64,000 bases of DNA, taken from Agarivorans aestuarii (GTDB taxonomy: Bacteria > Pseudomonadota > Gammaproteobacteria > Enterobacterales > Celerinatantimonadaceae). Every line of letters starts with the position of its first letter. The first letter of the stretch is position 1. Shown here one piece after another: positions 1 to 64,000 of this stretch. The stretch covers positions 3,807,501-3,871,500 of the forward strand of contig NZ_AP023033.1 in the NCBI RefSeq assembly GCF_019670125.1, in the 5' to 3' direction. The notes under the pieces were generated by a model. The model was given only the letters and a program-made list of their open reading frames with translations, had not been told where the DNA came from and searched no databases. The position numbers and the translations under genes were made by a program.

Positions 1-390
1 ACTGGGCAAGTGAAGGAAGAAATTCTAACCCGCTTTGGCGAGCTGGGTATTTTGGTAGAACAAGGCAAAATTAGCATCAAACCTTCACTGCTTAAAGGCA
101 GCGAGTTCTTAAGTGCTGCCGATGATTACCAATACATTGACCCACAAGGCAATACCCAAAGCCTAGCGCTAGAGGCTAAGCAATTAGCCTTTACCTATTG
201 CCAAGTGCCGTTTATTTACGCCAGCACTGAGCAAAGCCAAGGCCAGCTAGTGGTGAGTTATAAAAATGGTGAACAGTGGTCAAGCGAGTCCTTAGAGATG
301 AGCGAAGAACTCAGTAAGCAAATCTTTGAACGTAGCGGACAAGTGGCCAAGGTGTTTGTTTCGGTGCCAAGCCAAATGTTACTGAGCTAA
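1..390 (+). CDS. C-terminal part of an unrecognised protein (5' end outside window)
   Basis: The reading frame is open from base 1 (codons act, ggg, caa) to the stop at 388-390, so the gene very likely begins upstream of the window. The first in-window start-like codon, a GTG at 10, is probably internal. About 129 residues are visible: a soluble, mixed alpha/beta-looking segment with no signal peptide, membrane segment or motif I can name. It is followed after 15 bases by the cupin gene on the same strand, so the two are probably co-transcribed. The nearby LacI regulator and laminarinases suggest a carbohydrate role, but that is context only and I assign no function. Confidence 0.75.
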   Translation, partial: TGQVKEEILTRFGELGILVEQGKISIKPSLLKGSEFLSAADDYQYIDPQGNTQSLALEAKQLAFTYCQVPFIYASTEQSQGQLVVSYKNGEQWSSESLEMSEELSKQIFERSGQVAKVFVSVPSQMLLS

Positions 391-405
391 ACAAGAGGAA
401 AAACA

Positions 406-831
406 GTGAACAGCCACCTAGTAGAGGTGTCTGATTACAACGCGGCGGGATATGCTCCCGTCGTGGATTTTCAGACCTGGCGAGTCGCCATATTAAACTA
501 CATTGATGAGCTCGAAACTGAGCTCATCGACAACTTTCAGTGTCACTTAGAAACCGATGAAGTATTTGTTTTACTTGAAGGAAAGTGCATTCTATTTTGC
601 GCCGAAACAACTCAAGGAAAGCTCGGAGAGATTGTTGCAACCGACATGCAAGCCGGAAAGCTTTACAACATTAAGCAAGGGGTTTACCACACTCATACAC
701 TAAGCCAAGACGCCAAAGTGCTGATTGTAGAAAACCAAGATACTAACGATAACAACTCACCTAAAATCACCGTTTCTGGTGATATTCAGCAACAACTTAG
801 CCACCTAAAAGCCCAGCTTTGGGGCAACTAA
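406..831 (+). CDS. Small cupin-like protein
   Basis: This is a 141-residue soluble protein starting at a GTG preceded by an AGAGGA ribosome site at the right spacing. The central part (about residues 45-110) has the look of a single cupin barrel: an acidic/His-containing first motif around the ETDEVFVLLEG stretch and a second around KQGVYHTHTL, which could hold a metal or sugar ligand. Single-domain cupins of this size often act as sugar isomerases or binding proteins, or as small sensors. Substrate cannot be read from the sequence. It lies 15 bases after the partial gene and converges on the LacI regulator, with an inverted repeat between them. Confidence 0.7.
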   Translation: MNSHLVEVSDYNAAGYAPVVDFQTWRVAILNYIDELETELIDNFQCHLETDEVFVLLEGKCILFCAETTQGKLGEIVATDMQAGKLYNIKQGVYHTHTLSQDAKVLIVENQDTNDNNSPKITVSGDIQQQLSHLKAQLWGN

Positions 832-840
832 AATCCTGTT

Positions 841-870
841 TAATCACTTAGGCTATTGGCTAAGTGATTA
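841..870. terminator. Probable bidirectional terminator hairpin
   Basis: An 11-bp perfect inverted repeat, TAATCACTTAG and CTAAGTGATTA, is separated by 8 bases between the convergent cupin and LacI genes. The LacI stop codon lies inside the right arm. No strong T-tract follows on either side, so it could be a weak intrinsic terminator or only a 3'-end-protecting hairpin. Confidence 0.5.
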
Positions 871-1926
871 CCCTGCTTTATCGCTATTCAACTGCTTAAC
901 TGAGTTACGAATGATTAACTCTGGAGCTAGTTTCTCAGTTATCGTGTGCGCTCTGTCATTAATTAAGGCCACTACGCCTTGAGCCGCTTCGTAACTAAGC
1001 TGTTCGATGGGAAAGCTCACCGTAGTTAATCGAGGGCGAATGTGCTGGCTATAAGTGTCGTTATCAAAACCAACAATTGAAATATCTTCACCAATGGTTA
1101 GCTTGGCGTCACTGCATACGTTATACACAGCTAGAGCAATGTTGTCGTTTTGACAAAAAATAGCGGTAAAGCCTTTATTGCGAGACATTAAACGGTGCAC
1201 GGTTTCGTGGTTGCCTTCGTGATCAAAACGACCTTCAATTACCAAGTTTGCATCGTAAGCTATGCCCGCCTCGGCTAAAGCATTGCGATAGCCCTGCAAG
1301 CGGTCGCGACTTTCCACCTTACTCATTTGCCCAGTGATGCAGGCAACCTTGGTATGGCCGCTATCGATTAAGTGCTTGGTGGCTAAATAACCACCAAGCT
1401 CATTATCAATCCAGATACAGCGCCCTGATAACTCGGGAATATTCCGGTTCAAAATAATTGACGCTGGAGTGTCTTCGGCAATCTTAATCAGTTCGTTGTC
1501 TGACAACTTGTCTGAGTGGATGATTAAACCGTCCACCTTTTTCGAAGCCAAAAACTCTATCGAATCAACTTCTTTAGTTTTGGACTCCTGGCCACTGGCA
1601 ACAATAAGGTGCAGACGTTCTTCACGAATAATGTTTTCAGTATTGTGCATTAAAGGGCCAAAGTATGGGCCATCTAAACTGCCCACTAGCATGCCAATAC
1701 TGTTTGAGCGATTAGACGCTAAAGCCTGAGCGAAGGTATTAGGTTTATAACCGAGTTGTTCTATCGCATTAAACACTTTGATGCGATTTTTTTCCTTTAC
1801 TGAAGAGTGACCGTTAATCGCTCTTGATACAGTAGCCTGAGACACTTTGGCCAGCTCAGACACTTCCTTTATTGTTATCAACTCATTAACCCTACTGTTC
1901 AATACCCGTTCTTTACTCATGCGCAT
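868..1926 (-). CDS. LacI/GalR-family transcriptional regulator of the GH16 locus
   Basis: 352 residues, the usual size for LacI/GalR repressors. Residues ~17-65 form the N-terminal helix-turn-helix (ITIKEVSELAKVSQATVSRAING), followed by a YKPN segment and a hinge. From about residue 75 there is a periplasmic-binding-like effector domain with the typical VDGLIIH, GHTKVACITG and ISIVGFDND motifs. It lies next to two GH16 beta-glucanase genes that carry near-identical AAGCGCTT palindromes upstream, the operator type LacI-family proteins bind. The nearest copy (2173-2184) also sits upstream of this gene, so autoregulation is possible. The effector is probably a beta-gluco-oligosaccharide, which is inference. 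ATG codons at 1926 and 1920 are both possible starts, and neither has a clear ribosome site. Confidence 0.93.
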   Translation of the reverse strand: MRMSKERVLNSRVNELITIKEVSELAKVSQATVSRAINGHSSVKEKNRIKVFNAIEQLGYKPNTFAQALASNRSNSIGMLVGSLDGPYFGPLMHNTENIIREERLHLIVASGQESKTKEVDSIEFLASKKVDGLIIHSDKLSDNELIKIAEDTPASIILNRNIPELSGRCIWIDNELGGYLATKHLIDSGHTKVACITGQMSKVESRDRLQGYRNALAEAGIAYDANLVIEGRFDHEGNHETVHRLMSRNKGFTAIFCQNDNIALAVYNVCSDAKLTIGEDISIVGFDNDTYSQHIRPRLTTVSFPIEQLSYEAAQGVVALINDRAHTITEKLAPELIIRNSVKQLNSDKAG

Positions 1927-2172
1927 GGCGCAATGCTTGTTACTTTTTACTAAATATCGCCGCAGCTTGCTAGTAATATGAGCGGAAACGGCGATATAGT
2001 CGACAAAGTAAACGCTAACAAAATAAAATTGCGCATATTTTCAACATACTATCACACTATAAACAGAGCAAAGTGGCATCACCGCCCATGTTTGCTCGCT
2101 TTGTGTAGCTACAAGTTTACCTTATAAGCAGCCAGTAAAAAGACTTCTTGCTTGCAAAACAGCAATCAAAAA

Positions 2173-2184
2173 GAAAGCGCTTGC
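2173..2184. promoter_or_regulatory. LacI-type operator copy 1 (distal, GH16 gene at 2416)
   Basis: GAAAGCGCTTGC: near-perfect palindrome with an AAGCGCTT core, of the kind bound by LacI/GalR proteins. It lies between the divergent regulator and first GH16 gene, with its centre 201 bp from copy 2. Confidence 0.75.
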
Positions 2185-2373
2185 TAAATTAATCTAATAA
2201 ATAGGGAACAGAACACGATATCCATTCAACTAATCATGCAATTTCCCCACTATGCCAAAACCGCCCAAAAGCCCTTAAAACACTAGCCTTTGTGAAGTAA
2301 CGCGCAAATATAGATGACAATTATGCAGATCTAAAACGACGATATTTAAAGCAATGCACACAAATGCTATAAA

Positions 2374-2385
2374 GAAAGCGCTTAC
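2374..2385. promoter_or_regulatory. LacI-type operator copy 2 (proximal, GH16 gene at 2416)
   Basis: GAAAGCGCTTAC, sharing an 11-base context (AAAGAAAGCGC) with copy 1 and an identical 12-mer with copy 4. It sits 30 bases before the ATG of the GH16 gene, a position suited to repression. Confidence 0.78.
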
Positions 2386-2415
2386 AAAATGATTTTAGCT
2401 TAGCAAGGAAGAATA

Positions 2416-4008
2416 ATGATGATTAAGCCGAGTTCTGTTGGAAAACTCTCAGCACTAGCGCTAGCCACCACACTTACAGCCTGTGGCTCCACTTCGTCTT
2501 CTTCAGACGGAAGTAGTGGCTTGGTTCAAACCAAACCAGCCAAAGAAATTACTGGCGAGCCAGTCACTCCAAGCGACAAATGGAAACTAATTTGGAGTGA
2601 CGAATTTGACGGTGACGAAATTGATACCCGCAAATGGGGCTTTGAAGAAAACTGTTGGGGTGGTGGTAATAACGAGCAGCAGTGTTATACCGACCGCAAG
2701 GTAAATGCCTTTGTTGAAGATGGCAAACTTAACATTGTTGCCAAGAAAGGAAACTTCACTGGTCCAGACAATCCCGACGGTAAAAAAGGCTTAAACAAAA
2801 CCCTTCCATTCACCTCTGCCCGTTTACGCACCTTAAACAAGAAAGAATGGAAATACGGTCGCTTTGAGATCCGCGCTAAGTTGCCATCGGGTCAAGGTAC
2901 TTGGCCAGCTATTTGGATGCTACCATCTGACTGGGTCTACGGTGGCTGGGCTGCATCGGGTGAAATTGACATCATGGAAGCGGTAAACCTAAAGGCTAAA
3001 TCAGATGAAACTGGCGCTATTGGCGAGCCTGAATCGCGCATCCATGGCACCCTACACTTTGGTAAAAAGTGGCCCGACAATGCTCACGTAGGCCAAGGAG
3101 TTAAACTACCGAATGGTGCCAACCCAGCAGATGATTACCATACCTATGCCATTGAGTGGGAAGAAGGTGAGATTCGCTGGTACGTCGATAACTACCACTA
3201 CGCAACTCAAACTCACGAGGGCTGGTATAGCCAATATGAGAAAGATGGCATGTTGGTTAATGCAGAATCAGAAGCTCCGTTTAACCAAAAATTCCACTTA
3301 TTGCTTAACCTTGCGGTAGGCGGTAACTGGGCAGCGAAGGCCAATGAAGGCGGAATTGATGAATCAATCTTCCCACAAACCTTTTCGATTGATTCAGTAA
3401 AAGTTTACCGCTGCAGTGTTGACCGCTGGAAAGGTAAAGGCTGTGCAGCTAAATCAGATGACGCAGTTATGGTTCCAGGCGTAACACCACCAGCTATTCT
3501 AGCGGTAGATGATGCCTATGCTGATGGCCCACTATTGGATATTTACAGCGATAGCCTAAATGAATCGCTAGCCTTTGAAAGCTACAACCCGGTAGATACG
3601 GTTAAGTATTCAGAAGTTAACGAAGCAAGCCGCGGTAAAGTGATTGAAGTGATTAAAAGCGGTGGTGCCGGTAACATTTACTTTAGAGCACCACTTACCG
3701 ACTTAAGTCACTGGCTAGAAAGTGGTCAGCTCATCTTTGATATTAAAGTTGAAGAGCAAGCTAGCAACGCCAAACTCCTTGTGAAACTCGATAGCGGTTG
3801 GCCACACACCAGTGATGTTGAAGTGCCACTGCCAGCAGCGGGTGAATGGAAAGAAGTTCGCTTAAATATTAAAGATATTCTAGCTGGCGGAAATAGCCAT
3901 GCAGCAGGTAAAAAAGCTGACATTGCAGCAATCAGTAATCTATTAGTATTTGAACCAAGCGACAAAATGACCTTCAAATTAGATAACATTCGATTCGAAA
4001 AAAAATAG
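2416..4008 (+). CDS. GH16 laminarinase-like lipoprotein with C-terminal Exop_C-like domain
   Basis: 530 residues. The N-terminus is a lipoprotein signal with an LTAC lipobox (Cys23) and a Ser/Gly linker, so the enzyme is likely anchored at the outer membrane. Residues ~55-340 form a GH16 jelly-roll: WSDEFDG at 60-66, then GEIDIMEAV at 182-190, which supplies the nucleophile Glu183 and acid/base Glu188. The motif and the GTWPAIWMLP segment fit endo-beta-1,3-glucanase (laminarinase) or lichenase subfamilies better than agarase or carrageenase. From ~365 to the end there is a beta-sandwich resembling the galactose-binding-like domain of ExoP-type exo-glucanases, probably for glycan binding. AAGGAAG before the ATG is the ribosome site. 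Two LacI-type operators lie upstream, and it converges on a paralogous gene through a shared terminator. Confidence 0.92.
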   Translation: MMIKPSSVGKLSALALATTLTACGSTSSSSDGSSGLVQTKPAKEITGEPVTPSDKWKLIWSDEFDGDEIDTRKWGFEENCWGGGNNEQQCYTDRKVNAFVEDGKLNIVAKKGNFTGPDNPDGKKGLNKTLPFTSARLRTLNKKEWKYGRFEIRAKLPSGQGTWPAIWMLPSDWVYGGWAASGEIDIMEAVNLKAKSDETGAIGEPESRIHGTLHFGKKWPDNAHVGQGVKLPNGANPADDYHTYAIEWEEGEIRWYVDNYHYATQTHEGWYSQYEKDGMLVNAESEAPFNQKFHLLLNLAVGGNWAAKANEGGIDESIFPQTFSIDSVKVYRCSVDRWKGKGCAAKSDDAVMVPGVTPPAILAVDDAYADGPLLDIYSDSLNESLAFESYNPVDTVKYSEVNEASRGKVIEVIKSGGAGNIYFRAPLTDLSHWLESGQLIFDIKVEEQASNAKLLVKLDSGWPHTSDVEVPLPAAGEWKEVRLNIKDILAGGNSHAAGKKADIAAISNLLVFEPSDKMTFKLDNIRFEKK

Positions 4009-4025
4009 CCCTATAAAACCGGCAT

Positions 4026-4060
4026 AAAAAAGGGGAGAAGCTTAGGCTTCTCCCCTTTTT
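4026..4060. terminator. Bidirectional intrinsic terminator between the GH16 genes
   Basis: A 10-bp perfect stem (GGGGAGAAGC and GCTTCTCCCC) with a 4-base loop, flanked by an A-tract on the left and a T-tract on the right. It can terminate both convergent GH16 transcripts. Confidence 0.92.
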
Positions 4061-4082
4061 ACTTAATGCTCTTCAAACAGCT

Positions 4083-6134
4083 TTAGCTGCCTACCTTCAA
4101 TTGATCCCAGTAGAAAACTTGTTCTCCGGCCTCTGCTCCGCGCACCCCATAGTTAAAAAACAAAGTTACTTTGTTGTAGCGAGTATCACTCTGCCAGCTT
4201 GGAGTGGCTTGGCTAAAGTCAAACACTAGCTGCTCCCACTGTCCTTGGCTTTGAGTAAGCACTTCAACTTCGGCAAAGCTATCCGGTTGCTTACTGTCGG
4301 TTATCTTTAACCTTACTGGCGTTGCTACAGCAGGAGAGTACACCCACAAGCTCATGGTTGGCTTAGGCTCATCTAATTGAATAGCCTGGGAAAAACCAGC
4401 GCCCTCTCCTAAGCTGGTTCCCGCCCAACCAGCAGCATTGGCCGATTTACGAGTAAGAGCAACTCGGCTACGCTGCTTGCTAGGATCTTGGATTAGTTGA
4501 CTATTGTTGCCGCCGAAATCTGAGAAGTAGTAAGCCAAGCCACGTTGGCTAAAGTTAAAGGGCAAACTGGCTTCAGGGTACTCAAAGCGTAGTTTGTCAA
4601 TTTGCAGATCCATACTGGCTGTAGGCTCGACAACAAACAGATTAACCACTTTGGTCAAATCAACCGACTTGCCAGATACCAGGCTATTCCCTCTAGCGGC
4701 TAAATCAGCCACATTTATCCTCACTTCAGTCCAGGCATCTAGCGCCGGCAAGTCAACTTCATAATCACTGGCATGAGGCCAGCCGCTATCCATTTTCACC
4801 AACAATTTTGCGCCTTTATCATAACTAAGCAGCTTTAAATCAAAGATGAGCTGCCCGCCTTCCTGCCAATGGTTCATGTTGGTTTCAGGTGCGGTTAAAT
4901 GCACATTACCGGCTTTGCCCGCTTTACTAATCTCAATCACTTGCCCGCGGTGAGGATCTTCAATTAGCTGATAGCGCATCGCATTTCTTGGGTCATAACT
5001 ATTTAGCATTAAGCTGTAGTCCAGCTCATCATCAAATAGGAAGAAACGAGGCCCAGCCGCAAATTGCGTATCCACAGCTGCAGTAATCGGAGGCCTAAAG
5101 CCTTCAACTAAGTTTGCTTCTTGCGGTACGCTATTGCAGCCTTTGCCGCTACTTCGCTCCACAGTGCACTGATAAACCCGCACATAGTCCACTTCTAATG
5201 CCTGTGGAAAAATATCACCATCTACGCCTGTAGCATTGGCATTCTCAGCCCAAGAGCCACCCACATCGAGGTTTAAACCTAAGTAAAATGCTTGGTCGAA
5301 CGGTGCAGCTCCTTCAGCGGTCACCAAGTGACCATTGTTGCGGTATTGGCTGTACCACTCATCTTGCCGCTGAGTCGCATAGTGAACATTATCGATAAAC
5401 CAGCGGATCTCTCCTTCTTCCCACTCCACTGTATAGCTATGAAAACCATCAGCGGGGTTTATGCCATTGGGTAACTGATAGTCTTTTCCAGAACGCAGGT
5501 TTTCAGGCATCGCTCGGCCATAATGCAAGCTGCCATACAAACGATCCTCTAAGGCTGAGTTATCAGCCCCCTTTGCGTCGCTAGGCGTTTTTAAATTCAC
5601 CGCCTCTACAATGTCAATCTCGCCAGATGCAGGCCATTGACCATATTTATCTTCGGCGGGTAACATCCAGATAGCAGGCCAAGTACCTTGTCCTTGAGGC
5701 AGTTTTGCGCGCACCTCAACCCGGCCGTAACGCCATTCAACCTTACCTTTAGTGCTTAACTTTGCCGAGGAAAAGGGCTGAGTCTTAGTAATTCGTTTAT
5801 CACCATTCGGCAAGCTGCGCCCAGTAAAGCTACCCTTTTTAGCCAGCAGCTTTAGGCTACCCTCAGACACCTGTATATTGGCTTTTCGTTTGGTATAACA
5901 TTGCTGGCTAGCGCCTCCGCCACCCCAGCAATGCTCTTCTACATTCCACTTACGCTGGTCAATTTCGTCGGCATCAAACTCATCATTCCATACCAATTGC
6001 CAATATGCAGCCGGGCTACCTACTGGCTGTGGTAAAGCTTCTTCCGACTGCTTGGCTTGCTCTGTAGACCCACAGGCAAGCAACAACAACGGCACAGGAA
6101 GCGCCGCCACTTTACAACAAAACTTAACATTCAT
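4083..6134 (-). CDS. GH16 laminarinase-like lipoprotein with two C-terminal accessory domains
   Basis: 683 residues, a longer paralogue of the neighbouring GH16 lipoprotein. It has a signal peptide with LLLLAC lipobox (Cys21). The GH16 catalytic domain spans about 40-325, with GEIDIVEAV at 171-179, so Glu172 is nucleophile and Glu177 acid/base. A first accessory domain at ~355-530 matches the Exop_C-like domain of the neighbour, including an almost identical LLVKMDSGWPHASD stretch. A second beta-rich domain (~535-683) is absent from the neighbour and may be a carbohydrate-binding module. AAGGATG precedes the ATG. Two operator copies lie upstream, including a perfect GAAAGCGCTTTC 27 bases before the start. 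The pair probably degrades beta-1,3/1,6-glucans at the cell surface. Confidence 0.91.
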   Translation of the reverse strand: MNVKFCCKVAALPVPLLLLACGSTEQAKQSEEALPQPVGSPAAYWQLVWNDEFDADEIDQRKWNVEEHCWGGGGASQQCYTKRKANIQVSEGSLKLLAKKGSFTGRSLPNGDKRITKTQPFSSAKLSTKGKVEWRYGRVEVRAKLPQGQGTWPAIWMLPAEDKYGQWPASGEIDIVEAVNLKTPSDAKGADNSALEDRLYGSLHYGRAMPENLRSGKDYQLPNGINPADGFHSYTVEWEEGEIRWFIDNVHYATQRQDEWYSQYRNNGHLVTAEGAAPFDQAFYLGLNLDVGGSWAENANATGVDGDIFPQALEVDYVRVYQCTVERSSGKGCNSVPQEANLVEGFRPPITAAVDTQFAAGPRFFLFDDELDYSLMLNSYDPRNAMRYQLIEDPHRGQVIEISKAGKAGNVHLTAPETNMNHWQEGGQLIFDLKLLSYDKGAKLLVKMDSGWPHASDYEVDLPALDAWTEVRINVADLAARGNSLVSGKSVDLTKVVNLFVVEPTASMDLQIDKLRFEYPEASLPFNFSQRGLAYYFSDFGGNNSQLIQDPSKQRSRVALTRKSANAAGWAGTSLGEGAGFSQAIQLDEPKPTMSLWVYSPAVATPVRLKITDSKQPDSFAEVEVLTQSQGQWEQLVFDFSQATPSWQSDTRYNKVTLFFNYGVRGAEAGEQVFYWDQLKVGS

Positions 6135-6160
6135 TTTGTCATCCTTGTCTTGTTAATTTT

Positions 6161-6172
6161 GAAAGCGCTTTC
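6161..6172. promoter_or_regulatory. LacI-type operator copy 3 (proximal, GH16 gene at 6134)
   Basis: GAAAGCGCTTTC, a perfect 12-bp palindrome ending 27 bases before the GH16 ATG. The downstream TTTATAGCATTG mirrors the sequence next to copy 2, so a longer upstream segment is shared between the two GH16 genes. Confidence 0.8.
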
Positions 6173-6339
6173 TTTATAGCATTGTTGATATCGGCTTAAA
6201 ACCATACAATCAAAGCCAGCCTATTTTCTCTACATATATGCGCACAAACTCACATTTAACAATGATTTAAAGATAACCAGCACACCTAAAAATGGACAGG
6301 AAACAATTATAAAATTGGCATTTCAGGCAAGAAAATATA

Positions 6340-6351
6340 GAAAGCGCTTAC
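6340..6351. promoter_or_regulatory. LacI-type operator copy 4 (distal, GH16 gene at 6134)
   Basis: GAAAGCGCTTAC followed by TAAATT, as at copy 1 (which is followed by TAAATTA). Its centre is 179 bp from copy 3, close to a whole number of helical turns. Confidence 0.75.
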
Positions 6352-6484
6352 TAAATTATATTCATACTAAAACAAACACGCTTTGCTTTAGCAAAAACGC
6401 GTAGATAACTCATATATTCAATAAGGGAGAGGCGTTTAGAAGAAGGGCTTTATTGAGCAAAAGTCTAAATGTTCTAAGGCCTAC

Positions 6485-6934
6485 TTAAACAGGTAAAGGC
6501 TGATGATTTTTTACTTCACGTATAGCAAAGCTACTATCTAAGTGGCTTACCATGGTTAAGCGCTGTAGCGCCCTCACCCACTTTTCGTAGGCTGCTAAGT
6601 CTGCGGTTAATACTTGAAGCAAGTAGTCAAAAGCGCCGGAAACAGTATGGCAACTGACTACTTCTGGCATGTCTTTTACTGCCGCTTCAAAGGCCATTAC
6701 CGGTGCATCTTGGTGCTCCTTTAAACGCACGTGCACAAAGGTGGTAATTTGCAGGCCTAGCTTGGTTTTGTTTAAGTGAGCACGATAAGCCTCAATATAG
6801 CCTTGCTTCTCGAGTAAGCGTAAACGCCTAGCCACTGGAGACGCCGACAAGCCTACCTGTTCCGCCAATTCGGCAGTAGTAAGCCGACAATCACGCTGAA
6901 TCAAATGTAATAGCTCTCGGTCAACTTTATTCAT
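6485..6934 (-). CDS. Lrp/AsnC-family transcriptional regulator
   Basis: About 149 residues from the preferred ATG at 6934 (MNKVDRELLHLIQ), which matches where Lrp proteins normally begin. The frame is open to an ATG at 6973, but the extra 13 residues are Cys/Trp-rich and unlike the family. Residues ~5-60 are the AsnC-type helix-turn-helix (TTAELAEQVGLSASPVARRLRLLE). The rest is the RAM ligand-binding domain with its DYLLQV core strand. Such proteins sense amino acids. The gene is divergent from a DMT exporter and an aminotransferase, which it probably controls in response to an amino acid. That assignment is context-based. Confidence 0.92.
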   Translation of the reverse strand: MNKVDRELLHLIQRDCRLTTAELAEQVGLSASPVARRLRLLEKQGYIEAYRAHLNKTKLGLQITTFVHVRLKEHQDAPVMAFEAAVKDMPEVVSCHTVSGAFDYLLQVLTADLAAYEKWVRALQRLTMVSHLDSSFAIREVKNHQPLPV

Positions 6935-7075
6935 TCCACACCACCAGCAATCAAAACCAACAATCATCTGCATATTAGCTAACTAAGCTAAGAAAGAGGC
7001 AAAAAATCACCCATTTAACCTCCTTTAGCCAAGCAACATTAGCAACAATACCTTATCTCTATAAGGATATGAATC

Positions 7076-8032
7076 ATGGCTACAATAAGTTCCTCTGCAA
7101 GCTTAGCTAAATTGCAGGTTGTTCCGCTCTCATGCACCCGCCAGCAAAGGCGCTCGGGCCTTATTGCCGCGATTGCAACCATCGTAATTTGGTCTACTTA
7201 CTTTCTATCCTTGCGCAGTAGCGCTCTGTCACCACTTAGCGTGCTCGAAATAAGCTTGTTTCGCTATGTCATTCCGGCCGCTTTGCTATGCCCACTGTTG
7301 ATAAAACGTTGGTCTAAAATCACTGCTGTTGCTTGGCCCTATTTACTGGGAATGATTGCCGGAGCTGGGCTACCGTTTTTCCTGTGCTCCGCCATTGCGA
7401 TGTCTTATACGCCAGTGGCTCAAGGCAGCACGCTAGTGCCAGGTGTGGCTCCGTTTTTTGTTACTGCCATTGCTGTACTGGTGTTTAAGCAGCCCTTTGA
7501 GCGCTATAAGAAAATAGGCTTAAGCGCCATCTTCATCGGTGTGTTGCTACTTCTAGCAAACAGTTTTAGCCAATCCAGCAGCCAACAGCTACTCGGACAA
7601 GCAATGTTTTTAGGCGCTAGCTTGTTGTGGGCGGTTTTTACGTTGTCTGCCCGCCAAAGTGGCCTTAGCCCGCTAGAGACAGCAGCGGTGATTACCGTCC
7701 CCAATACCCTCATATTAGTTATTTATGTCTGCTTGAATCCAAATCATAGCTGGGGTGCAGGACAAGTTGCCATTTCGGAGCTACTTAGCCACATGCTGAT
7801 TCAAGGGATTATTGTTGGGCTACTGGCAAGCTGTTGTTATAGCTTTGCAATTAGTCGTTTAGGCGCAGAGTTAAGCTCGGCCTTGGGCTCGCTCACCCCG
7901 GTATTGGCATCACTACTGGCTTTTTGGCTGTTTGCTGAAAGCCTCGACCCACTAACAATATTCGGTATTATAAGCACTGTCATTGGCGTTGTGATTGCCA
8001 GTGGATATAAGCCAAGCAAAGCGCTTGCTTAA
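7076..8032 (+). CDS. EamA/DMT-family inner-membrane exporter
   Basis: 318 residues with about ten hydrophobic helices arranged as two EamA repeats (~30-160 and ~170-310). The second and third helices carry typical DMT features (PLSVLEISLFRYVIPA, AQGSTLVPGVAPFF). Members export amino acids, metabolites or drugs. It lies divergent from the Lrp-type regulator and 17 bases before the aminotransferase, so the pair probably forms an operon for export and turnover of one amino acid. An AAGGATATG box precedes the ATG. The first ~28 residues are polar and longer than usual, so a later start cannot be excluded. Confidence 0.9.
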   Translation: MATISSSASLAKLQVVPLSCTRQQRRSGLIAAIATIVIWSTYFLSLRSSALSPLSVLEISLFRYVIPAALLCPLLIKRWSKITAVAWPYLLGMIAGAGLPFFLCSAIAMSYTPVAQGSTLVPGVAPFFVTAIAVLVFKQPFERYKKIGLSAIFIGVLLLLANSFSQSSSQQLLGQAMFLGASLLWAVFTLSARQSGLSPLETAAVITVPNTLILVIYVCLNPNHSWGAGQVAISELLSHMLIQGIIVGLLASCCYSFAISRLGAELSSALGSLTPVLASLLAFWLFAESLDPLTIFGIISTVIGVVIASGYKPSKALA

Positions 8033-8049
8033 CAGCTAAAGGAATAACT

Positions 8050-9234
8050 ATGTTTGCTAATCTTCCAGCCGCCAAAGATGATCCTATTTTGTCATTAGGT
8101 TTAGCCTTTAAAGAGGACTCTCGCAACAACAAAATTGACCTAGGAATAGGGGTTTACCGCAACGAGCAAGGCGAAACACCGGTAATGAAAGCAGTAAGTA
8201 TTGCTCAGCAGCGTTTACTGGATCAGCAAACCACTCAGGCCTATATCGGTTTAGCCGGAAACGCCAGTTACAACCAAGCCATGTTAGACTTATTGCTCAG
8301 CGGCACCGACGCATTTTCACGGGCGATTGCCATGCAAACCCCGGGGGCCAGTGGCGCTTTACGTTTACTGGCCGATCTCATTGCCAGTGCCAAGCCTAAT
8401 GCTAAGGTATGGCTGTCTAATCCCAGCTATGTGAACCACCAACCCATTATGCAAGCCGCTGGTTTGGCAGTGGGTCTTTATCCCTATTTTGACCCTGTTA
8501 GCAAGCAAGTTGATGAGTCAGCTATGTTAGAACAAGTGGCTAAGCTGGGACCCGATGACGTACTGCTATTGCATGGCTGCTGTCACAACCCAACCGGTGC
8601 TGACATCTCTTTTTCTGCTTGGCAAATAATTACCGAACTAGCACTCAAAAATGGCTTTTTGCCTTTTGTTGACTTGGCTTACCAAGGTTTTGGCCAAGGT
8701 TTAATGGAAGATATCCAAGGCTTACAACACCTCGCCCAACAAGTCCCAGAGCTGCTAATTGCTAGCTCTAACTCTAAGAGTTTTGGTTTATATCGTGAAC
8801 GTAGTGGAGTAGCCATAGTAGTAGGAGAAACCTTACAGCAAGCCACCAATGCCCGCGGCAAACTCTTCGAGCTGGCACGTCGTAGCTACACCATGCCACC
8901 CAACTGGGGCGCAGCTATTGTGGCCGAGATCCTAAATGATACTCAGCTAAACCAACAATGGCAGCAAGAGCTAAATCAAATGAGCCAACGCATGCGTGAT
9001 TTACGCCAATGCTTAGCGCAAGAATTTGCCCTGCAGTCGGGCAGCGATCGCTTTAGTTATCTCACCCAGCATCAAGGCATGTTTTCACTCACCGGCTTTA
9101 ACCAGCATCAGCTGGAGCAACTGCGCGAGCAACACGCCATTTATATCGTCAGTGGTGGTAGAATAAACGTAGCTGGTTTAGCCAAAACCTTTATACCACG
9201 CTTGGTAGAAGCTTGTTTGGCTGTGGGTGTTTAG
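8050..9234 (+). CDS. Class I aromatic/aspartate aminotransferase (AspC/TyrB-like)
   Basis: 394 residues, the normal length of subgroup Ialpha aminotransferases. The N-terminus (FANLPAAKDDPILSL) and the IDLGIGVYRNEQG segment are AspC/TyrB hallmarks. The PLP-binding lysine is Lys243 in SNSKSFGLYRERSG, with the HGCCHNPTG loop upstream and a C-terminal substrate-arginine region (INVAGL). It transfers amino groups between 2-oxoglutarate and aspartate, tyrosine or phenylalanine, and specificity cannot be fixed here. It is probably co-transcribed with the DMT exporter under the divergent Lrp-type regulator. AGGAATAACT precedes the ATG. HGCCHNPTG has Cys-Cys where His-Gly-Cys-x-His is usual in the family, which remains a minor variant. 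Confidence 0.93.
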   Translation: MFANLPAAKDDPILSLGLAFKEDSRNNKIDLGIGVYRNEQGETPVMKAVSIAQQRLLDQQTTQAYIGLAGNASYNQAMLDLLLSGTDAFSRAIAMQTPGASGALRLLADLIASAKPNAKVWLSNPSYVNHQPIMQAAGLAVGLYPYFDPVSKQVDESAMLEQVAKLGPDDVLLLHGCCHNPTGADISFSAWQIITELALKNGFLPFVDLAYQGFGQGLMEDIQGLQHLAQQVPELLIASSNSKSFGLYRERSGVAIVVGETLQQATNARGKLFELARRSYTMPPNWGAAIVAEILNDTQLNQQWQQELNQMSQRMRDLRQCLAQEFALQSGSDRFSYLTQHQGMFSLTGFNQHQLEQLREQHAIYIVSGGRINVAGLAKTFIPRLVEACLAVGV

Positions 9235-9306
9235 CCATGGACTCACCACGCTAATAAGCTAGACGACAACTCAGAAACAAATTAACGACTTCACCAAACT
9301 GATCTA

Positions 9307-9346
9307 TCCGTAAGTATCTCGAGTAATTAATACAGAGACTTACGGA
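9307..9346. repeat. Long-spaced inverted repeat upstream of lipoprotein hydrolase
   Basis: TCCGTAAGT (9307-9315) and ACTTACGGA (9338-9346) are perfect complements with a 22-base spacer. Three further pairs (TCT/AGA) follow one mismatch. It ends 15 bases before the hydrolase ATG, so it may be an operator pair or a 5'-UTR hairpin. Confidence 0.5.
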
Positions 9347-9361
9347 GATGATGGTGAGAGC

Positions 9362-10237
9362 ATGAAAAGTTTTCTGATTGTAATTGCAGCTTGTTTAGGC
9401 TTAATCGGTTGTAGCCATTCTCCGTACTACAACCCCAAGTTAGGCGGTGAAATTAATCTGCCTGGCAAAGAATATGACAGTTTCTTTATTGAGTCAGACT
9501 CGGGTAACCAGCTACATACAGTACTTGTTTCCGCCGACTCATTGAACAGCCAAGGCATTGTTGTTCACTTTCACGGGAACTCTGGCAACCTTAGCGAAAC
9601 AGTAGAAAAGTACCTTTGGGTAACCGAACAAAACTACGACTTGCTACTGTTTGATTACTCTGGCTACGGCAACTCAAGCGGAGTACCCAACTTCGATAAC
9701 CTAAGGTCAGACGCGAAAACTATATTCCGCTTTGTAGAACAACAGTTTTCAGCGATTCAAAATTATCAACTTATCTCAATAGGCACTTCTCTGGGGGGAG
9801 CAGTAATGCTTGACGGTTTATTGGACTCTCAACAACGCGAGTTGTTTGACCTCGTAGTTGTTGACTCATCTTTCCACAGCTTTCCTGAGGTGGCCAAGCA
9901 CGTGGTAGATCAGAACAGTTTAGGGTTTCTTGGCTCTTGGTTAATACCATTAGTTATTGATACCTCTCACGACCCATTACCAAGACTTCATCTATTAAGT
10001 GATACACAGATTCTATTTGTGCATTGCGAAAGCGACGCGTTAATTCCCTGGCAGTTTAGTGAAAAAATGTATCAAGGTAGTAAAGTAGAAAAGTCATTCG
10101 AGCTATTAGAAGGCTGCAACCACGCTAGAACATTTACACCGGAATCGGCTTCAAACAGACCGCTATTATTGAGTTACTTTGATGAGATATCGGATGTAAA
10201 CATCCCGTTAGAACCTCTTTCCAAAATTGAAAACTAA
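9362..10237 (+). CDS. Alpha/beta-hydrolase lipoprotein
   Basis: 291 residues. An LIGC lipobox (Cys17) ends the signal peptide, indicating a lipoprotein. The body is a single alpha/beta-hydrolase domain: an HFHGNSGN oxyanion segment near residue 70, DYSGYGNSSG around 98, the nucleophile elbow GTSLGGA with Ser143, an acidic residue in the VHCESDALIP stretch and a C-terminal His in CNHARTF. This arrangement matches BEM46/YfhR-type serine hydrolases. The substrate is unknown. It stands alone, and its last 30 bases overlap the 3' end of the convergent PagL-like gene. Confidence 0.88.
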   Translation: MKSFLIVIAACLGLIGCSHSPYYNPKLGGEINLPGKEYDSFFIESDSGNQLHTVLVSADSLNSQGIVVHFHGNSGNLSETVEKYLWVTEQNYDLLLFDYSGYGNSSGVPNFDNLRSDAKTIFRFVEQQFSAIQNYQLISIGTSLGGAVMLDGLLDSQQRELFDLVVVDSSFHSFPEVAKHVVDQNSLGFLGSWLIPLVIDTSHDPLPRLHLLSDTQILFVHCESDALIPWQFSEKMYQGSKVEKSFELLEGCNHARTFTPESASNRPLLLSYFDEISDVNIPLEPLSKIEN

Positions 10238-10750
10238 GGGGATATCAATTCCATCGTTAGGTTGATAAAGATTAGCATTGGAGAAGTGCTTGTAAGACAA
10301 AGCCAAGTTCCATTTACTAGGCTGATGAATTAGCCCTAAACCAACCTGAGCTTGAAATGCAAAATGCTTAGCTTGGGTTCGAGTCCCTAAATTCTTCTCA
10401 CTAAGATAGGTAGGTGCTAGCGCCCTAACAAAAAACCAAGGTTGCCACTCACCATAAGGGGTCGCCAATAAGGTTAACTGAGGATATAAAGAGACTGCGT
10501 GTAAAGAGCGATTATGTTCATAGTCTGTCCCCACATAGCTGTATCCAACACCTAGGCTTAACCATTGCTTTTCACTACGCTTATAACGATAGAACTCGTA
10601 GTCTAGCCCGACCGTGTAGTTGCGCTGACTAACTTCTGCACTTGGTTGAGGCCCATAGCCAACATTAACACTCATGAAATTTGTGTCATTAGCTGTCACT
10701 TTCATACTAAAGATTAACAGTAGTACTGCGCGAAAATAGAGTTGTGTCAT
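10208..10750 (-). CDS. PagL-like outer-membrane lipid A 3-O-deacylase
   Basis: 180 residues with an N-terminal signal peptide, alternating beta-strand segments and a terminal Phe, as in small outer-membrane beta-barrels. Near the C-terminus HFSNANLYQPNDGID matches the PagL catalytic signature H-x-S-N...PNDGI-E: His155 and Ser157 are present, but the catalytic Glu is replaced by Asp169. PagL removes the 3-O acyl chain from lipid A. It is the most distal gene of the pigment cluster on the minus strand, 60 bases after the small secreted protein. Because aryl polyenes are esterified to an outer-membrane lipid, a lipid-remodelling role there is plausible but unproven. Confidence 0.82.
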   Translation of the reverse strand: MTQLYFRAVLLLIFSMKVTANDTNFMSVNVGYGPQPSAEVSQRNYTVGLDYEFYRYKRSEKQWLSLGVGYSYVGTDYEHNRSLHAVSLYPQLTLLATPYGEWQPWFFVRALAPTYLSEKNLGTRTQAKHFAFQAQVGLGLIHQPSKWNLALSYKHFSNANLYQPNDGIDIPLVFNFGKRF

Positions 10751-10810
10751 CCATGATTCTCTTGTGGGAAGAGCTTAGGGGGTCGACATATTCCTCAACC
10801 CCACTAAGGC

Positions 10811-11230
10811 TTATTTTTGAATAGAGGCTTTACCTAGCTCTGTTTGAATATCACCGCTAAGGTTTTTTACCCACCCCTTATATTTGCGATGAATATATCC
10901 AGAGGCTGGGTTGTATTTCATGTTGTCACTATCACGATATAAAATGTCATACTGGCCATCGTGCAACTTAATATCTACTGCAACGTAGTGCGAGCGCACA
11001 TAAATCTCTGCAAACATTAGATCTGCTTGCTCTTCTTTAATGACCCAATTACGTTTTAGGCCAGCCTTTACCATAAGTGATTTTACTTCTTCTTGTGTCA
11101 GGTTATCTGGAATAGACTGATTCAATAAAGGCTTAGGCGCAACAGCCTTTTCGTTAGATTCAGCCATGACAGCTAGAGGGGTGAGTAATAGGGTTGCCAC
11201 TATAGATAACATACTAATTGCGCGTATCAT
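10811..11230 (-). CDS. Small secreted protein at the distal end of the APE cluster
   Basis: 139 residues with a clear Sec signal peptide (hydrophobic to about residue 23, cleavage after VMA), then a compact ~115-residue domain with Tyr- and Lys-rich C-terminal half (YNPASGYIHRKYKGWVKNL). No family is recognised. It lies 29 bases after the methyltransferase on the same strand and before the PagL-like gene, so it is probably transcribed with the pigment operon and acts in the periplasm or envelope. It could be a lipid-binding or assembly factor, but nothing in the sequence shows this. Confidence 0.78.
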   Translation of the reverse strand: MIRAISMLSIVATLLLTPLAVMAESNEKAVAPKPLLNQSIPDNLTQEEVKSLMVKAGLKRNWVIKEEQADLMFAEIYVRSHYVAVDIKLHDGQYDILYRDSDNMKYNPASGYIHRKYKGWVKNLSGDIQTELGKASIQK

Positions 11231-11259
11231 TTTTCGTCCTTGTTATAGATCATTTAGGG

Positions 11260-12339
11260 TTACTCTGTTGGTAACTGGCACTTGATTAAGCTGTGTCCCC
11301 AGCCAATATTGTCTATCTGCTCGGCTATCTCTAAACCTGCTTCGTGAATACACTCAACAAAATCTTGTGCTCTATAGAAGCGACTGTTGCCATTGGCTAA
11401 ACAAGTAAAATAAAGAGAAGTTGCATTTAAACTATGAGCACCGGCCTCATGGCTTTGCCTATCGGGAAATAATTCCAAGATATAGATACTGCTAGAGGTA
11501 CTCATCGCCGATTTAACCCGGCTCAAAATAGACACAATTTCCTTTGGTGAGAAGCAATCTAAGAACTGGCTCATCCAATAAACATCTGCATGCTTAGGTA
11601 ATTCACAGCTAGGATCCAGCATATTGCACGCCACACCTTCTATGCGGTCAGCAAAGCCGTGTTCAGCTGCATTTACTTTTGCCATTGCCAATTGCTGAGG
11701 TAAATCAACAATAGTCATAGAGACATCGGCATTGTAATCACAACACTTAATCGCCCACTTACCGGTATTTCCACCGATATCTACTATCTTTGTAGGTTGA
11801 TTCGCAAACACGATTTCAAGCAACTTAGGGAATGCTTTATCGGAATAAAAGTGATCAAAGTTGAACCAGCTCTGCTTTGCAGGCTCCGGCAAGGTCGATA
11901 GGCCTTCGTATATAGTGTCCCATTCGCCAAGTTCTTTTAATCCCGCGGGGGTACCTTCGCTAATGGCTTCAGTAAGGTGTTGTAAGCCGGCATAACAAAC
12001 ATCAGCAGTGAAATCCATGTTTGCCCTAGTCATACCGTCATGCTCGACAAAGTAGCCCATTTTAGTTAGAGCATAAACTTGCTTATCTGCGCTCCAGGTC
12101 ACCAGTCCCGCACTTAAGCCCATATCAAGTAAAACCTTAACGCCGTAAGTACTCACACCTGATAGTTGAGTAATATCTTCTGCATTTAAGCCTTTATCCC
12201 CAGCATCATCCAGTGCACTAAGAATTCCCAAATCTCGCAGGCTTCGTGCAGTGTGAAAGGCGACAGGAGCAAAAGCCAAACGCTGCGCCTGCTCAATAGC
12301 ATCCACTGCTTTTAACTTATCTTTTGTATAAAAATCCAC
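11260..12339 (-). CDS. SAM-dependent O-methyltransferase of the APE cluster
   Basis: 359 residues starting at a GTG with an AGGAAGTA ribosome site. An N-terminal winged-helix dimerisation region (~15-110, ending in the VYALTKMGYFVEHD stretch) is followed by a class I Rossmann domain with the SAM loop VDIGGNTGKW near residue 190 and a later acidic strand (MTIVDLPQQL). This is the plant-O-methyltransferase-like fold (Methyltransf_2). It lies 21 bases after apeR. By analogy with ApeB of described aryl polyene clusters it should methylate the aryl head group, though there the gene is at the front of the operon. Substrate is inference. Confidence 0.88.
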   Translation of the reverse strand: MDFYTKDKLKAVDAIEQAQRLAFAPVAFHTARSLRDLGILSALDDAGDKGLNAEDITQLSGVSTYGVKVLLDMGLSAGLVTWSADKQVYALTKMGYFVEHDGMTRANMDFTADVCYAGLQHLTEAISEGTPAGLKELGEWDTIYEGLSTLPEPAKQSWFNFDHFYSDKAFPKLLEIVFANQPTKIVDIGGNTGKWAIKCCDYNADVSMTIVDLPQQLAMAKVNAAEHGFADRIEGVACNMLDPSCELPKHADVYWMSQFLDCFSPKEIVSILSRVKSAMSTSSSIYILELFPDRQSHEAGAHSLNATSLYFTCLANGNSRFYRAQDFVECIHEAGLEIAEQIDNIGWGHSLIKCQLPTE

Positions 12340-12360
12340 GTACTACTTCCTAATGTTTTC

Positions 12361-13590
12361 TTAACACATCCAGCGTTTGAATATGAGAGAGGTGTTTATT
12401 CCGCCGAAAGCAAAGTTATTACTCATAACAAAGTCGGTCTTTATGTTTCGTCCTGAGCCAGTAATGTAATCCAAACTGGCGCACTCAGGATCAACGGTAT
12501 TGAGATTAACGGTGGGGGCAAACCAGCCATTGTTCATCATTTCAATAGCAAACCACGCTTCAAGGGCTCCACAAGCCCCTAAGGTATGTCCAAAAAAGCT
12601 TTTCATTGAACTAATAGGTACCTGCTTATTTAAGGCCTGATGCGTTGCATAACTCTCTGCAATATCACCTTTATCAGTTGCTGTACCGTGGGCGCTTACA
12701 TACCCAATCTGCTCACCACTCACTCCAGCATCTTGCATTGCCATCTCCATCGCAATCTTCATGGTCGCGCTTTGAGGTTGAGTAACATGAGTCCCATCAG
12801 AATTAGTACCAAATCCCACCAACTCAGCATATATTTTGGCGCCACGTGCTTTAGCGTGTTCCAAGTTCTCCAAAATTAGTGTTCCTGCACCTTCGCCAAT
12901 CACTAAACCGTCGCGATTTTTTTCAAATGGGCGAGGAGTGGTTTTAGGGCTTTGATTTTGAGTGCTAGTTGCAAAAAGAGTATCAAACACTACTGCTTCT
13001 GAGGGGCATAACTCTTCAGCTCCTCCAGCTACCATAAGTTGCTGGGCTCCTGACTTAATGGCTTCGTAGGCATAGCCAATTCCTTGACTGCCTGAGGTAC
13101 AAGCACTCGAACTAGTAATAACTCGACCTTTTAGCTCAAAGAATACCCCTAAGTTTACCGGAGCTGTATGACTCATCATTTGGATGTAAGTTGTTGAAGA
13201 TATTCCCTTGCAGTTACCATTTTTAAGCATATCGCCAAAATGCATAATCGGTGCTGTGCTGCCAATTGACGAACCATAAGAGACGCCCATTCGCCCGTCT
13301 TTAATCCTCTCATCATCTAGCAAGCCAGCCTGAGTTAATGCTAACTCTGTCGCTCTTGTTGCCAATAATGAAACACGCCCCATGCTTCTAACTTTCTTTC
13401 TTGGGTATTTGGGTAACTCATAGTCGTCAATAGGCGCAGCTAGCTTAGTATGCATATCTGAGAAGCGCTCCCACTCGGGCATATAACGCACTGCATTTTC
13501 GCCTAACTTAAGCTTCTCCTGAATGTCATCCCAACTTTCACCAAAAGCAGTAACGCCGCCCATTCCAGTAACAACAACTCGATGGCTCAC
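12361..13590 (-). CDS. apeR: ApeR-type beta-ketoacyl-ACP synthase
   Basis: 409 residues, full-length KAS II fold. The nucleophile is Cys164 in SSSACTSGSQ, and the two histidines lie in SAHGTATDKGD and FFGHTLGACGA, so all three catalytic residues are present. It condenses malonyl-ACP with the growing chain in aryl polyene synthesis. Its GTG start overlaps the apeQ stop by four bases (GTGA), indicating translational coupling. It is one of two complete ketosynthases in the operon, the other being ApeO. Which one extends and which initiates cannot be told from sequence alone. Confidence 0.93.
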   Translation of the reverse strand: MSHRVVVTGMGGVTAFGESWDDIQEKLKLGENAVRYMPEWERFSDMHTKLAAPIDDYELPKYPRKKVRSMGRVSLLATRATELALTQAGLLDDERIKDGRMGVSYGSSIGSTAPIMHFGDMLKNGNCKGISSTTYIQMMSHTAPVNLGVFFELKGRVITSSSACTSGSQGIGYAYEAIKSGAQQLMVAGGAEELCPSEAVVFDTLFATSTQNQSPKTTPRPFEKNRDGLVIGEGAGTLILENLEHAKARGAKIYAELVGFGTNSDGTHVTQPQSATMKIAMEMAMQDAGVSGEQIGYVSAHGTATDKGDIAESYATHQALNKQVPISSMKSFFGHTLGACGALEAWFAIEMMNNGWFAPTVNLNTVDPECASLDYITGSGRNIKTDFVMSNNFAFGGINTSLIFKRWMC

Positions 13591-14318
13591 GCGATGCCTC
13601 CATTTACTGAAATGACCTGACGAGTAATGTAAGCGGCATCTTTAGACATAAGAAACGCCACAGTACCGGCGACTTCTTCCACATCACCTAGGCGACGCAG
13701 AGGGATTTGCTTCTTAAGCTCGTCCAGTGGCAAATCGGCCATCATGTCGGTATCAATTAAGCCTGGAGCCACGCAGTTTACGGTGATTTTTCTTTTGGCC
13801 ACTTCTAAGGCTAAGGCTTTAGTAGCTCCAATAATGCCTGCTTTAGCAGCGCTATAATTAACCTGCCCCCGATTACCCACTTCGCCAGACAGTGACGAAA
13901 AAGTAATGATTCGACCACCTTTTCGAGTTTGAATCATCGGCATAAGCAATGGATGCAATACGTTATACAAGCCATCTAAGTTGGTATGTATAACACCATC
14001 CCACTCTTGTTCGGTCATTGCTGGAAACGCATTGTCTCGAGCAATTCCCGCATTCAGTACTACCCCAAAATAGGCGCCGTTTTCCGCAATATCCTCATCG
14101 ATAGATTGTTTAGATAACTCTCGTTGGCTGATGTCGAAAGGAAGTAAGTAGCTGGTAGCCGAGAACTCGCTAACAGCGCTTAAGGCTTGCTTTGCGGCTT
14201 CATGGTTGCTCCGATAGTTGATAACAACTTGGTAGCCCTCTTTAGCCAGTCGAATTGCAATTGCCCTTCCTATACCCCGGCTTGCTCCCGTAACCAATAC
14301 GCGCGGTTTATCACTCAT
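13587..14318 (-). CDS. apeQ: ApeQ-type 3-ketoacyl-ACP reductase (FabG-like SDR)
   Basis: About 243 residues from the ATG at 14318 (MSDKPRVLVTGAS), chosen because AAGGGAAG precedes it. The frame extends 16 unrelated residues further. It is a short-chain dehydrogenase: cofactor loop TGASRGIGRA, VLNAGIA, catalytic Ser in FSSLSGE and the YSAAK Tyr-Lys pair, ending in the FabG-like ISVNGGIA. It reduces beta-ketoacyl-ACP with NADPH in each cycle, before dehydration to build the polyene. Its start lies two bases from the end of apeP, and its stop overlaps apeR. Confidence 0.94.
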   Translation of the reverse strand: MSDKPRVLVTGASRGIGRAIAIRLAKEGYQVVINYRSNHEAAKQALSAVSEFSATSYLLPFDISQRELSKQSIDEDIAENGAYFGVVLNAGIARDNAFPAMTEQEWDGVIHTNLDGLYNVLHPLLMPMIQTRKGGRIITFSSLSGEVGNRGQVNYSAAKAGIIGATKALALEVAKRKITVNCVAPGLIDTDMMADLPLDELKKQIPLRRLGDVEEVAGTVAFLMSKDAAYITRQVISVNGGIA

Positions 14319-14319
14319 A

Positions 14320-14781
14320 TTAACTTCCCTTAACAAACTCAACCGCATTTTTTGGTTGATAAACATTCAAATGTGCGCTGGTCAACATTGAGCCATCTTG
14401 GTCAATAACTTCGCATGCACAGACCGCTAATCCATCTTCTTCGGCGTATATTCTTTCTGCTGATATTGTCAGCTTTGTACCCAGTAAAAACTCACTACGT
14501 TTAAGCTGACATTTTCGAGTACCGATAAGAAACCCAACCTCAACTTCTTGCTGTTTAGCTTTAGCCTCTAATCCAGCCAACGCTGCAACAGCTTGAGCCA
14601 TATATTCTATTGATACATAGCTAGGAACAGCTTGCTTCAAATCATTGAAAAGGTGACTATTTTCGCCGATCTCAACTTCACAAGAAATTTTATCAGCCTG
14701 CCAGCTTACTACTCTATCGAGAAGAATCATCGGTGCTGTGTGAGGTAATACTTCAGCAATGCTTGGTAAGGGTTCACTCAT
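14320..14781 (-). CDS. apeP: ApeP-type 3-hydroxyacyl-ACP dehydratase
   Basis: About 153 residues from the ATG at 14781. A TTG two codons upstream is also open. It has a single hotdog fold resembling FabA/FabZ, with the catalytic-His segment LPHTAPMILLDRV at the N-terminus and an acidic helix around YIEYMAQAVAALAG. It should dehydrate the beta-hydroxy intermediate to a trans double bond, together with ApeI. Its start lies within the last bases of apeO, so the two are translationally coupled. Paired dehydratases are a standard feature of described aryl polyene clusters. Confidence 0.9.
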   Translation of the reverse strand: MSEPLPSIAEVLPHTAPMILLDRVVSWQADKISCEVEIGENSHLFNDLKQAVPSYVSIEYMAQAVAALAGLEAKAKQQEVEVGFLIGTRKCQLKRSEFLLGTKLTISAERIYAEEDGLAVCACEVIDQDGSMLTSAHLNVYQPKNAVEFVKGS

Positions 14782-15982
14782 TTTCAATATCCTTAAGGCC
14801 TAGACATACCACGGCATTGCTCCCACCAAACGCAAACGAATGGCTTAGAGTCGTACTTATTTTTTTGCTTTCTACGGTAAGGGTTTGCTCAAAAACCAAA
14901 TTAATTGAAGGCAGCTGAGGGTCTATAGCATAATCAGCATGCATTGCTGGTATTTGCGATTTACTATTAAACGTTGAATTTAACAGCAGCCAGCATAAAG
15001 CGTTTTCTATAGCGCCCGCAGCTCCCAAGGTGTGACCAGTTTGATGCTTAGTCGAAGAACAATATGTAGCATTGCCAAAAACTCGCTCTACCGCTAAAGA
15101 CTCCATTCGGTCATTCAACGGAGTCGCGGTGCCGTGCAAGTTAATATAATCAATTTGAGCGGGCTCAAGCTCGGCCTCTTGCAACACCGCCAGCATGGCA
15201 CTTTCAGCTCCAAAACCTTCGGGCTGAGGGGCCGACATATGATGAGCATCTGAGCTCTCTCCTACTCCCAATAAATTCACCTTTGCAGCTGCTTTAGTCA
15301 TGATGAATAATGCTGCACCTTCACCAATGTTGATTCCATCTCTAGCTTCACCAAAAGGTTGAGCATCATGCTTAGCCACTGACTCTAGGGCAAAAAAACC
15401 ATTCAAGGTCAATTTGCACAAGCTATCAACTCCTCCCAAAATAACCGCGTCGGTCATACCACTAGCTAAAAGGTTTTTAGCTGAAGAAAAAACCTTCGCA
15501 CTTGATGAACAGGCAGTTGAAATACAATAAGCAGGCCCCGTTAAACCAAGCCTCTTGCTTAGATAGAGAGACGGTGTACCCATTTCTTGCTGGGCATAAT
15601 GAAAGGAGTCAGGAAATTGCCCATTTAATCGCTCAGATAAAGCGCGCTCGCCTTCGGCAACGCCTGAGGTGCTAGTTCCCAATACCACCGCTATTCGTGA
15701 GCGGCCATATTGCTCAATAAGTTGTTCTACTTCATCCTCAATCTGCTGCAAGGCAGCTTCAAGTAACTGATTATTTCTACTAGCAAGCTGCGGAAAACGA
15801 ACATCACAATCTGGCAATTCAGCTTGCACCGCACCAACAAGTACTTGTTCACCCGGAACTAAATCGCTACGCAGTTGGCTTGTATCTTTTTTCCCAGATA
15901 ACCAATTCTCCCAAACTTGCCGTTTATTGTTACCCAATGCACATATCACTGCCATTGCAGGTAAACCATACGCTTTACTCAT
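14774..15982 (-). CDS. apeO: ApeO-type beta-ketoacyl-ACP synthase
   Basis: About 402 residues from the ATG at 15982 (MSKAYGLPAMAVIC), which has AAGGTG at good spacing. Ten residues upstream are open but overlap apeN. Catalytic Cys168 lies in ISTACSSSAK, with histidines in NLHGTATPLND and HQTGHTLGAAG. This is a complete type II ketosynthase. In characterised systems ApeO pairs with the chain-length factor ApeC to elongate the aryl-ACP starter, and that pairing is assumed here. Compared with ApeR the N-terminal half is more divergent. Confidence 0.93.
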   Translation of the reverse strand: MSKAYGLPAMAVICALGNNKRQVWENWLSGKKDTSQLRSDLVPGEQVLVGAVQAELPDCDVRFPQLASRNNQLLEAALQQIEDEVEQLIEQYGRSRIAVVLGTSTSGVAEGERALSERLNGQFPDSFHYAQQEMGTPSLYLSKRLGLTGPAYCISTACSSSAKVFSSAKNLLASGMTDAVILGGVDSLCKLTLNGFFALESVAKHDAQPFGEARDGINIGEGAALFIMTKAAAKVNLLGVGESSDAHHMSAPQPEGFGAESAMLAVLQEAELEPAQIDYINLHGTATPLNDRMESLAVERVFGNATYCSSTKHQTGHTLGAAGAIENALCWLLLNSTFNSKSQIPAMHADYAIDPQLPSINLVFEQTLTVESKKISTTLSHSFAFGGSNAVVCLGLKDIENE

Positions 15983-16547
15983 GGTGCTGCACCTTAAGTG
16001 TAGAAATTTCAATCTGATAGTTTGCAGTAAGGTTATTAATACTCACATCGCTATGCCATTGCTTATCATTTTGATAAAGCACTACCGCGACAAGATCATC
16101 ATCTAGATACAACTTTCTACAAGATAAACCTTGCTGGCATATTGTTTGCTCAACCATCCAGCCTCCACTAGCAAGTTGTTGGTTTAAACGAGGCACCGGC
16201 CAGTAAACCAATTGCATATCTGCCAGTATTCTTTTAGCCATTCCATCATCAACTAAGGGAATGTAGTTCTCTTTTACGAGCTTTCTTCCGTCGTATTTAA
16301 GCTTGAATAGAGGTGTAGAGAATCCGTCAAAAGCCAACAGTTGTAGAGCGTATGGCTGTATATCCATGTGAACTAACATTTGTTGCTTCTTTTCATTAAA
16401 AACGAAGCTAACAAGTTGTTCTACTGCGACTGATTCACCAAGTTCGGCTGGGGTAAGCAAGTCACGAGAGATATTGCTTGTGGGAGGCGCAGTGATAGAG
16501 CATCCCGTTAGAAATACAAGCAAGCCTAGCTGAACGACTTTTATCAT
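15975..16547 (-). CDS. apeN: ApeN-type DUF3261 lipoprotein
   Basis: 190 residues. The N-terminus is a lipoprotein signal with LTGC lipobox (Cys16), followed by a beta-rich domain of the DUF3261 type found in aryl polyene clusters. It overlaps apeM by four bases and the apeO frame at its end. DUF3261 proteins accompany the ApeM exporter and the LolA-like ApeL, so this one is expected to help move the aryl polyene lipid to, or insert it in, the outer membrane. No catalytic motif is visible. Confidence 0.85.
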   Translation of the reverse strand: MIKVVQLGLLVFLTGCSITAPPTSNISRDLLTPAELGESVAVEQLVSFVFNEKKQQMLVHMDIQPYALQLLAFDGFSTPLFKLKYDGRKLVKENYIPLVDDGMAKRILADMQLVYWPVPRLNQQLASGGWMVEQTICQQGLSCRKLYLDDDLVAVVLYQNDKQWHSDVSINNLTANYQIEISTLKVQHHE

Positions 16548-18820
16548 CTTTCTGACTCCTTTGCAGACTCGACAAATAGAGGCGCAAGTAAGTAACTACA
16601 GGCGATACCACTCAATACCACCACACCAAAACCCGACAATGCGGGAGTGGTGCTTAAAGCCAGTAAACCAAAAGCCAGTAAGGTTGAACAAGCCGCCAAG
16701 CTAGTGGCCATAACAATTCGATAACTAGGTTTAGTACTAAGTTGATAAAATAAGGAATAATCCAAGCCCACTCCAAACACCAACAATAAGGCCAAAATAT
16801 GAAATAGACTGACTCCCTGCCCTAACCAGCCCACAGTTGATAAAGCAAAGAGTACAGCTAGTGTAGGAGTTGCCAAACAACGCAAAGCTTTTAGCTTTGG
16901 TAAACGGATAAGTAATAACGTACTAATGACCACTAACACAACCAGCAAAAGGGTTGAAGCTTGGCTTCTTAACACATTTAAAGAGAGCGAAATTTCTGCC
17001 ACGGGGTCGACAAACTCAACCCCCTCAATAGTTTGGGCCAGCGCTTCTAATTGACTCAGATTTTGAACATCAAAAAGGCTTACTATTGATGCTTGCTGTT
17101 TTCCATCGCTAAGCCAAAAATCTTTAAAAACATGGTTGACAGGCGCCGCCAAAAATAGCTCAGGCGTTAAAACCATAGCGTCACTTGCCTCAAACTTTCC
17201 TTGAGCTTTTTCCACTAGCGCTTCGCTATAACCCATTTGTTCAAATAGACTTGGTAACTGCTGATAAAACTGCTGAACCAACTGCCAGTTAAGCTGCTGC
17301 TCATCCACTGTTGGGATAATTTCACTTAAGCCCCACGCCTTACCCAAACCTTTTTGTTCAATCACAGCGCTTAAACGCTCAAGTAACCGCTGTTCTGTTT
17401 GTAAAACCTGTTCGGCACTTTGTCCTCTCACCAAGAAAAACTGGTTCGCTTGACCGTTTTGATACATCTCCATTAACTGCTTTTGCTGACGCTCTACCTC
17501 AGGAAAGCTTCCTCTTAACTGCCTGAGATCATTTTCGGATCTAAGCTGAAGTAACCCGCTAGCAATCAAAGCCACCAATGCAACCCAAAACCACGCTTTA
17601 ACGCTTAACTGTGTAACATTCCTGGACCATCTAGCCTTTGGCATTTGCGCGCATATCACAGGTGCTAACAAATATAGCGATAGAGCAGCACCAAACAAGC
17701 CTGCGGCGCAAAACACTGCCATCTGCTGAATACCCTGCATGTTGACAAATAGCATCGATAAATAAGCAAGCACACTACTACAAGCACTTAAGCCTAATGC
17801 AGGTGAGATTCGCTTTAAGGTTGTTAGCGCAGACACTTGCTTACCAGCATGCTCCGCAGAAAAGTGAAAAGAATAATCAATGGCTATACCTATTAAACTG
17901 GCGCCAAATACTAAGGTAAGCAAATGTAACTGCTCAAAGAACAGACTTACCATAGCTAACGCCAACAATAAGCCGCCTAACAGACTTAGACAGGCAAGAG
18001 CTAAGGGCTTGATAGAACGAAAAAACAAAAGAATGATTAAGCAAATCACAAGCATTGACGACCCGCCAATAGTGCTCATTTCAAATCTTGCTTGTTGAGT
18101 TGCTGCATTCGCATGAAACAACAAACCAGCTTTGAGCAACGAGGCACCTTCAAATTCCCTCTCAAGACTTTTACTGCTGTTATCTATCGCACTTATTAAC
18201 TTACCTTGTTGAGAAGGTGAAAAGACGTTTTTGCTTACCAATAGCTCTATCAAGACCCAATATTTGCCTGCTGATTGAGTAAGTAAATAGCCATTATCAT
18301 TAGAGAGGGACAAACTGGCAAAACCATCTAATTGTTCGAGGAATAGAAAAAACGGATCTTCAATAATTGTTGAAGAAGTAACCAAGCTTGCGGGAGACCA
18401 CAACTGGCTCTGCGCTTTTGCAATAAGGGCAGCATAATCACCATCACTCAAAGCTTGCTTCTGCTGCGGACTAAGACGTGAAAACCTATACGGGTATAAG
18501 CTTTTGGAGATCTTTGCTCCTTGGTCTAGTCGTTGTAAAACAACCTTGTCAAAAGCTTCAGTTTGCTCAACCTTGTTTGAGAATGCCTTGGCAGCTTGTA
18601 TCGCGGTAACTTTGTTCTCATGCCCAACAGCAATAAAGTTAAGCCCTTCTAACTTAGTCTCTAGCTGCTGCCTAGCCACTAGACCAAGTGGGTCTGCCAT
18701 AGAGTCTGGCAGCATTGCCCTAATATCACTATTTACGCTAATCCCGTCACTTTGATGAACAGTAACCAAAGTACTTACAGCAATAAGAACCAGCCAAATC
18801 AGCAAAAACCGTTTATTCAT
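16544..18820 (-). CDS. apeM: ApeM-type MMPL/RND-family exporter
   Basis: 758 residues with an N-terminal helix, a ~200-residue periplasmic loop, five or six helices (~245-400), a second periplasmic loop and a second helix bundle (~635-750), giving the duplicated 12-helix RND plan. A conserved GASLIGIAIDYSFHF segment in the first half and GVGLDYSLFYQLS in the second are the MMPL transmembrane-4 motifs with the Asp-Tyr pair for proton coupling. It likely exports the aryl polyene lipid across the inner membrane to the LolA-like ApeL and lipoprotein ApeN. Overlaps of 4-8 bases join it to both neighbours. Confidence 0.92.
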   Translation of the reverse strand: MNKRFLLIWLVLIAVSTLVTVHQSDGISVNSDIRAMLPDSMADPLGLVARQQLETKLEGLNFIAVGHENKVTAIQAAKAFSNKVEQTEAFDKVVLQRLDQGAKISKSLYPYRFSRLSPQQKQALSDGDYAALIAKAQSQLWSPASLVTSSTIIEDPFFLFLEQLDGFASLSLSNDNGYLLTQSAGKYWVLIELLVSKNVFSPSQQGKLISAIDNSSKSLEREFEGASLLKAGLLFHANAATQQARFEMSTIGGSSMLVICLIILLFFRSIKPLALACLSLLGGLLLALAMVSLFFEQLHLLTLVFGASLIGIAIDYSFHFSAEHAGKQVSALTTLKRISPALGLSACSSVLAYLSMLFVNMQGIQQMAVFCAAGLFGAALSLYLLAPVICAQMPKARWSRNVTQLSVKAWFWVALVALIASGLLQLRSENDLRQLRGSFPEVERQQKQLMEMYQNGQANQFFLVRGQSAEQVLQTEQRLLERLSAVIEQKGLGKAWGLSEIIPTVDEQQLNWQLVQQFYQQLPSLFEQMGYSEALVEKAQGKFEASDAMVLTPELFLAAPVNHVFKDFWLSDGKQQASIVSLFDVQNLSQLEALAQTIEGVEFVDPVAEISLSLNVLRSQASTLLLVVLVVISTLLLIRLPKLKALRCLATPTLAVLFALSTVGWLGQGVSLFHILALLLVFGVGLDYSLFYQLSTKPSYRIVMATSLAACSTLLAFGLLALSTTPALSGFGVVVLSGIACSYLLAPLFVESAKESER

Positions 18821-19469
18821 TTAGCCAACTTAGCTCCTGTTCGGAAAGCGCTCGCTCTTCCGATTTAACTAAATGAATAGTTAGCTGGTCGTCATTTGCT
18901 TGATGCATCTGGATACTGTTTAAAAAAGCAGAACCACGTAATTCAATATCGATTAAAGCTCCCAGTATTTTGGAGTCTTTGGGCATCAACTTAATCTGCC
19001 AACTATTTGCGCTTGAGCCTTCTAGTAGCAACACCTCAAACTGCTTAGATACGGCTTGCCATTGACCAAGAATAACTTGTTGCATCATCGGAGCCCAAGC
19101 ACTGAGCATGTTCTCAGCAGCTTCTGGGAGCTCTATCAGCTCACCTTCATTATCAAGCTGTTGTACTTTTTTTGGGGTTACAATTAGAGTTTGTTTGATT
19201 GGGAAGTGCTGTTGCCAAAGTACACCATTTTGCAAAGTGAGCAATAACTCGCCATGACTTTCTAGCGGCTTGTTCATTATCTTTAGCTGTCTTAGCTGGG
19301 TGTAACTGGCGCGATACTGCTCACCACCTGACAGTGATATTTGTTGCAAAAACTCAGAGTCTGAATGAATAGGTAACCAGTTTCTCTCACTAGCCTGAAG
19401 GCATGAAATACTAAAACTACACACTACAAGCAGCGTTAAATAACTGTACCTAAGAAGCATTACGAACAT
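18813..19469 (-). CDS. apeL: ApeL-type LolA-like periplasmic carrier
   Basis: 218 residues with a Sec signal peptide (cleavage near CLQA-SE), so the mature protein is periplasmic. The remainder is a half-barrel of the LolA/outer-membrane lipoprotein carrier type: repeating beta-strands with a QQISLSGGEQYRASYTQLR start and the FEVLLLEGSSANSWQIKLMPKD core typical of LolA-like proteins in pigment clusters. It should shuttle the lipidic product from ApeM to the outer membrane. It overlaps apeM by eight bases and apeK by ten. Confidence 0.85.
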   Translation of the reverse strand: MFVMLLRYSYLTLLVVCSFSISCLQASERNWLPIHSDSEFLQQISLSGGEQYRASYTQLRQLKIMNKPLESHGELLLTLQNGVLWQQHFPIKQTLIVTPKKVQQLDNEGELIELPEAAENMLSAWAPMMQQVILGQWQAVSKQFEVLLLEGSSANSWQIKLMPKDSKILGALIDIELRGSAFLNSIQMHQANDDQLTIHLVKSEERALSEQELSWLNE

Positions 19470-19885
19470 ATTCCCAACCTAGCCAATCGAGAGAGCAAAG
19501 CTTCTGGCGAGACAAAACACATTTCTTGATTGCTTAGATCGACCGCAACTTGAATGGTGTACCCTTTAGTCAATACCGCATTGGTGAGCTTATCTACAAT
19601 CCGGTACTCTATCTTTAAGCGATTCTCAAATTCTGTAAGCCCCGCTTCTACCACCAATACTTGTTCAAAAGTACTGGTTTTTACATATTTAAGACGTGTG
19701 TCGACAATAGGCCAAACGTAACCTGAAGCTTCCATCTCACGATAGCTATAACCAATTTTGTCCAACAGGGCACAACGTGCCTGCTCAAAGTACCTGAGGT
19801 AATTCCCATGCCAAGTCACCCCCATGGGGTCAGCATCATGAAACGGCACTGTTACTTCCACTTGGGCGTTGATTAACGCTTCCAC
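19460..19885 (-). CDS. apeK: ApeK-type hotdog thioesterase
   Basis: About 142 residues from the GTG at 19885, which shares its last base with the ammonia lyase stop codon. The frame opens at a GTG 18 bases upstream. This is a 4-hydroxybenzoyl-CoA-thioesterase-like hotdog protein: FHDADPMGVTWHGNYLRYFEQAR contains the catalytic Asp and the helix that covers the pantetheine tunnel. It may release or proofread acyl chains from the ACPs in the pigment pathway, as proposed for ApeK. Essentiality and substrate cannot be told from sequence. Confidence 0.88.
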   Translation of the reverse strand: MEALINAQVEVTVPFHDADPMGVTWHGNYLRYFEQARCALLDKIGYSYREMEASGYVWPIVDTRLKYVKTSTFEQVLVVEAGLTEFENRLKIEYRIVDKLTNAVLTKGYTIQVAVDLSNQEMCFVSPEALLSRLARLGICS

Positions 19886-21477
19886 TAGCAATACAACTCC
19901 CACTTACGTTGCTGTAACTGCTCAACAGTCTTGCGAAGTTCTGTTTCTAAAGGTCGATCTTCTTTTACCAAATTGAAGTCTTCCATTACTTGCTGGTAAT
20001 TGGCACGAACTTCATCGTTCAAACTTTCCAGATCCAGCTCACCTTGTTGCATGCGGATAGTGACAGCTTGGTGCACCGCCAACCAACCGGCTGCAATAAC
20101 TTGCTCTGTAAGTTCGAGTACTCGTAAGCAATCTCTTGCAGCAATGGTTCCCATACTGACTTTATCTTGATTATGACACTCGGTTGAACGTGAAAAAACA
20201 CTGGCAGGCATGGTTTGCTTGAGTGCCTCAGCTGTCCATGCAGAAGCGCCGATTTGTACCGCTTTAAAACCATGATTGATACAAGCCCGCTCTTTTGATG
20301 CAGCACTTAAATTTCTTGGTAGCCCACTGTTAAATTTCTCATCCATTAACAAGGCAAGCTGGCGGTCAGCTAGATCCGCCAAGTTAGCGACAGCATTCTT
20401 CATGCTGTCCATGGCAAAAGCTATGTGCCCACCATAAAAGTGGCCACCATGTAATACATGTTCACCATCGCCATCAATAATCGGGTTGTCATTGGCACTG
20501 TTTAGCTCAGTTTCTATAAACTGGCGCATAAAAGGCAGGGCATCCCTTAGCACACCAATAATGTGTGGAGCACAACGTATGGAGTAGCGGTCTTGCAGTC
20601 GCTCTGAGTTTCTAGGATGTTCATGATGATTTAAATCATTGCGGATCCATTCAGCCACTTGGTTTTGGCCCGGGTGAGGTTTAACCGCAAACAGTAGCTC
20701 ATCAAAGTGGTTAGAATTGCCTTTTAATGCTAGCGATGCCAGCGCGGTTATTCGACTAGAAACTTGGGTAAGGTACTCCGCCCGACGATAAGCCAAACAG
20801 GCAAGTCCCGTCATCACCGCAGTACCATTCATAATGGCTAAGCCTTCTTTCGGCCTTAAGCGAATCGCTTCTATACCCAGCTCGGCAAATACTTCATAGC
20901 TTGCTCGGCGCTGCCCCTTATAATAAACCTCTCGCTCTCCCATCAAGACAGCGGCGACATAAGATAGAGGAGTAAGATCGCCAGAGGCTCCCACAGAACC
21001 TTCCGAGGGAATGACAGGCATTATGTCGTGTTTCATCAACAATTCGAGTTGCTGCAACAAAGGATAGCTAACACCGGACTTAGCTAAGGAAAGAGAACTT
21101 AAACGGCTAGCCACCACTGCTCTAGCCTCATTAGGTTTTAACTCTTTCCCCATTCCACAGCCATGAAAACGGGTTAAATGCAGTGGCAGCTCTTCTACTA
21201 AATCCAGCGGAACAACAACGGTACAACTATCGCCATAACCAGTAGTTACGCCGTATATTGCACCATCTTCCTCAAGTAGGCGGTCTAAAAAATCAGCTCC
21301 CCGCTCTACTTTTGCGACATAGTCAGGACGAGTGTTTAAGCAAGCCAATTGCGGCCTTCTGCTCAACAGCTCTACTTGCTCTATAGTGATGGATTCTTGC
21401 CCAAACACCACTTTGGCATCAGAGTTTACTACTTGTTCAGCATGTTGCTGCGACGACGCGATATCAGCCTGAGTCAT
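19885..21477 (-). CDS. HAL/PAL/TAL-family aromatic amino acid ammonia lyase
   Basis: 530 residues, full length for the MIO-enzyme family. The MIO cofactor forms from Ala164-Ser165-Gly166 in GSVGASGDLTPLS, and the catalytic Tyr75 lies in YGVTTGYGDS. The substrate-selectivity pair aligns with Phe104-His105 (LTRFHGCGMG), unlike His-Leu (tyrosine), Phe-Leu (phenylalanine) or Ser-His (histidine) enzymes. The likely role is to make a cinnamate-type starter acid for the ApeH ligase. It sits between apeJ and apeK, overlapping apeJ by an ATGA, with AGGA before its start. It is unlikely to be HutH because no other hut gene is present. Confidence 0.9.
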   Translation of the reverse strand: MTQADIASSQQHAEQVVNSDAKVVFGQESITIEQVELLSRRPQLACLNTRPDYVAKVERGADFLDRLLEEDGAIYGVTTGYGDSCTVVVPLDLVEELPLHLTRFHGCGMGKELKPNEARAVVASRLSSLSLAKSGVSYPLLQQLELLMKHDIMPVIPSEGSVGASGDLTPLSYVAAVLMGEREVYYKGQRRASYEVFAELGIEAIRLRPKEGLAIMNGTAVMTGLACLAYRRAEYLTQVSSRITALASLALKGNSNHFDELLFAVKPHPGQNQVAEWIRNDLNHHEHPRNSERLQDRYSIRCAPHIIGVLRDALPFMRQFIETELNSANDNPIIDGDGEHVLHGGHFYGGHIAFAMDSMKNAVANLADLADRQLALLMDEKFNSGLPRNLSAASKERACINHGFKAVQIGASAWTAEALKQTMPASVFSRSTECHNQDKVSMGTIAARDCLRVLELTEQVIAAGWLAVHQAVTIRMQQGELDLESLNDEVRANYQQVMEDFNLVKEDRPLETELRKTVEQLQQRKWELYC

Positions 21478-23153
21478 CGAATTTGTCCTTTAGTCACTGT
21501 GTCCTTGGAATCTGGACACCAAAAATCAAAAAAATTAAACCATTGAAGGGGGTAACGTGCGGCAAGTGTTTCTAAGCGACTCGCATAAAGCTCACTAGCT
21601 TGCTCTATTCGCTGCTTGCGTTCTTTCCTGTTTGCCCCCAAATTATCACTCACTTTGTCAAAATACATATGGTAGCGACCACTTTGCTGTTGCATGCAAA
21701 ACAAACTAAATACTGGGCAGCACAACAGGGCAGCAATAATAAAGGGTCCCTGCGGGAAAGGTGCCAGCTCACCTAGAAACGAATGGTAATTCACTCTGCC
21801 GTAACTATCTGCCGGGGTTCTATCTGCAGCGATGGCTACTAGTTCACCATTCTCCACATATTCAGCTAAGCGGATACCAAGGTCTGGTGTGAACTCTGAA
21901 ATATGAATTAAATTCAGTTGAGAATCTGGATTAAGCTCTGAAAGAACCTTGTTAAATTTATTAGCATTCTCTGTAAGCACCACAACATTAATTCGAGTTC
22001 GATATTCAGTCTCAGCTAGGGCTCTGCACATTTCTATGTGACCTAAATGAGAAGTTAGTAATACCGCGCCCTGCCGGCTTTGTAATAGGTCTACCAAGAT
22101 ATCTTTATTTGGGAAATCGACTTCAGCTCGCGAGGCTTTTTGCGCCCAAGCGTCTAAACGATTTAAAGAGGCATTACCAAAACTTAAAAAGTGAGCAAAG
22201 CTATTTACCCAAGTAACTTTATCGCTCATCGCACTATCTTGATGCTTAGCCGCTTTTTGCAGAAATGCTTGTGAAGCATTACGAGTCGCCCTGCCACTCA
22301 CAAAAAAATATGCAATGGCTGGATACAACAATAATTTAGCGAGATAACGTCCACCCAACCGATAACCTTTAAGCGTTAGCTTTAGCCCCCATAAACTGCC
22401 CCTTTCTGCCATAGAGGACCAGTGAGCTTGTTTGCGTTTACGCCAAATAAGCCTAGGTAAACGAAATAACATGCCAAAAAACAACTTGGTATGCATCTTA
22501 CTAATCAGCCAGTTGTCTTCCCAAGCCTTAAAATGACTAAGCCCTTGTTCAGGGTAAATCACTTTAGTTGGCACTTGAATAATTGGTGTTGCTTGCCAGT
22601 AATGTCTCACAAGAACTTCAATATCAAAATCCATGCGTTTGCCTAGATTTACCGAGTTAAGTAGCTTAACTGTTGAATCAAGAGGATAAACTCTAAAGCC
22701 ACACATACTGTCTTGCAGCTCTAGGCTTAAAGTTTCTATCCATACCCATACATGAGTGATATATCTGGCGTAGTAACGTGCTTTAGGCACAGAGGCATCA
22801 TACTCAGGCACTCCCGTAACCAACGCAAACGGGCTTGACTTAGCTAAGTCTAAAAATCGATTTATGTCTGCCAAGTTATGCTGGCCATCGGCATCTATTT
22901 GTAAAGCATGGCTGTAACCCAGCCCAGCAGCTTGACGCAAGCCAGTCATAACCGCTCCACCTTTACCTTGGTTCTGCTCATGCCTAAACAATTGAACATG
23001 TTCATATTGATTAGCTAATTGAGATAAGTAATCTGCAACGCTTGCATCGCTATAATCATCAACTAAAACAATAGGCAAAGAGATACTAGCGATTGTTTCC
23101 GCAATTGCATTGGTGTGGTTGTAGTTTGGGATAACCACACAGGGCTTAAACAT
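21474..23153 (-). CDS. apeJ: ApeJ-type bifunctional glycosyltransferase/acyltransferase
   Basis: About 559 residues from the ATG at 23153. An N-terminal GT2 domain (~1-230) has VIPNYNHTNAIAETI, VLVDDYSDA and the metal-binding LQIDADGQHN. A central hydrophobic stretch near residue 275 (LLYPAIAYFFVSG) links to a C-terminal LpxL/HtrB-like acyltransferase (~300-540) with the SHLGHIEMCRAL H-x4-E motif and an ADRTPADSYG segment. This fused architecture is characteristic of aryl polyene clusters. It probably attaches sugar and acyl chain to the lipid anchor of the pigment. It overlaps apeI by eight bases and the ammonia lyase by four. Confidence 0.9.
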   Translation of the reverse strand: MFKPCVVIPNYNHTNAIAETIASISLPIVLVDDYSDASVADYLSQLANQYEHVQLFRHEQNQGKGGAVMTGLRQAAGLGYSHALQIDADGQHNLADINRFLDLAKSSPFALVTGVPEYDASVPKARYYARYITHVWVWIETLSLELQDSMCGFRVYPLDSTVKLLNSVNLGKRMDFDIEVLVRHYWQATPIIQVPTKVIYPEQGLSHFKAWEDNWLISKMHTKLFFGMLFRLPRLIWRKRKQAHWSSMAERGSLWGLKLTLKGYRLGGRYLAKLLLYPAIAYFFVSGRATRNASQAFLQKAAKHQDSAMSDKVTWVNSFAHFLSFGNASLNRLDAWAQKASRAEVDFPNKDILVDLLQSRQGAVLLTSHLGHIEMCRALAETEYRTRINVVVLTENANKFNKVLSELNPDSQLNLIHISEFTPDLGIRLAEYVENGELVAIAADRTPADSYGRVNYHSFLGELAPFPQGPFIIAALLCCPVFSLFCMQQQSGRYHMYFDKVSDNLGANRKERKQRIEQASELYASRLETLAARYPLQWFNFFDFWCPDSKDTVTKGQIR

Positions 23154-23505
23154 CAACAGCCCCTAGAACTACTCTTCCACTGCTATACTTGTTGTCTTCA
23201 TCAAAGTAGTTAAAGTAAAGTTTACTTTTCTTTTCATCAAAACGAAGAGACAGTTGAATGCTGCGTTCTGGTTGCATTACATGTTGATATTTCAGCACTT
23301 CTAAGGCAGAAACTTCATTACTAACACCCAAGTAACTTGCAGCGAACTCAACAGCCCAGTGAAGTTGAGCCACGCCAGGAACAACAGGCAGATTGGGGAA
23401 ATGACCTTGTAAACAAGGTAGCTCAGAAGCAATATTCAAGCTTAAGGTAAAAGTGCCATTGGTTTGCTGAACAAGTTCAACACCCGGCCTACCAAAGTCC
23501 TTCAT
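23146..23505 (-). CDS. apeI: ApeI-type hotdog dehydratase
   Basis: 119 residues, one hotdog domain with FPNLPVVPGVAQLHWAVEFA, a FabZ-like segment in which the usual HFPxxPVxPG catalytic region is recognisable (QGHFPNLPVVPG). It should work with ApeP in dehydrating 3-hydroxyacyl-ACP intermediates. It overlaps apeH by four bases and apeJ by eight, fitting a single polycistronic unit. It is shorter than a housekeeping FabZ and lacks its N-terminal helix. Confidence 0.88.
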   Translation of the reverse strand: MKDFGRPGVELVQQTNGTFTLSLNIASELPCLQGHFPNLPVVPGVAQLHWAVEFAASYLGVSNEVSALEVLKYQHVMQPERSIQLSLRFDEKKSKLYFNYFDEDNKYSSGRVVLGAVDV

Positions 23506-24836
23506 GTAAACAACGACCTCATTTTTGCTAGTTGACGCTTACCTTGTGAATTAACCATCAAACTGTCTATATAACGCCACTTTCTAGGCAGTGTCACCGT
23601 CTCAAAATAATCAGCTAAATACATACGTAGTGTTTTGTTCACCGCGTGTCTGCTCGCCTTTAATTGCTTTAAACCACAGTTGTTTAGAACAACAACAGCT
23701 GCAATACAATCGCGAGAAGAAGATAGTGTTAGTAAATCACACTCTCTTACCCATTGGTGTTTTTCCAAGAGTCGAGACATCTGATCCAAACAAACACGCT
23801 TTTCAGCAATTTTAACAATTCGGTCTAAGCGCCCTAAGAGCTTAAACCCATCGCCACTTTCTTCAACCGCATCATCCATCTCATACCATCGTTCTAGATC
23901 AACTAAGTATGGAGATCTAATTTGCAAAGCATTGTTTGCAGATATTCGCCATTTAATACACTGAAATACCGACCAGTGTTGTTGAATGAGCTGATTTCTA
24001 TAGGCTACCCCCCCTGTTTCACTGGAACCAAAAACTTCGGTGGGCGCTAGCTGCCATTGTTGAGCAAGCAACTTAACCGTCTCATCTTTTAGAGCACCAC
24101 CGGAACTGAAACAGTATTTCGGGCGGTTTTCTAATGGCGCTATTTGACGACTTAAGTGTTCTAAAAAAGAAGGGCTTGATACAAAGCTAATGCTTTCTTT
24201 TACTGCAAAACGGTAGTCTTCGATATATTTAATCGGGCGGACTTGCCATACTCGTTGTGAAAGCAAAGGCCAGAGAACAGTAAATAGTAAGCCGTAAATA
24301 TGTTGATGGGAAACGCTGCCACAAATGGTGGTTTTATCTACGTCTTCGCCAAAGCAGCTTTCCAGTGTTTCGACCTCAGCTTGCAATTGTCGCCATTTTT
24401 TTACCACTCGTTTGGGTTCGCCAGTACTTCCCGAGGTATACAAAAATACCTCTTGTTCAGAGCCTACATCTCTATAGATATCTTTATAATCTTTTGTTTC
24501 AGATAGGCTTTTATAGTCGGTATACACATCTGGTTCATGCTGGCCTACATTTCTGTCTGCACATACCGCATCGAGCTTTTGCGCGAAATGCTTAAGAGTT
24601 TCAACTTGAAGATTTGGCGGTAGTACTGGTGTTTTACCGGCCAGTAATAAGGCAAAAAAGCAACAAGAAAAATCAAAGCTGTCATCAGCAAACAATAACC
24701 AATGTTGATAAGGAAAGGCTTCTATTTGTTTATACTTACCGTAAACCTGTTCCCACCAATCCTGATTCGAGAGTTCAGTATCGCGGATTGCGGTGGTGTA
24801 AGTGATAGAAAGAGGTGGGAGGCTAATCTTATTCAT
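23502..24836 (-). CDS. apeH: ApeH-type acyl-ACP ligase (AMP-dependent synthetase)
   Basis: 444 residues, shorter than acyl-CoA synthetases (~550) as expected for ApeH. The AMP-binding P-loop is LYTSGSTGEPKRVVK near residue 135, the adenine motif lies in FGSSETGGVAYR near 280, and the C-terminal lid begins after LLGRLDRIVKIAEKRV. It likely activates the aromatic starter acid, from the ammonia lyase or chorismate, and loads it on an ACP. It overlaps apeG by eight bases. Many plus-strand frames over this gene are shadows. Confidence 0.9.
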   Translation of the reverse strand: MNKISLPPLSITYTTAIRDTELSNQDWWEQVYGKYKQIEAFPYQHWLLFADDSFDFSCCFFALLLAGKTPVLPPNLQVETLKHFAQKLDAVCADRNVGQHEPDVYTDYKSLSETKDYKDIYRDVGSEQEVFLYTSGSTGEPKRVVKKWRQLQAEVETLESCFGEDVDKTTICGSVSHQHIYGLLFTVLWPLLSQRVWQVRPIKYIEDYRFAVKESISFVSSPSFLEHLSRQIAPLENRPKYCFSSGGALKDETVKLLAQQWQLAPTEVFGSSETGGVAYRNQLIQQHWSVFQCIKWRISANNALQIRSPYLVDLERWYEMDDAVEESGDGFKLLGRLDRIVKIAEKRVCLDQMSRLLEKHQWVRECDLLTLSSSRDCIAAVVVLNNCGLKQLKASRHAVNKTLRMYLADYFETVTLPRKWRYIDSLMVNSQGKRQLAKMRSLFT

Positions 24837-25398
24837 TGTATTGTTCTAGTTTCGAAAGCTTTCTATAAAGCCACTCTCCAGTTAACAAACAGCCCATCAA
24901 AACGTAACTAATGAATCCGTTGTATAAAGTCCATGCCTCGATACTGCCCATGAAAATAGTCCAAGCACTCACCGTGGCATTTAACATAAAAAATGCCATC
25001 CAAAGTTTGGTGAGTTTCATGAAATAAGGCCTAGCCGCAGCTGGAATGTTTTTTCTTCCAAGTCGGGCAAACTTTTCAATCATTGGCTGCTCACTGCGAA
25101 GACTAACAGCAAACACTGCCAACAAAACTAAATTAACCAGTAAAGGGTATAGCTTAAACCAAGTTTGCTCTTTTGATAAAAGCGCAACAGCTATGAGAAC
25201 GATACCCACCATAGCTAACACCTTTTGTTGTTGAAACACTCCTTTAGACCGCCATGTCAGCAGTAGCCTTAAACAAAAAGCACCGAGCAACAACCCGCCA
25301 ATCATTTGGAAGGAGTATAAGCTTAAGCCAAAATAAACAATCAGAGGGTAAACCGCTAATGCGATAATAACCAAGGCTCTAACAATGCGACTTACCAT
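24829..25398 (-). CDS. apeG: ApeG-type integral membrane protein (COG4648-like)
   Basis: 189 residues with five to six hydrophobic helices and basic loops, ending in a polar tail (RKLSKLEQYNE). It corresponds in position and length to the small membrane protein ApeG between the ACPs and ApeH in described clusters. The function is unknown. It may anchor the soluble synthases at the membrane or act in lipid handling. It begins six bases after apeF. Confidence 0.82.
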   Translation of the reverse strand: MVSRIVRALVIIALAVYPLIVYFGLSLYSFQMIGGLLLGAFCLRLLLTWRSKGVFQQQKVLAMVGIVLIAVALLSKEQTWFKLYPLLVNLVLLAVFAVSLRSEQPMIEKFARLGRKNIPAAARPYFMKLTKLWMAFFMLNATVSAWTIFMGSIEAWTLYNGFISYVLMGCLLTGEWLYRKLSKLEQYNE

Positions 25399-25404
25399 CA
25401 GTTT

Positions 25405-25656
25405 TTAAGCAGCATTACTAACTAACTGCTCTAAAGCGTCAATGACATCAGCCACTGTTCTAGCAGACTTAAACTCATTCGGTTGTATTTTCTTACCAGT
25501 TAGTTGCTGCAGTTTCACAACTAAGTCGACTGCATCAATACTATCCAAATCTAAATCTTGATAAAGGTTAGCTTCCAAAGAAATATCTTCCTCAGCTACC
25601 TCAAACTCGCTGGTCAAGATGTCTTGTAGCGCTTGATAAATTTGTTCTCTATTCAT
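25405..25656 (-). CDS. apeF: ApeF-type acyl carrier protein
   Basis: 83 residues, acidic and helical, with the 4'-phosphopantetheine site LDLDSIDAVDL (Ser39). It is one of two ACPs in tandem that carry starter and growing chain. It begins six bases after apeE ends. Activation should need the Sfp-type transferase encoded just upstream of the cluster. Confidence 0.93.
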   Translation of the reverse strand: MNREQIYQALQDILTSEFEVAEEDISLEANLYQDLDLDSIDAVDLVVKLQQLTGKKIQPNEFKSARTVADVIDALEQLVSNAA

Positions 25657-25662
25657 AGTAAC

Positions 25663-25926
25663 TTACGCCGCTTTTTTTTCTTGTTCAATAAACTCAGCCA
25701 GAGCCTTTACACTGGAAAAGTGTCTTTTTGTATCTTCAGAGTTGGCATCCAATTTAATTTGGTACTTTTTCTTTATCGCTAGTCCAAGTTCTAATGCATC
25801 TATTGAATCTAAGCCTAAACCCTCTACAAATAGAGGTTCATCGGTTTCAATATCAGAGATCTCAACATCTTCTAGTTCTAGTGCTTCAATAATAAGTTGT
25901 TTAAGTTCCTGCTCTAATAAATTCAT
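25663..25926 (-). CDS. apeE: ApeE-type acyl carrier protein
   Basis: 87 residues, acidic, with the phosphopantetheine site LGLDSIDALEL (Ser41). The C-terminal helix ends in a Lys-rich EQEKKAA. The two ACPs share little sequence outside the DSIDA core, consistent with distinct partners. Its ATG overlaps the apeD stop by four bases. Confidence 0.93.
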   Translation of the reverse strand: MNLLEQELKQLIIEALELEDVEISDIETDEPLFVEGLGLDSIDALELGLAIKKKYQIKLDANSEDTKRHFSSVKALAEFIEQEKKAA

Positions 25927-26693
25927 TGGCAGTTAAGTTCCTTGTAAAAGTGTTGCTGTAAATATCTAGTTAACGCTCTTGCTTTCCGTGAATCACTGTT
26001 TTCGTCTTCACAAACATCTTGGGCGAAAATCGTATCCCCTATATCCAACGAGAAATGCGGTTTTTGTGCCGGTATTGAGTACCAAGGCTCTGACTTAGTT
26101 AAAGTAGTAGGTGACACACGAATCGTCACAGGTAAGAAATCAACGGCACAGCGCAACGCTATATTTGCCGCACCTCGTTGCATATTTAGGTCTTCACCTG
26201 GGGTAGTTCGAGTCCCTTCGGGAAAAATAATAAGACTTGCCCCCTTGGCGAAGCTACGTTGACAAGCACTTAAAACTAGTTCGGGCTCGGCTCCATTTTT
26301 AATGTAGCCCGCTGCAGAGATAATCATCGACATACATGGATTTCTCCACAAGCTTTGCTTAACAATACAACTAGTCTCTGGTAAATGGGCAATTAACAAC
26401 ACTACGTCGATAAGCGATGGGTGATTAGCAATCACCAGCTTCCCAGCAGAGTGCTTTAGCTTCTCTCTGTTTGAAACCGAAACACTAAGTACTCCCAAAA
26501 GTTGCATCATTTTTACAAATGACTTAAAAATGAAATGCACGACGAGTTGATTACGAGCTGTTTTATCTTTTGAAGGCAAGATGTACAACAGCGGAAATAA
26601 GGTAATAGAGAATAAAACGCCCAAAGCACCAAAGCTGAAGAATGAAAAAGCAGTCATTACTAAACGCCAATAATACCCCACTTGCTTACTCAT
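25923..26693 (-). CDS. apeD: ApeD-type lysophospholipid acyltransferase
   Basis: 256 residues. It is a PlsC-fold acyltransferase: hydrophobic N-terminal helices (~10-40), the catalytic motif ANHPSLIDVV with His near residue 90, then the FPEGTRT substrate motif near 160 and a PVTIRVSPT block. It probably transfers an acyl group in building the lipid to which the polyene is attached. It overlaps apeC by eight bases at its start. Phospholipid remodelling is an alternative role. Confidence 0.9.
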   Translation of the reverse strand: MSKQVGYYWRLVMTAFSFFSFGALGVLFSITLFPLLYILPSKDKTARNQLVVHFIFKSFVKMMQLLGVLSVSVSNREKLKHSAGKLVIANHPSLIDVVLLIAHLPETSCIVKQSLWRNPCMSMIISAAGYIKNGAEPELVLSACQRSFAKGASLIIFPEGTRTTPGEDLNMQRGAANIALRCAVDFLPVTIRVSPTTLTKSEPWYSIPAQKPHFSLDIGDTIFAQDVCEDENSDSRKARALTRYLQQHFYKELNCQ

Positions 26694-27369
26694 CCTTCAA
26701 ATCCCAAATCCACTTTTGAGCTTCTAACTCTAACTCAAAGTAATCTTCTGATTTAGATAGTGCAGCTATAAGCTGACTAGCTAAATGCCTAGGTGATTTT
26801 AACGAGCTATTGTCATCCGCAATTAACTTAGCATGCCAGCCAAATTCAGCAGCGGAGAGGATACAAGCAAACGCCGCAAGCTCTTCTTGCTCGTCAGCGT
26901 ACGCTTTATAAATTTCGGGTAAAGGCTCATCGACATAAACCAACAAAACCTTTTCTTGGTAGCAAATTGATTGACTAATAGCTTCAACAAAAGCCATTGC
27001 TAGAGAATTTCGTCCACTAGTGACTACCGTCGATGGCGCAGTATTCTTCTGGTTGATCGAATACAACCCGCTTGAAGTATTATAAACAGACTGACTAAAT
27101 TTAGCGGGGGACAGGGGTGAGCCTTGAGTTAGCTCTAATAGTAAATCTAAAGTGCGGTGAAGCTCACCATGGCGAGAAGAAAAAACGCTTCGAATCGCTC
27201 GGGGATTTGGAAGTATGTCTAAAATAACCCTCAATGCCATTTTACTTAAAAAACTAAAGCGTCTTCTTTGCATAGGGGGGATTTCAGGTAACTGGGGGGT
27301 AGCTGCTACACCATCGTTAATAGTGGAATTCCAACTAGTCCAATTTTCAATTTTAAAAACAGCGTCCAT
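26686..27369 (-). CDS. apeC: ApeC-type ketosynthase-like chain length factor
   Basis: 227 residues, only about half a ketosynthase. It matches the short beta-ketoacyl-synthase N-terminal family used as chain length factor partner of ApeO. Where a ketosynthase would have its Cys nucleophile, the aligned segment TVVTSGRNSLAMAF has none, so it should be non-catalytic. It is the first gene of the operon, and the 23-bp inverted repeat at 27403-27425 lies 34 bases before its ATG. No other coding sequence lies between it and the phosphopantetheinyl transferase gene. Confidence 0.88.
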   Translation of the reverse strand: MDAVFKIENWTSWNSTINDGVAATPQLPEIPPMQRRRFSFLSKMALRVILDILPNPRAIRSVFSSRHGELHRTLDLLLELTQGSPLSPAKFSQSVYNTSSGLYSINQKNTAPSTVVTSGRNSLAMAFVEAISQSICYQEKVLLVYVDEPLPEIYKAYADEQEELAAFACILSAAEFGWHAKLIADDNSSLKSPRHLASQLIAALSKSEDYFELELEAQKWIWDLKDE

Positions 27370-27402
27370 ACTACAACTTAAAAAATAAAATTAACGACAA
27401 CG

Positions 27403-27425
27403 TTAAGTCACTCCATGTGACTTAA
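27403..27425. promoter_or_regulatory. Perfect inverted repeat upstream of apeC
   Basis: TTAAGTCAC, five bases, then GTGACTTAA. This 9-bp perfect dyad ends 34 bases before the first APE gene in an AT-rich 151-base gap. It looks like a transcription-factor operator. A 5'-UTR hairpin is the alternative. Confidence 0.6.
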
Positions 27426-27520
27426 TATTTACAACTTTTACTTCAATTATAACCAGTCTAATTATTTCGATTAATTGTATCGTTTAAGCCATAAAAAAGC
27501 ACTAAGTTTGGATGAAAACC

Positions 27521-28036
27521 TTAGACGTGAGCGATGGTTAAAGCATAACCTATTGGAGCTATTGAGTTTTTCAACATAAGTCCCTTATATACTCTCTGTT
27601 TACAGCAAACCACCGGTAAAGACTTCATATCGGATGGTGTTTGACAGGAGAACACCTTCCAAGCTGCTTCTTTTCTTGTCCACCATTGGTAAAACTCAGC
27701 TAAACTTGTCGGCTCAATAGGTTCTATAGAATGGCGTATTTCGAGCCACATTTCAGCATATGGCCGAGGTTTAATTCTTTCAATATCTATTCCACAAGGC
27801 ACAAGGCAAGCCATAGCAGCAACATACTCACCACTATGACTTAAACTTAAATAAGCCTTTTCGTTTATTTCTTTATCAATAAAAGGCTGCCCGAATTTAT
27901 TTCTTTTAATACTTCCATAAGAAATAGACTCATCAAGTAACAAACTCGCACAGTCAGCCAAGCTCTGATTACAAAATTGTTTAAACTCAATACGCGTTAA
28001 ATCATTAGGCACTTCGCTAATGATTACTTCATTCAT
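27521..28036 (-). CDS. Sfp/AcpT-type 4'-phosphopantetheinyl transferase
   Basis: About 171 residues from the ATG at 28036. A TTG two codons earlier is also open. Diagnostic motifs are LSLSHSGEYVAAM, GIDIE around residue 80 (Mg-binding Asp and Glu) and WTRKEAAWK near 125. It moves phosphopantetheine from CoA to the serine of carrier proteins, so it should activate ApeE and ApeF. It is separated from apeC by 151 bases, so it may be transcribed independently or as the head of the same unit. It is shorter than Sfp (~220 residues), as in the AcpT-like group. Confidence 0.9.
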   Translation of the reverse strand: MNEVIISEVPNDLTRIEFKQFCNQSLADCASLLLDESISYGSIKRNKFGQPFIDKEINEKAYLSLSHSGEYVAAMACLVPCGIDIERIKPRPYAEMWLEIRHSIEPIEPTSLAEFYQWWTRKEAAWKVFSCQTPSDMKSLPVVCCKQRVYKGLMLKNSIAPIGYALTIAHV

Positions 28037-28115
28037 AGTCAAAATAATATTTTTGCATTAACAATTGGCATATATATATACCCACCAAGAAACACTCGCG
28101 TAACAATTATAAAAA

Positions 28116-29921
28116 CTAAGCGGGAGATTTAGCCTTGGCTTTTAAAGCTAACTCCAACTTGTCATTGAGTGTTACGTTCACTTGGCTAAGTTGACTAATA
28201 TCTTGGTGTGCTTCAGCAATTTCTCGTTGTAACTGACGATTAGCTAACTCACCGGCTTTTAGCTTGTCTTCCAGCTCGTTTAGTTGCCCCTGCAGGTTGC
28301 CGCTGTCAATTTGAGCATCAAGGATTTGCTCATCTAGCTGGCTCAAGGCTTGCTTAGTTAACGAGTGCCCTTGTTGCTCTTTTCGGTAGTTAGATTCGAG
28401 CGTTACCAATTGCTGCTTCAGCTCTTTAAGTTGATGCTCCTTATCTAATAAGCGGCTATCGGTATCTGCCATGCTATTGCTTAACTCAAGCTGAGAGTTA
28501 GCTGCTGCAAGTTGCTTACGAATTTGATCTAACTCGGAAGTAGCTTCTAGGTATTTAGATTCTACTTTTTCTACTCGCTCACGCAGCTCCTGTTCTTGTT
28601 GCTGCGTTTTCTCTAGTTCTGGAAGTACTTGCTCTAGCTGAGCTTCTGCGCTTCGACTCACAGTATCTAAAGCCTGTTTATCACCACGCAACTCTTCTAG
28701 CTCTTGGTTCACAATCTGTTGTTGCTGAGTTAACTGTTGAATTGTTTGGGCATCTTCTAAACAACGCTGCTCTAATGCTATCAGCTTTTGAGAAAGCTCT
28801 TCTTCACGTTCCGCTGCGGCTGCTAATTCACTGCCATCAGCAGCTTGTTCTTGTAGCTCAGAATGGGCCTTCTTAGCTGCGGCTAACTCTTGGCTTAGTT
28901 GCTCGACTTGTTCAGTTAGTTGCTGCTGCTCTTTACGCTGCTCGTCACTTTGCTGCTGTAATGTTTGGCTTTGCGTATCCTGCTCTTGCAACTGTTTCTG
29001 TTGTTGCTCAAGCCTTGTTTGTAGCTCTTGATTGGTCGCCTCTAAGCCTTGCTTAGTTTTCACCAAGCTAGTCATTCGTTCACTGACATCACAGTGTTCT
29101 TCGGTAAGCTGTTTGGTTAGCGCTAACTCTTTGTCTAGAGCTTCACTCATTTCTCCCAATTGCTTGCGCAAAGCCTGTTCCACTTCAGTTTGCTGTTGCT
29201 GGGCTTCTTTACCATTTTGCTGGTAAGCCTCTAGCTCTTGTTGATTCTCTTGTAGCTGCTGCTCAAGTTCTAGCTTTGCTACCTGCAAGGTCTGTAAGGT
29301 TTGCTGGTCATTTTCTGCTGCTTGTAGCTCAGCTTGAAGGCTTTGAACTTGTTGCTCAAGCTGTTGATACTGCTCCTGGTAGCTTTGAGTGCTTTGTTCG
29401 CTATCATGTAGGGCTCGCTGTGCGTCTTTAAGCTGCTGAACCTGCTCTTCACTTTGTTGTTTAGATTTATCTAGCTCACCAAAAAGCTCGCTAGTTTTGG
29501 CTGCCGCTTGCTCTAATTTTGCTCGTAGCTCTTGGCATTCTTGCTCGGCACTTGTTTGTAGCTTTGCGGCTTCATCAAGTTGCTGGCGGTGCGCAACAAT
29601 AAGGGCCTCGCGGCCTTCTTCCCAGCCTTGCTGTTTTTCTTGAGTAAGCCGCTCGATTCTTGCCTCTGTTGATTGCTCTAACTGCACAAACCAATCATTT
29701 AATGAATTAGCAAAACCGTTCGGTAGTTGAGCAATAGCATGCTGCTGCTGATAAGTTTTAGTCAGCTGTTTTTGAGCACTGGCTTGAGCCTGCTCGATAA
29801 GCAGCTGAGAAGGGGGTTCTCCATTATGCTCGGTTAAAAAACCCACCAAGAATGCTTCATCAAATGAACCGCCTTCAGCGAGCATTTGGTGAACCAAGAA
29901 ATCTATGTTTTCAGCGTCCAT
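28116..29921 (-). CDS. Long Gln-rich coiled-coil protein of unknown function
   Basis: 601 residues. Residues 1-65 are a globular N-terminus (MDAENIDFLVHQMLAEGG, FLTEHNGEPPSQ). From about 95 to 595 it is almost entirely heptad coiled coil, extremely rich in Gln, Glu and Leu. No ATPase motif, signal peptide or membrane segment is present, so it is not an SMC protein itself and is likely cytoplasmic. It ends 79 bases before the transferase gene. I do not recognise the family, and low-complexity composition will make database similarities to myosin-like proteins unreliable. Confidence 0.8.
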   Translation of the reverse strand: MDAENIDFLVHQMLAEGGSFDEAFLVGFLTEHNGEPPSQLLIEQAQASAQKQLTKTYQQQHAIAQLPNGFANSLNDWFVQLEQSTEARIERLTQEKQQGWEEGREALIVAHRQQLDEAAKLQTSAEQECQELRAKLEQAAAKTSELFGELDKSKQQSEEQVQQLKDAQRALHDSEQSTQSYQEQYQQLEQQVQSLQAELQAAENDQQTLQTLQVAKLELEQQLQENQQELEAYQQNGKEAQQQQTEVEQALRKQLGEMSEALDKELALTKQLTEEHCDVSERMTSLVKTKQGLEATNQELQTRLEQQQKQLQEQDTQSQTLQQQSDEQRKEQQQLTEQVEQLSQELAAAKKAHSELQEQAADGSELAAAAEREEELSQKLIALEQRCLEDAQTIQQLTQQQQIVNQELEELRGDKQALDTVSRSAEAQLEQVLPELEKTQQQEQELRERVEKVESKYLEATSELDQIRKQLAAANSQLELSNSMADTDSRLLDKEHQLKELKQQLVTLESNYRKEQQGHSLTKQALSQLDEQILDAQIDSGNLQGQLNELEDKLKAGELANRQLQREIAEAHQDISQLSQVNVTLNDKLELALKAKAKSPA

Positions 29922-30264
29922 GACTTTTCCCTATTGAGCTTGTTCGCGACAAACTCAACACTGCTACTTTGGGTGGCAATCATAACCACCTATCACTATT
30001 GATTAGCGGCACTATACCAATCAGCCAATCTAAGGTGCAATCAACAGGCATTAAAACAGTTAAGGTAATCATACTATTGCTTCATATAAGCGAGTTAAAC
30101 AATGCTTAGCCCGCAAAACCAAGTGATGTAAGTATCCTCTAATCGCAGCATTTATTTGTGTTTACAAATCTATCACCTAGTATCTAATTAGATAGATTAA
30201 TATTGAGCTATTCAACTAGAAATAAGATCAATAATTAGCCTGATTAAAATTCTAAGGTATCGCT
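29922..30264. other. Divergent intergenic region
   Basis: 343 bases between the coiled-coil gene and the PAS/GGDEF-like gene. It contains the 14-bp perfect palindrome TATCTAATTAGATA at 30181-30194, about 70 bases before the downstream ATG. No ORF or RNA gene is evident. Confidence 0.55.
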
Positions 30265-31491
30265 ATGGCTGAAAAAGATCTGATAGAAACATTGCGGGGC
30301 TTTCCATTGGCTTGGCACTGGTCACGTAATAGCAGCCAAGTGCACTGTGATAAGCAATTGATAGATGCTTTGGCCTACCCCAACGAAGCGCAACTAAGCT
30401 TAAAACAGCTGGTGAACCGCTTAGAAGCTGAGCAAGTACGCTATTTACAACGCGCTATTTTTGATACGCAACACCAAGAGCATACCCTAGAGCTCAATCT
30501 CATTTTTAATATCAAACGAAAACGCTACGTTGGCCAGGTCATGATTTGGCGCGAGCTGGTCAATCAAGTAAACGGCTCTATTGAGTTTATTTTGCCTTTA
30601 CTGGATAAAAGCGATGAGCAACAACTCATTCAAGAACACCTAGTCTCTGAATACACGCCAGCCATCATCTGTAATCAAAACGACACCATTATTTGGCTTA
30701 ATCAAGCTGCCAGTATAGCGCTGCAGCAACCCAGTTATTGCTTACTTGCCAGTAAAATCACTCTTGCTGATAGTAATGAAAGTAGCACCCGCAGCAAAAT
30801 AAAACGCCAAATTAAAAGCCTTGCTGGCCAACTGGTGCCGCTAGAAGCAAACTCAACAAGCATCCATACCAATGCTCCTAAACGGCGCTTTACTCTTTAT
30901 CAGCTGATTACGGAATCAGAACCGATGTCAGCACAGCGAGTTTGGAATAGCGAAGCCAAGTTTGCCCAGCAACTGGCCTTGGCTCAAAAAAACTTAGCCA
31001 AGCAAGAAACTCTTATCGTATTTGCCTTAAAACTAGAAAGCCAAGATGAAACAGCAGCGCAACGATTAAAGCAGCAACTGTTGGGGAACTTGAAAAAGCT
31101 TAATCAAACTATATCAATAGTATGGCTAAACAAGGGGGCAATCTCTGGTTTCTTATCTGCCCCAAAAAGACTACAAGCTATTCAACAGCGTTTAGAGCAA
31201 GCCATTAATCAACTACTCGAGCCTAATGAGCAAGGCAATATGGGAGCAATGCATAGCCAAATCGGGGTATCGGTAATGGGTATCGATGCCAGCAATAGCC
31301 AACAGGCCATCAATCATGCACAAAAAGCCATGATAAACGCTAAGCCAAAACCGCTAGACCAACTTGCCCAACAAGCCAGCTTTTTTGACTCGCGTTTAAA
31401 CCAAGCACGAGATAAGCTCAATCAATCTAAGGTTCCAAACAACAATAAGCCGAGAAATAAAGGCGACCTGTACATCGATCTTAGTGACTAA
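30265..31491 (+). CDS. PAS-like protein with degenerate GGDEF domain
   Basis: 408 residues, no membrane segment. Residues ~125-160 look like a PAS core (PAIICNQNDTIIWLNQAASIAL). Residues ~245-365 resemble a diguanylate cyclase fold: IVFALKLES fits the LLLLDLDHFK strand, and SQIGVSVMGIDASNSQQAINHAQKAMINAK (split here by description, residues 331-360) fits the family's SIGV...ADQAMYxAK end. At the GGDEF position the sequence is WLNKGAISGFL (287-297), so no active site remains. It is probably a catalytically dead signalling or scaffold protein. The C-terminal tail is polar and Asn/Lys-rich. No RBS problem at the ATG (AAGGTATCGCT). Confidence 0.7.
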   Translation: MAEKDLIETLRGFPLAWHWSRNSSQVHCDKQLIDALAYPNEAQLSLKQLVNRLEAEQVRYLQRAIFDTQHQEHTLELNLIFNIKRKRYVGQVMIWRELVNQVNGSIEFILPLLDKSDEQQLIQEHLVSEYTPAIICNQNDTIIWLNQAASIALQQPSYCLLASKITLADSNESSTRSKIKRQIKSLAGQLVPLEANSTSIHTNAPKRRFTLYQLITESEPMSAQRVWNSEAKFAQQLALAQKNLAKQETLIVFALKLESQDETAAQRLKQQLLGNLKKLNQTISIVWLNKGAISGFLSAPKRLQAIQQRLEQAINQLLEPNEQGNMGAMHSQIGVSVMGIDASNSQQAINHAQKAMINAKPKPLDQLAQQASFFDSRLNQARDKLNQSKVPNNNKPRNKGDLYIDLSD

Positions 31492-31654
31492 TCTTAGCCG
31501 CACGCACTCTACTTTTGATGATACTGAAGCAACCAAATAGTTTGCTATCTAAATACGGCAACTTATTAAAAAAACTCACTTTATTCGCTACATGGCGCTA
31601 TGATTAAAGGCATTAAGTGCTATAACAAATATATCTTTATTGAAAGAAAGGCCA

Positions 31655-33547
31655 ATGATGAAATTTATTTCCAGAACTCTCATCTCTTTGCTGTGCTTAG
31701 TCGCCACGCAATCTTACAGCTTAGCCACCTCTCTAGAACAAAGTCCTTTCTACAATAATGGACCGCATTACCACCTTGACGACAAACTGGTCATGGGTCG
31801 AATAGAGTTTATTTACTATGCTAATGTTGACTCGCTCAAGGGGGTGGGAGTTCCGGCTAAAATTGACACTGGCGCCGATACCACTTCCATTCACGCACTC
31901 AACATAACTATTCGCAGCAGCAACCCCAAGTTTGCCGACTTACAGGGCGAAGCCTTGCTTAAAAGCATTGCTGAAAGTTTTGGCGACCCAAATAGCGAGT
32001 GGTGGTTAGACAGCTTTGATACGCCCGAGCGCAATATCAATGCCACAGTAAAGTTTGATTTAATTCACCCGCATACTGGTGAAGCAATTACTTTAGAGCG
32101 ACCACTTGCTAGGCTCAGTGGTATTCAAGGGCGCGGAGACCACGGCATACTCTACCGCCCAGTAGTTGAGCTTGCCTTATCTTCTGGCGATATTACCGTA
32201 AACACAGCGGTAAATCTTACCGACCGCAGCGCCTTCTCCTACCCCATCTTAATTGGCAAAACCTTTTTGCGAGAGCAAGCTTGGGTGGACTCCAGTTATG
32301 ACTACTTACAGCAAGAGCCCGAAGCAAAGATCATCAGTAACAAAGAAACCGCGTATTTAGACGACCTTCCTTTAGCAATAAGTGTGTCTCTGGCAAATCG
32401 ACGTACCAGCTTAAACGCAGCGAATATAAAGGTAGATAAAGACCAACAGCAGGTTAGCTTTGAGGCAGTTGGCAAAAACAACAAATCCAAAGCTTATACG
32501 CTACCGCTGCTTAAAATGTTGAAGATTGGCGATAAACACCATCCAATGGTAAACCTGCCTATTAGCATTGGCCAAGAAGTAAAACACATAGAGTTATTGC
32601 TACGCGATCGCTCAAAGCGTTCCAGCCAACTACGCCTTGGTACAGAAGCACTAAATCAGCACTTTCTTATTGACTTGAGCGCGGAGTTTTTAGCTGACAA
32701 AGCGCTAAAATCGGCCATGGACTTTGCAAACAAGCCACCATTAATGATGAGCCCTGAAGAGCAAGTCACCATTGATGATGTCACCTTTAAAGCCGAACCC
32801 TCTTTTGCGGTAAGTACTTCTTTAATGAGAGTGAAAAGCTTAAAAACACTAGAAAGAAGCGAGCAAAATAACTCAATAGCAGCTTTCTCCGCCAGTGATA
32901 TGCATAACAAAGTCTATGTATTTGAGCAGCCAATTGACCGGAACATTGTTGTGGGTGAGGTCACTCGCCCGGTGATTACACCTAAGATCACGCTCGCAGG
33001 TAAAAACTACCAAACTGACATAGCACTAGAGTTAGCCAATAAAGACGAGCAAGAAGAACTGTTGATCGGCGAGAGTTTTGCTGATGGCCCTATATGGGTA
33101 AATACTCGTACCAACAATATTTTTGATAAAAGAGCAGTTATTCGTGCCGGTTACGTAGAACAAGCCGAGGTAGAAGGCCTATCGATTCCGGTGAAACTGG
33201 ACACCGGTGCCGATGTAAGTTCGATGCATGCCGAGCAAGTAAAACGCTTTGATAAAGACGGAAAAGCGATGGTGACATTCACTTACCGCAATAACGACGG
33301 TTTAGAACAAGAGTTCACCCGAGAAGTGGTTGATGAAATGACCATTAAAGCTCGAGTGGGCGAAAAAGCTAACTCTCGCCCGGTAGTAATGATGGAGGTT
33401 AAGCTAGGAGAGGTAACAGACACGGTGCGAGTTAACCTACAAAACCGTGAGAACTTTAGCTATAGCATGATTCTAGGCAAAAACTACTTACGTAATGGCT
33501 TTGTGGTAAGCAGCGACGTCCGCTTTATTCTTAGCAAGCAACCATAA
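31655..33547 (+). CDS. Secreted protein with two retropepsin-like (PF05618-type) domains
   Basis: About 630 residues from the ATG at 31655, with GAAAGAAAGG just upstream. A TTG five codons earlier is open but less likely. There is a signal peptide to about residue 24. Two copies of the domain called putative ATP-dependent zinc protease, now seen as retropepsin-like, are present. The first has VPAKIDTGADTTSIHA (Asp71) and ends at LIGKTFLREQAWV. The second has IPVKLDTGADVSSMHA (about Asp515) and ends at ILGKNYLRNGFVV. A middle region (~240-480) keeps the strand pattern without DTGA. Likely a periplasmic aspartic protease or a pseudodimer. Substrate unknown. Confidence 0.85.
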   Translation: MMKFISRTLISLLCLVATQSYSLATSLEQSPFYNNGPHYHLDDKLVMGRIEFIYYANVDSLKGVGVPAKIDTGADTTSIHALNITIRSSNPKFADLQGEALLKSIAESFGDPNSEWWLDSFDTPERNINATVKFDLIHPHTGEAITLERPLARLSGIQGRGDHGILYRPVVELALSSGDITVNTAVNLTDRSAFSYPILIGKTFLREQAWVDSSYDYLQQEPEAKIISNKETAYLDDLPLAISVSLANRRTSLNAANIKVDKDQQQVSFEAVGKNNKSKAYTLPLLKMLKIGDKHHPMVNLPISIGQEVKHIELLLRDRSKRSSQLRLGTEALNQHFLIDLSAEFLADKALKSAMDFANKPPLMMSPEEQVTIDDVTFKAEPSFAVSTSLMRVKSLKTLERSEQNNSIAAFSASDMHNKVYVFEQPIDRNIVVGEVTRPVITPKITLAGKNYQTDIALELANKDEQEELLIGESFADGPIWVNTRTNNIFDKRAVIRAGYVEQAEVEGLSIPVKLDTGADVSSMHAEQVKRFDKDGKAMVTFTYRNNDGLEQEFTREVVDEMTIKARVGEKANSRPVVMMEVKLGEVTDTVRVNLQNRENFSYSMILGKNYLRNGFVVSSDVRFILSKQP

Positions 33548-33567
33548 ACAAGTATCATCAAACATAA

Positions 33568-33592
33568 AAAAACGGCCCTGGAGGCCGTTTTT
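33568..33592. terminator. Bidirectional intrinsic terminator
   Basis: AAAAACGGCC and GGCCGTTTTT around a 5-base loop, lying between the retropepsin-like gene (+) and the phospholipase D gene (-). It has A- and T-tracts on the two sides, so it serves both convergent genes. Confidence 0.92.
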
Positions 33593-33599
33593 AACGTTA

Positions 33600-35369
33600 T
33601 TAAAACTGATACTTGAGCCCGGTTTTATCCAAGATTTTATAAATACCGCGCTGGCTTTTAGTGGTGCTCCCCTTCATTCCACCTTGGTCTCGTAGTTTTT
33701 GGCGCATTTCAAGCCATTCGCTACTACCCCAACGAGAAGACTGCGACTTAAGTAGCTCAAACTCTTGGTTTAAACGCTCTACCAAACTTTCGCCCTGAAA
33801 GAAGAAGCCCACTTCGTTGTTGTAAAGTAAGGAGCGAAAATCGAGATTGGTCGTCCCGACAAATGCAAACTCATCAACCACAATAAACTTAGCGTGCAGT
33901 TTACCGTAATAGGTCTCGCCACCTAGCGACACCGCATCGGGCTTGCCCAATTGATAAAAGAAAATTCGAGGGTGATTAACTAAGGCTTGCCACTCTGCTG
34001 ATGCTATAAACTCTGGGTTATGCTCATGTAAATCTAAGTCTGACTCTAACCAAGTTTCGGTCATCTCTTTACTCATCAGCATCGACGGTACGGTATGCAT
34101 GTCAATCACAGCTTGAGTGAAAAAGTTATCACTGCTCAGCACAGAGTTAGTAATCACTTCTATTTTACGCTCGGGATCTTTTTCCAACCACTCCAACGTA
34201 GTATTAACATCCTTCTCCAACACCCCTTCATCTTTTAACAAGTCAGATTGCAAGAACAGGTAAGGCGAAACCACACGAATAGTCGTGAGTTCGTTGTCTT
34301 CGTCACCATAGGCTGCCCGCGCCAAAATGCCACTAATGGAGTTAGCATTGGCTTTTTTATTCGTGCTGTAATTACTCACTAAATCAGTAGAACTTAGGTT
34401 ATCGAGTTCATGCGCAAAGCGGGTAACAACCGCAGAGAAGCCCTCCTGTAAGTAACTATCAATAGTTTGATAGGCTCTTGCAAATTCGGCACTGGCTTTT
34501 AGCTCTGCCAAAGTGTCTAAAGATTGTTGCATCCTGGCGGTGTAGGGAAAAGTAATCGACAAATTTTTATTACCGGGCTTCGAGAACAACACCGAGAAAT
34601 AGTATTCACTTAATTGTGCTGGTGAGCTTTTTGTATCGGCATCAGCCAAGGGACGAATCAATACTTCTAAGTCCTTAAAGGCATTTGGATCGGCTTCGCC
34701 GTGGTGGTCCAATCCATAGTAATGTAAAGAAACATTACGTCCTCCTGTCATCACCCAAGCTATATCAGGGTATGCACCATCCACAACCAATAACTTATCG
34801 TGAGAGCGACGGTTTGCATCTGATCCAAACTGGGTAAGTGCATTAAACACCACCGCCTGAACACGGGCCTGATTAATGGTCACCTCACCATTACGCGCCT
34901 TTACAAATCCAGCGTTTTTAGCACACTCAATTAAACCTTTTAAGTCTCCGTGCTCCATGCTTAGTGAACCTAAACTGTCAACCATAATGCGCACGTCAAC
35001 ACCGCGCTTTACTGCCTCGCAGAGCGCTCCAAGTATGGCATCACCCGAGAGGTCGGGAGTAAAGATATAGTAAGCGAGGTCGACGCTATGCTGTGCCTGT
35101 TCAATAAGGTGGATTTTGATGGCTAAACTTTGGATGGCTTCTTCGGTGGTGGAACCAACAACTTTAACGGTTGCCTGTTGGTTGGGTAGCTCAGATTCCG
35201 AAGCCAACTTCAAATAATCTTGCTCTAATTCATCCGCTGCGCGCCAACGTCTATCGTCTAACTGTTGACGAGTCCATGGGTCATCTATCGCATAGTCTGG
35301 TGGTGTAATTTGAGCTGAACATGCTTGCAGCATCAACGCAACAAGCAACACACATCCCTGTTTAGTCAT
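33600..35369 (-). CDS. Phospholipase D-family lipoprotein (cardiolipin synthase ClsC-like)
   Basis: 589 residues from the ATG at 35369, which has AGGAAG upstream. A TTG two codons earlier is less likely. A lipobox LQAC (about Cys17) follows a short signal, suggesting a lipoprotein. Two HKD motifs are complete: SHDKLLVVDGA in the first half and LHAKFIVVDEF in the second, the hallmark of PLD phosphodiesterases. The arrangement and length resemble ClsC/YmdC-type cardiolipin synthases, which exchange phosphatidyl groups between phospholipids. A secreted PLD acting on other lipids is the alternative. It stands alone. Confidence 0.88.
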   Translation of the reverse strand: MTKQGCVLLVALMLQACSAQITPPDYAIDDPWTRQQLDDRRWRAADELEQDYLKLASESELPNQQATVKVVGSTTEEAIQSLAIKIHLIEQAQHSVDLAYYIFTPDLSGDAILGALCEAVKRGVDVRIMVDSLGSLSMEHGDLKGLIECAKNAGFVKARNGEVTINQARVQAVVFNALTQFGSDANRRSHDKLLVVDGAYPDIAWVMTGGRNVSLHYYGLDHHGEADPNAFKDLEVLIRPLADADTKSSPAQLSEYYFSVLFSKPGNKNLSITFPYTARMQQSLDTLAELKASAEFARAYQTIDSYLQEGFSAVVTRFAHELDNLSSTDLVSNYSTNKKANANSISGILARAAYGDEDNELTTIRVVSPYLFLQSDLLKDEGVLEKDVNTTLEWLEKDPERKIEVITNSVLSSDNFFTQAVIDMHTVPSMLMSKEMTETWLESDLDLHEHNPEFIASAEWQALVNHPRIFFYQLGKPDAVSLGGETYYGKLHAKFIVVDEFAFVGTTNLDFRSLLYNNEVGFFFQGESLVERLNQEFELLKSQSSRWGSSEWLEMRQKLRDQGGMKGSTTKSQRGIYKILDKTGLKYQF

Positions 35370-35582
35370 TAGCAACTTCCTGTTGTATCAAGACAATCTA
35401 ATCTAGGCTATCAGAAGCCTAGCTACTTTGCTTCCCGTGTATAAATCATACTGTACTTAATCACTTAGAGCTTTTCGTAATAGACGCTCATAATTGACAG
35501 CTAAATCTTTATTAACTCGCTGTTTTTAAAAGCATAGGCTATTTTTATAGAACAGTTCTTAATTTAAAAGAGACTCCGATTA

Positions 35583-36311
35583 ATGCGCCCAATGCTGGTA
35601 TTATTGCTATTGCTTAATACTTTACAAAGTAGCAGCCTGCATGCCGATACCGTTACCATTTACAGCATCGATGCCCCCCCCCTTACTATGCTTAACCCTA
35701 AACTAGCAGGGATTGTTGGTGATGTTGTGATTGAAGCATTCACCCGCCTAGGTCATAAGGTGTCACTGCAAGAAGTCCCTTGGAAGCGTGCTCAACGCAT
35801 TACCAGTGAAGGTGAAAACCTATTTATTATGCCACTGGCTTTATTACCCGCTAGAGAAGAGCACTTTACCTGGGTAGCTTACATCATGGATTTAGAACGC
35901 AGTTTTGCCACCACCGAGCAGCGCATAAACAACTACCAACAAGCCAAGAACCAGCTCGACAAAATAGGCGTTGGACAGGGCTCGGCACAGACTCAAATTT
36001 TACAGGACGAACTCTTTGATGATAGCCAAATCGTAGAGCTTAAAATTGGCCCCGCTACTGCGAAGATGTTGCAATTAGGACGTATTGACGCGTGGTTTAA
36101 TGGCACTCCAGAATCTATTTGGTATTGGAACCAACAGTTTCCAGAGCAAACATTAATTATTGGAGACCCTGTTGCCAGTAACTTACTGTTTTTAGCTGCA
36201 TCAAAAAAAACCGATCCTAAGCTGGTTCAGCAAGTTGCTATCCAAGTCCAGCTGTTACACGACGAAGGTTTTGTTGAAAAAACCAAACAGCGCTACTTAA
36301 ATCCCCAGTAA
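35583..36311 (+). CDS. Periplasmic solute-binding protein, family 3 type
   Basis: 242 residues with a Sec signal peptide (cleavage after LHA, about residue 21). The mature part has the family-3 amino-acid-binding layout: VTIYSIDAPPLTM at the start, GIVGDVVIEAFTRLGHKV, a hinge strand IGVGQGSAQTQIL and the C-terminal DAWFNGTP block. No ABC permease or ATPase is adjacent, so it is probably an orphan binding protein or a sensor for a chemoreceptor or diguanylate cyclase, as is common in Shewanella and Vibrio relatives. The ligand is unknown. It converges with the antiporter gene, eight bases apart. Confidence 0.87.
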   Translation: MRPMLVLLLLLNTLQSSSLHADTVTIYSIDAPPLTMLNPKLAGIVGDVVIEAFTRLGHKVSLQEVPWKRAQRITSEGENLFIMPLALLPAREEHFTWVAYIMDLERSFATTEQRINNYQQAKNQLDKIGVGQGSAQTQILQDELFDDSQIVELKIGPATAKMLQLGRIDAWFNGTPESIWYWNQQFPEQTLIIGDPVASNLLFLAASKKTDPKLVQQVAIQVQLLHDEGFVEKTKQRYLNPQ

Positions 36312-36318
36312 GCACAGC

Positions 36319-37590
36319 TTAAGAGTCATAAGCCTTCGATTTGTTAATTAGCGGAACAATGCTGGCCCCTTGCACCAAAATTGAAAAAACTACCACTGCA
36401 TAAGTCATCACCAAAATCATCTCACGAACGTCAATATTCTTTTCGGGTAATACCATAACCCCTGCAGGTACCGACATCGCCATGGCCAAGGCCAAACCGC
36501 CCCGCAAGCCACCCCAAGTTAAAATGGGCACCGACATAGGGTTGTATTTTTTAACCAGAGAGAAACCTAAATAAGGAAGAGCTACACTGACTAAGCGGCT
36601 TAGCAAAACCAAGGGAATAGCCAATAACATTAACCACAAATCTTCTAAATGAAATACAAAGCTGATTAGCACTAGTCCTATGAGTAGGAACAACAGATTA
36701 TTTAAGAACTCTTCAAGTACATGCCATAGGTGATCAAAACTTTGTTTACTGGCTTGGGTAAAGTGGCGCTCACGGGTGATATTGCCAATATAAATGCCAG
36801 CAACCACCATTGCCAGCGCCCCCGATACTCCTAGCTGCTCTGCAAATACAAAACCGGCCGTGGGAATAGCTAAGCTCACCAATAGTTCTAATGAGTCATC
36901 CTCGGTATGTTTGATCAAATAATTGGCTATCAAACCTAGTACAAAACCATAAATCACCCCACCACCCGCTTCATGTAAAAACAGCCAGGAAATAGCAGGA
37001 ACACTTACGCTTTGATGGGAAAAGGCGATACCAAAAACCGACACAAACATCACCAAACCAAAACCGTCGTTAAACAAAGACTCGCCTTCCACTTGAATCG
37101 CTATTTGCTGCGGCGCATTCATCTTCTTAACAATAGCGAGCACTGCAATCGGATCGGTAGGTGAAATAAGCGCACCAAATAACAGGCAATAGATAAAATC
37201 CAAAGGCAAACCGATGTAGGGCAATAGCCACCACAATAAGCTTGCGACTAAAAAGCTTGATAGCAAGGTTGAAAACAGCGCCAATATGGCAATCTCAAGG
37301 CCTTGGCTGGCCAAGTGCTTTAAGTTTATGCCCAAGCCACCAGCAAATAGCAAAAAACCTAACATGCCGTGCAGCAATAGATTCTGGAAGTTAATTGCGT
37401 TAATCGACTCGATAAGCTGTGGCAAGGAATTAAGTAACCCTGTCTCGCCTAGCAAGATCATAAGTAGCGACAAAACAATAGAAGCGGCGGTGATGGTAAT
37501 AGTTGATTGCACAGAACCCACTCGACTATTGATATAAGCAATCAGCATAGCCAAGGCGGCCAAATAACACAGGCTGTAATAAGTTTCCAA
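36319..37590 (-). CDS. CPA1-family Na+/H+ antiporter (NhaP-like)
   Basis: About 423 residues from a TTG at 37590, which has AAGGGA at suitable spacing and places the first residues directly before helix 1. The frame runs 26 residues further to another TTG. Twelve or so hydrophobic helices are present. The ion-binding core is FGALISPTDPIAVLAIV near residue 140, and TWGGLRGGLALAMA in the second half is the other CPA1 signature. It exchanges Na+ or K+ for H+ at the inner membrane. There is no long C-terminal regulatory tail. Confidence 0.9.
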   Translation of the reverse strand: METYYSLCYLAALAMLIAYINSRVGSVQSTITITAASIVLSLLMILLGETGLLNSLPQLIESINAINFQNLLLHGMLGFLLFAGGLGINLKHLASQGLEIAILALFSTLLSSFLVASLLWWLLPYIGLPLDFIYCLLFGALISPTDPIAVLAIVKKMNAPQQIAIQVEGESLFNDGFGLVMFVSVFGIAFSHQSVSVPAISWLFLHEAGGGVIYGFVLGLIANYLIKHTEDDSLELLVSLAIPTAGFVFAEQLGVSGALAMVVAGIYIGNITRERHFTQASKQSFDHLWHVLEEFLNNLLFLLIGLVLISFVFHLEDLWLMLLAIPLVLLSRLVSVALPYLGFSLVKKYNPMSVPILTWGGLRGGLALAMAMSVPAGVMVLPEKNIDVREMILVMTYAVVVFSILVQGASIVPLINKSKAYDS

Positions 37591-37746
37591 GCCGCAAGTC
37601 CCTTTAACGGGGCAGTGAATACTGCCAAGTAGATGTGCTTTTAGTATAGGAAGACCATCGCTAAACAAACAACGGTTTAGCCCACAACAGCATTAACACT
37701 AATTAAAGGGCTAGCAGACTAAGCAGCATTTAAAGGAATAAAAAAG

Positions 37747-37778
37747 CCAATAGCCAAGCAGATTTAGTTAGCTATTGG
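37747..37778 (-). terminator. Intrinsic terminator of the isomerase/fructokinase operon
   Basis: On the minus strand CCAATAGC, 16 bases, GCTATTGG, then CTTTTTTATT. It lies 18 bases beyond the stop of the AGE-family gene. Confidence 0.8.
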
Positions 37779-37795
37779 AGAATTGAGTACGCCGC

Positions 37796-38980
37796 TTAGG
37801 CTCGCATGGCGCGCAGTACTTCTAGGCAGGCACCAATGGTGTGGTAGTCAATTTTTGCTCCAGGCCTTGCAACAAGCGGATCTTGTACTTGCCCTTCTCG
37901 GCTTAATACTCGCCACCAAGGTTTATGCTGCGCCTCGCAGAAAAACTGCCAGCTATACTTCCACAGGCTGTCGTAAGCGCTCCAATACTCTTGCTTACCG
38001 GTTGCGCTTGCTAACAAGGCAGCTGCAGCAAATGACTCTGCCTGTACCCAAAAGTATTTTTCATCGTCACATACAGCACCATCTGGCGCTATGCCGTAAT
38101 ACAAGCCGCCATATTGATGATCCCAGGCTTTCTCCATGGCAAAGCCGAATAACTTCTCAGCACAGGGAATTAGCCACGAAGCTTTGTGGTGGCGAGAAAG
38201 CATGACTAGTAATTTAGCCCACTCGGTTTGATGGCCGGGCTGAAAGCCCCATGGGCGATAGAGGTTTTTGGGATCATCACGATTAAAATCCCAATCCACC
38301 TGCCAATCTGCTTGGTAGTGCTCCCAAATCAATCCGTCGGTGGTGTAGCCTTGGCGTAAACAAATGTTTTGAGCAATAACAATGGCGCGATGCAAATAGC
38401 GCTGCTCTTGAGTTGCTTCATAGGCGGCAATCATCGCTTCACAGGCATGCATATTGGCATTTTGCCCTCGATAATCACTCAGCACTTTCCAATCAGCGCT
38501 AGCTTCGTCGGCGTACAGGCCCCACTCGGCTTGCCAAAAGCGTTGCTCCATCAACTCAAAAGTCGCAGCCAACTGCTGTTTGGCACCAGCTCGGCCCAGT
38601 TTAACAGCGGCCGAATACATCAACATCACAAACGCCAATCCGTAGCAAAGGTTACTTTTGTCAATTGGGCTGTCATCATCTAGAACCCAGTTATAAGCTT
38701 GGCGCTTGGGGTCAAAATGCTGTTGTTCAACAAACTTGAAACCATGATCAGCCAGCTGCAAATACTCGGTATTATTTTCTTGTAAGCCAACATGGGCGAA
38801 TATGTAGGCCAAGCGCGTGGAACTCACCAACTGCTTTAGGCCTTTCTCTTGCGCGTCGCCGTTAGGTGCTAAAGCTTGAAAATAACCACCTTGTGGATCA
38901 ATAGCATGCTGCTGATAAAACTGACTAAGCGCGGTAACATGCTGCTCTAAAAACTGAGAACTACGAAAAACCGGAAGCAT
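37796..38980 (-). CDS. AGE-family sugar isomerase/epimerase (mannose isomerase-like)
   Basis: About 394 residues from the ATG at 38980, three bases after the fructokinase stop and with GAGGAG upstream. The frame continues 20 unrelated residues into that gene. It is an (alpha/alpha)6 barrel of the N-acylglucosamine 2-epimerase family: His/Trp-rich segments NMHACEAMIAAYEA, PWGFQPGHQTEWAKLL and QAESFAAAALL supply the conserved active-site His and Glu residues. AGE members interconvert mannose and fructose or epimerise N-acetylglucosamine. The adjoining fructokinase favours mannose/fructose isomerisation. The exact substrate is inference. Confidence 0.88.
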   Translation of the reverse strand: MLPVFRSSQFLEQHVTALSQFYQQHAIDPQGGYFQALAPNGDAQEKGLKQLVSSTRLAYIFAHVGLQENNTEYLQLADHGFKFVEQQHFDPKRQAYNWVLDDDSPIDKSNLCYGLAFVMLMYSAAVKLGRAGAKQQLAATFELMEQRFWQAEWGLYADEASADWKVLSDYRGQNANMHACEAMIAAYEATQEQRYLHRAIVIAQNICLRQGYTTDGLIWEHYQADWQVDWDFNRDDPKNLYRPWGFQPGHQTEWAKLLVMLSRHHKASWLIPCAEKLFGFAMEKAWDHQYGGLYYGIAPDGAVCDDEKYFWVQAESFAAAALLASATGKQEYWSAYDSLWKYSWQFFCEAQHKPWWRVLSREGQVQDPLVARPGAKIDYHTIGACLEVLRAMRA

Positions 38981-38982
38981 GG

Positions 38983-39969
38983 CTACTCCTCGTTGTGTAT
39001 GAATGCTTGAATGTCTGCGGCGCTGGGTAATGCACTCCAAGCGCCCCGTTTAGTTACTGCTAACGCACCTGCTACCACCGCTGCTTGTAAGGCTGTTAGC
39101 AGCGGGGCTTGCTGCTCAATTGCCTCAACTAAGGCTGCAGAGTCGCAAATCTGCAGTTCAATGAGGGATGCTAACCAAGCGCCGGTAAAGGCATCACCCG
39201 CTCCGGTAGTATCTGCCACGCTAACTGTTGGTGTAGCTAGGCTAGTTTGCCAATTCGCCGTTAGTAACTGCACGTCGGCAGCACCGTCAGTTAGTAAAAT
39301 AAGGCTAACACCTTGTTCAAAAAGCGCAGCCGCTAAATTGTCTACTTGGCCAAGTTTACTAAGGTAATCCCACTCTTCTTGGCTCAGTTTTAACATATGA
39401 CTTGCCGAAGCCGTTTGCATCACCCGCTGAAAAAGCTGCTCGGTATTTTGCCAAAGTGGTAGGCGAATATTGACATCAAAACTGACCAACATTCCGGCCT
39501 TGTTAGCCGCCTTGACCAGTTCAAAAGTCGTATTTGCAATACCGTCTTCAGTAAGAGTATTGGAGCAGATATGCAGTATTCCGCCACCCTTAAGTACTTG
39601 GCTGGGGAAATCATCTAATTGCAGCTTAAGATCTGCTGTATTACTGCGCTGAAAGCTAAAGCTACGTTCACCCTCGGCATCCAAGCTAACAAAAGCCATA
39701 GGCGTGGCGTAGTCTTGGCTACTTAACAAAAAATCACAATTCACCGCTTGGCGTTGCAAGCAATCGCGCAGGTAGTGCCCGGCGGCATCATCACCAATTT
39801 GGCCGAGCATTAAGGCTTTATGGCCTAATCCAGCAACGGCCACTGCCACATTGGCGGGTGCACCACCAGGGTATTGTCCATAAATGGGAATGTCTATTTT
39901 ACCTTGGCGTTGAAACTCCAAAGGGATCCAATCCACCAATACTTCACCAAACGCGAACAGCTGCGACAT
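38983..39969 (-). CDS. PfkB-family fructokinase
   Basis: 328 residues, usual length. The N-terminus FAFGEVLVDWIP and the YPGGAPANVAVAVAGLG stretch are the sugar-binding end of ribokinase-fold kinases, and DTTGAGDAFTGAW (~250-262) holds the catalytic Asp and anion hole. It phosphorylates fructose to fructose 6-phosphate. Upstream of the AGE-family isomerase in the same transcript, it would complete mannose to fructose to fructose 6-phosphate. No transporter or regulator is next to the pair. Plus-strand frames over it are shadows. Confidence 0.91.
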   Translation of the reverse strand: MSQLFAFGEVLVDWIPLEFQRQGKIDIPIYGQYPGGAPANVAVAVAGLGHKALMLGQIGDDAAGHYLRDCLQRQAVNCDFLLSSQDYATPMAFVSLDAEGERSFSFQRSNTADLKLQLDDFPSQVLKGGGILHICSNTLTEDGIANTTFELVKAANKAGMLVSFDVNIRLPLWQNTEQLFQRVMQTASASHMLKLSQEEWDYLSKLGQVDNLAAALFEQGVSLILLTDGAADVQLLTANWQTSLATPTVSVADTTGAGDAFTGAWLASLIELQICDSAALVEAIEQQAPLLTALQAAVVAGALAVTKRGAWSALPSAADIQAFIHNEE

Positions 39970-40120
39970 TGTGTGTCCTCATTGAAAATAGCTAGTCAAC
40001 GTTACACATAAATACCGCAGTCGTCAGCTGCTAGCTTAAAGATTATTGCAGTTTTCTGAGGTTTTCCGAGCGAGGTCACTAGCTGAATAGGCAGTTCAAT
40101 AAACTAATGGTGATTTAGCT

Positions 40121-40534
40121 TTAGTGAGAGACTTTACCGCGTAATTGCTTAGTGTGGCCACGCTGCGTTTTTTTATCCATGCGACGACGCTGGGAGCCAA
40201 AAGTAGCCTTGGTAGGACGTCGTTTCTTTTGCACAACCACTGCACTAAGGATTAACTCTTTTAAACGTTGTAAGGCATCTTCTTTATTGCGCTCTTGAGT
40301 GCGGTGGCTTTGCGCTTTGATGATCAATACGCCGTCTTTACTAATACGCTGGTCGTTAAGTTTTAGTAAGCGCTCTTTATAAAATGCCGGCAAACTTGAA
40401 TGGGGAATGTCAAAGCGTAAATGAACGGCACTAGATACCTTATTTACATTTTGCCCACCAGCTCCTTGAGCGCGAATAGCACTGAGCTCGATTTCCCATT
40501 CACCTAAACTAACGGTATTAGATATTTGCAGCAT
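40121..40534 (-). CDS. arfB: Peptidyl-tRNA hydrolase ArfB (ribosome rescue)
   Basis: 137 residues, the normal ArfB/YaeJ length. The release-factor GGQ motif is in RAQGAGGQNVNKVSS near residue 25, which enters the peptidyl-transferase centre and hydrolyses peptidyl-tRNA. The C-terminal tail is strongly basic (KKRRPTKATFGSQRRRMDKKTQRG), as needed to plug the empty mRNA channel of stalled ribosomes. The HLRFD stretch follows as in homologues. It is monocistronic. Confidence 0.94.
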   Translation of the reverse strand: MLQISNTVSLGEWEIELSAIRAQGAGGQNVNKVSSAVHLRFDIPHSSLPAFYKERLLKLNDQRISKDGVLIIKAQSHRTQERNKEDALQRLKELILSAVVVQKKRRPTKATFGSQRRRMDKKTQRGHTKQLRGKVSH

Positions 40535-40641
40535 GATTATTCAGATAGCCTTTGCGCCTAGAAGCAGCCATTGTAACAAACTGCGGCTCAAGGCAACATG
40601 ACAGTTATTAAGCCGACAATACTAAAAATGATGATTTGCAA

Positions 40642-43089
40642 TCAACGCTTCTGCGGCAACAAACATGTAGTAGTGTCGCTTAGCATTAACTCAAACTCGT
40701 CATGCGGCAGAGGCTTGGCAAACCAATAGCCTTGCGCGAAATCACAACCTGCTTCTCGTAGTAATTTAGCTTGGCGCTCGGTTTCAATTCCTTCGGCAAT
40801 AACATGAATACCTAACTTGTGCGCCATAACCACAATTGCCTTACACACAATTAAGTCATCACCATCTTGCTCAAGATTATGAATGAACATCCGGTCAATT
40901 TTTAAGTATTCAATATCAAATTTTTGCAGATAAGCCAGTGATGAATAGCCAGTACCAAAATCATCCAAGGCAACCTCTACGCCAGCTTTACTAAAGGCTA
41001 GCAGCTTTTCATTCACAACCGGGCTGTTTTCCATTAACAAGCCCTCGGTGATTTCCATCACGACATCGGCGCTCGATAAGCCAGCCTCAGAAAGCTCAGT
41101 AAGCCATTGGTTAACATCGCACTCCGCTTCATAATACTGCTTAGGAGAGGTATTTATGCTCAGTTGAATTGGCACTAAGCCACGTTCCTTCCAAGCTTTT
41201 AGCTGAGTAACAGCAGTGCTAAATACCCAGTTGCCAATTTCTACCACCACACCGGTTTCTTCGGCAACATGAATAAAGTCGCTAGGGCTAATCCAGCCTT
41301 GGCTTGGGTGCAACCAGCGCACTAGTACTTCGGCTTTAAGCAGCTCTCCGGTATTCAAATCCACAATTGGTTGATAGTGTAAATGCAGCTGCTTTTTGGC
41401 CACCGCTTGGCGTAAGTCATTAGCTAACAAACGACGTACTTGCGCTTGCTCTTGGAGGGACGCGGTAAAGTAACTGAGTCGATTACGCCCTTCTTGCTTG
41501 GCCACATACATGGCTTGGTCAGCATGCTTTAGTAGGTCATCGATTTTTTCACCATCATTAGGAGAAAACGCCACACCAATACTGGTTGAGATATACACCC
41601 TTTCAATGCCCAGCTGGAAGGGCGTACTTAAGGTACGAAGCACTGCCTCGCCAAGCTCTGCCACCCTATCACTTTGACCAGATTCTTTAAGTAGGATAAT
41701 AAACTCGTCGCCACCTAAGCGAGCGACATGTTCACCCTGTAATATGCAATGCTGAATGCGCTGAGCAGCTATCTGCAGCAACATGTCACCCATGTCATGC
41801 CCCAGAGTATCGTTAATGCCTTTAAATTGGTCTAAATCTAACAGCATTAAACTCACTCGTTCAGTCTCTAAACGAGTGGCTAAGGCATCGCTAAGCAAGC
41901 GGTTAAGCATGCGCCGATTAGGTAAGCCAGTTAGCGGATCAAAATTGGCTTGCTGCCATACTTGCTCTTCAGCTTTTTTACGCACCGCCACTTCTTTACT
42001 AAGCGCTGCAGTACGTTGTTTTACTCGTTGCTCCAGCAAGGTTCTACTGGTGTAAACCTCACCCGCCATGGCATTAAACTTGGCGATTAGAGCGGCAATT
42101 TCAACCGGAATAAACCAACGTTTAGGATTAACAAACTTGCCCATTTCACCGTGAGAAATACCTTGGGCGGTATCAACCACTTGGCTAATTGGCCGCACGA
42201 TCATACAGGCCAAATACCAACTTATTACGCCGACCACCAATACACAAAGTAAGCTAACAAAAAATGCATAGCGCTGAAGTTTTAACGAATAAGACTGTAG
42301 TTCGGTAATAGGTTGCGGAACAATAATCCCCCAACCGGTATTTGCTACTTTGGCATAGCCTGCAATCATATCGGCTTGTAGTGCCGGTGAATAAAACTCG
42401 CTCACACCAAAGTCATTGTCACGCATCAACACTACTGGAGCTAAACCAGAAAGATCTTTCGCTCGAATACTCCACTGCTCATTAGGATGCGCTAATACTC
42501 GCCCGTATTGATCAAAAATAGCCACATGTCCTAACTCACCAAAGCGCACTTCAGACTGACTTTCTAGCAGGTATTGGGTGCCCAAAGCGCCCATTAAGAA
42601 ACGATCTTGGCCTTGATAAACGGCTAAAAATATCGTCGGTTGGGGTACTCCCTCAACCACTACCCCACTAAAATACACTTGGTTTTTACTTGCTCGAGCT
42701 TGCTCCATAGCAACTTGAACTTGCGCTGGAACGCTATTGAAAATGTTTAACTTTGATTCGCCATAAAAGAAACGCTGACCTCGTCCCTGCTGCCATTCAA
42801 ACAAGGCATATAAGTTAATTTCTTCAAGTAGTGGTGATAGGTCATTATGAAAATGTTCAAGGCTGATTTGCTGATTAGCACTGCTAAAAATAGCCGCTGT
42901 ATCGTTGGCATATCGAGCCAGCGCAGTACTTAAGTTACGCGCGATGAGTAAGTGCTTTTCATGCACAGTGGCGGTTTCATTTTGTTGAACTTGATGTTGA
43001 ACCCAAGAGCTAACCATTAAGGTAGGCAGCAAAGCTGCAAACATACAAATAATAAACAGAATATAACGTAGAGAGAGCCGCCGATTCAT
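40642..43089 (-). CDS. Membrane sensor with dCache, HAMP, GGDEF and EAL domains
   Basis: 815 residues. One helix at ~8-28, a periplasmic dCache-type sensor to about 270, a second helix at ~272-296, HAMP (~297-350), GGDEF (~380-540) with intact ARLGGDEFIILL at 459-463 and EAL (~560-805). The EAL signature reads EVL (587-589), a natural variant compatible with activity, and DDFGTGYSSLAYLQ and EGIE are present. It can in principle make and break cyclic di-GMP in response to an extracellular ligand. The ligand is unknown. It stands alone before a long non-coding gap. Confidence 0.92.
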   Translation of the reverse strand: MNRRLSLRYILFIICMFAALLPTLMVSSWVQHQVQQNETATVHEKHLLIARNLSTALARYANDTAAIFSSANQQISLEHFHNDLSPLLEEINLYALFEWQQGRGQRFFYGESKLNIFNSVPAQVQVAMEQARASKNQVYFSGVVVEGVPQPTIFLAVYQGQDRFLMGALGTQYLLESQSEVRFGELGHVAIFDQYGRVLAHPNEQWSIRAKDLSGLAPVVLMRDNDFGVSEFYSPALQADMIAGYAKVANTGWGIIVPQPITELQSYSLKLQRYAFFVSLLCVLVVGVISWYLACMIVRPISQVVDTAQGISHGEMGKFVNPKRWFIPVEIAALIAKFNAMAGEVYTSRTLLEQRVKQRTAALSKEVAVRKKAEEQVWQQANFDPLTGLPNRRMLNRLLSDALATRLETERVSLMLLDLDQFKGINDTLGHDMGDMLLQIAAQRIQHCILQGEHVARLGGDEFIILLKESGQSDRVAELGEAVLRTLSTPFQLGIERVYISTSIGVAFSPNDGEKIDDLLKHADQAMYVAKQEGRNRLSYFTASLQEQAQVRRLLANDLRQAVAKKQLHLHYQPIVDLNTGELLKAEVLVRWLHPSQGWISPSDFIHVAEETGVVVEIGNWVFSTAVTQLKAWKERGLVPIQLSINTSPKQYYEAECDVNQWLTELSEAGLSSADVVMEITEGLLMENSPVVNEKLLAFSKAGVEVALDDFGTGYSSLAYLQKFDIEYLKIDRMFIHNLEQDGDDLIVCKAIVVMAHKLGIHVIAEGIETERQAKLLREAGCDFAQGYWFAKPLPHDEFELMLSDTTTCLLPQKR

Positions 43090-43984
43090 CCTTGAGCCAG
43101 AAATGTTAAAAAATAAACGGCGATTTTACATGATATTCACCCATACATGAGTATATTTTTGCAAAAACAGCGCTTAATTGAGCAAGCACTTTTAGCCACC
43201 TTCACCCGAGCTCAGCTTAAGTCGCTCACAACCCAAAGGTTTAGCGCTTTCATTTAGCTTTTTGCTGATAAGCATCTACTGAGAACAACTGTTAGTTAAT
43301 AAGCTTTATAGCGCCTCAAAACAACAAGCGTCGAAATCAAAATATTTGATAGCAACAAACAACAGGACAAAAGCTTGTGCCTTCAACATCGGCGGGTAAA
43401 AACTACTTACTCAAACAATTCATGAACCCCTCAAAAACAGTCTAGAGACTCTAGATAACTGAAATCAGCTAGTTTACTTCACCTTACAACCTCTGCCAAA
43501 GAGTTTGCGAGCAACTAGCTCCAGCGTTTTAACCCTCACTAATCAGCGATACGAAATCCAAATCAAGACAGGAATAAAACAAATAAACCACTTTAAAATA
43601 ATCACTTAGATAAATAATCAATTTAAGTGATATCAAATTAGCCGAACTACAATATCCATCATGCACAAATGGTCAGCACAGGTATTCCTTGTTAATGTCT
43701 TAGTAATTGAAGCTCTGACAGCAATAAACGAACACATGAAAAATCATACAAGCACATGTTTAACAAGGAAAAATATTGTAAGTCTTATTCGCCCCGACCA
43801 ATAAGCCTACCTATATAGTGGCGTTATCTTAGTGGGCGTATAGGTGCTAACTCTATTCTAATGAGAGTTGGACGTGAGTAAAGCAACAGCAAAGTTTGCT
43901 TAGCCTAGTTGCACCAACCTTCTTAAGTAACTATGAACGAGCAACAAAAGCTTATGTTAACGCTATTTCTTTGCCATTCACCCA
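43090..43984. other. Long non-coding gap upstream of the GGDEF/EAL gene
   Basis: About 895 bases with no ORF of 60 codons or more on either strand, unusually long for this window. It contains a TCTAGAG-A-CTCTAGA palindrome (43441-43455), an AACTCT...AGAGTT hairpin around 43849-43869 and AT-rich segments that could hold promoters. I cannot identify a gene. A small RNA or a decayed gene is possible. Confidence 0.4.
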
Positions 43985-44014
43985 CAAAAAAGCAGCTACA
44001 TAAATGCAGCTGCT
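43985..44014 (-). terminator. Intrinsic terminator of the FNT-CBS gene
   Basis: On the minus strand AGCAGCT, ten bases, AGCTGCT, then TTTTTTG. It lies about 49 bases beyond the stop of the FNT-CBS gene. Confidence 0.85.
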
Positions 44015-44062
44015 CATCAATCTAATTTATAGCTTAGCTAGCAAGACTAACTAATGTAGTGC

Positions 44063-45586
44063 TTAGGCCACTGATTCAGCTACTTCAGCTCTAGGCTCTT
44101 CTAGCTTTACCGGGGCACCTAAAGCTGGGCGTAGCGCTTTAAGTACTTGGTGACGAGTAACCACACCCACTAATTTGCCACTGTCGACTACAGGGAAAAC
44201 CTTCGGGCGGTAAACACTACTGTTACGTAAACGCTCTTCCAGAGGTTGATGAGTAGAACTTAGCAATACACCTGACTCAGACACAGGGTAAACTTGGGCA
44301 ACATCAACACTCATGTACTCGGCTAATTTTAATAAGTTGTGATTAGGTGCCACAGTCATAATATCCTTTTGCATAATGCTTGCTACGGTAGTTGTACTTG
44401 GTTTGCTGTAATCTTCTAGCCACAACTTTCTTAAGATTTCTAGTTCTGAAACAAAGCCTTGCAGCTCATTGCTTTCGTTTACCACAACCGCCCCAGGTAA
44501 CTCTTGAGCTAATAAAGCATCACAAGCACTTGCAATAGTCATGTCAGGGCTAAGTGCATTGTCGGCAGGAGACATGATGTCAGCGACTGTAATAGTTTTT
44601 AAGTTTTGCATAGTAGGTTCTCCAACAGGACCAGAATATTGATTTGATAAAACAGAAAATTTAGGACGTACCGGCTCAAGCTGACTACCTCGGCTATACA
44701 CCGACCAGTAACCCAAGCCTACAATCACTGCTCCGCCAATAATGTTGCCGATAGTGACTGGTAATAAATTGTGTGAGGCAAAATTAGCCCAAGTTAAGTG
44801 CTCAAAAGCGCTGGCTTGAAGGCCAATCTGTGCCCAGAAGCTAGGCTCTGCCCAAGTTTTAATTGCAATGCCTAGAGGCACCATGAACATATTGGCAACG
44901 ACGTGCTCAAAGCCTGTGCTAACAAACATCGCTACCGGTAGAATCACTAAGGCTGCTTTGGCGGCACTGGTTTTAGCGCTAAAGGTCATCCATACCGCCA
45001 AGCACACCAATAAGTTACATAACATGCCCAGCATCACTGCCTGCATAAAACCATGTTCCAATTTGTGTTGTGCTATAGATAAAGCGTTAAGCCCCCATTG
45101 GCCGTGATCGAGCTGGTAAAGCTTTGCGCCGCTTACCACCAGCACTAGCAACAACGCACCGACAAAGTTACCTAGATAAACTTTACTCCAGTTAGCTAGC
45201 ATTGCTCTCGTATTAAGTAGGCCGTTGGCTCGGGGAATAATTGATAACACGCTACTAGTAAACAACTCACCGCCACATACCACCAACATGACTAAACCTA
45301 AGCTAAATGCTAAGCCACCAAGTAAGCGACTAACTCCCCAGCCTACACCCGCAGAACCCGTGGTCACCGTAATGTAAAAAACAAAAGCTAAACCAATAAA
45401 TACACCGGCACTAAGCGCTAAACTCAAGGTTTTAGCAGTGGTATTAGTTGCCTTTTTATAAGCATACTGCTCGGCAAACTGAGTCATTTGGTCGGGGCTT
45501 AGCGCGGCTAATGAAACGCTCTCTTTGGGCGCTTCACTGCTTACTACTTTAGGAGTTGGCAATCGCTCCACTTGAATATGATTCAT
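44063..45586 (-). CDS. Formate/nitrite transporter fused to a CBS-domain pair
   Basis: 507 residues, about 220 longer than FocA or NirC. Residues ~30-300 are the six-helix FNT channel, with STGFEHVVANMFMVPLG (central-pore His) and NLLPVTIGNIIGGAVIVG. After a ~30-residue linker, residues ~335-490 hold two CBS motifs (VADIMSPADNALSP and VASIMQKDIMTVAP, ending FPVVDSGKLVGVVTRHQVLKAL), a Bateman module that binds adenine nucleotides. It may gate channel activity by energy status. It is divergent from a LysR gene at 45774, which may control it. The substrate could be formate, nitrite or a related anion. Confidence 0.93.
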   Translation of the reverse strand: MNHIQVERLPTPKVVSSEAPKESVSLAALSPDQMTQFAEQYAYKKATNTTAKTLSLALSAGVFIGLAFVFYITVTTGSAGVGWGVSRLLGGLAFSLGLVMLVVCGGELFTSSVLSIIPRANGLLNTRAMLANWSKVYLGNFVGALLLVLVVSGAKLYQLDHGQWGLNALSIAQHKLEHGFMQAVMLGMLCNLLVCLAVWMTFSAKTSAAKAALVILPVAMFVSTGFEHVVANMFMVPLGIAIKTWAEPSFWAQIGLQASAFEHLTWANFASHNLLPVTIGNIIGGAVIVGLGYWSVYSRGSQLEPVRPKFSVLSNQYSGPVGEPTMQNLKTITVADIMSPADNALSPDMTIASACDALLAQELPGAVVVNESNELQGFVSELEILRKLWLEDYSKPSTTTVASIMQKDIMTVAPNHNLLKLAEYMSVDVAQVYPVSESGVLLSSTHQPLEERLRNSSVYRPKVFPVVDSGKLVGVVTRHQVLKALRPALGAPVKLEEPRAEVAESVA

Positions 45587-45773
45587 CTACACTAAAACCT
45601 GTAATAACAAGCAACTAAAGTCGCTAATGACTAAACGTGTTATTACAATAGCGAGAAAGCTTTGGGCGAGTAAGCGGATAATATTTATGAGCTATATCAA
45701 AACTTCTTATACCACCTATGTTTACTATACTTAGCAGCTAATAAAGCCTCTTAAAACAATTCTGGAGTCAGCG

Positions 45774-46679
45774 ATGCGCTATTCTTTAAAGCAACTTACC
45801 GTATTTGAAGCCGTTGCAACCCACGGCAGTGTAAGTGCCGCCGCCGACAAACTCGCGCTCACTCAGTCTGCCGCCAGCATGTCTTTGGCTCAACTTGAAA
45901 AACTATTGGGAAAGCCCTTATTTGACAGGCGTGGCAAGCGGATGGTGCTTAGCCAGTGGGGCTTATGGCTGCGCCCAAAGGCCAAGCAATTATTGTTAGA
46001 TGCTATGCAAATTGAAGAAGGTTTTGCCGAGCAGCACTTAGTAAGTGGTGAACTGCAGCTTTGCGCCAGCCAAACCGCAGCTGAACACTTAATTCCAGAT
46101 CTCATCAGTAATATTGATAACAACTTTCCACAACTGCGCATTAGCTTTTCCGTAGAAAATACCGCTGAAGTGATTAATGGCTTAATTAACTACGATTACC
46201 AGTTGGGAGTGATTGAAGGGCGCTGTGACGATGACCGCATTGCTCACCAAGTATGGTGTAACGACCATTTGGTGATTGTAGCAGCCGCTCACCACCCTTA
46301 TGCAAAATTAGAGCGGGTAAGTATTGCCCAGTTAGAACAAGCTCAGTGGGTGCTTCGTGAACAAGGAGCAGGCACCCGCAGAGTATTTGACAGCGCTATT
46401 CAGGGCACTATTGACTCCTTAAAAGTTCATCGAGAGTATGAACACATCCCGGTGCTGCGCTCCTTGGTAGCCAACACCAGCTATTTAAGCTGCTTGCCTT
46501 ATTTAGATGTAATAAAGGCACTCGAGTTAGGTGAGCTGGTCAGGCTAAACGTACCAGAGCTAAGTATTGAACGTTCATTATCATTTGTATGGCGTAATGA
46601 CACCCCCGAGAATCCACTTCGCGACTTAGTTATTACCGAAGCGAAACGTATGTTTAAAGTACTCCATCGAGACATATAA
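45774..46679 (+). CDS. LysR-family transcriptional regulator
   Basis: 301 residues. The N-terminal helix-turn-helix (~3-62: LKQLTVFEAVATHGSVSAAADKLALTQSAAS) and the LysR substrate-binding domain (from ~88) are both complete. The family relationship is nearest to the CysB/CbbR-like group with no special motif I can use to name the effector. It is divergent from the FNT-CBS gene across 187 bases, the classic arrangement for control of the neighbour, which suggests formate, nitrite or redox sensing. A short AT-rich region lies between them. Confidence 0.91.
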   Translation: MRYSLKQLTVFEAVATHGSVSAAADKLALTQSAASMSLAQLEKLLGKPLFDRRGKRMVLSQWGLWLRPKAKQLLLDAMQIEEGFAEQHLVSGELQLCASQTAAEHLIPDLISNIDNNFPQLRISFSVENTAEVINGLINYDYQLGVIEGRCDDDRIAHQVWCNDHLVIVAAAHHPYAKLERVSIAQLEQAQWVLREQGAGTRRVFDSAIQGTIDSLKVHREYEHIPVLRSLVANTSYLSCLPYLDVIKALELGELVRLNVPELSIERSLSFVWRNDTPENPLRDLVITEAKRMFKVLHRDI

Positions 46680-46703
46680 CTAAAAGGCTTGCATATAAAA
46701 ACA

Positions 46704-46752
46704 AAACCACCTAGATTAAATGATAATCATTATCATTTAATCTAGGTGGTTT
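46704..46752. promoter_or_regulatory. 49-bp perfect palindrome containing a 7-1-7 Fur box
   Basis: Two 24-base arms (46704-46727 and 46729-46752) are exact reverse complements around a single C. The centre, TGATAATCATTATCA, is the textbook 7-1-7 Fur box. The right arm ends one base before the ATG at 46753 and contains the only possible ribosome site (AGGTGG). A -35-like TTGCAT (46689) and -10-like TAGATT (46712) fit 17 bases apart, putting Fur over the promoter. Confidence 0.8.
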
Positions 46753-47007
46753 ATGAAACTCTTATGTCTTTTATCTAGCTTGATGAGTAGCAGCGCTATA
46801 GCACAAACAGTTCCCAAGTCAGAAGGGCTGAGCGAATGGGAATCGCTAGCAGTAGCTTTGTCACTAGTTGCTACTGCGGTATTTTGCCTATGGGTAATCC
46901 GCAAAATAAAAAAGGCGCTAAGCGCGCCCTTACTAAATAGCTTACCTAGTCATTGGCTAACAGAGCCAGTCGCTAGGAAGGCGCCAATAACAATAGTATC
47001 GAACTAA
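46753..47007 (+). CDS. Small membrane protein under a Fur-box palindrome
   Basis: 84 residues. A cleavable or anchoring N-terminal hydrophobic region (MKLLCLLSSLMSSSAIAQ, cleavage after SAIA) is followed by a short acidic stretch and one strong transmembrane helix (~29-50), then a basic cytoplasmic-type segment (RKIKKALS) and a polar tail. No family is recognised. The perfect palindrome with a Fur box just before its ATG suggests iron-repressed expression and a role in iron starvation, which is inference from the site only. The initiation region is in the hairpin, so translation may be controlled too. Confidence 0.55.
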   Translation: MKLLCLLSSLMSSSAIAQTVPKSEGLSEWESLAVALSLVATAVFCLWVIRKIKKALSAPLLNSLPSHWLTEPVARKAPITIVSN

Positions 47008-47036
47008 GCCATTAGCTGAATTAACTAACGCTAACA

Positions 47037-47222
47037 CTATACGCTGGTACCAAAATCCTCATAAATCTCTTGGTATTGCTGCTGGGTGCGCTGCAATGAA
47101 AACTCATCCAAAACCCGCTGGCGACCGGCGCGACCAAACTCAATGAGCAGCTCTGGCTGAGCCAATGCCGTTTGGGTGACCTCCGCCAGCTTTTGGCTGT
47201 CATCAAAAGGATACAAAATTGT
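47037..47222 (-). pseudogene. Remnant: C-terminal end of a GT4 glycosyltransferase
   Basis: A frame of about 62 residues with clear family likeness: YPFDDSQKLAEVTQTALAQPEL and GRAGRQRVLDEFSLQRT match the last part of glycosyltransferase family 4 enzymes, ending after a terminal helix. The N-terminal three quarters are missing. The similarity stops abruptly near 47222, and the sequence beyond it is antisense to the adjacent remnant. It has no credible start codon or ribosome site. Confidence 0.65.
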
Positions 47223-47229
47223 CACCCAA

Positions 47230-47505
47230 CCAGAATCTATCATTATTTTTGATAACCTAGGCACCAGAATGGCTTGGTACGACATGAAGCTCTTCTTCCG
47301 TTGGCACCCTAAATATACCGAAGCCTCTTCGCGCCTTTTTGAACAGCGCTGGGGATACCGATTCTACTCCGAACAAGCTATGTATTTATGGGTATTTAGA
47401 CGTAAGGTATTTTTGTTTGCGCGTTGGCTATATGTTCCGGTTAATGGGGCAAACATGGCAGTGCGTATTGTCGCCAAACTTCGCTCGTATATTAAGCCAG
47501 AGTGA
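47230..47505 (+). pseudogene. Remnant: C-terminal end of a probable GT2-type glycosyltransferase
   Basis: The frame, open from 47176, becomes protein-like from about 47230. It encodes GTRMAWYDMKLFFRWHPKYT, LFEQRWGYRF and a basic Trp/Arg-rich tail, resembling the C-terminal region of family 2 glycosyltransferases used in polysaccharide synthesis. No catalytic half is present. The upstream part of the frame is antisense to the GT4 remnant. Family identity is uncertain. Confidence 0.5.
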
Positions 47506-47575
47506 GATCCCATCAAGGGAGTGGAACAAAAAGCCTCCCCTGCTCCTCTGAGTATGTTTTCTAAAGCCAAATAAA

Positions 47576-47599
47576 AAAGCCCGGCATAAACCGGGCTTT
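47576..47599. terminator. Bidirectional intrinsic terminator
   Basis: AAAGCCCGG and CCGGGCTTT around a 6-base loop, with an A-tract before and T-rich DNA after. It lies beyond the stop of the DUF3634 gene on the minus strand and beyond the plus-strand remnant. Confidence 0.88.
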
Positions 47600-47615
47600 C
47601 TCTTTTTGTAAATTC

Positions 47616-47951
47616 TTAGTCTAAAGAAACACTACCGTTTATATCCGAAGCTTTGCTGTCATACAATTTATGAGGAAATTGTTTCTCCAAATAGATTTGA
47701 TCAGACTGGGTAATGGAAGAAGAAAAGCGCAGCTTCATTTTTCCGTCACTGTTAATACCTTTTACCAAGCCAACAACCTTGCGGCCACGCATCATTTGAC
47801 GACAATCGTGAACAAATGAACTTGGCACATGACCTTTAACCACGGTGACTTTTCCGGAGCGCAGTTCACACACAAAGGTGTAATGAATATGCCTCAAACG
47901 GTACACCAAAACTGCTAAAGCAATAAAGCCAATCACTATGCTGATAGTCAA
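47616..47951 (-). CDS. DUF3634-like small membrane protein
   Basis: 111 residues. One N-terminal transmembrane helix (~2-18: TISIVIGFIALAVLVYRL), then a cytosolic-type domain: FVCELRSGKVTVVKGHVPSSFVHDCRQMMRG matches the DUF3634 pattern, with a conserved G-x-hydrophobic-P-x-x-hydrophobic stretch. The start is a TTG preceded by GGGAGTG. The family has no known function. It is monocistronic. Confidence 0.72.
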   Translation of the reverse strand: MTISIVIGFIALAVLVYRLRHIHYTFVCELRSGKVTVVKGHVPSSFVHDCRQMMRGRKVVGLVKGINSDGKMKLRFSSSITQSDQIYLEKQFPHKLYDSKASDINGSVSLD

Positions 47952-48287
47952 ACGAACACTCCCTGTGTTTAGTTGCTAGCCGAATAAAATCAAAGCTTTA
48001 TTGGGCCTTGAAGTGAATAAACTCAACAAGGGTAATATTTAGCACATCGCTTGACTAGGTTTAAGTTCAAAATTTTGATAGCAATCAGTAATTTATGCTT
48101 ATTCTGATAGCTTGATCAACAAATTCTTTACACATAACAACTTGAAAACATTTTCAAAAATTTGACAAAAGCGAACAATACTTGTCTAGATAAATAAGTT
48201 AAACGTACAGAAAACCAGCTCATTAAGAGTGAAAAAGTAGGCGGGGGAAAAGACTCGCTGCCATAGCAGACAGCGAGAAGATGAAGC
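47952..48287. other. Intergenic region without recognised feature
   Basis: 336 bases between the DUF3634 gene and the yceI gene. It is AT-rich with no ORF, repeat or RNA gene that I can support. Part of it must hold the DUF3634 promoter. Confidence 0.5.
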
Positions 48288-48866
48288 TTACTTCTTAATA
48301 CCTTCAATCACTAAGTCCATTGCTACAGTCGTAGACTTAGGACCAAGGTTGGTAGGAATGCCAAAATCCTTCATCACCAATTCGGTTGAACCAACAAAAC
48401 CGGCACGATATCCACCCCATGGGTCTTTACCTTCACCCACTTTGGTCACATCAATCACGATATCTTTAGTCACACCACGCAGAGTAAGCTGACCATAAAG
48501 CTTGCCACCCTCTTCGCCATTAGCTTCATATTTGCTGCTGCTAAAGCTTGCTTCAGGGTATTGGTCTACCGCTAAAAAATCTTTACTACGAATATGCTTG
48601 TCACGCTCAGCGTGGTTAGAGTTAACCGATGTAGCATCAATTTTAACACTAACAGTAGTGGCTTCTGGAGCACTTTGATCATAACTAAAGTCACCGCTAA
48701 AGGTATCAAAGCGACCTACCACAAAGCTGTAACCTAAGTGGTTCACTTTAAAATTGATTGAAGCATGGGCACCGCGAGTATCGATAGTGTAATCGGCAGC
48801 GCTGGCAGGTAAGGCTAGGCCCATAGAACTGGCTAGCAATAATGCGGCTTTAAGTTGTGTTTTCAT
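48288..48866 (-). CDS. yceI: YceI-family periplasmic lipid-binding protein
   Basis: 192 residues with a Sec signal peptide (cleavage after ASA, about residue 23). The rest is the lipocalin-like YceI beta-barrel: NFKVNHLGYSFVVGRFDTFSGDF and the GQLTLRGVTKDIVIDV strand are diagnostic. YceI proteins bind long polyisoprenoids or fatty amides in the periplasm and are induced by base or stress. It ends the transcript that starts with the cytochrome b561 gene, 16 bases upstream, an arrangement conserved with the yceJ-yceI pair. Confidence 0.94.
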   Translation of the reverse strand: MKTQLKAALLLASSMGLALPASAADYTIDTRGAHASINFKVNHLGYSFVVGRFDTFSGDFSYDQSAPEATTVSVKIDATSVNSNHAERDKHIRSKDFLAVDQYPEASFSSSKYEANGEEGGKLYGQLTLRGVTKDIVIDVTKVGEGKDPWGGYRAGFVGSTELVMKDFGIPTNLGPKSTTVAMDLVIEGIKK

Positions 48867-48882
48867 TGTCTGTCCCTTTAGG

Positions 48883-49434
48883 TTATTTAGTCGACTTAAG
48901 CATTCGAACTAAGGTGTTATCTTTGTCTATAAAGTGATGTTTTAGCGCAGCAAAGGCATGGCCAGCAGCCAATACAATTAATGCCCAAGCCAAAATTTCA
49001 TGAATATCGCCGGCCAGCTCTTCTTGCTGAGCAATACCGGTAATTGTGGCGGGCACTTCAAACAATTCAAACACCACAATGGCACGTCCATCTGCGGTAG
49101 AAATGAGGTAACCCGAAACCATTAAACAAAATAATAGTGTGTAAAGTAGCCAGTGGCCGACCTTAGCTCCTTGCTTCTCCCAAGTTTTATGGTTTGCAGG
49201 AGACTCTGGATGCGGATTCAGCGCTCGCCAAACCAATCGAAATACCATCAACATAAACAGCAGTATTCCGACACTTTTGTGTATCATTGGCGCGGTTTGA
49301 TACCAACTAGAGTAGTAGTTTAAATCAACCATAAATAACCCTAGCCCAAACAAAGCAAAAACACTTAATGCCACCAACCAATGAATAACAATCGCTACCC
49401 ATCCGTAAGCTTGTTTGGTATTGCGAATACTCAC
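48883..49434 (-). CDS. Cytochrome b561-like membrane protein (YceJ-type)
   Basis: 183 residues with four transmembrane helices. Heme-ligand histidines are apparent in helix 1 (AIVIHWLVALSV), helix 2 (MIHKSVGILLF) and helix 4 (WALIVLAAGHAFAALKHHF). This is the bacterial cytochrome b561 fold that moves electrons between quinones and periplasmic acceptors. It is co-transcribed with yceI, and the two are thought to work on polyprenoid or redox metabolism in the envelope. Confidence 0.92.
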   Translation of the reverse strand: MSIRNTKQAYGWVAIVIHWLVALSVFALFGLGLFMVDLNYYSSWYQTAPMIHKSVGILLFMLMVFRLVWRALNPHPESPANHKTWEKQGAKVGHWLLYTLLFCLMVSGYLISTADGRAIVVFELFEVPATITGIAQQEELAGDIHEILAWALIVLAAGHAFAALKHHFIDKDNTLVRMLKSTK

Positions 49435-49880
49435 TACATCCTCCAGATTTCATCTGATATCACTTCATGAAACTAGCTTGGCTTAAATCATTAATGAAAA
49501 AAATTGAATTTTATGTGAAAAACCATTCGAACAATTAGAAAGAAAACCGCTCAAAGTTTTATTTCACTCTCAAAAAAGCAATAAAAAATCAGTAAAAGAT
49601 CTTAGGTTATTTTTACTTTTAGGCTTATAGCATAGTGCTAAATAAGTCCCAAAAGCGCCTTAAAAACCAAGATTTAATCGGCTACGTGTAAACTTGCTCA
49701 ACAGCTGTACCACATGGTGTTTAGCGCAAGCTTGCGTAACATTACGGTAACAAAATATTCATTTTACCTACTATACTTTTTACTGCACATTTTGCGTGTC
49801 TCGCAGCCGCGAGAAGAAAACAAGTTGGGCTTAACACTCTAGGTATGTTGGCCCAATAAAGTAAGGCTTGGAGTAGGCTT
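49435..49880. other. Divergent intergenic region with structured leader
   Basis: 446 bases between cytochrome b561 and a 55-codon gene. The part nearest that gene folds: TCTCGC-AGCC-GCGAGA (49799-49814) is a compact 6-bp hairpin, and TTGGGC (49825-49830) pairs with GCCCAA (49851-49856). A TATACT -10-like box lies at 49772-49777. No other gene is visible. Confidence 0.5.
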
Positions 49881-50048
49881 ATGAAACGATCACGCTTTGA
49901 TGATATGGACGAATGGGATGAAGAAGACCTGGTCCATAACGCAAGAAGTCATAAAAACCAGCGGGACAAAGCACGTGCTCGTCGCCGCATCGACGAATAC
50001 AACGAGCGAAAACAATTAGAACGCTACATAGACGAAGACTATAACTAG
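49881..50048 (+). CDS. 55-residue acidic/basic protein (PA3496-like)
   Basis: A short complete gene: ATG at 49881, stop TAG at 50046-50048. An acidic start (MKRSRFDDMDEWDEEDLV) is followed by an Arg-rich helix (RDKARARRRIDEYNERK) and a short end (LERYIDEDYN). This layout resembles the small gammaproteobacterial family annotated as PA3496-type envelope integrity protein. I infer the assignment from composition and length, so it is tentative. A terminator hairpin follows directly, supporting a real gene. It is preceded by a GGAG-containing stretch and a structured leader. Confidence 0.65.
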   Translation: MKRSRFDDMDEWDEEDLVHNARSHKNQRDKARARRRIDEYNERKQLERYIDEDYN

Positions 50049-50060
50049 TCACAGTAATCG

Positions 50061-50097
50061 CGAAGGGGGGAGTGTTGGCGCTTCCCCCTTTCTATTT
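50061..50097 (+). terminator. Intrinsic terminator after the 55-residue gene
   Basis: AAGGGGGGAG pairs with CTTCCCCCTT (one G-U) around an 8-base loop, followed by a T-rich run (TCTATTTCC). It lies 13 bases beyond the stop codon. Confidence 0.82.
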
Positions 50098-50120
50098 CCA
50101 TCGTAACAAGGTTTTTAGCT

Positions 50121-50534
50121 ATGCAAGTCATTATTCCTTACCTTAATTTTTCAGGTAAAGCCGAACAAGCTTTGGCTTTTTATCAGCACTGCTTTGAAGG
50201 CGAAGTTATTGCCTTAATGCGCTTTAGCGATAATCAAACCGACATGCCCATCCCTGACGAATTGTTGAATAAAGTGATGCATTGTCACTTCAAGGCTGGA
50301 GAGCTAGAGTTTATGGCGTCCGACGGCATGCCCGGCGAACAATTAAAAAGCGCGGGCAATATAGAACTTAATTTGAACTTTTCTGATTTAGCTGAACAGC
50401 AGCAAGTATTTGAGAAATTGTCAGAAAACGGCAGTATTACCATGGGCTTGCAAGATACCTTTTGGCAAGCACGTTTTGCTAGAATTTGCGACCAGTTTGG
50501 CATCAACTGGATGCTAAATTGCCCTCTTAACTAA
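50121..50534 (+). CDS. VOC-superfamily protein (PhnB/YjdN-like)
   Basis: 137 residues. The N-terminus IIPYLNFSGKAEQALAFYQHCFEGEV is typical of PhnB-type vicinal-oxygen-chelate proteins, as is the QDTFWQARFARICDQFGINWMLN end. Members are often mis-annotated as 3-demethylubiquinone methyltransferase. No catalytic function is established for this group, although the fold can bind metal ions. AACAAGG precedes the ATG. It converges with the DUF3859 gene, 17 bases apart. Confidence 0.9.
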   Translation: MQVIIPYLNFSGKAEQALAFYQHCFEGEVIALMRFSDNQTDMPIPDELLNKVMHCHFKAGELEFMASDGMPGEQLKSAGNIELNLNFSDLAEQQQVFEKLSENGSITMGLQDTFWQARFARICDQFGINWMLNCPLN

Positions 50535-50551
50535 AAAGTCGATGATGTTAC

Positions 50552-50983
50552 TCACATGCCTCGCTTGCGGAAAAACTGCGCGGGGTCACCGGGGCTCTCT
50601 TGGTACAACTCAAACGACTTCTCAGCAATTATCTCTCCAGCTAATTCAATGGTCATGCGCCAAGTACCAAGCTTATTGCTCACCGGCGCCCAAATGGTAT
50701 CCCCCAAATAGAAATCCCAATCGTTACTACGTATATACTCTTCGCCATCAAAAGGCGCCATAACCTCGCCATTTTCATCTGGGATATTTGGGTGGTAGAT
50801 GCAATAGCGAACCTTCTGGCCTTTGGCTTTCTTAATATTAATAATCAAGCCGAACTCAACATCTATTTGAGCTTCAACTTGAGTGGTAAATTGGCTAACC
50901 TGCGGCAGGGCTTTAGCATCGCTATCCCATTTATTGTAAATGCCGTAGCTGTGTAACTTAACTTGGGGTTTTGCCTTCGCCAT
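50552..50983 (-). CDS. DUF3859-like protein
   Basis: About 143 residues from the ATG at 50983. AAGGTGAG lies about ten bases before it. A GTG at 50998 overlaps that site, so it is less likely. Conserved blocks SYGIYNKWDS, VEFGLIINIKKAKGQKVRYCIYHP, DWDFYLGDTIW and LAGEIIAEKSFELY match DUF3859. The domain looks like an all-beta sandwich and is presumably cytoplasmic, with no signal peptide. The function is unknown. Confidence 0.8.
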   Translation of the reverse strand: MAKAKPQVKLHSYGIYNKWDSDAKALPQVSQFTTQVEAQIDVEFGLIINIKKAKGQKVRYCIYHPNIPDENGEVMAPFDGEEYIRSNDWDFYLGDTIWAPVSNKLGTWRMTIELAGEIIAEKSFELYQESPGDPAQFFRKRGM

Positions 50984-51153
50984 TACCGTAAAACTCACCT
51001 TATTGAACCTATAAGTTCGCTATTTTACTTTGAGCTAGCTTTATCTGCCATTACAATCCTTTCCCCCGCTTTACTTAAGGTGTAGGCTAAAAGCATAAAT
51101 GAATCATAGCTTGGCCTTTAAGCCACCAGCTAAATCTTCTCAAGGATGAACCT

Positions 51154-51603
51154 ATGAAAAAGCTACTGACAGCAGCCCTTGTTTTTGCCAGTTGTTCACT
51201 TCAAGCTGCACCAATTAATGAATTATTGGAACTTAACGACAGCGAACTGCAAATGCAGATGATTCGTAACAATCTCAATCAGGCGCTCATTCGCCAAAAC
51301 CCTCCTTTAAAGAACTTTCAACCAGTACTTGAGGAGTGGGCCAATACCTACCTGACTTGGGAAGAGATGAAGCCTAAAATTGCCGAAGTGTATCTAAAGC
51401 ATTTTACGGATGAAGAGTTAGAGCAGTTAGTGGCTTTTTACAAAACCCCGGTAGGCAAAAAAAGCCAAGAGCTTAACGCCACTTTAATTCGTGAAACCGC
51501 CTTAGCCAGCGCATTAGTAGCCAAAGGGCATCACAAATCATTGGAAGATATGCTACAGCAAGCTGCCGCTCAACATAAGCAAAACGCCGAAGGCAATCAA
51601 TAA
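51154..51603 (+). CDS. DUF2059-like periplasmic protein
   Basis: 149 residues with a Sec signal peptide (cleavage after LQA, near residue 18). The helical remainder holds the DUF2059 pattern: LKHFTDEELEQLVAFYKTPVGKKSQELNATL. Such proteins are widespread in proteobacteria and have no assigned activity. AAGGATG precedes the ATG. It is followed by a strong hairpin shared with the convergent yhhQ gene. Confidence 0.85.
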   Translation: MKKLLTAALVFASCSLQAAPINELLELNDSELQMQMIRNNLNQALIRQNPPLKNFQPVLEEWANTYLTWEEMKPKIAEVYLKHFTDEELEQLVAFYKTPVGKKSQELNATLIRETALASALVAKGHHKSLEDMLQQAAAQHKQNAEGNQ

Positions 51604-51613
51604 CTTGCGGTTT

Positions 51614-51652
51614 AGTGGTAATGCCAGTATTTGATAAACAGGCATTACCACT
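51614..51652. terminator. Probable bidirectional terminator hairpin
   Basis: A 12-bp perfect stem (AGTGGTAATGCC and GGCATTACCACT) with a 15-base loop between the convergent DUF2059 and yhhQ genes. The T-tract is weak on both sides. Confidence 0.65.
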
Positions 51653-51659
51653 TATAGCC

Positions 51660-52313
51660 TTAAGCGATAGCGCTACTTGGTTTTAAACGACGTTGTAAAA
51701 AGTGCAACAACATACCGTAAAGTGGCACGAATAAGGCTAAGTTCACCGCTAATTTAAAGCCATAATCCACCCAGGCTATTTCTACCCAATGCTCAGCCAT
51801 AAAGGCGTCACTACTGGCATAAAACGCCACCGCAAAAAATAACAAAGTATCCACTAAGTTACCAAATACGCTGGAACCCGCAGGCGCTACCCACCAGTAT
51901 TTCAACTGGCGTAAACGATCAAATACTTTTACGTCTAGCAGTTGTCCCACCGAGTAAGCTAAAAAGCTGGCTAAGGCAATACGCGCCACAAAGCCATTCC
52001 AAGCCAGTAAGCCGCTCAAGCCTTGGTATTCACCTTGGTAAAACAGCACCGACACCAAGTAGCTCACCAGCAAGGCTGGCAGCATTGCGGTAAAAATGAT
52101 TTTGCGTGCTCGCGACGCACCGAACAAACGCACGGTTAAGTCAGTAGCTAAGAAAATAAAGGGAAAAGTAAATGCGCCCCAAGTGGTGTGAAAACCAAAT
52201 ACCGTGAAGGGCAATTGCACCAAGTAATTGCTGGCAGCAATAGTAACGATATGAAATAAAGCGAGAATAACCACACTGCGGCGCTCGGCCTCAGTTAATT
52301 GTAAAAACCACAT
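51660..52313 (-). CDS. yhhQ: Queuosine precursor (preQ0/preQ1) transporter YhhQ
   Basis: 217 residues from the ATG at 52313. The frame extends 28 residues upstream, but these overlap the riboswitch and are not expected to be translated. It has about six helices. The N-terminal half holds WGAFTFPFIFLATDLTVRLFGASRARKII, the conserved VUT/COG1738 block with Asp and Arg, and WWVAPAGSSVFGNLVDTLLFFAVAF follows. YhhQ imports deazaguanine precursors of queuosine. A preQ1-I riboswitch lies just upstream, which fits. Confidence 0.93.
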   Translation of the reverse strand: MWFLQLTEAERRSVVILALFHIVTIAASNYLVQLPFTVFGFHTTWGAFTFPFIFLATDLTVRLFGASRARKIIFTAMLPALLVSYLVSVLFYQGEYQGLSGLLAWNGFVARIALASFLAYSVGQLLDVKVFDRLRQLKYWWVAPAGSSVFGNLVDTLLFFAVAFYASSDAFMAEHWVEIAWVDYGFKLAVNLALFVPLYGMLLHFLQRRLKPSSAIA

Positions 52314-52323
52314 AATAGAACAA

Positions 52324-52359
52324 CCTATCTTTTTGTTAATTGGGGGTGAGAGAACCCAA
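52324..52359 (-). ncRNA. preQ1-I riboswitch in the yhhQ leader
   Basis: Read on the minus strand the element has a 5-bp P1 (UUGGG with CCCAA), a loop with the UUCUCUC and ACC segments and the A-rich tail UUAACAAAAA followed by GAUAGG. In the Thermoanaerobacter tengcongensis preQ1-I aptamer the corresponding tail UUAACAAAA is identical, and the ligand-pairing cytosine falls at the same position. The end of the aptamer includes the ribosome site AGG, ten bases before the yhhQ ATG, so translation should fall when preQ1 is bound. This is a visual assignment, not a covariance search. Confidence 0.85.
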
Positions 52360-52624
52360 GGGCGGCGGAGTATTCCACAACTTATTGCTAACTGCAATAG
52401 CTAAACGATTAGTCAAGAAATCCTGCGTTTTTGATTTTTTTGGTGATAACTAACAGTTTTTGAGCAAACACACCTATCAAGGCTTCGCTCACTGTCAGTT
52501 CTTAGTTAAACTGAGCCATTACCCTGCCCGCGCTCAAACCCACGATTGGTTTGTTCTCTCATCGTGGCAGCAGCACTTGCTACAGCAGTGAGTGCTAAGT
52601 TTAGCTAATTTAAAAGGAAGCACT

Positions 52625-55600
52625 TTGTCTGGCTTATTGCGGATCATCTTGATCGATACTCACCTTAAAGGTGTGGTAGAACTTAAACTCGACCAACACA
52701 GCAATATATGTGGTACTAACGCTTCAGGTAAAACCACATTACAGCGTCTTATTCCGGTGTTTTATGGCGAATATCCCAGCCGCGTAGTGCCAAGTACCCG
52801 CGATAGTTTCGAGCGTTGGTATCTGCCACGAGAAGCCAGCTACATCATTTATGAGTACCAGCAATATAACGGTCAAGTTGCCCAAGTGGTGTTGTCTTCT
52901 GGTCGCGAAGACCAGGGGGTTAAGTATCGCTTTATCGGCAAGCCTTTTGAGCTAAGCGATTTTGTGGATAAACAAGATGAACAAGGTACCTGGTTTTTGG
53001 CTCCCGCTAAACTGGGCCAAAAACTTAAAAAGCAAGAGTTCAACGGCGCTGCCCTAGCCACTACCCGCTTTCTTAATACCAGAGAATTTCGTGCAATTAT
53101 TCAAAACGATCGCAGCTTACAAAATGCCGGCGACAGCGATTTGAAAGCTTTTGCTCGCCAGTTTTCTATGTGCGATCCAAAGCATGGCCTGCGCCACATT
53201 GAAAAATTGGCCAAAGCAGTGCACTCCAAAGAAGGCAAAATGGAAACCATCAAATCGATGATTGCCGCCATTTTGGAAGAAGAAGGCGTTACCTTAAAAC
53301 CAACTTGGGTAGATGCCAATAAAGCGCAAGCGTGGATCCAAGAAACCCGTTTAATCCAGCAGTTCGAAGCGATTCGCCCTAAGTTCGTAAAACTAGAGCA
53401 AATCAACCAACAACTGCTTGGCAGCGAAGCTCAGTTAAACCAGCTAGATAAAAACCTACAAGGCGATGAAGCGGAGCTATTTTCCCAAAGTGAACATAGC
53501 CAACGCCAGCTTAACCAATTAAAACAACAGTTAAGCGAACTAGAGCAAGAGTGGCAGAATCAACGCGAACAGCTTAACCAAGCTGTCTCTAGTGCCAATG
53601 CCGATGTTTCTAGTTTCGACAAGCAACTTAACCACATCGAAGACGATTACCAAGCTTGGCAAGATAAAAATATCGAGCAAGCACTTAGCGGGGTTGAGCA
53701 GCTACCACTTTGGCGTGAGCAAGTGCGAGAAGTTAGCGAACGCCACCAGCTGCTCACCGAGCAACACAGCGATATAGAAGCTCACTTCAACCAACGCAAG
53801 AGCGAAATCAACGAGCAGCTAAACTCGGCATTAAACAAACTGCATAAAAACAAAGATCAGCTGCAGCAACAGCTCAACCAAGAGAAACAACAGCAACAAG
53901 CTGAGCTAAATAACGAACAACAGCAGCAACAAAAGCAAATTAACCAAGTTGAGCAAAGCTTCCAACAACAGCAGCATAAAAATCAGCTAGAACTGGCGCA
54001 GCTAGAGGCCGGCACCCTGCAAATGGGCTATACCGAAGAAGAAAGCCGCCAGCTTAATATCATGGATAATCGTCTCGACGAGGCCAACCAGCAGCAACAG
54101 TTGTTATCTGCGCAAGTACGCCAACACAACGAACAATTGCACAGCCTAAAGCAGCAGCGCCAACAAGCCGACCAAATCTTAGCCAACGCCAGCCAACAAT
54201 CTCGCCAGCTAGAACAAAAGCTAAGTGGGCTAAAAGACAGCTTGCAACCGGCCGATGGCAGCCTACTGGCGCACTTACGTAGCGAGCACCCACAGTGGGA
54301 GCAAAGCATTGGTAAGTTAATTAATCCTGAGCTGCTCAATCGTCGTGATTTAAAACCTCATAGCGAAACCAACCATCAAAGCGTATTTGGTTTAGCCTTA
54401 GATTTAAAAGCCATCGATGCCCCAGAATGTGCGGCTACCGAAGAGCAAATCAAACAGCATATTGAGCAAATTCAGCAAAGCGTTAACGAGGCGCAGAAAC
54501 AGCTTAAACAAGCCGAACTTGACTTAAGTGACGCCAACAAAGCCGTGCAGCAGCAAGATTTGTCAGTTGCCGAAGCTACAGCGGCTCACCACAACAGTGA
54601 AGATCAACTCAAACGTCTACAAGAAGAAAAACAGCTACTCAAAGAAAGCTTTTCTAGCGCACTTAAACAGCGCCAAAGCGTGGGACTAGAAAAACAAACT
54701 AAGCTGAAAACCTATTTAGACAATGCGCAAACACAGCATCAAGAATACCTAGACGAGTTACGCGAACAACACCAAGAAGCCAAGCTAGAAAAAATGGCCT
54801 GGTGGGAAGAAAAGATTGATGCGCTAGCCTTGCAACTAAGCCAAGCTCAAGACGCTATTAGCAATCGCCAAAAACAAGCGAAAGAAGCGCTAAAACAGTC
54901 GGAACAATGGTATCGCGGCGAGCTGCAGGCACAGGGCTTAGATGACCAGCTAATTGTTGATTTAGCCAAGCAAAAACGCCAACTTAATCAACAAATTCAA
55001 GACGCCGAGCAGTACCGTGATGAAGTAAGCGAATACAAAATTTGGCATCAACAAGTGTGGCTAAACCAAAAACCACAGCTTAACGATGCCCTTGCCAATG
55101 CTCGCCAAGCACAAAGTAGTGCTAAGCAAGCCCTTAACGAGCAACTGGCTCACTTCAAACAGCAGCGAGATAGCCAACAAGCTGAGCTAAGCAAGCTTAA
55201 GCAAGTGCTAGAACAGCTACAGCAACAATATAGCCAAACTCAAAACCTGTTGCGAAAAATCAAACAATTGGCTTTACCCAAACAAAACCAAGCAGACCAA
55301 ACAGCAGAAGCTGCCGGTACACCCGCCGAGCGAGCCCGCCAAGCCGAGCAGCAAATTGTGCAGCGTAACCAGCAGCTTGAGCAAGTTAATGAATCAGTTC
55401 GCCATTTTGATAGCTTATTAGCGCAACAAGCTGGCTCAGACTTAAGCGAAACTTGGGAGCGTTCGCGTGCCGCATGCCGGCGCACCAACGAAGAAGGAGA
55501 AAGCACCCTCGCCTACCGTGAGTTAGTGCCACACCTATCTGAACTGTTAAACGGTTTAGTGCCGCAAAAAGTACAAGGCCTAATCGACCACGGTCGCAAC

Positions 55601-56344
55601 CTAGGCATGAGCATTAGCAGCTTCTACCAAAACTTAAGCGACATTGACCAACGAATTTTGAGCCAAAGCCGCCGTATTACCCGCGAAATTGGTGAAGACT
55701 TAAGCCTAGATGGCGTATCTGATTCAGCAGTAAAAATTCGCTCTAAGATTAGCGAACTAGAGTTTTGGGACGAACTAAAAGCCTTTGTAGATAACTTCCA
55801 AGCTTGGCAGCAGCAAGGCTTTAATCAATTGCCCGACGAAGACTACGCCACCAGCATGCGGGTAGCCCTAGATATTATTGGTCGCAGCGCACTTAAAGAA
55901 GGGGTATCTCGGTTATTGCTGATTGAGCTAACCCTGCGCGAGGGCAATAGCGACCTAGTGATCCGCACCGATCGCCAGCTTAATGAATCCAGTAGCCACG
56001 GCATGGCCTACTTGATTTTGTGTAAGTTCTTATTGGCCTTTACCCGCTTATTGCGTGGCAATGCCGATACTTACATTCACTGGCCAATTGATGAATTAGG
56101 CACCTTGCACCAAAGCAACGTGAAGAAGATCTTTGATGCCTGTGACCATAACCAAATTCGCATACTGGGGGCTTTTCCTAACCCAGAATCTGAAGTATTG
56201 GACTTGTTCACCCACCGCTACATCATTAACCGTGACAAGCGCCAACTGCAAGTTGTGCAGCCGCGAATTAATCCTTTACAAGAAAAGCTAAAAGCAGCCC
56301 AAGCGGCCAAAGCCAGTACTAAACAAGCGGAGGCTGAGCTATGA
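52625..56344 (+). CDS. MukB/JetC-like SMC ATPase (Wadjet-like operon, gene 1)
   Basis: 1239 residues from a TTG at 52625, preceded by AGGAAG at good spacing. A GTG 33 bases upstream is open but has no ribosome site. The head begins with Walker A GTNASGKTT at residues 30-38. A very long Gln-rich coiled coil follows (~260-1000), with a hinge-like globular region in the middle (QADGSLLAHLRSEHPQWEQ). The C-terminal head holds an SMC-like signature (LNESSSHGMAYL) and the Walker B Asp-Glu at 1156-1157 in WPIDELGT. This is the JetC/MksB architecture: an ATP-driven loop-extruding motor. It should form a complex with the next three proteins. Confidence 0.9.
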   Translation: MSGLLRIILIDTHLKGVVELKLDQHSNICGTNASGKTTLQRLIPVFYGEYPSRVVPSTRDSFERWYLPREASYIIYEYQQYNGQVAQVVLSSGREDQGVKYRFIGKPFELSDFVDKQDEQGTWFLAPAKLGQKLKKQEFNGAALATTRFLNTREFRAIIQNDRSLQNAGDSDLKAFARQFSMCDPKHGLRHIEKLAKAVHSKEGKMETIKSMIAAILEEEGVTLKPTWVDANKAQAWIQETRLIQQFEAIRPKFVKLEQINQQLLGSEAQLNQLDKNLQGDEAELFSQSEHSQRQLNQLKQQLSELEQEWQNQREQLNQAVSSANADVSSFDKQLNHIEDDYQAWQDKNIEQALSGVEQLPLWREQVREVSERHQLLTEQHSDIEAHFNQRKSEINEQLNSALNKLHKNKDQLQQQLNQEKQQQQAELNNEQQQQQKQINQVEQSFQQQQHKNQLELAQLEAGTLQMGYTEEESRQLNIMDNRLDEANQQQQLLSAQVRQHNEQLHSLKQQRQQADQILANASQQSRQLEQKLSGLKDSLQPADGSLLAHLRSEHPQWEQSIGKLINPELLNRRDLKPHSETNHQSVFGLALDLKAIDAPECAATEEQIKQHIEQIQQSVNEAQKQLKQAELDLSDANKAVQQQDLSVAEATAAHHNSEDQLKRLQEEKQLLKESFSSALKQRQSVGLEKQTKLKTYLDNAQTQHQEYLDELREQHQEAKLEKMAWWEEKIDALALQLSQAQDAISNRQKQAKEALKQSEQWYRGELQAQGLDDQLIVDLAKQKRQLNQQIQDAEQYRDEVSEYKIWHQQVWLNQKPQLNDALANARQAQSSAKQALNEQLAHFKQQRDSQQAELSKLKQVLEQLQQQYSQTQNLLRKIKQLALPKQNQADQTAEAAGTPAERARQAEQQIVQRNQQLEQVNESVRHFDSLLAQQAGSDLSETWERSRAACRRTNEEGESTLAYRELVPHLSELLNGLVPQKVQGLIDHGRNLGMSISSFYQNLSDIDQRILSQSRRITREIGEDLSLDGVSDSAVKIRSKISELEFWDELKAFVDNFQAWQQQGFNQLPDEDYATSMRVALDIIGRSALKEGVSRLLLIELTLREGNSDLVIRTDRQLNESSSHGMAYLILCKFLLAFTRLLRGNADTYIHWPIDELGTLHQSNVKKIFDACDHNQIRILGAFPNPESEVLDLFTHRYIINRDKRQLQVVQPRINPLQEKLKAAQAAKASTKQAEAEL

Positions 56345-57000
56345 GTAAGTTAAGCGCCACCGGCATGAGCGAAACCGGGCGGATTTTAGAAGCCCTGTTA
56401 AGTGGCCAATTTATCTGCCAAGTGAGTGACGAAGATGGTTTTCACTATTTAGCCGAAGAAGCTAACCGCGAGCGCATCGACAGCCACTTACATGTGCTTA
56501 ATCGTCGCCTTGCCAGTGCTTGTGAAGGCGAACTGTATTTTTGCGCCTATCGCGAGCTAGGTGACAATGAACACAAAGTGATAAGCCAGCAATTTAGCGA
56601 AATAGCAGGTAGCTTACTGCCGCTCACCGAGTGGTTAATTCTCAGCCAAGAAGCACAAGGCCAAGATAGCCCTATTAGTGCCGGAGTGGCGCTGCGTTTA
56701 AGCGAGTTGCAAACCGTGGTGGAAGACACCCCAGCGCTGCGTGAACAACTGGCAAAAATATCTCAATACAAGTTGTTTGGCTCAACCAGTAGCCAAGTAG
56801 ATGGCCAACTTAAGCAAGTGTTTAAGCGCCTATGTGAACAAGGCTATTTAGTTCGACCAAACCAAGAAAAACAGATCTATATTGCCACAGCTAAAGTGGA
56901 TTACATTTTTGAAGTCATTAGCTTTATTGATGAAGCCGAAGGTCTAGGCTTAGAACAACAAGCCATGGATGCCATTGGCCAGCAGGAGCCCTTACTGTGA
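56341..57000 (+). CDS. MukE/JetB/MksE-like subunit (gene 2)
   Basis: 219 residues, soluble. Its ATG overlaps the SMC stop (ATGA), so expression is coupled. The N-terminal third and the C-terminal third have the look of tandem winged helices, e.g. SETGRILEALLSGQFICQ and QLKQVFKRLCEQGYLVRPNQEKQIYIA, as in MukE and JetB. Sequence identity with characterised members is low, so the assignment rests on size, fold pattern and operon position. It should bridge kleisin and DNA. Confidence 0.75.
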   Translation: MSKLSATGMSETGRILEALLSGQFICQVSDEDGFHYLAEEANRERIDSHLHVLNRRLASACEGELYFCAYRELGDNEHKVISQQFSEIAGSLLPLTEWLILSQEAQGQDSPISAGVALRLSELQTVVEDTPALREQLAKISQYKLFGSTSSQVDGQLKQVFKRLCEQGYLVRPNQEKQIYIATAKVDYIFEVISFIDEAEGLGLEQQAMDAIGQQEPLL

Positions 57001-58211
57001 ACCAACATTTGCAACAAGCTGGCTTAAAGCTATTTAAGCTGCTTGCGCGTCATGGCGAAAGCCTGATGCATGCTTACGTTAACGGCAAGCTAGATGAAAG
57101 TAAGCTAGACAGTAAACAGATTGATGCTTTACTCAAAGCTGGCGTTATTTGGCGTCCATCAGCCGACGAAGGTTTGCATTTAAGTTCTAACCTGCGCTCA
57201 TTATTGGAAGAAGCCTTAAGTGATACAAGAAATCGGCAAATTGATTCTAATGTTGGCTCGCGCTTAGAAACTATTAGAACCTTGGCAGCACACTACAAAG
57301 AAGCCTTACATATTGGCGATTTAGCCGCTGCCGACGTTTACCTCAGCGATTTAAGCGAACACAGCTACAGCCTCACCGAAAGCCTGCGCCATAGCTCGCG
57401 GGTATTGTGGAGCCGAATCAACAATGAGTTTGGTTATGTGCCCAGCTTAAGCGCCAAAATTCGTGAAAATGAACTAGCTCAGCAGCAAGTAAGCGAACTG
57501 CTCAATAGCCTTGCCTTATTAAACTTTGATACTTTGAGCCAAATAGCTGGCGATATTCGCGAGCTTCGCCGGATCTTGGTGTTGAACCTAAGCCAAGCGG
57601 TTTACGACTGCACCCAAGAGCTAGCAGTTGTGCAAACACGCCTACTCACCTTACTCGGCCGTTTTCGCGAGTTACGTGGTAAGTCTCGCCTGCTTAAAGG
57701 TTTGCAGCTATTTCATGCTCAGCATCCCGACTTCAGCCCGAAAGACCCAACGCAACAACTCGATGTAGCAAGCTTATTTAACCAAGCACCTGCACTGCTA
57801 TCCAAGGCCAGTGTTGATATTCACAATAGCGAACATGAACACGACTTATTGCTATCGCTTAGCCAGCTCAAATTGCAACGTCACACTAAAGTTAGTGAAA
57901 CCGACACCGAACATGCGGTTTCTCTAGAAGGCGCCGAAGAGTTTGCCCTGCAAGAGCAAAAGATTAAACAAGATGTAGAGAACTACCTGTTGGGCGTAAT
58001 AGAAAGTGCTGCGGGCCAAACGGCCTTAGAGTACTATCAAGAACAGCACTTGGAATGGGATGCCGAAGCTTGGTTATACCAAGTATGGGGCAGCTACCAT
58101 GCTCTGCCAGAAGAACAGCGTGACTACTTTGCGCTAGACCCCATTGAAGACCCACACCCAATCTTTAGCGGCAATCGGATTGTTCGCGATTTACAGGTAT
58201 GGTTACGTTAA
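56997..58211 (+). CDS. MukF/JetA/MksF-like kleisin subunit (gene 3)
   Basis: 404 residues starting at a GTG that overlaps the previous stop (GTGA). An N-terminal winged-helix part (~1-75: LKLFKLLARHGESLMHAYVNG, LLKAGVIWRP) is followed by a helical mid-section (~85-250) and a C-terminal part ending in NRIVRDLQVWLR. This is the MukF/JetA arrangement in which the ends contact the two SMC heads. No catalytic motif. The C-terminal winged helix is not easy to see, so the family assignment is moderate. Confidence 0.72.
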   Translation: MNQHLQQAGLKLFKLLARHGESLMHAYVNGKLDESKLDSKQIDALLKAGVIWRPSADEGLHLSSNLRSLLEEALSDTRNRQIDSNVGSRLETIRTLAAHYKEALHIGDLAAADVYLSDLSEHSYSLTESLRHSSRVLWSRINNEFGYVPSLSAKIRENELAQQQVSELLNSLALLNFDTLSQIAGDIRELRRILVLNLSQAVYDCTQELAVVQTRLLTLLGRFRELRGKSRLLKGLQLFHAQHPDFSPKDPTQQLDVASLFNQAPALLSKASVDIHNSEHEHDLLLSLSQLKLQRHTKVSETDTEHAVSLEGAEEFALQEQKIKQDVENYLLGVIESAAGQTALEYYQEQHLEWDAEAWLYQVWGSYHALPEEQRDYFALDPIEDPHPIFSGNRIVRDLQVWLR

Positions 58212-59086
58212 TGAGGCTTAATAAAGTCCAATGTAATTTGCTACAAAAAGCCTACCACAGTAACGTAGCGAGTATTAACCTTGGCAAAAAAGGAACAATA
58301 AGCAGCAACTGGAAAACTATTATAAACGCTTTAGATCTTAGTGACTGGGTTTACCAAAACAGTCTAAATTTAGATTTTGCCAAACGAGAAGAATTATACC
58401 AGTTATCTAAGGATATTCTGGGGTTAGACTTAAATCTAGACTTACATAGCAGTGACCGAAAGCTTGCAAGCCAAAAAGCTGGTGATGATAAGTTAGCAGG
58501 TATTAAACCAAATGATAACTTCTTGCTAAGCAAGCAACTGCACCATGGCAGTGCTCCAAGCTTATTATTTTACTCTAGCGACCAATTAGCCACCCGATGT
58601 CCAATAGACTCGCTAAACCTAAGCCTGTTAGATGCAGTAATCGTGGTTGAAAACTTGCTAGCATTTGATGCAATTGAACAGTTCAAACTACCCACTCTAC
58701 CTAGCAATACTCTAGTTGTGTATCGCGGCGATGCTCAGCACTCACCAAAAGCCGTAAAAACACTTATAAACAAACTACCCAGCTCTGTGATGCTAATAGC
58801 GTTTACAGATTTCGATCCTGCTGGCTTTTTGATCGCAATTAACACAGGGCACCAAATACATGCCCTAATGCCTAAGTTATCTCCTGAGTTAATCAAACAA
58901 GCTAGCTCAGCGGCAAAGAGAGCTGATTTTATAAAGCAATATAAACAAACTGAGGCATTAGATAAAAATAACGAGCAACTAGGTGGCTGGTTAAAACATT
59001 GGAACGAGAACAAAAAAATAGCCACTAGTATTAGCCAAGAACTCATGCTCAATCAAAATGCCAAATTAGAGCTAGTTGCTCTATAA
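58211..59086 (+). CDS. Compact TOPRIM protein, JetD/MksG-like (gene 4)
   Basis: 291 residues from the ATG at 58211, which shares its first base with the previous stop (TAATG). An ATG 12 bases upstream is possible. The C-terminal half is a TOPRIM fold: the catalytic Glu is in VIVVENLLAF (Glu147), and the metal-binding pair is in FTDFDPAGFL (Asp200 and Asp202). JetD proteins use this centre to cleave circular DNA. The usual length is about 390-400 residues, so the N-terminal DNA-binding arm is short here. No other TOPRIM protein in the window resembles it. Confidence 0.8.
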   Translation: MRLNKVQCNLLQKAYHSNVASINLGKKGTISSNWKTIINALDLSDWVYQNSLNLDFAKREELYQLSKDILGLDLNLDLHSSDRKLASQKAGDDKLAGIKPNDNFLLSKQLHHGSAPSLLFYSSDQLATRCPIDSLNLSLLDAVIVVENLLAFDAIEQFKLPTLPSNTLVVYRGDAQHSPKAVKTLINKLPSSVMLIAFTDFDPAGFLIAINTGHQIHALMPKLSPELIKQASSAAKRADFIKQYKQTEALDKNNEQLGGWLKHWNENKKIATSISQELMLNQNAKLELVAL

Positions 59087-59206
59087 TACACGGCCGCCTA
59101 TATTTAATTACAAGCACTTACGTTTAAGATACAGAAATATTTGACTGACTAATTCATTATTTTAGAATATGCCAAATGTTGGGCCGGGACGCATTAGAGA
59201 GTAGAT

Positions 59207-59887
59207 ATGAAAGTAGTTGATTTTATTAAGAAAAAGCGTGAAATGCTAGCCCAAAACCCATTCGAACTAAAAGATTGGTTGTCTCCAGCTATTCGCGATC
59301 ACTGGATTGAATTTCTAAATAAAGCCCATGATAGTCAATTAGTTAACTGGGTAAGAGAGCATCAATTAAGTTCCAATGGTGAGCAACAAGCCAGCTTTAA
59401 AGAAACCATAGAGCTACATCCTAAAGCTGAAGCCTTATTAGAAGAGCTGTCGATGCAGCTGGGTGAAGAGATTCACATTGGTGATTGGCTCAATGTTACC
59501 CAAGAGCGAATTAACCAATTTGCTGATGTCACTAAAGATCACCAATGGCTACATACCGATCCGCAGCGCGCCGCAGAAGAGTCTCCCTTTAAAACCACCA
59601 TTGCCCATGGTTTTTTAACCTTGTCCTTATTGCCAGCACTTACCGAGAGTGTCGACCCAGACAAGCCACTTTATCCATCGGCAAAAATGATGGTGAATTA
59701 CGGCATCAACCAAGTTCGTTTCCCTTATCCAGTTAAGGTAAATAACCGGATTAGAGCTCGCACCCGCTTAACCAAAGTGATCCCGATTAAGCGAGGCTTA
59801 GAGCTAGTAAAAGAAATTACCGTAGAAATTGAGGGCTGTCGTCGCCCAGCTTGTGTGGTGGAATCGGTGGTTCGTCTCTATTTTTAA
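59207..59887 (+). CDS. MaoC-like (R)-enoyl-CoA hydratase
   Basis: 226 residues. The hydratase signature FADVTKDHQWLHTDPQRA (~110-127) contains the catalytic Asp and His of the MaoC/PhaJ family, and IAHGFLTLSLLPAL is the second conserved block. The N-terminal ~75 residues are not part of the hotdog domain and are of unknown role. It hydrates trans-2-enoyl-CoA to (R)-3-hydroxyacyl-CoA. It is on the same strand as the preceding operon but 120 bases away, so it is probably unrelated. No phaC gene is adjacent. Confidence 0.88.
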   Translation: MKVVDFIKKKREMLAQNPFELKDWLSPAIRDHWIEFLNKAHDSQLVNWVREHQLSSNGEQQASFKETIELHPKAEALLEELSMQLGEEIHIGDWLNVTQERINQFADVTKDHQWLHTDPQRAAEESPFKTTIAHGFLTLSLLPALTESVDPDKPLYPSAKMMVNYGINQVRFPYPVKVNNRIRARTRLTKVIPIKRGLELVKEITVEIEGCRRPACVVESVVRLYF

Positions 59888-59941
59888 TTGCCACAACTCG
59901 CTATGATGGTTCACGTTAGGGTTTAGTTAAAGGAACTTAAC

Positions 59942-60928
59942 GTGAACACAGCGCATTCTCATTCCATCTCTGTTCAGCAGCATACCCATTTAGATAAGCC
60001 TTCCTACCAGTATTTACTGAGTCAGCCAAGCACGCTCGATAGCGATAAGCTCTACCCTTTGGTGCTGTTTCTGCACGGTCGAGGGGAAATTGGCGGTGAA
60101 ATAGAAATGCTGCTCAATTTTGGCCCCAATAGCTACTTACAACACCATCACCTAGACGCTATTTGTATTAGCCCACATGTACCAGAAGCCCGTGATGGCT
60201 GGGCTATAGCCGAGCTAATTAGCTTGCTCGATCAAATAGAGCAGCAGTTTCCTATCGATAAACAGCGAATTTATTTAAGCGGTTTAAGCATGGGCGGATT
60301 TGGGGTGACCAATTTAGCCTTAGCCCAGCCACAGCGTTTTGCAGCCTTAAGTGTATTGGCGGCGGGTGACCCAAATCGCTTGGCACCGTGGTCATTAAAC
60401 TTACCGCCTCGCCCCGTTTGCGAAGAGCTATACCAACGCCTTAACCAGCTGCCAATTTGGTTAGCTCACGGCTTAAAAGACTCAGTAATTCCAGCAGAAT
60501 TTTCGGTAGAGCTAGCAAATAAGCTCGGTCAAATGGAGCGTCAAGCTCAGCTACAAAGTACTTGGTATCCGCAGCATGAGCATAATATTTGGGATGATTT
60601 TTATGCCACCAATAGCTTTTGGACGTGGCTATTTGAACAAACTAATCCAGCACCTAAAAGTGAGCGACAAAGTTTGCAAGATTTAAGTCACCTCGCTGGT
60701 GACTACGGTAACCAGCATGACTATGTCAGCATTAGTTATTGTGAAAAGCAGGGGCTTAAGTTGCTCTGTAAAGATTTACAAGACAACGAGCTCAGCTTCA
60801 CTCTTTATCCGGTGACCAAAGATCTACTGTTTTGTGAAATAGGTTGCTTACGCTTTATCGAGCAAGCCAAGCACACTCAGCTAGCCCTTACTCGCCTCAC
60901 CCTACTAGATAAATTTGAGTTAGGTTAA
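59942..60928 (+). CDS. Alpha/beta-hydrolase, phospholipase/esterase type
   Basis: 328 residues starting at a GTG with AAGGAACTTAAC upstream. No signal peptide. The hydrolase core (~25-235) has LFLHGRGEIGG, the nucleophile elbow SGLSMGGFG with Ser near 120, an Asp in HGLKDSVIP and a His in PQHEHNIWDDF. It resembles dienelactone-hydrolase/LpqC-like esterases. The C-terminal ~90 residues form an extra beta-rich region (LAGDYGNQHDYVSISY) of unknown role. The substrate is unknown. Confidence 0.85.
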   Translation: MNTAHSHSISVQQHTHLDKPSYQYLLSQPSTLDSDKLYPLVLFLHGRGEIGGEIEMLLNFGPNSYLQHHHLDAICISPHVPEARDGWAIAELISLLDQIEQQFPIDKQRIYLSGLSMGGFGVTNLALAQPQRFAALSVLAAGDPNRLAPWSLNLPPRPVCEELYQRLNQLPIWLAHGLKDSVIPAEFSVELANKLGQMERQAQLQSTWYPQHEHNIWDDFYATNSFWTWLFEQTNPAPKSERQSLQDLSHLAGDYGNQHDYVSISYCEKQGLKLLCKDLQDNELSFTLYPVTKDLLFCEIGCLRFIEQAKHTQLALTRLTLLDKFELG

Positions 60929-60932
60929 ACCG

Positions 60933-61274
60933 CTAACTAATTCGTTTTATGTAGCTCTCGCGCTGAATATCTAACACTTCAGCGCTAAGACTTTTAACCA
61001 TGGGTAATTCTGCAGCTAATCCTTCTACTAGCGCAGTGGTTAAGGCTAGCTTTTGCTCAGTCGTTCTTCCGGAAAGAATGTGCAAACGAATATGTAAGAA
61101 GCTGTGATCGTCTAAACCACTCAATACATCTTGATATGCAATGGCTCGCAGCTTAATTGCCGCGGGCTCAAATTCACCGCTATTTTTCAGTAAATTAAAA
61201 GCCTTAGCTAAGATATCACTAATAGTAATTTGCTCACTCAAGTCTTGAGAATATTCAACAATACAATGCGGCAT
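60933..61274 (-). CDS. Tautomerase, 5-carboxymethyl-2-hydroxymuconate isomerase-like
   Basis: 113 residues from the ATG at 61274, so that Pro1 after Met removal (MPHCIVEYS) is the catalytic base, as in 4-oxalocrotonate tautomerases. The open frame continues six residues further, but that would bury the proline. ILSGRTTEQKLALTTALVEGL is the family core. HpaF-type enzymes isomerise an aromatic-degradation intermediate. No other hpa gene is nearby, so the substrate may differ. It converges with the preceding esterase gene, four bases apart. Confidence 0.85.
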   Translation of the reverse strand: MPHCIVEYSQDLSEQITISDILAKAFNLLKNSGEFEPAAIKLRAIAYQDVLSGLDDHSFLHIRLHILSGRTTEQKLALTTALVEGLAAELPMVKSLSAEVLDIQRESYIKRIS

Positions 61275-61359
61275 TTTTGGTACTTCACACATGCTAAAAA
61301 TTTAAGCTTTACGATAGAAAAATTTATTTAGTAATACAATTTATAAAAACCAAGCTTTT

Positions 61360-61375
61360 GTTGATCTAGATCACA
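61360..61375. promoter_or_regulatory. Possible CRP site upstream of acetate transporter
   Basis: GTTGATCTAGATCACA: the right half and the central TCTAGA fit the TGTGA-N6-TCACA consensus, and the left half keeps 3 of 5 bases. It lies 83 bases before the start at 61458. Acetate uptake genes are under CRP in Escherichia coli. Confidence 0.45.
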
Positions 61376-61457
61376 CCTATCAAGTATGCTCGCTCAGATA
61401 ATGCACGGCCCTTGGAGCACTGTGCTTTTTTTAACCTTTTATTTGGAATCATCTACT

Positions 61458-62063
61458 ATGAGCAATACTACTACCGCTAACCCAGCCCCACTTGGATTGA
61501 TGGGTTTCGGTATGACTACCGTGTTATTAAACATTCACAATGCCGGATTTTTTCCAATTGATGCAATGATTTTGGCTATGGGCATTTTCTACGGTGGTTT
61601 ATCTCAAGTAATTGTAGGGATTATGTGCTTCAAACGCGGTGATACTTTTGGTACTACTGCCTTTACCTCTTACGGCTTATTCTGGTTAACTCTAGTCGGT
61701 TTGTTGGTACTACCTAAAATGGGCTTAGCCGAGCCGAGCCCGCATACCTTTATGGGCTGGTATTTAGCACTTTGGGGCTTGTTCACTGCATTCATGTTTG
61801 TGGGCTCATTACGTTACCCAACAGCTAAACAAGTAGTATTCGGCAGCTTGACCATTTTGTTTGCGCTATTGGCACTGCGCGATTTCACTGGCAGTGAATT
61901 GATTGGCACTATTGCTGGCTACGAAGGCATCTTCTGTGGTCTGTCGGCTATCTATTTTGCAATGGCCCAAGTGCTTAATGCTGAATATGGCCGTACTATT
62001 TTGCCTGTTGGTCGTCCAATGAAGTTTGAAGACAACAGTGCGCCACTAAAAGTGGCTGCGTAA
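61458..62063 (+). CDS. Acetate uptake transporter (AceTr/SatP family)
   Basis: 201 residues from the ATG at 61458. The frame opens at 61386, but the extra part lacks the family start. The N-terminus [21 protein letters not shown] is the GPR1/FUN34/YaaH signature, followed by six transmembrane helices including [31 protein letters not shown]. It imports acetate or succinate with protons. Its 3' end overlaps the convergent DUF6279 gene by 68 bases. Confidence 0.92.
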
Positions 62064-62946
62064 ACTTTAATTGCTTAACTAGCTTTGCCACCACAGCTGG
62101 CTTTGCAGGTTGTGGATTGTCTTCTATAAGTGATTGAAGATCTTCAATATAAGCGTCTATCTTAGCTAAGATATGACGCTTTTGTTGTTTATTGGCCAGG
62201 GCTAATATTTCGCTCATGCCTTGTGCCCACAATTGCCGATTATGATAGAAACGCTCGCTTAAGCCCGGCGGCCAGAGTGATTCTGAATTCACCATCAATA
62301 CATAAAATTCTTGCTCAAAATTTTCCGACTTACTTTGTCCACTTAGAGAATAAGCCAGATATTGCTGCCAGCGACTTTGCACGTTATGCCAATCAGCGCG
62401 AGTATCAATTAGCTGCTTAGCCAACTGCTCTATCACCTGTTGTTGTTTAGGTGATACATCGCCAAGCCAGCGCTCAACACTGTTAGAGATGTGTTCAATA
62501 CGGTAATCATAATGGCTTTGTTGACGGTCGCTATCTTCGCGTTGCTCAGCTAGCTTAGCCATAAAATCTGAAAGCTGCTGCGAAGAAGCAGTTTGTGCGA
62601 GCTGCGCTACATCAAGATACACATGACCAGCCAATACACGATAATGCTCTTGCCAAGCGTCAACTTGCTCTAATAATTGTTGTTGGCTAATACCACTATT
62701 GATTTGTGCATGAAACAGCTGTAGCTGGGCCAAGTATACCGGCAACTGTTCATGCCTATGCCATACCAGCCAGCTTTTTAACATGGGCTTAAAAGCTGCT
62801 TTTTGCTCGCTGTTCATTTCGATGTAATCATCGATGTACCAGTAAGCCAGCCAGTTAAGGTTGTTATACACAAAGCGCATACCACAGGCGCTCAGCAAGC
62901 CGCTGAGTATCAATATCAGTATCCATCTAAAAGGCTTCATTTGCAT
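61996..62946 (-). CDS. DUF6279-like lipoprotein
   Basis: About 316 residues from the ATG at 62946, preceded by a strong AAAGGAGGTG. A second ATG is two codons later. A lipobox LSAC follows a short signal. The N-terminal motif [27 protein letters not shown] is diagnostic of DUF6279, and the rest is helical. Function unknown. Its last 68 bases run antisense through the end of the acetate transporter gene. The last ~20 residues, encoded there, are not family-like. Confidence 0.82.
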
Positions 62947-63098
62947 AACACCTCCTTTAATAAACAGACCCAAAGAACCGGAAATAGTTCTCACTCTGCA
63001 GCTATTTAATTATTAAGGCTTGTGAGATTAATTCAAGCGGAGTAGATTAGCCCTACTTGCAATGGTGGCGTGAAACCAAGCACGCAATGGATGGTTAA

Positions 63099-63554
63099 TT
63101 GGTTGGTTTAACTAAGAAATTATTACTGGTATTAGCAGTTATTGCTGGCGCTTTTGGACTTGGCATCGGTGTAAGTTATTGGCAACAACAACAGCTTGAA
63201 GCACTAAACTTTGAGCACTGCCAACAATTGCATAATGGTCGCTGTGAGTGGCAAGTTGATGAGCAAACATGGCAATTAACTTTACCTAGTGACCAACTTC
63301 CCGCCATGTTAAGCCAGCATTTTGAGTTAAACACCAATCAGGAAAACCCTCCAAGCCTAGAACTCCGTTTACAAGGGATAGAAATGTACATGGGTGAAAT
63401 CAAGCTGCAGCTCGAGCCCAACGAAAATGGTCACTATCAATCGGATATTTTGCTGCCGATTTGTAACACTGGAAAAATGCGCTGGCGAGCAGAAATTGTT
63501 TCTTTAGACCCCACCCAACCTGTTGCTCTTAGTTTTGAGGTAGATAGCCAATGA
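63099..63554 (+). CDS. Single-helix membrane protein preceding SCO
   Basis: 151 residues from a TTG at 63099, with GGATGG upstream as a possible ribosome site. No ATG is available in this frame before the hydrophobic segment. One N-terminal helix (~4-25) anchors it, and the remainder is a periplasmic-type domain with three Cys (two near residues 40-48). No family is recognised. Its stop overlaps the SCO start (ATGA), so it is probably a partner in cytochrome oxidase assembly or copper delivery, which is inference from the coupling. Confidence 0.72.
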   Translation: MVGLTKKLLLVLAVIAGAFGLGIGVSYWQQQQLEALNFEHCQQLHNGRCEWQVDEQTWQLTLPSDQLPAMLSQHFELNTNQENPPSLELRLQGIEMYMGEIKLQLEPNENGHYQSDILLPICNTGKMRWRAEIVSLDPTQPVALSFEVDSQ

Positions 63555-64000
63555 AATACCTAGCATGGATTGCTCTAATTATTGTTAGTGGATTAGCCGG
63601 AGTTATGAGTTTTCAATGGTTTTCTGCAGACTCTAGCCCTAAACAAGCAGCGGTAAGCAATAAGGTGATTACTACCGTACCGGCCAACTTGTTCAAAATA
63701 GCCAGCAGTGATGGGCGCTTTACCGAGTTAAACCAGAATAAGCAGCTTTATATCGCTTACTTTGGCTTTACCCATTGCCCAGACGTTTGCCCAACGTCTT
63801 TAGCGGTACTTAGCGCCGCTTTGCAAGGTATATCGGAGCCACAACGCCAGCAGCTTCAAAGCCTATTTGTAAGTGTTGATCCCAAACGTGATGACCCAGA
63901 AACCGTCAGCACCTATGCCGGCTATTTTCATCCTGATATTGTCGGGTTAAGCCCACAGGAAGGTCAGCTATTAGGCTTAACCCAAAGCTTGGGGGTATAT
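63551..64000 (+). CDS. SCO1/SenC-family copper chaperone (3' end outside window)
   Basis: At least 150 residues from the ATG at 63551, cut by the window end. A signal anchor (~5-22) is followed by a thioredoxin-like domain: FGFTHCPDVCPTSLAVL contains the Cu-binding C-x3-C, and VSVDPKRDDPETV follows as in all SCO proteins. The family's third ligand, a histidine near the C-terminus, lies beyond the window. It delivers copper to the CuA site of cytochrome c oxidase, so further oxidase assembly genes probably follow. Confidence 0.92.
   Translation, partial: MKYLAWIALIIVSGLAGVMSFQWFSADSSPKQAAVSNKVITTVPANLFKIASSDGRFTELNQNKQLYIAYFGFTHCPDVCPTSLAVLSAALQGISEPQRQQLQSLFVSVDPKRDDPETVSTYAGYFHPDIVGLSPQEGQLLGLTQSLGVY

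Follow-up and report, generated by a model that had tools for sequence, protein, structure and literature searches.

Wadjet/MksBEFG, MksBEF and MukBEF are the described systems closest to the operon considered here. In the parts of PMC10586767 that were available, the relationship of Wadjet, MksBEF and MukBEF is stated to be unresolved and a defence complex is suggested as the origin of the chromosomal machines; JetD is described there as lacking the catalytic tyrosine. The accessible parts of PMC10123090 describe the gene order mksFEBG as conserved. Our search of the literature on DUF3584 and DUF7281 gave, within its coverage, no paper on the SMC-first family presented below; the original description of MksBEF lay outside that coverage and may include members.

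In a window of 64,000 nucleotides from Agarivorans aestuarii (the whole stretch of DNA analysed), four same-strand ORFs (+ strand, 52592-59086) encode an SMC protein, then a KITE protein, then a probable kleisin and then a TOPRIM protein. We propose, with a probability of about 0.6, that they represent a separate class of SMC-KITE-kleisin loop extruder, with its motor gene (a DUF3584 SMC) in first place and with a detachable TOPRIM nuclease subunit.

Layout and subunits of the operon

The features of the locus are as follows.

52625..56344, + strand: SMC ATPase, DUF3584; 1239 aa, TTG start; Pfam DUF3584 1041 bits, full length
56341..57000, + strand: KITE-type subunit, MksE-like; 219 aa; Pfam MksE 27.4 bits (cut-off 27)
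56997..58211, + strand: probable kleisin; 404 aa; named from position, size and a weak MukF fold match
58211..59086, + strand: TOPRIM nuclease subunit, JetD/MksG-like, optional gene; 291 aa; Pfam DUF7281 122.9 bits
59087..59206, no strand: intergenic stretch; collinear from about 59095 with congeners without TOPRIM; right edge of the extra DNA

An earlier note, made from the sequence alone, had described overlapping genes in the order C-B-A-D, placed between housekeeping genes and outside any visible island. The three junctions of the types it gave can all be read in the sequence (ATGA 56341-56344, GTGA 56997-57000, TAATG 58209-58213). The order SMC-KITE-kleisin-TOPRIM is borne out by the window ORFs and by 8/8 relatives, fetched with the TOPRIM protein as bait, whose copies of the four genes agree with it in order and strand. 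Because the arrangement is repeated in all these TOPRIM-bearing relatives, it is not due to chance. The flanking genes tested are of housekeeping type, a Vut_1 transporter upstream and a MaoC-domain protein downstream, in agreement with the note.

The longest SMC ORF begins at 52592 and has 1250 aa. The start used by the relatives' SMCs aligns to the TTG at 52625, with AAAGGAAG upstream of that TTG. In the resulting 1239-aa numbering, Walker A residues G30, T31, N32, G35, K36 and T37 and Walker B residues D1156 and E1157 are invariant in 9/9 aligned SMCs, so that the 1239-residue SMC with Walker A at 30-38 and Walker B Asp-Glu at 1156-1157 is as the note had it. In profile comparison the SMC head is related to JetC1 with a probability of 85% (pairwise E 5.8e-6).

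PADLOC Wadjet models (types I-III) served as a check for named types. Their best scores on the window are 5.3 bits for the SMC (JetC2), 18 for the KITE (JetB1) and 17.5 for the TOPRIM protein (JetD1); the third protein has none. Ten proteins from three relatives score no higher than 25 bits, whereas the best models on two control Wadjet loci (L039 and L044, both ordered kleisin-KITE-SMC-TOPRIM, A-B-C-D, unlike the window and its 8/8 relatives) score 328-1818 bits. With no more than 18 bits on any window protein, the divergence from known types that had been claimed is real, and the operon is not an already named type as far as these models go. Because they match so weakly, it is unlikely to appear in defence annotation. 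Of the JetA-D, MksBEFG and MukBEF families, Pfam MksE is matched barely, by the KITE; Jet profiles were weak and Muk profiles gave no match.

The position of the KITE is conserved in 8/8 relatives. It passes the Pfam MksE cut-off only just in the window; among relatives, L014 scores 34 bits and L017 has no match. For the third protein there was no match worth naming in Pfam, PADLOC or NCBIfam. With its structure model (pLDDT 78.6, pTM 0.40), Foldseek ranks MukF with the best matches; no match has E <= 0.001, and unrelated helical proteins score about as well. Profile comparison gave no significant link from kleisin or KITE to MukF, JetA, MukE or JetB. Position, size and the weak MukF fold match make the third subunit a probable kleisin. 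The subunit roles given in the note can thus be kept for SMC, KITE and TOPRIM on the basis of family, profile or fold; for the kleisin, profile comparison did not confirm it.

For the TOPRIM gene, alignment favours the start ATG 58211 over the in-frame ATG 58199, which lies within the kleisin gene. Its relatives are TopoVI-A, SPO11 and MksG by profile and TopoVI-A and MksG by fold. E147, D200 and D202 (Glu, Asp-x-Asp) are invariant in 39/39 aligned TOPRIM proteins; the alignment has no invariant tyrosine before residue 171, which itself is inside the TOPRIM part. With acidic residues as in TopoVI-A and no invariant N-terminal tyrosine, the window protein fits the Wadjet/MksBEFG kind on both counts. 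The gene's GC3 is 35.6% against 45.9% for the kleisin gene. A recent foreign origin deduced from low G+C was dropped, since the TOPRIM gene is lower in GC3 than its own kleisin gene in 37/39 loci (the difference averages -6.8, sd 4.5, and is -10.3 in the window); low GC3 therefore looks like a habit of this gene. No close donor was found for the window TOPRIM (best identity about 33%), and a plasmid search for one returned 4 weak records.

A resident trio and an optional TOPRIM gene

The trio's KITE, searched by profile, occurs in 7/7 genomes of the genus and 120/394 genomes of the order; TOPRIM is matched in 69/120 of these KITE-bearing genomes and unmatched in 51/120. The KITE matches in f3, f13 and f21 are distant ones. 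Shewanella sp. ANA-3 (L063), an environmental strain, is one of the carriers of TOPRIM. Within the genus only the window genome has TOPRIM, with its reading frame open throughout; the gene is absent from the other 6/7. In those six congeners the trio occupies the corresponding site between the same neighbours, with 83-99.5% identity, and the kleisin-to-MaoC gap is 156-201 bp versus 995 in the window. Against L157, L159, L160 and L161, blastn alignment resumes at 59095 or 59096. The same gene lies downstream in 32/35 Shewanella and 9/9 Alteromonas loci, and SMC, KITE and kleisin were all found in 97/97 loci analysed. Across whole genera, the trio is thus a chromosomal feature that keeps its position. 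The idea of an isolated divergent anti-plasmid cassette does not survive this residence across genera together with the frequent lack of TOPRIM. The sporadic distribution of Wadjet/MksBEFG is seen for the TOPRIM gene, not for the trio (7/7 in the genus, fixed site); an initial reading of the whole operon as sporadic, from TOPRIM in 1/7 genus genomes, was given up once the KITE profile gave 7/7.

Two plasmids and one phage record also contain all four genes. A comparison of viral contigs with the SMC alignment produced 241 pattern matches, none of them a relative. An order SMC-kleisin-KITE in 2/80 loci (L078, L079) and an odd KITE ORF in L077 were attributed to over-long ORFs in high-GC DNA. 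A terminator scan of the congeners' spacer gave no more sites than shuffles did, and the hairpin in it was not among them.

Decay of TOPRIM can be followed in two loci with intact trios. L163 retains 27 aa that are 96% identical to the C-terminus of the sister's TOPRIM (E 4e-14), and in L206 the first 70 and the last 59 aa can still be matched but the middle is missing. Minus-strand tblastn matches in L072 and L093 (E about 0.02) were discarded as chance. On a 95-row trio tree, TOPRIM underwent at least 13 gains or losses, with L078 scored as having none; only 368 bases follow the kleisin in L078, so the absence there is uncertain.

In pairs without TOPRIM, dN/dS is 0.012-0.053 for SMC (15 pairs), 0.008-0.034 for kleisin (14) and 0-0.032 for KITE (14), ranges that leave out the TOPRIM-less pair L078/L079 with its values of 0.13-0.50. 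Apart from this pair, such ratios point to strong purifying selection on trios without TOPRIM, which suggests a function of the motor that does not need the nuclease. TOPRIM itself shows 0.063-0.140, and evolves faster than every trio gene in 6/7 measured pairs.

A possible mechanism and its rivals

We consider the operon best read as an unnamed SMC-first class of Wadjet/Mks-like systems, in which a single nuclease gene arms or disarms a resident loop extruder. Kleisin and KITE would bridge the SMC dimer, which would extrude DNA loops. If TOPRIM is present and a whole small circle is reeled in, TOPRIM would be activated and cut the circle, as in Wadjet/MksBEFG; from this we infer an anti-plasmid action. 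If TOPRIM is absent, the same extruder would continue, like MukBEF, to serve the chromosome. A single gene would then decide whether the resident condensin doubles as a plasmid cutter. The TOPRIM could also be an accessory lost by drift and not a switchable arm, and further observations run counter to the armed-extruder reading: the TOPRIM-less pair L078/L079 is without low dN/dS, the kleisin has weak fold matches and no profile link to known kleisins, and TOPRIM is largely retained in family f11 (see below). Since the window's genus possesses ordinary SMC and ScpB too, the chromosomal role of the trio may be redundant there. A MukE profile found nothing in the window genome, and MukE is present in 4/106 tested genomes bearing the trio's KITE. 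A stronger form of the armed-extruder reading, which we hold only tentatively, is an unnamed SMC-TOPRIM class whose resident condensin is armed and disarmed by nuclease gain and loss (decay as seen in L163 and L206; in the window's species, re-arming through recombination) and whose would-be plasmid cutter is the sole condensin detected in family f11.

The operon would be quite ordinary if it were a divergent Wadjet-type defence operon, with TOPRIM-less loci as switched-off systems on their way out. Its four subunits of Wadjet kinds (the kleisin being a probable one), the remote relationship of its SMC head to JetC1 and of its TOPRIM to JetD1, the mobile records and the frequent gain or loss of TOPRIM agree with this; yet TOPRIM-less trios keep whole ORFs at a fixed site and, with one exception among the measured pairs, a dN/dS of about 0.01-0.05, and SMC, KITE and kleisin were found in every locus analysed and are not sporadic in the genus, which makes such a history rather improbable. 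Another view is that of a chromosomal condensin into which TOPRIM is built for untangling, repair or loop trimming of the chromosome and not for action on plasmids, defence being secondary or absent. Family f11 speaks for it: SMC above cut-off was found in 0/11, ScpB in 0/24 and MukE in 0/22 genomes tested, TOPRIM is kept in 22/24, and in two genomes it remains intact despite about 5 kb of other genes between it and the kleisin. Because f11 keeps TOPRIM with no other condensin found, TOPRIM could belong to the chromosomal function, and it is itself under purifying selection. We nevertheless find this view unlikely for the operon in general, given that TOPRIM is unmatched in so many KITE-bearing genomes, outpaces the trio as expected of an arms race, occurs in plasmids and a phage record and has no invariant tyrosine ahead of its domain. 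It is similarly doubtful that we deal with an ordinary MksBEF(G) in another gene order, within a broad MksBEF concept; the marginal MksE match of the window KITE and that of L014 would suit it, while the lack of such a match in L017 and the reported conservation of mksFEBG (PMC10123090, in its accessible parts) would not.

Near-identical trios with and without the nuclease share one chromosomal position, and both forms are under purifying selection. Such pairs make the motor's role without nuclease, and a one-gene switch from condensin to cutter, testable. They could let the interconversion of plasmid-cutting defence and chromosome-folding machines be tested.

Relation to Wadjet, MksBEF and MukBEF

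With Wadjet type I and MksBEFG the operon shares the kinds of subunits (for the kleisin, probably), a TopoVI-A/MksG-type TOPRIM with its acidic residues and, for JetC1, a related SMC head (85%, E 5.8e-6). It differs from type I in being motor-first, in matching type I PADLOC models at 18 bits at most, in having KITE and kleisin without profile link to JetB1 and JetA1 and in its shorter TOPRIM (291 aa versus 375 and 394 aa in two JetD1 compared). Unlike type I and MksBEFG, the trio is resident and TOPRIM optional. Type II offers the same four-subunit logic, and PADLOC labels JetC2 'DUF3584 domain'; however, the type II control L039 is ordered A-B-C-D, scores 435-1408 bits and has an SMC without Pfam DUF3584 match, while the window SMC reaches 5.3 bits with JetC2.

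MukBEF resembles the TOPRIM-less trios as SMC, kleisin and KITE without nuclease, and MukF is among the best fold matches of the probable kleisin. Its order is F-E-B in eight loci compared, against B-E-F(-G) in the window, and Muk family Pfam domains are present in control MukF and MukB but absent from the window proteins. MksBEF, the Pseudomonas-type condensin, is approached by the KITE just above the Pfam MksE cut-off and by coexistence with SMC-ScpAB; its order is described as F-E-B(-G), that of the window being B-E-F(-G).

The operon and its products

Four overlapping genes occupy positions 52592-59086 of the window, all of them on the forward strand:

first gene, TTG start at 52625, 1239 residues, + strand: SMC protein, full-length match to Pfam DUF3584 (1041 bits)
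second gene, + strand: KITE protein, Pfam MksE at 27.4 bits, barely above the cut-off of 27
third gene, + strand: probable kleisin, no match in Pfam
fourth gene, + strand: TOPRIM protein, Pfam DUF7281 (122.9 bits)

With this TTG start, the figures that an earlier note had read from the sequence alone are borne out, namely an SMC of 1239 residues with Walker A at 30-38 and the Walker B Asp-Glu at 1156-1157; both motifs are invariant across nine aligned relatives. The families proposed in that note are mostly right as well. SMC, KITE and TOPRIM stand, whereas the third protein is only probably a kleisin, because its fold match is weak and profile comparison gave no significant link to MukF or JetA. 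Its predicted model is less sure (pLDDT 78.6, pTM 0.40). The two top Foldseek entries are MukBEF-entry chains of 440 and 431 residues, MukF by length, and MukF(1-287) comes next; every match stays short of E 0.001, with TM-scores of 0.13-0.36, and helical proteins without relation to MukF do about as well.

The TOPRIM profile, built from 39 sequences, was compared with solved structures and found topoisomerase VI-A (E 0.0023), SPO11 (0.005) and MksG (0.031). The predicted model is confident (pLDDT 92), and its three Foldseek matches at E <= 0.001 are two TopoVI-A chains and MksG; the TM-scores are low, 0.23-0.39. All 39 sequences keep the Glu and Asp-x-Asp residues.

Elsewhere in the window, a run of minus-strand genes extends over 11260-28042. 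Seven of the products tested carry O-methyltransferase, ketoacyl synthase, MMPL, aromatic amino acid lyase, glycosyltransferase/acyltransferase or AMP-binding domains, or none; the run resembles an aryl-polyene-type cluster. Two convergent family 16 glycosyl hydrolases (2416-4008 and 4083-6134) would be fitting for a polysaccharide-degrading bacterium.

Distribution of the trio and other condensins of its hosts

With the window's TOPRIM as bait, nine of 40 genomes were found, its own included, and the other eight all have the order SMC-KITE-kleisin-TOPRIM. Scanning genome contigs with an SMC alignment gave at least 327 relatives; among the best 80 loci, which were retained, 78 have the trio order, and the remaining two seem to be artefacts of ORF calling. 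SMC, KITE and kleisin are all present in each of the 97 loci analysed (these 80, eight first relatives, eight congeners or family members, and the window; two genomes are counted twice). In whole genomes KITE was taken as the marker of the trio. It occurs in 7/7 genomes of the genus, 120/394 of the order and 22/398 of the phylum, and is single-copy in 119 of the 120. Thirteen of these 120 (families f3, f21 and f13), known from whole-genome matches alone, match KITE at a distance (E 1e-35 to 1e-45) and may represent another complex. The complete set of four genes, likewise ordered, is also found on a Rhodoferax plasmid, on a conjugative Vibrio campbellii plasmid, where SMC and kleisin are each split over two ORFs, and in the 209-kb record of Dolichospermum phage Dfl-JY45 (locus L205, 5962-12338). 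This last copy may be of use to the phage against its rivals, or may stem from assembly.

ScpB was detected in 80 of 119 KITE genomes tested and not found in 39 (f11 24/24, f3 8/8, f21 4/4, and one each in f1, f2 and f16). MukE is present in 4/106 KITE genomes tested, all f21, and in 7/13 tested genomes without KITE. The eight f3 genomes of the order draw, with their distant KITE, have neither ScpB nor MukE; two of them match TOPRIM, one weakly. In f11 the SMC cut-off was reached in 0/11, ScpB in 0/24 and MukE in 0/22 tested genomes; judged by these three proteins, the trio may be the sole condensin of this family. SMC and ScpB are both encoded in the genome from which the window comes, and the trio is thus a second condensin in it.

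Presence, decay and history of the TOPRIM gene

The TOPRIM profile matches 75 genomes of the 394, of which 69 lie within the 120 KITE genomes; the six outside are weak (E 3e-9 to 5e-4). The profile search gave no match in the remaining 51 KITE genomes. By family, matches number 22/24 in f11, 18/32 in f6, 8/9 in f16, 5/11 in f2, 4/12 in f1, 4/4 in f21, 2/8 in f3, 2/3 in f20, 2/2 in f15, 1/1 in f13 and 1/14, fragments only, in f7; some are shortened or partial (genomes G257, G479, G514 and G531). In two f11 genomes TOPRIM is intact though about 5 kb of other, housekeeping-looking genes separate it from the kleisin:

L230 (G256), 6582-11232: kleisin-TOPRIM separation
L231 (G347), 6732-11919: kleisin-TOPRIM separation

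A further f11 locus, L232 (G186), has a single 155-aa ORF between these genes. Adjacency to the trio was checked in fetched loci only. Among the 97 loci analysed, a full TOPRIM is present in 42 and absent from 55 (L078, at a contig end, is unsure). Decay is visible beside intact trios. L163, sister of the TOPRIM-bearing relative L010, keeps 27 residues that match the C-terminal end of the L010 protein at 96% identity, and L206 keeps pieces of both ends with the middle gone. Two f6 loci (L210, 6469-7131; L211, 5847-6515) encode TOPRIMs of 220-222 aa that match other TOPRIMs from about residue 80 of the latter, the N-terminal domain being missing.

In a quickly built tree of 95 trios, TOPRIM presence takes a minimum of 13 changes, 11 of which well-supported branches make unavoidable. 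Label shuffling never gave so few (500 shuffles, mean 31.1), thus presence is clustered yet often changing. The tree has long branches and does not distinguish gain from loss.

Without TOPRIM, too, the trio is a resident machine that is being maintained, not a wreck. Selection was estimated by NG86 in 18 hand-picked close TOPRIM-less pairs, measurable for SMC in 16 and for KITE and kleisin in 15 each, the others being saturated. dN/dS is 0.012-0.053 for SMC, 0-0.032 for KITE and 0.008-0.034 for kleisin, leaving aside the pair L078/L079, whose ORF ends are unsure (0.19, 0.13 and 0.50, respectively); trio values in TOPRIM-bearing pairs are similar. The same downstream neighbour is found at 32/35 Shewanella and 9/9 Alteromonas loci, in Shewanella both with and without TOPRIM.

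A carefully built phylogeny of 39 TOPRIMs, compared informally with that of the trios, recovers main groups of the latter (Oceanospirillaceae, Halomonadaceae, Pseudomonadaceae and most Shewanella). At least one discord exists, L052 and L060 being paired in the TOPRIM tree (93/91) and not in the trio tree. On the whole, TOPRIM seems to travel mostly with the trio. The window's TOPRIM groups with that of L010 (98/90), at 33.1% identity for a kleisin identity of 62.6%. Since this equals the mean of 52 pairs with kleisin identity of 60-70% (33.1, sd 4.2), the TOPRIM gene has probably long belonged to the operon. It probably also changes faster than the trio, with dN/dS of 0.063-0.140 (seven measured pairs) against 0.003-0.075 for trio genes (same nine pairs, where measurable).

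The origin of the window's own TOPRIM is less certain. The gap between kleisin and MaoC is 156-201 bp in six congeners and 995 in the window, and the upstream transporter adjoins the trio in five of six fetched congener stretches (the sixth, L161, ends there). A short spacer that is homologous among congeners L157, L159 and L160, and in part L161, stands in place of TOPRIM; this suggests that the TOPRIM-less form is ancestral in this group. Compared with L157, the window differs by 0-4% per 300 bp over the trio, at 53.2-58.2 kb, and by 4-20% on either side of it. With L160, in contrast, the upstream flank agrees better (2-7%) and the trio less well (5-18%). Such a patchwork suggests that the locus has recombined. 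We therefore favour, at perhaps 60%, re-arming of the window's trio through recombination with an unsampled TOPRIM-bearing relative. The alternative is that the window retained its TOPRIM and several losses took place elsewhere.

Proposed action and relation to known SMC systems

The data themselves establish gene content, residues, distribution, decay and selection. By analogy with the established picture of SMC complexes, a dimeric complex would extrude DNA loops. The TOPRIM subunit would cut, as in Wadjet, once a small circle is fully drawn into the complex, and plasmids might thereby be restricted. Without TOPRIM, the same complex would act as a condensin. A nuclease exchangeable within a widespread class bears on the kinship between SMC complexes of defence and those of the chromosome, a question presented as open in section 7 of PMC10586767.

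The earlier note had regarded the operon as a divergent Wadjet/Mks-like system, and the divergence is confirmed. Against the PADLOC models of every Wadjet type, the window's proteins score no more than 18 bits and ten proteins from three relatives no more than 25, while control loci of type II (L039) and type I (L044) reach 328-1818 bits on the models that fit them best. Our own profiles, run against nine loci from a JetC2 search and eight MukBEF loci, found nothing better than E 4.9e-3. The operon is therefore outside the PADLOC types, and its gene order is different, SMC-KITE-kleisin-TOPRIM instead of the A-B-C-D of both controls. The control SMCs (JetC2 and JetC1) have no Pfam DUF3584 match, despite their PADLOC description as 'DUF3584 domain', and the window's SMC has one; the label seems misapplied. 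The class is widespread and without a name in the libraries searched, and may have been mentioned earlier as MksBEF. Some kinship with type I Wadjet is indicated by pairwise profile comparison, where E values are per pair and not per library: the SMC head is akin to JetC1 (probability 85%, E 5.8e-6), and TOPRIM is more weakly akin to JetD1 (42%, E 2.6e-4).
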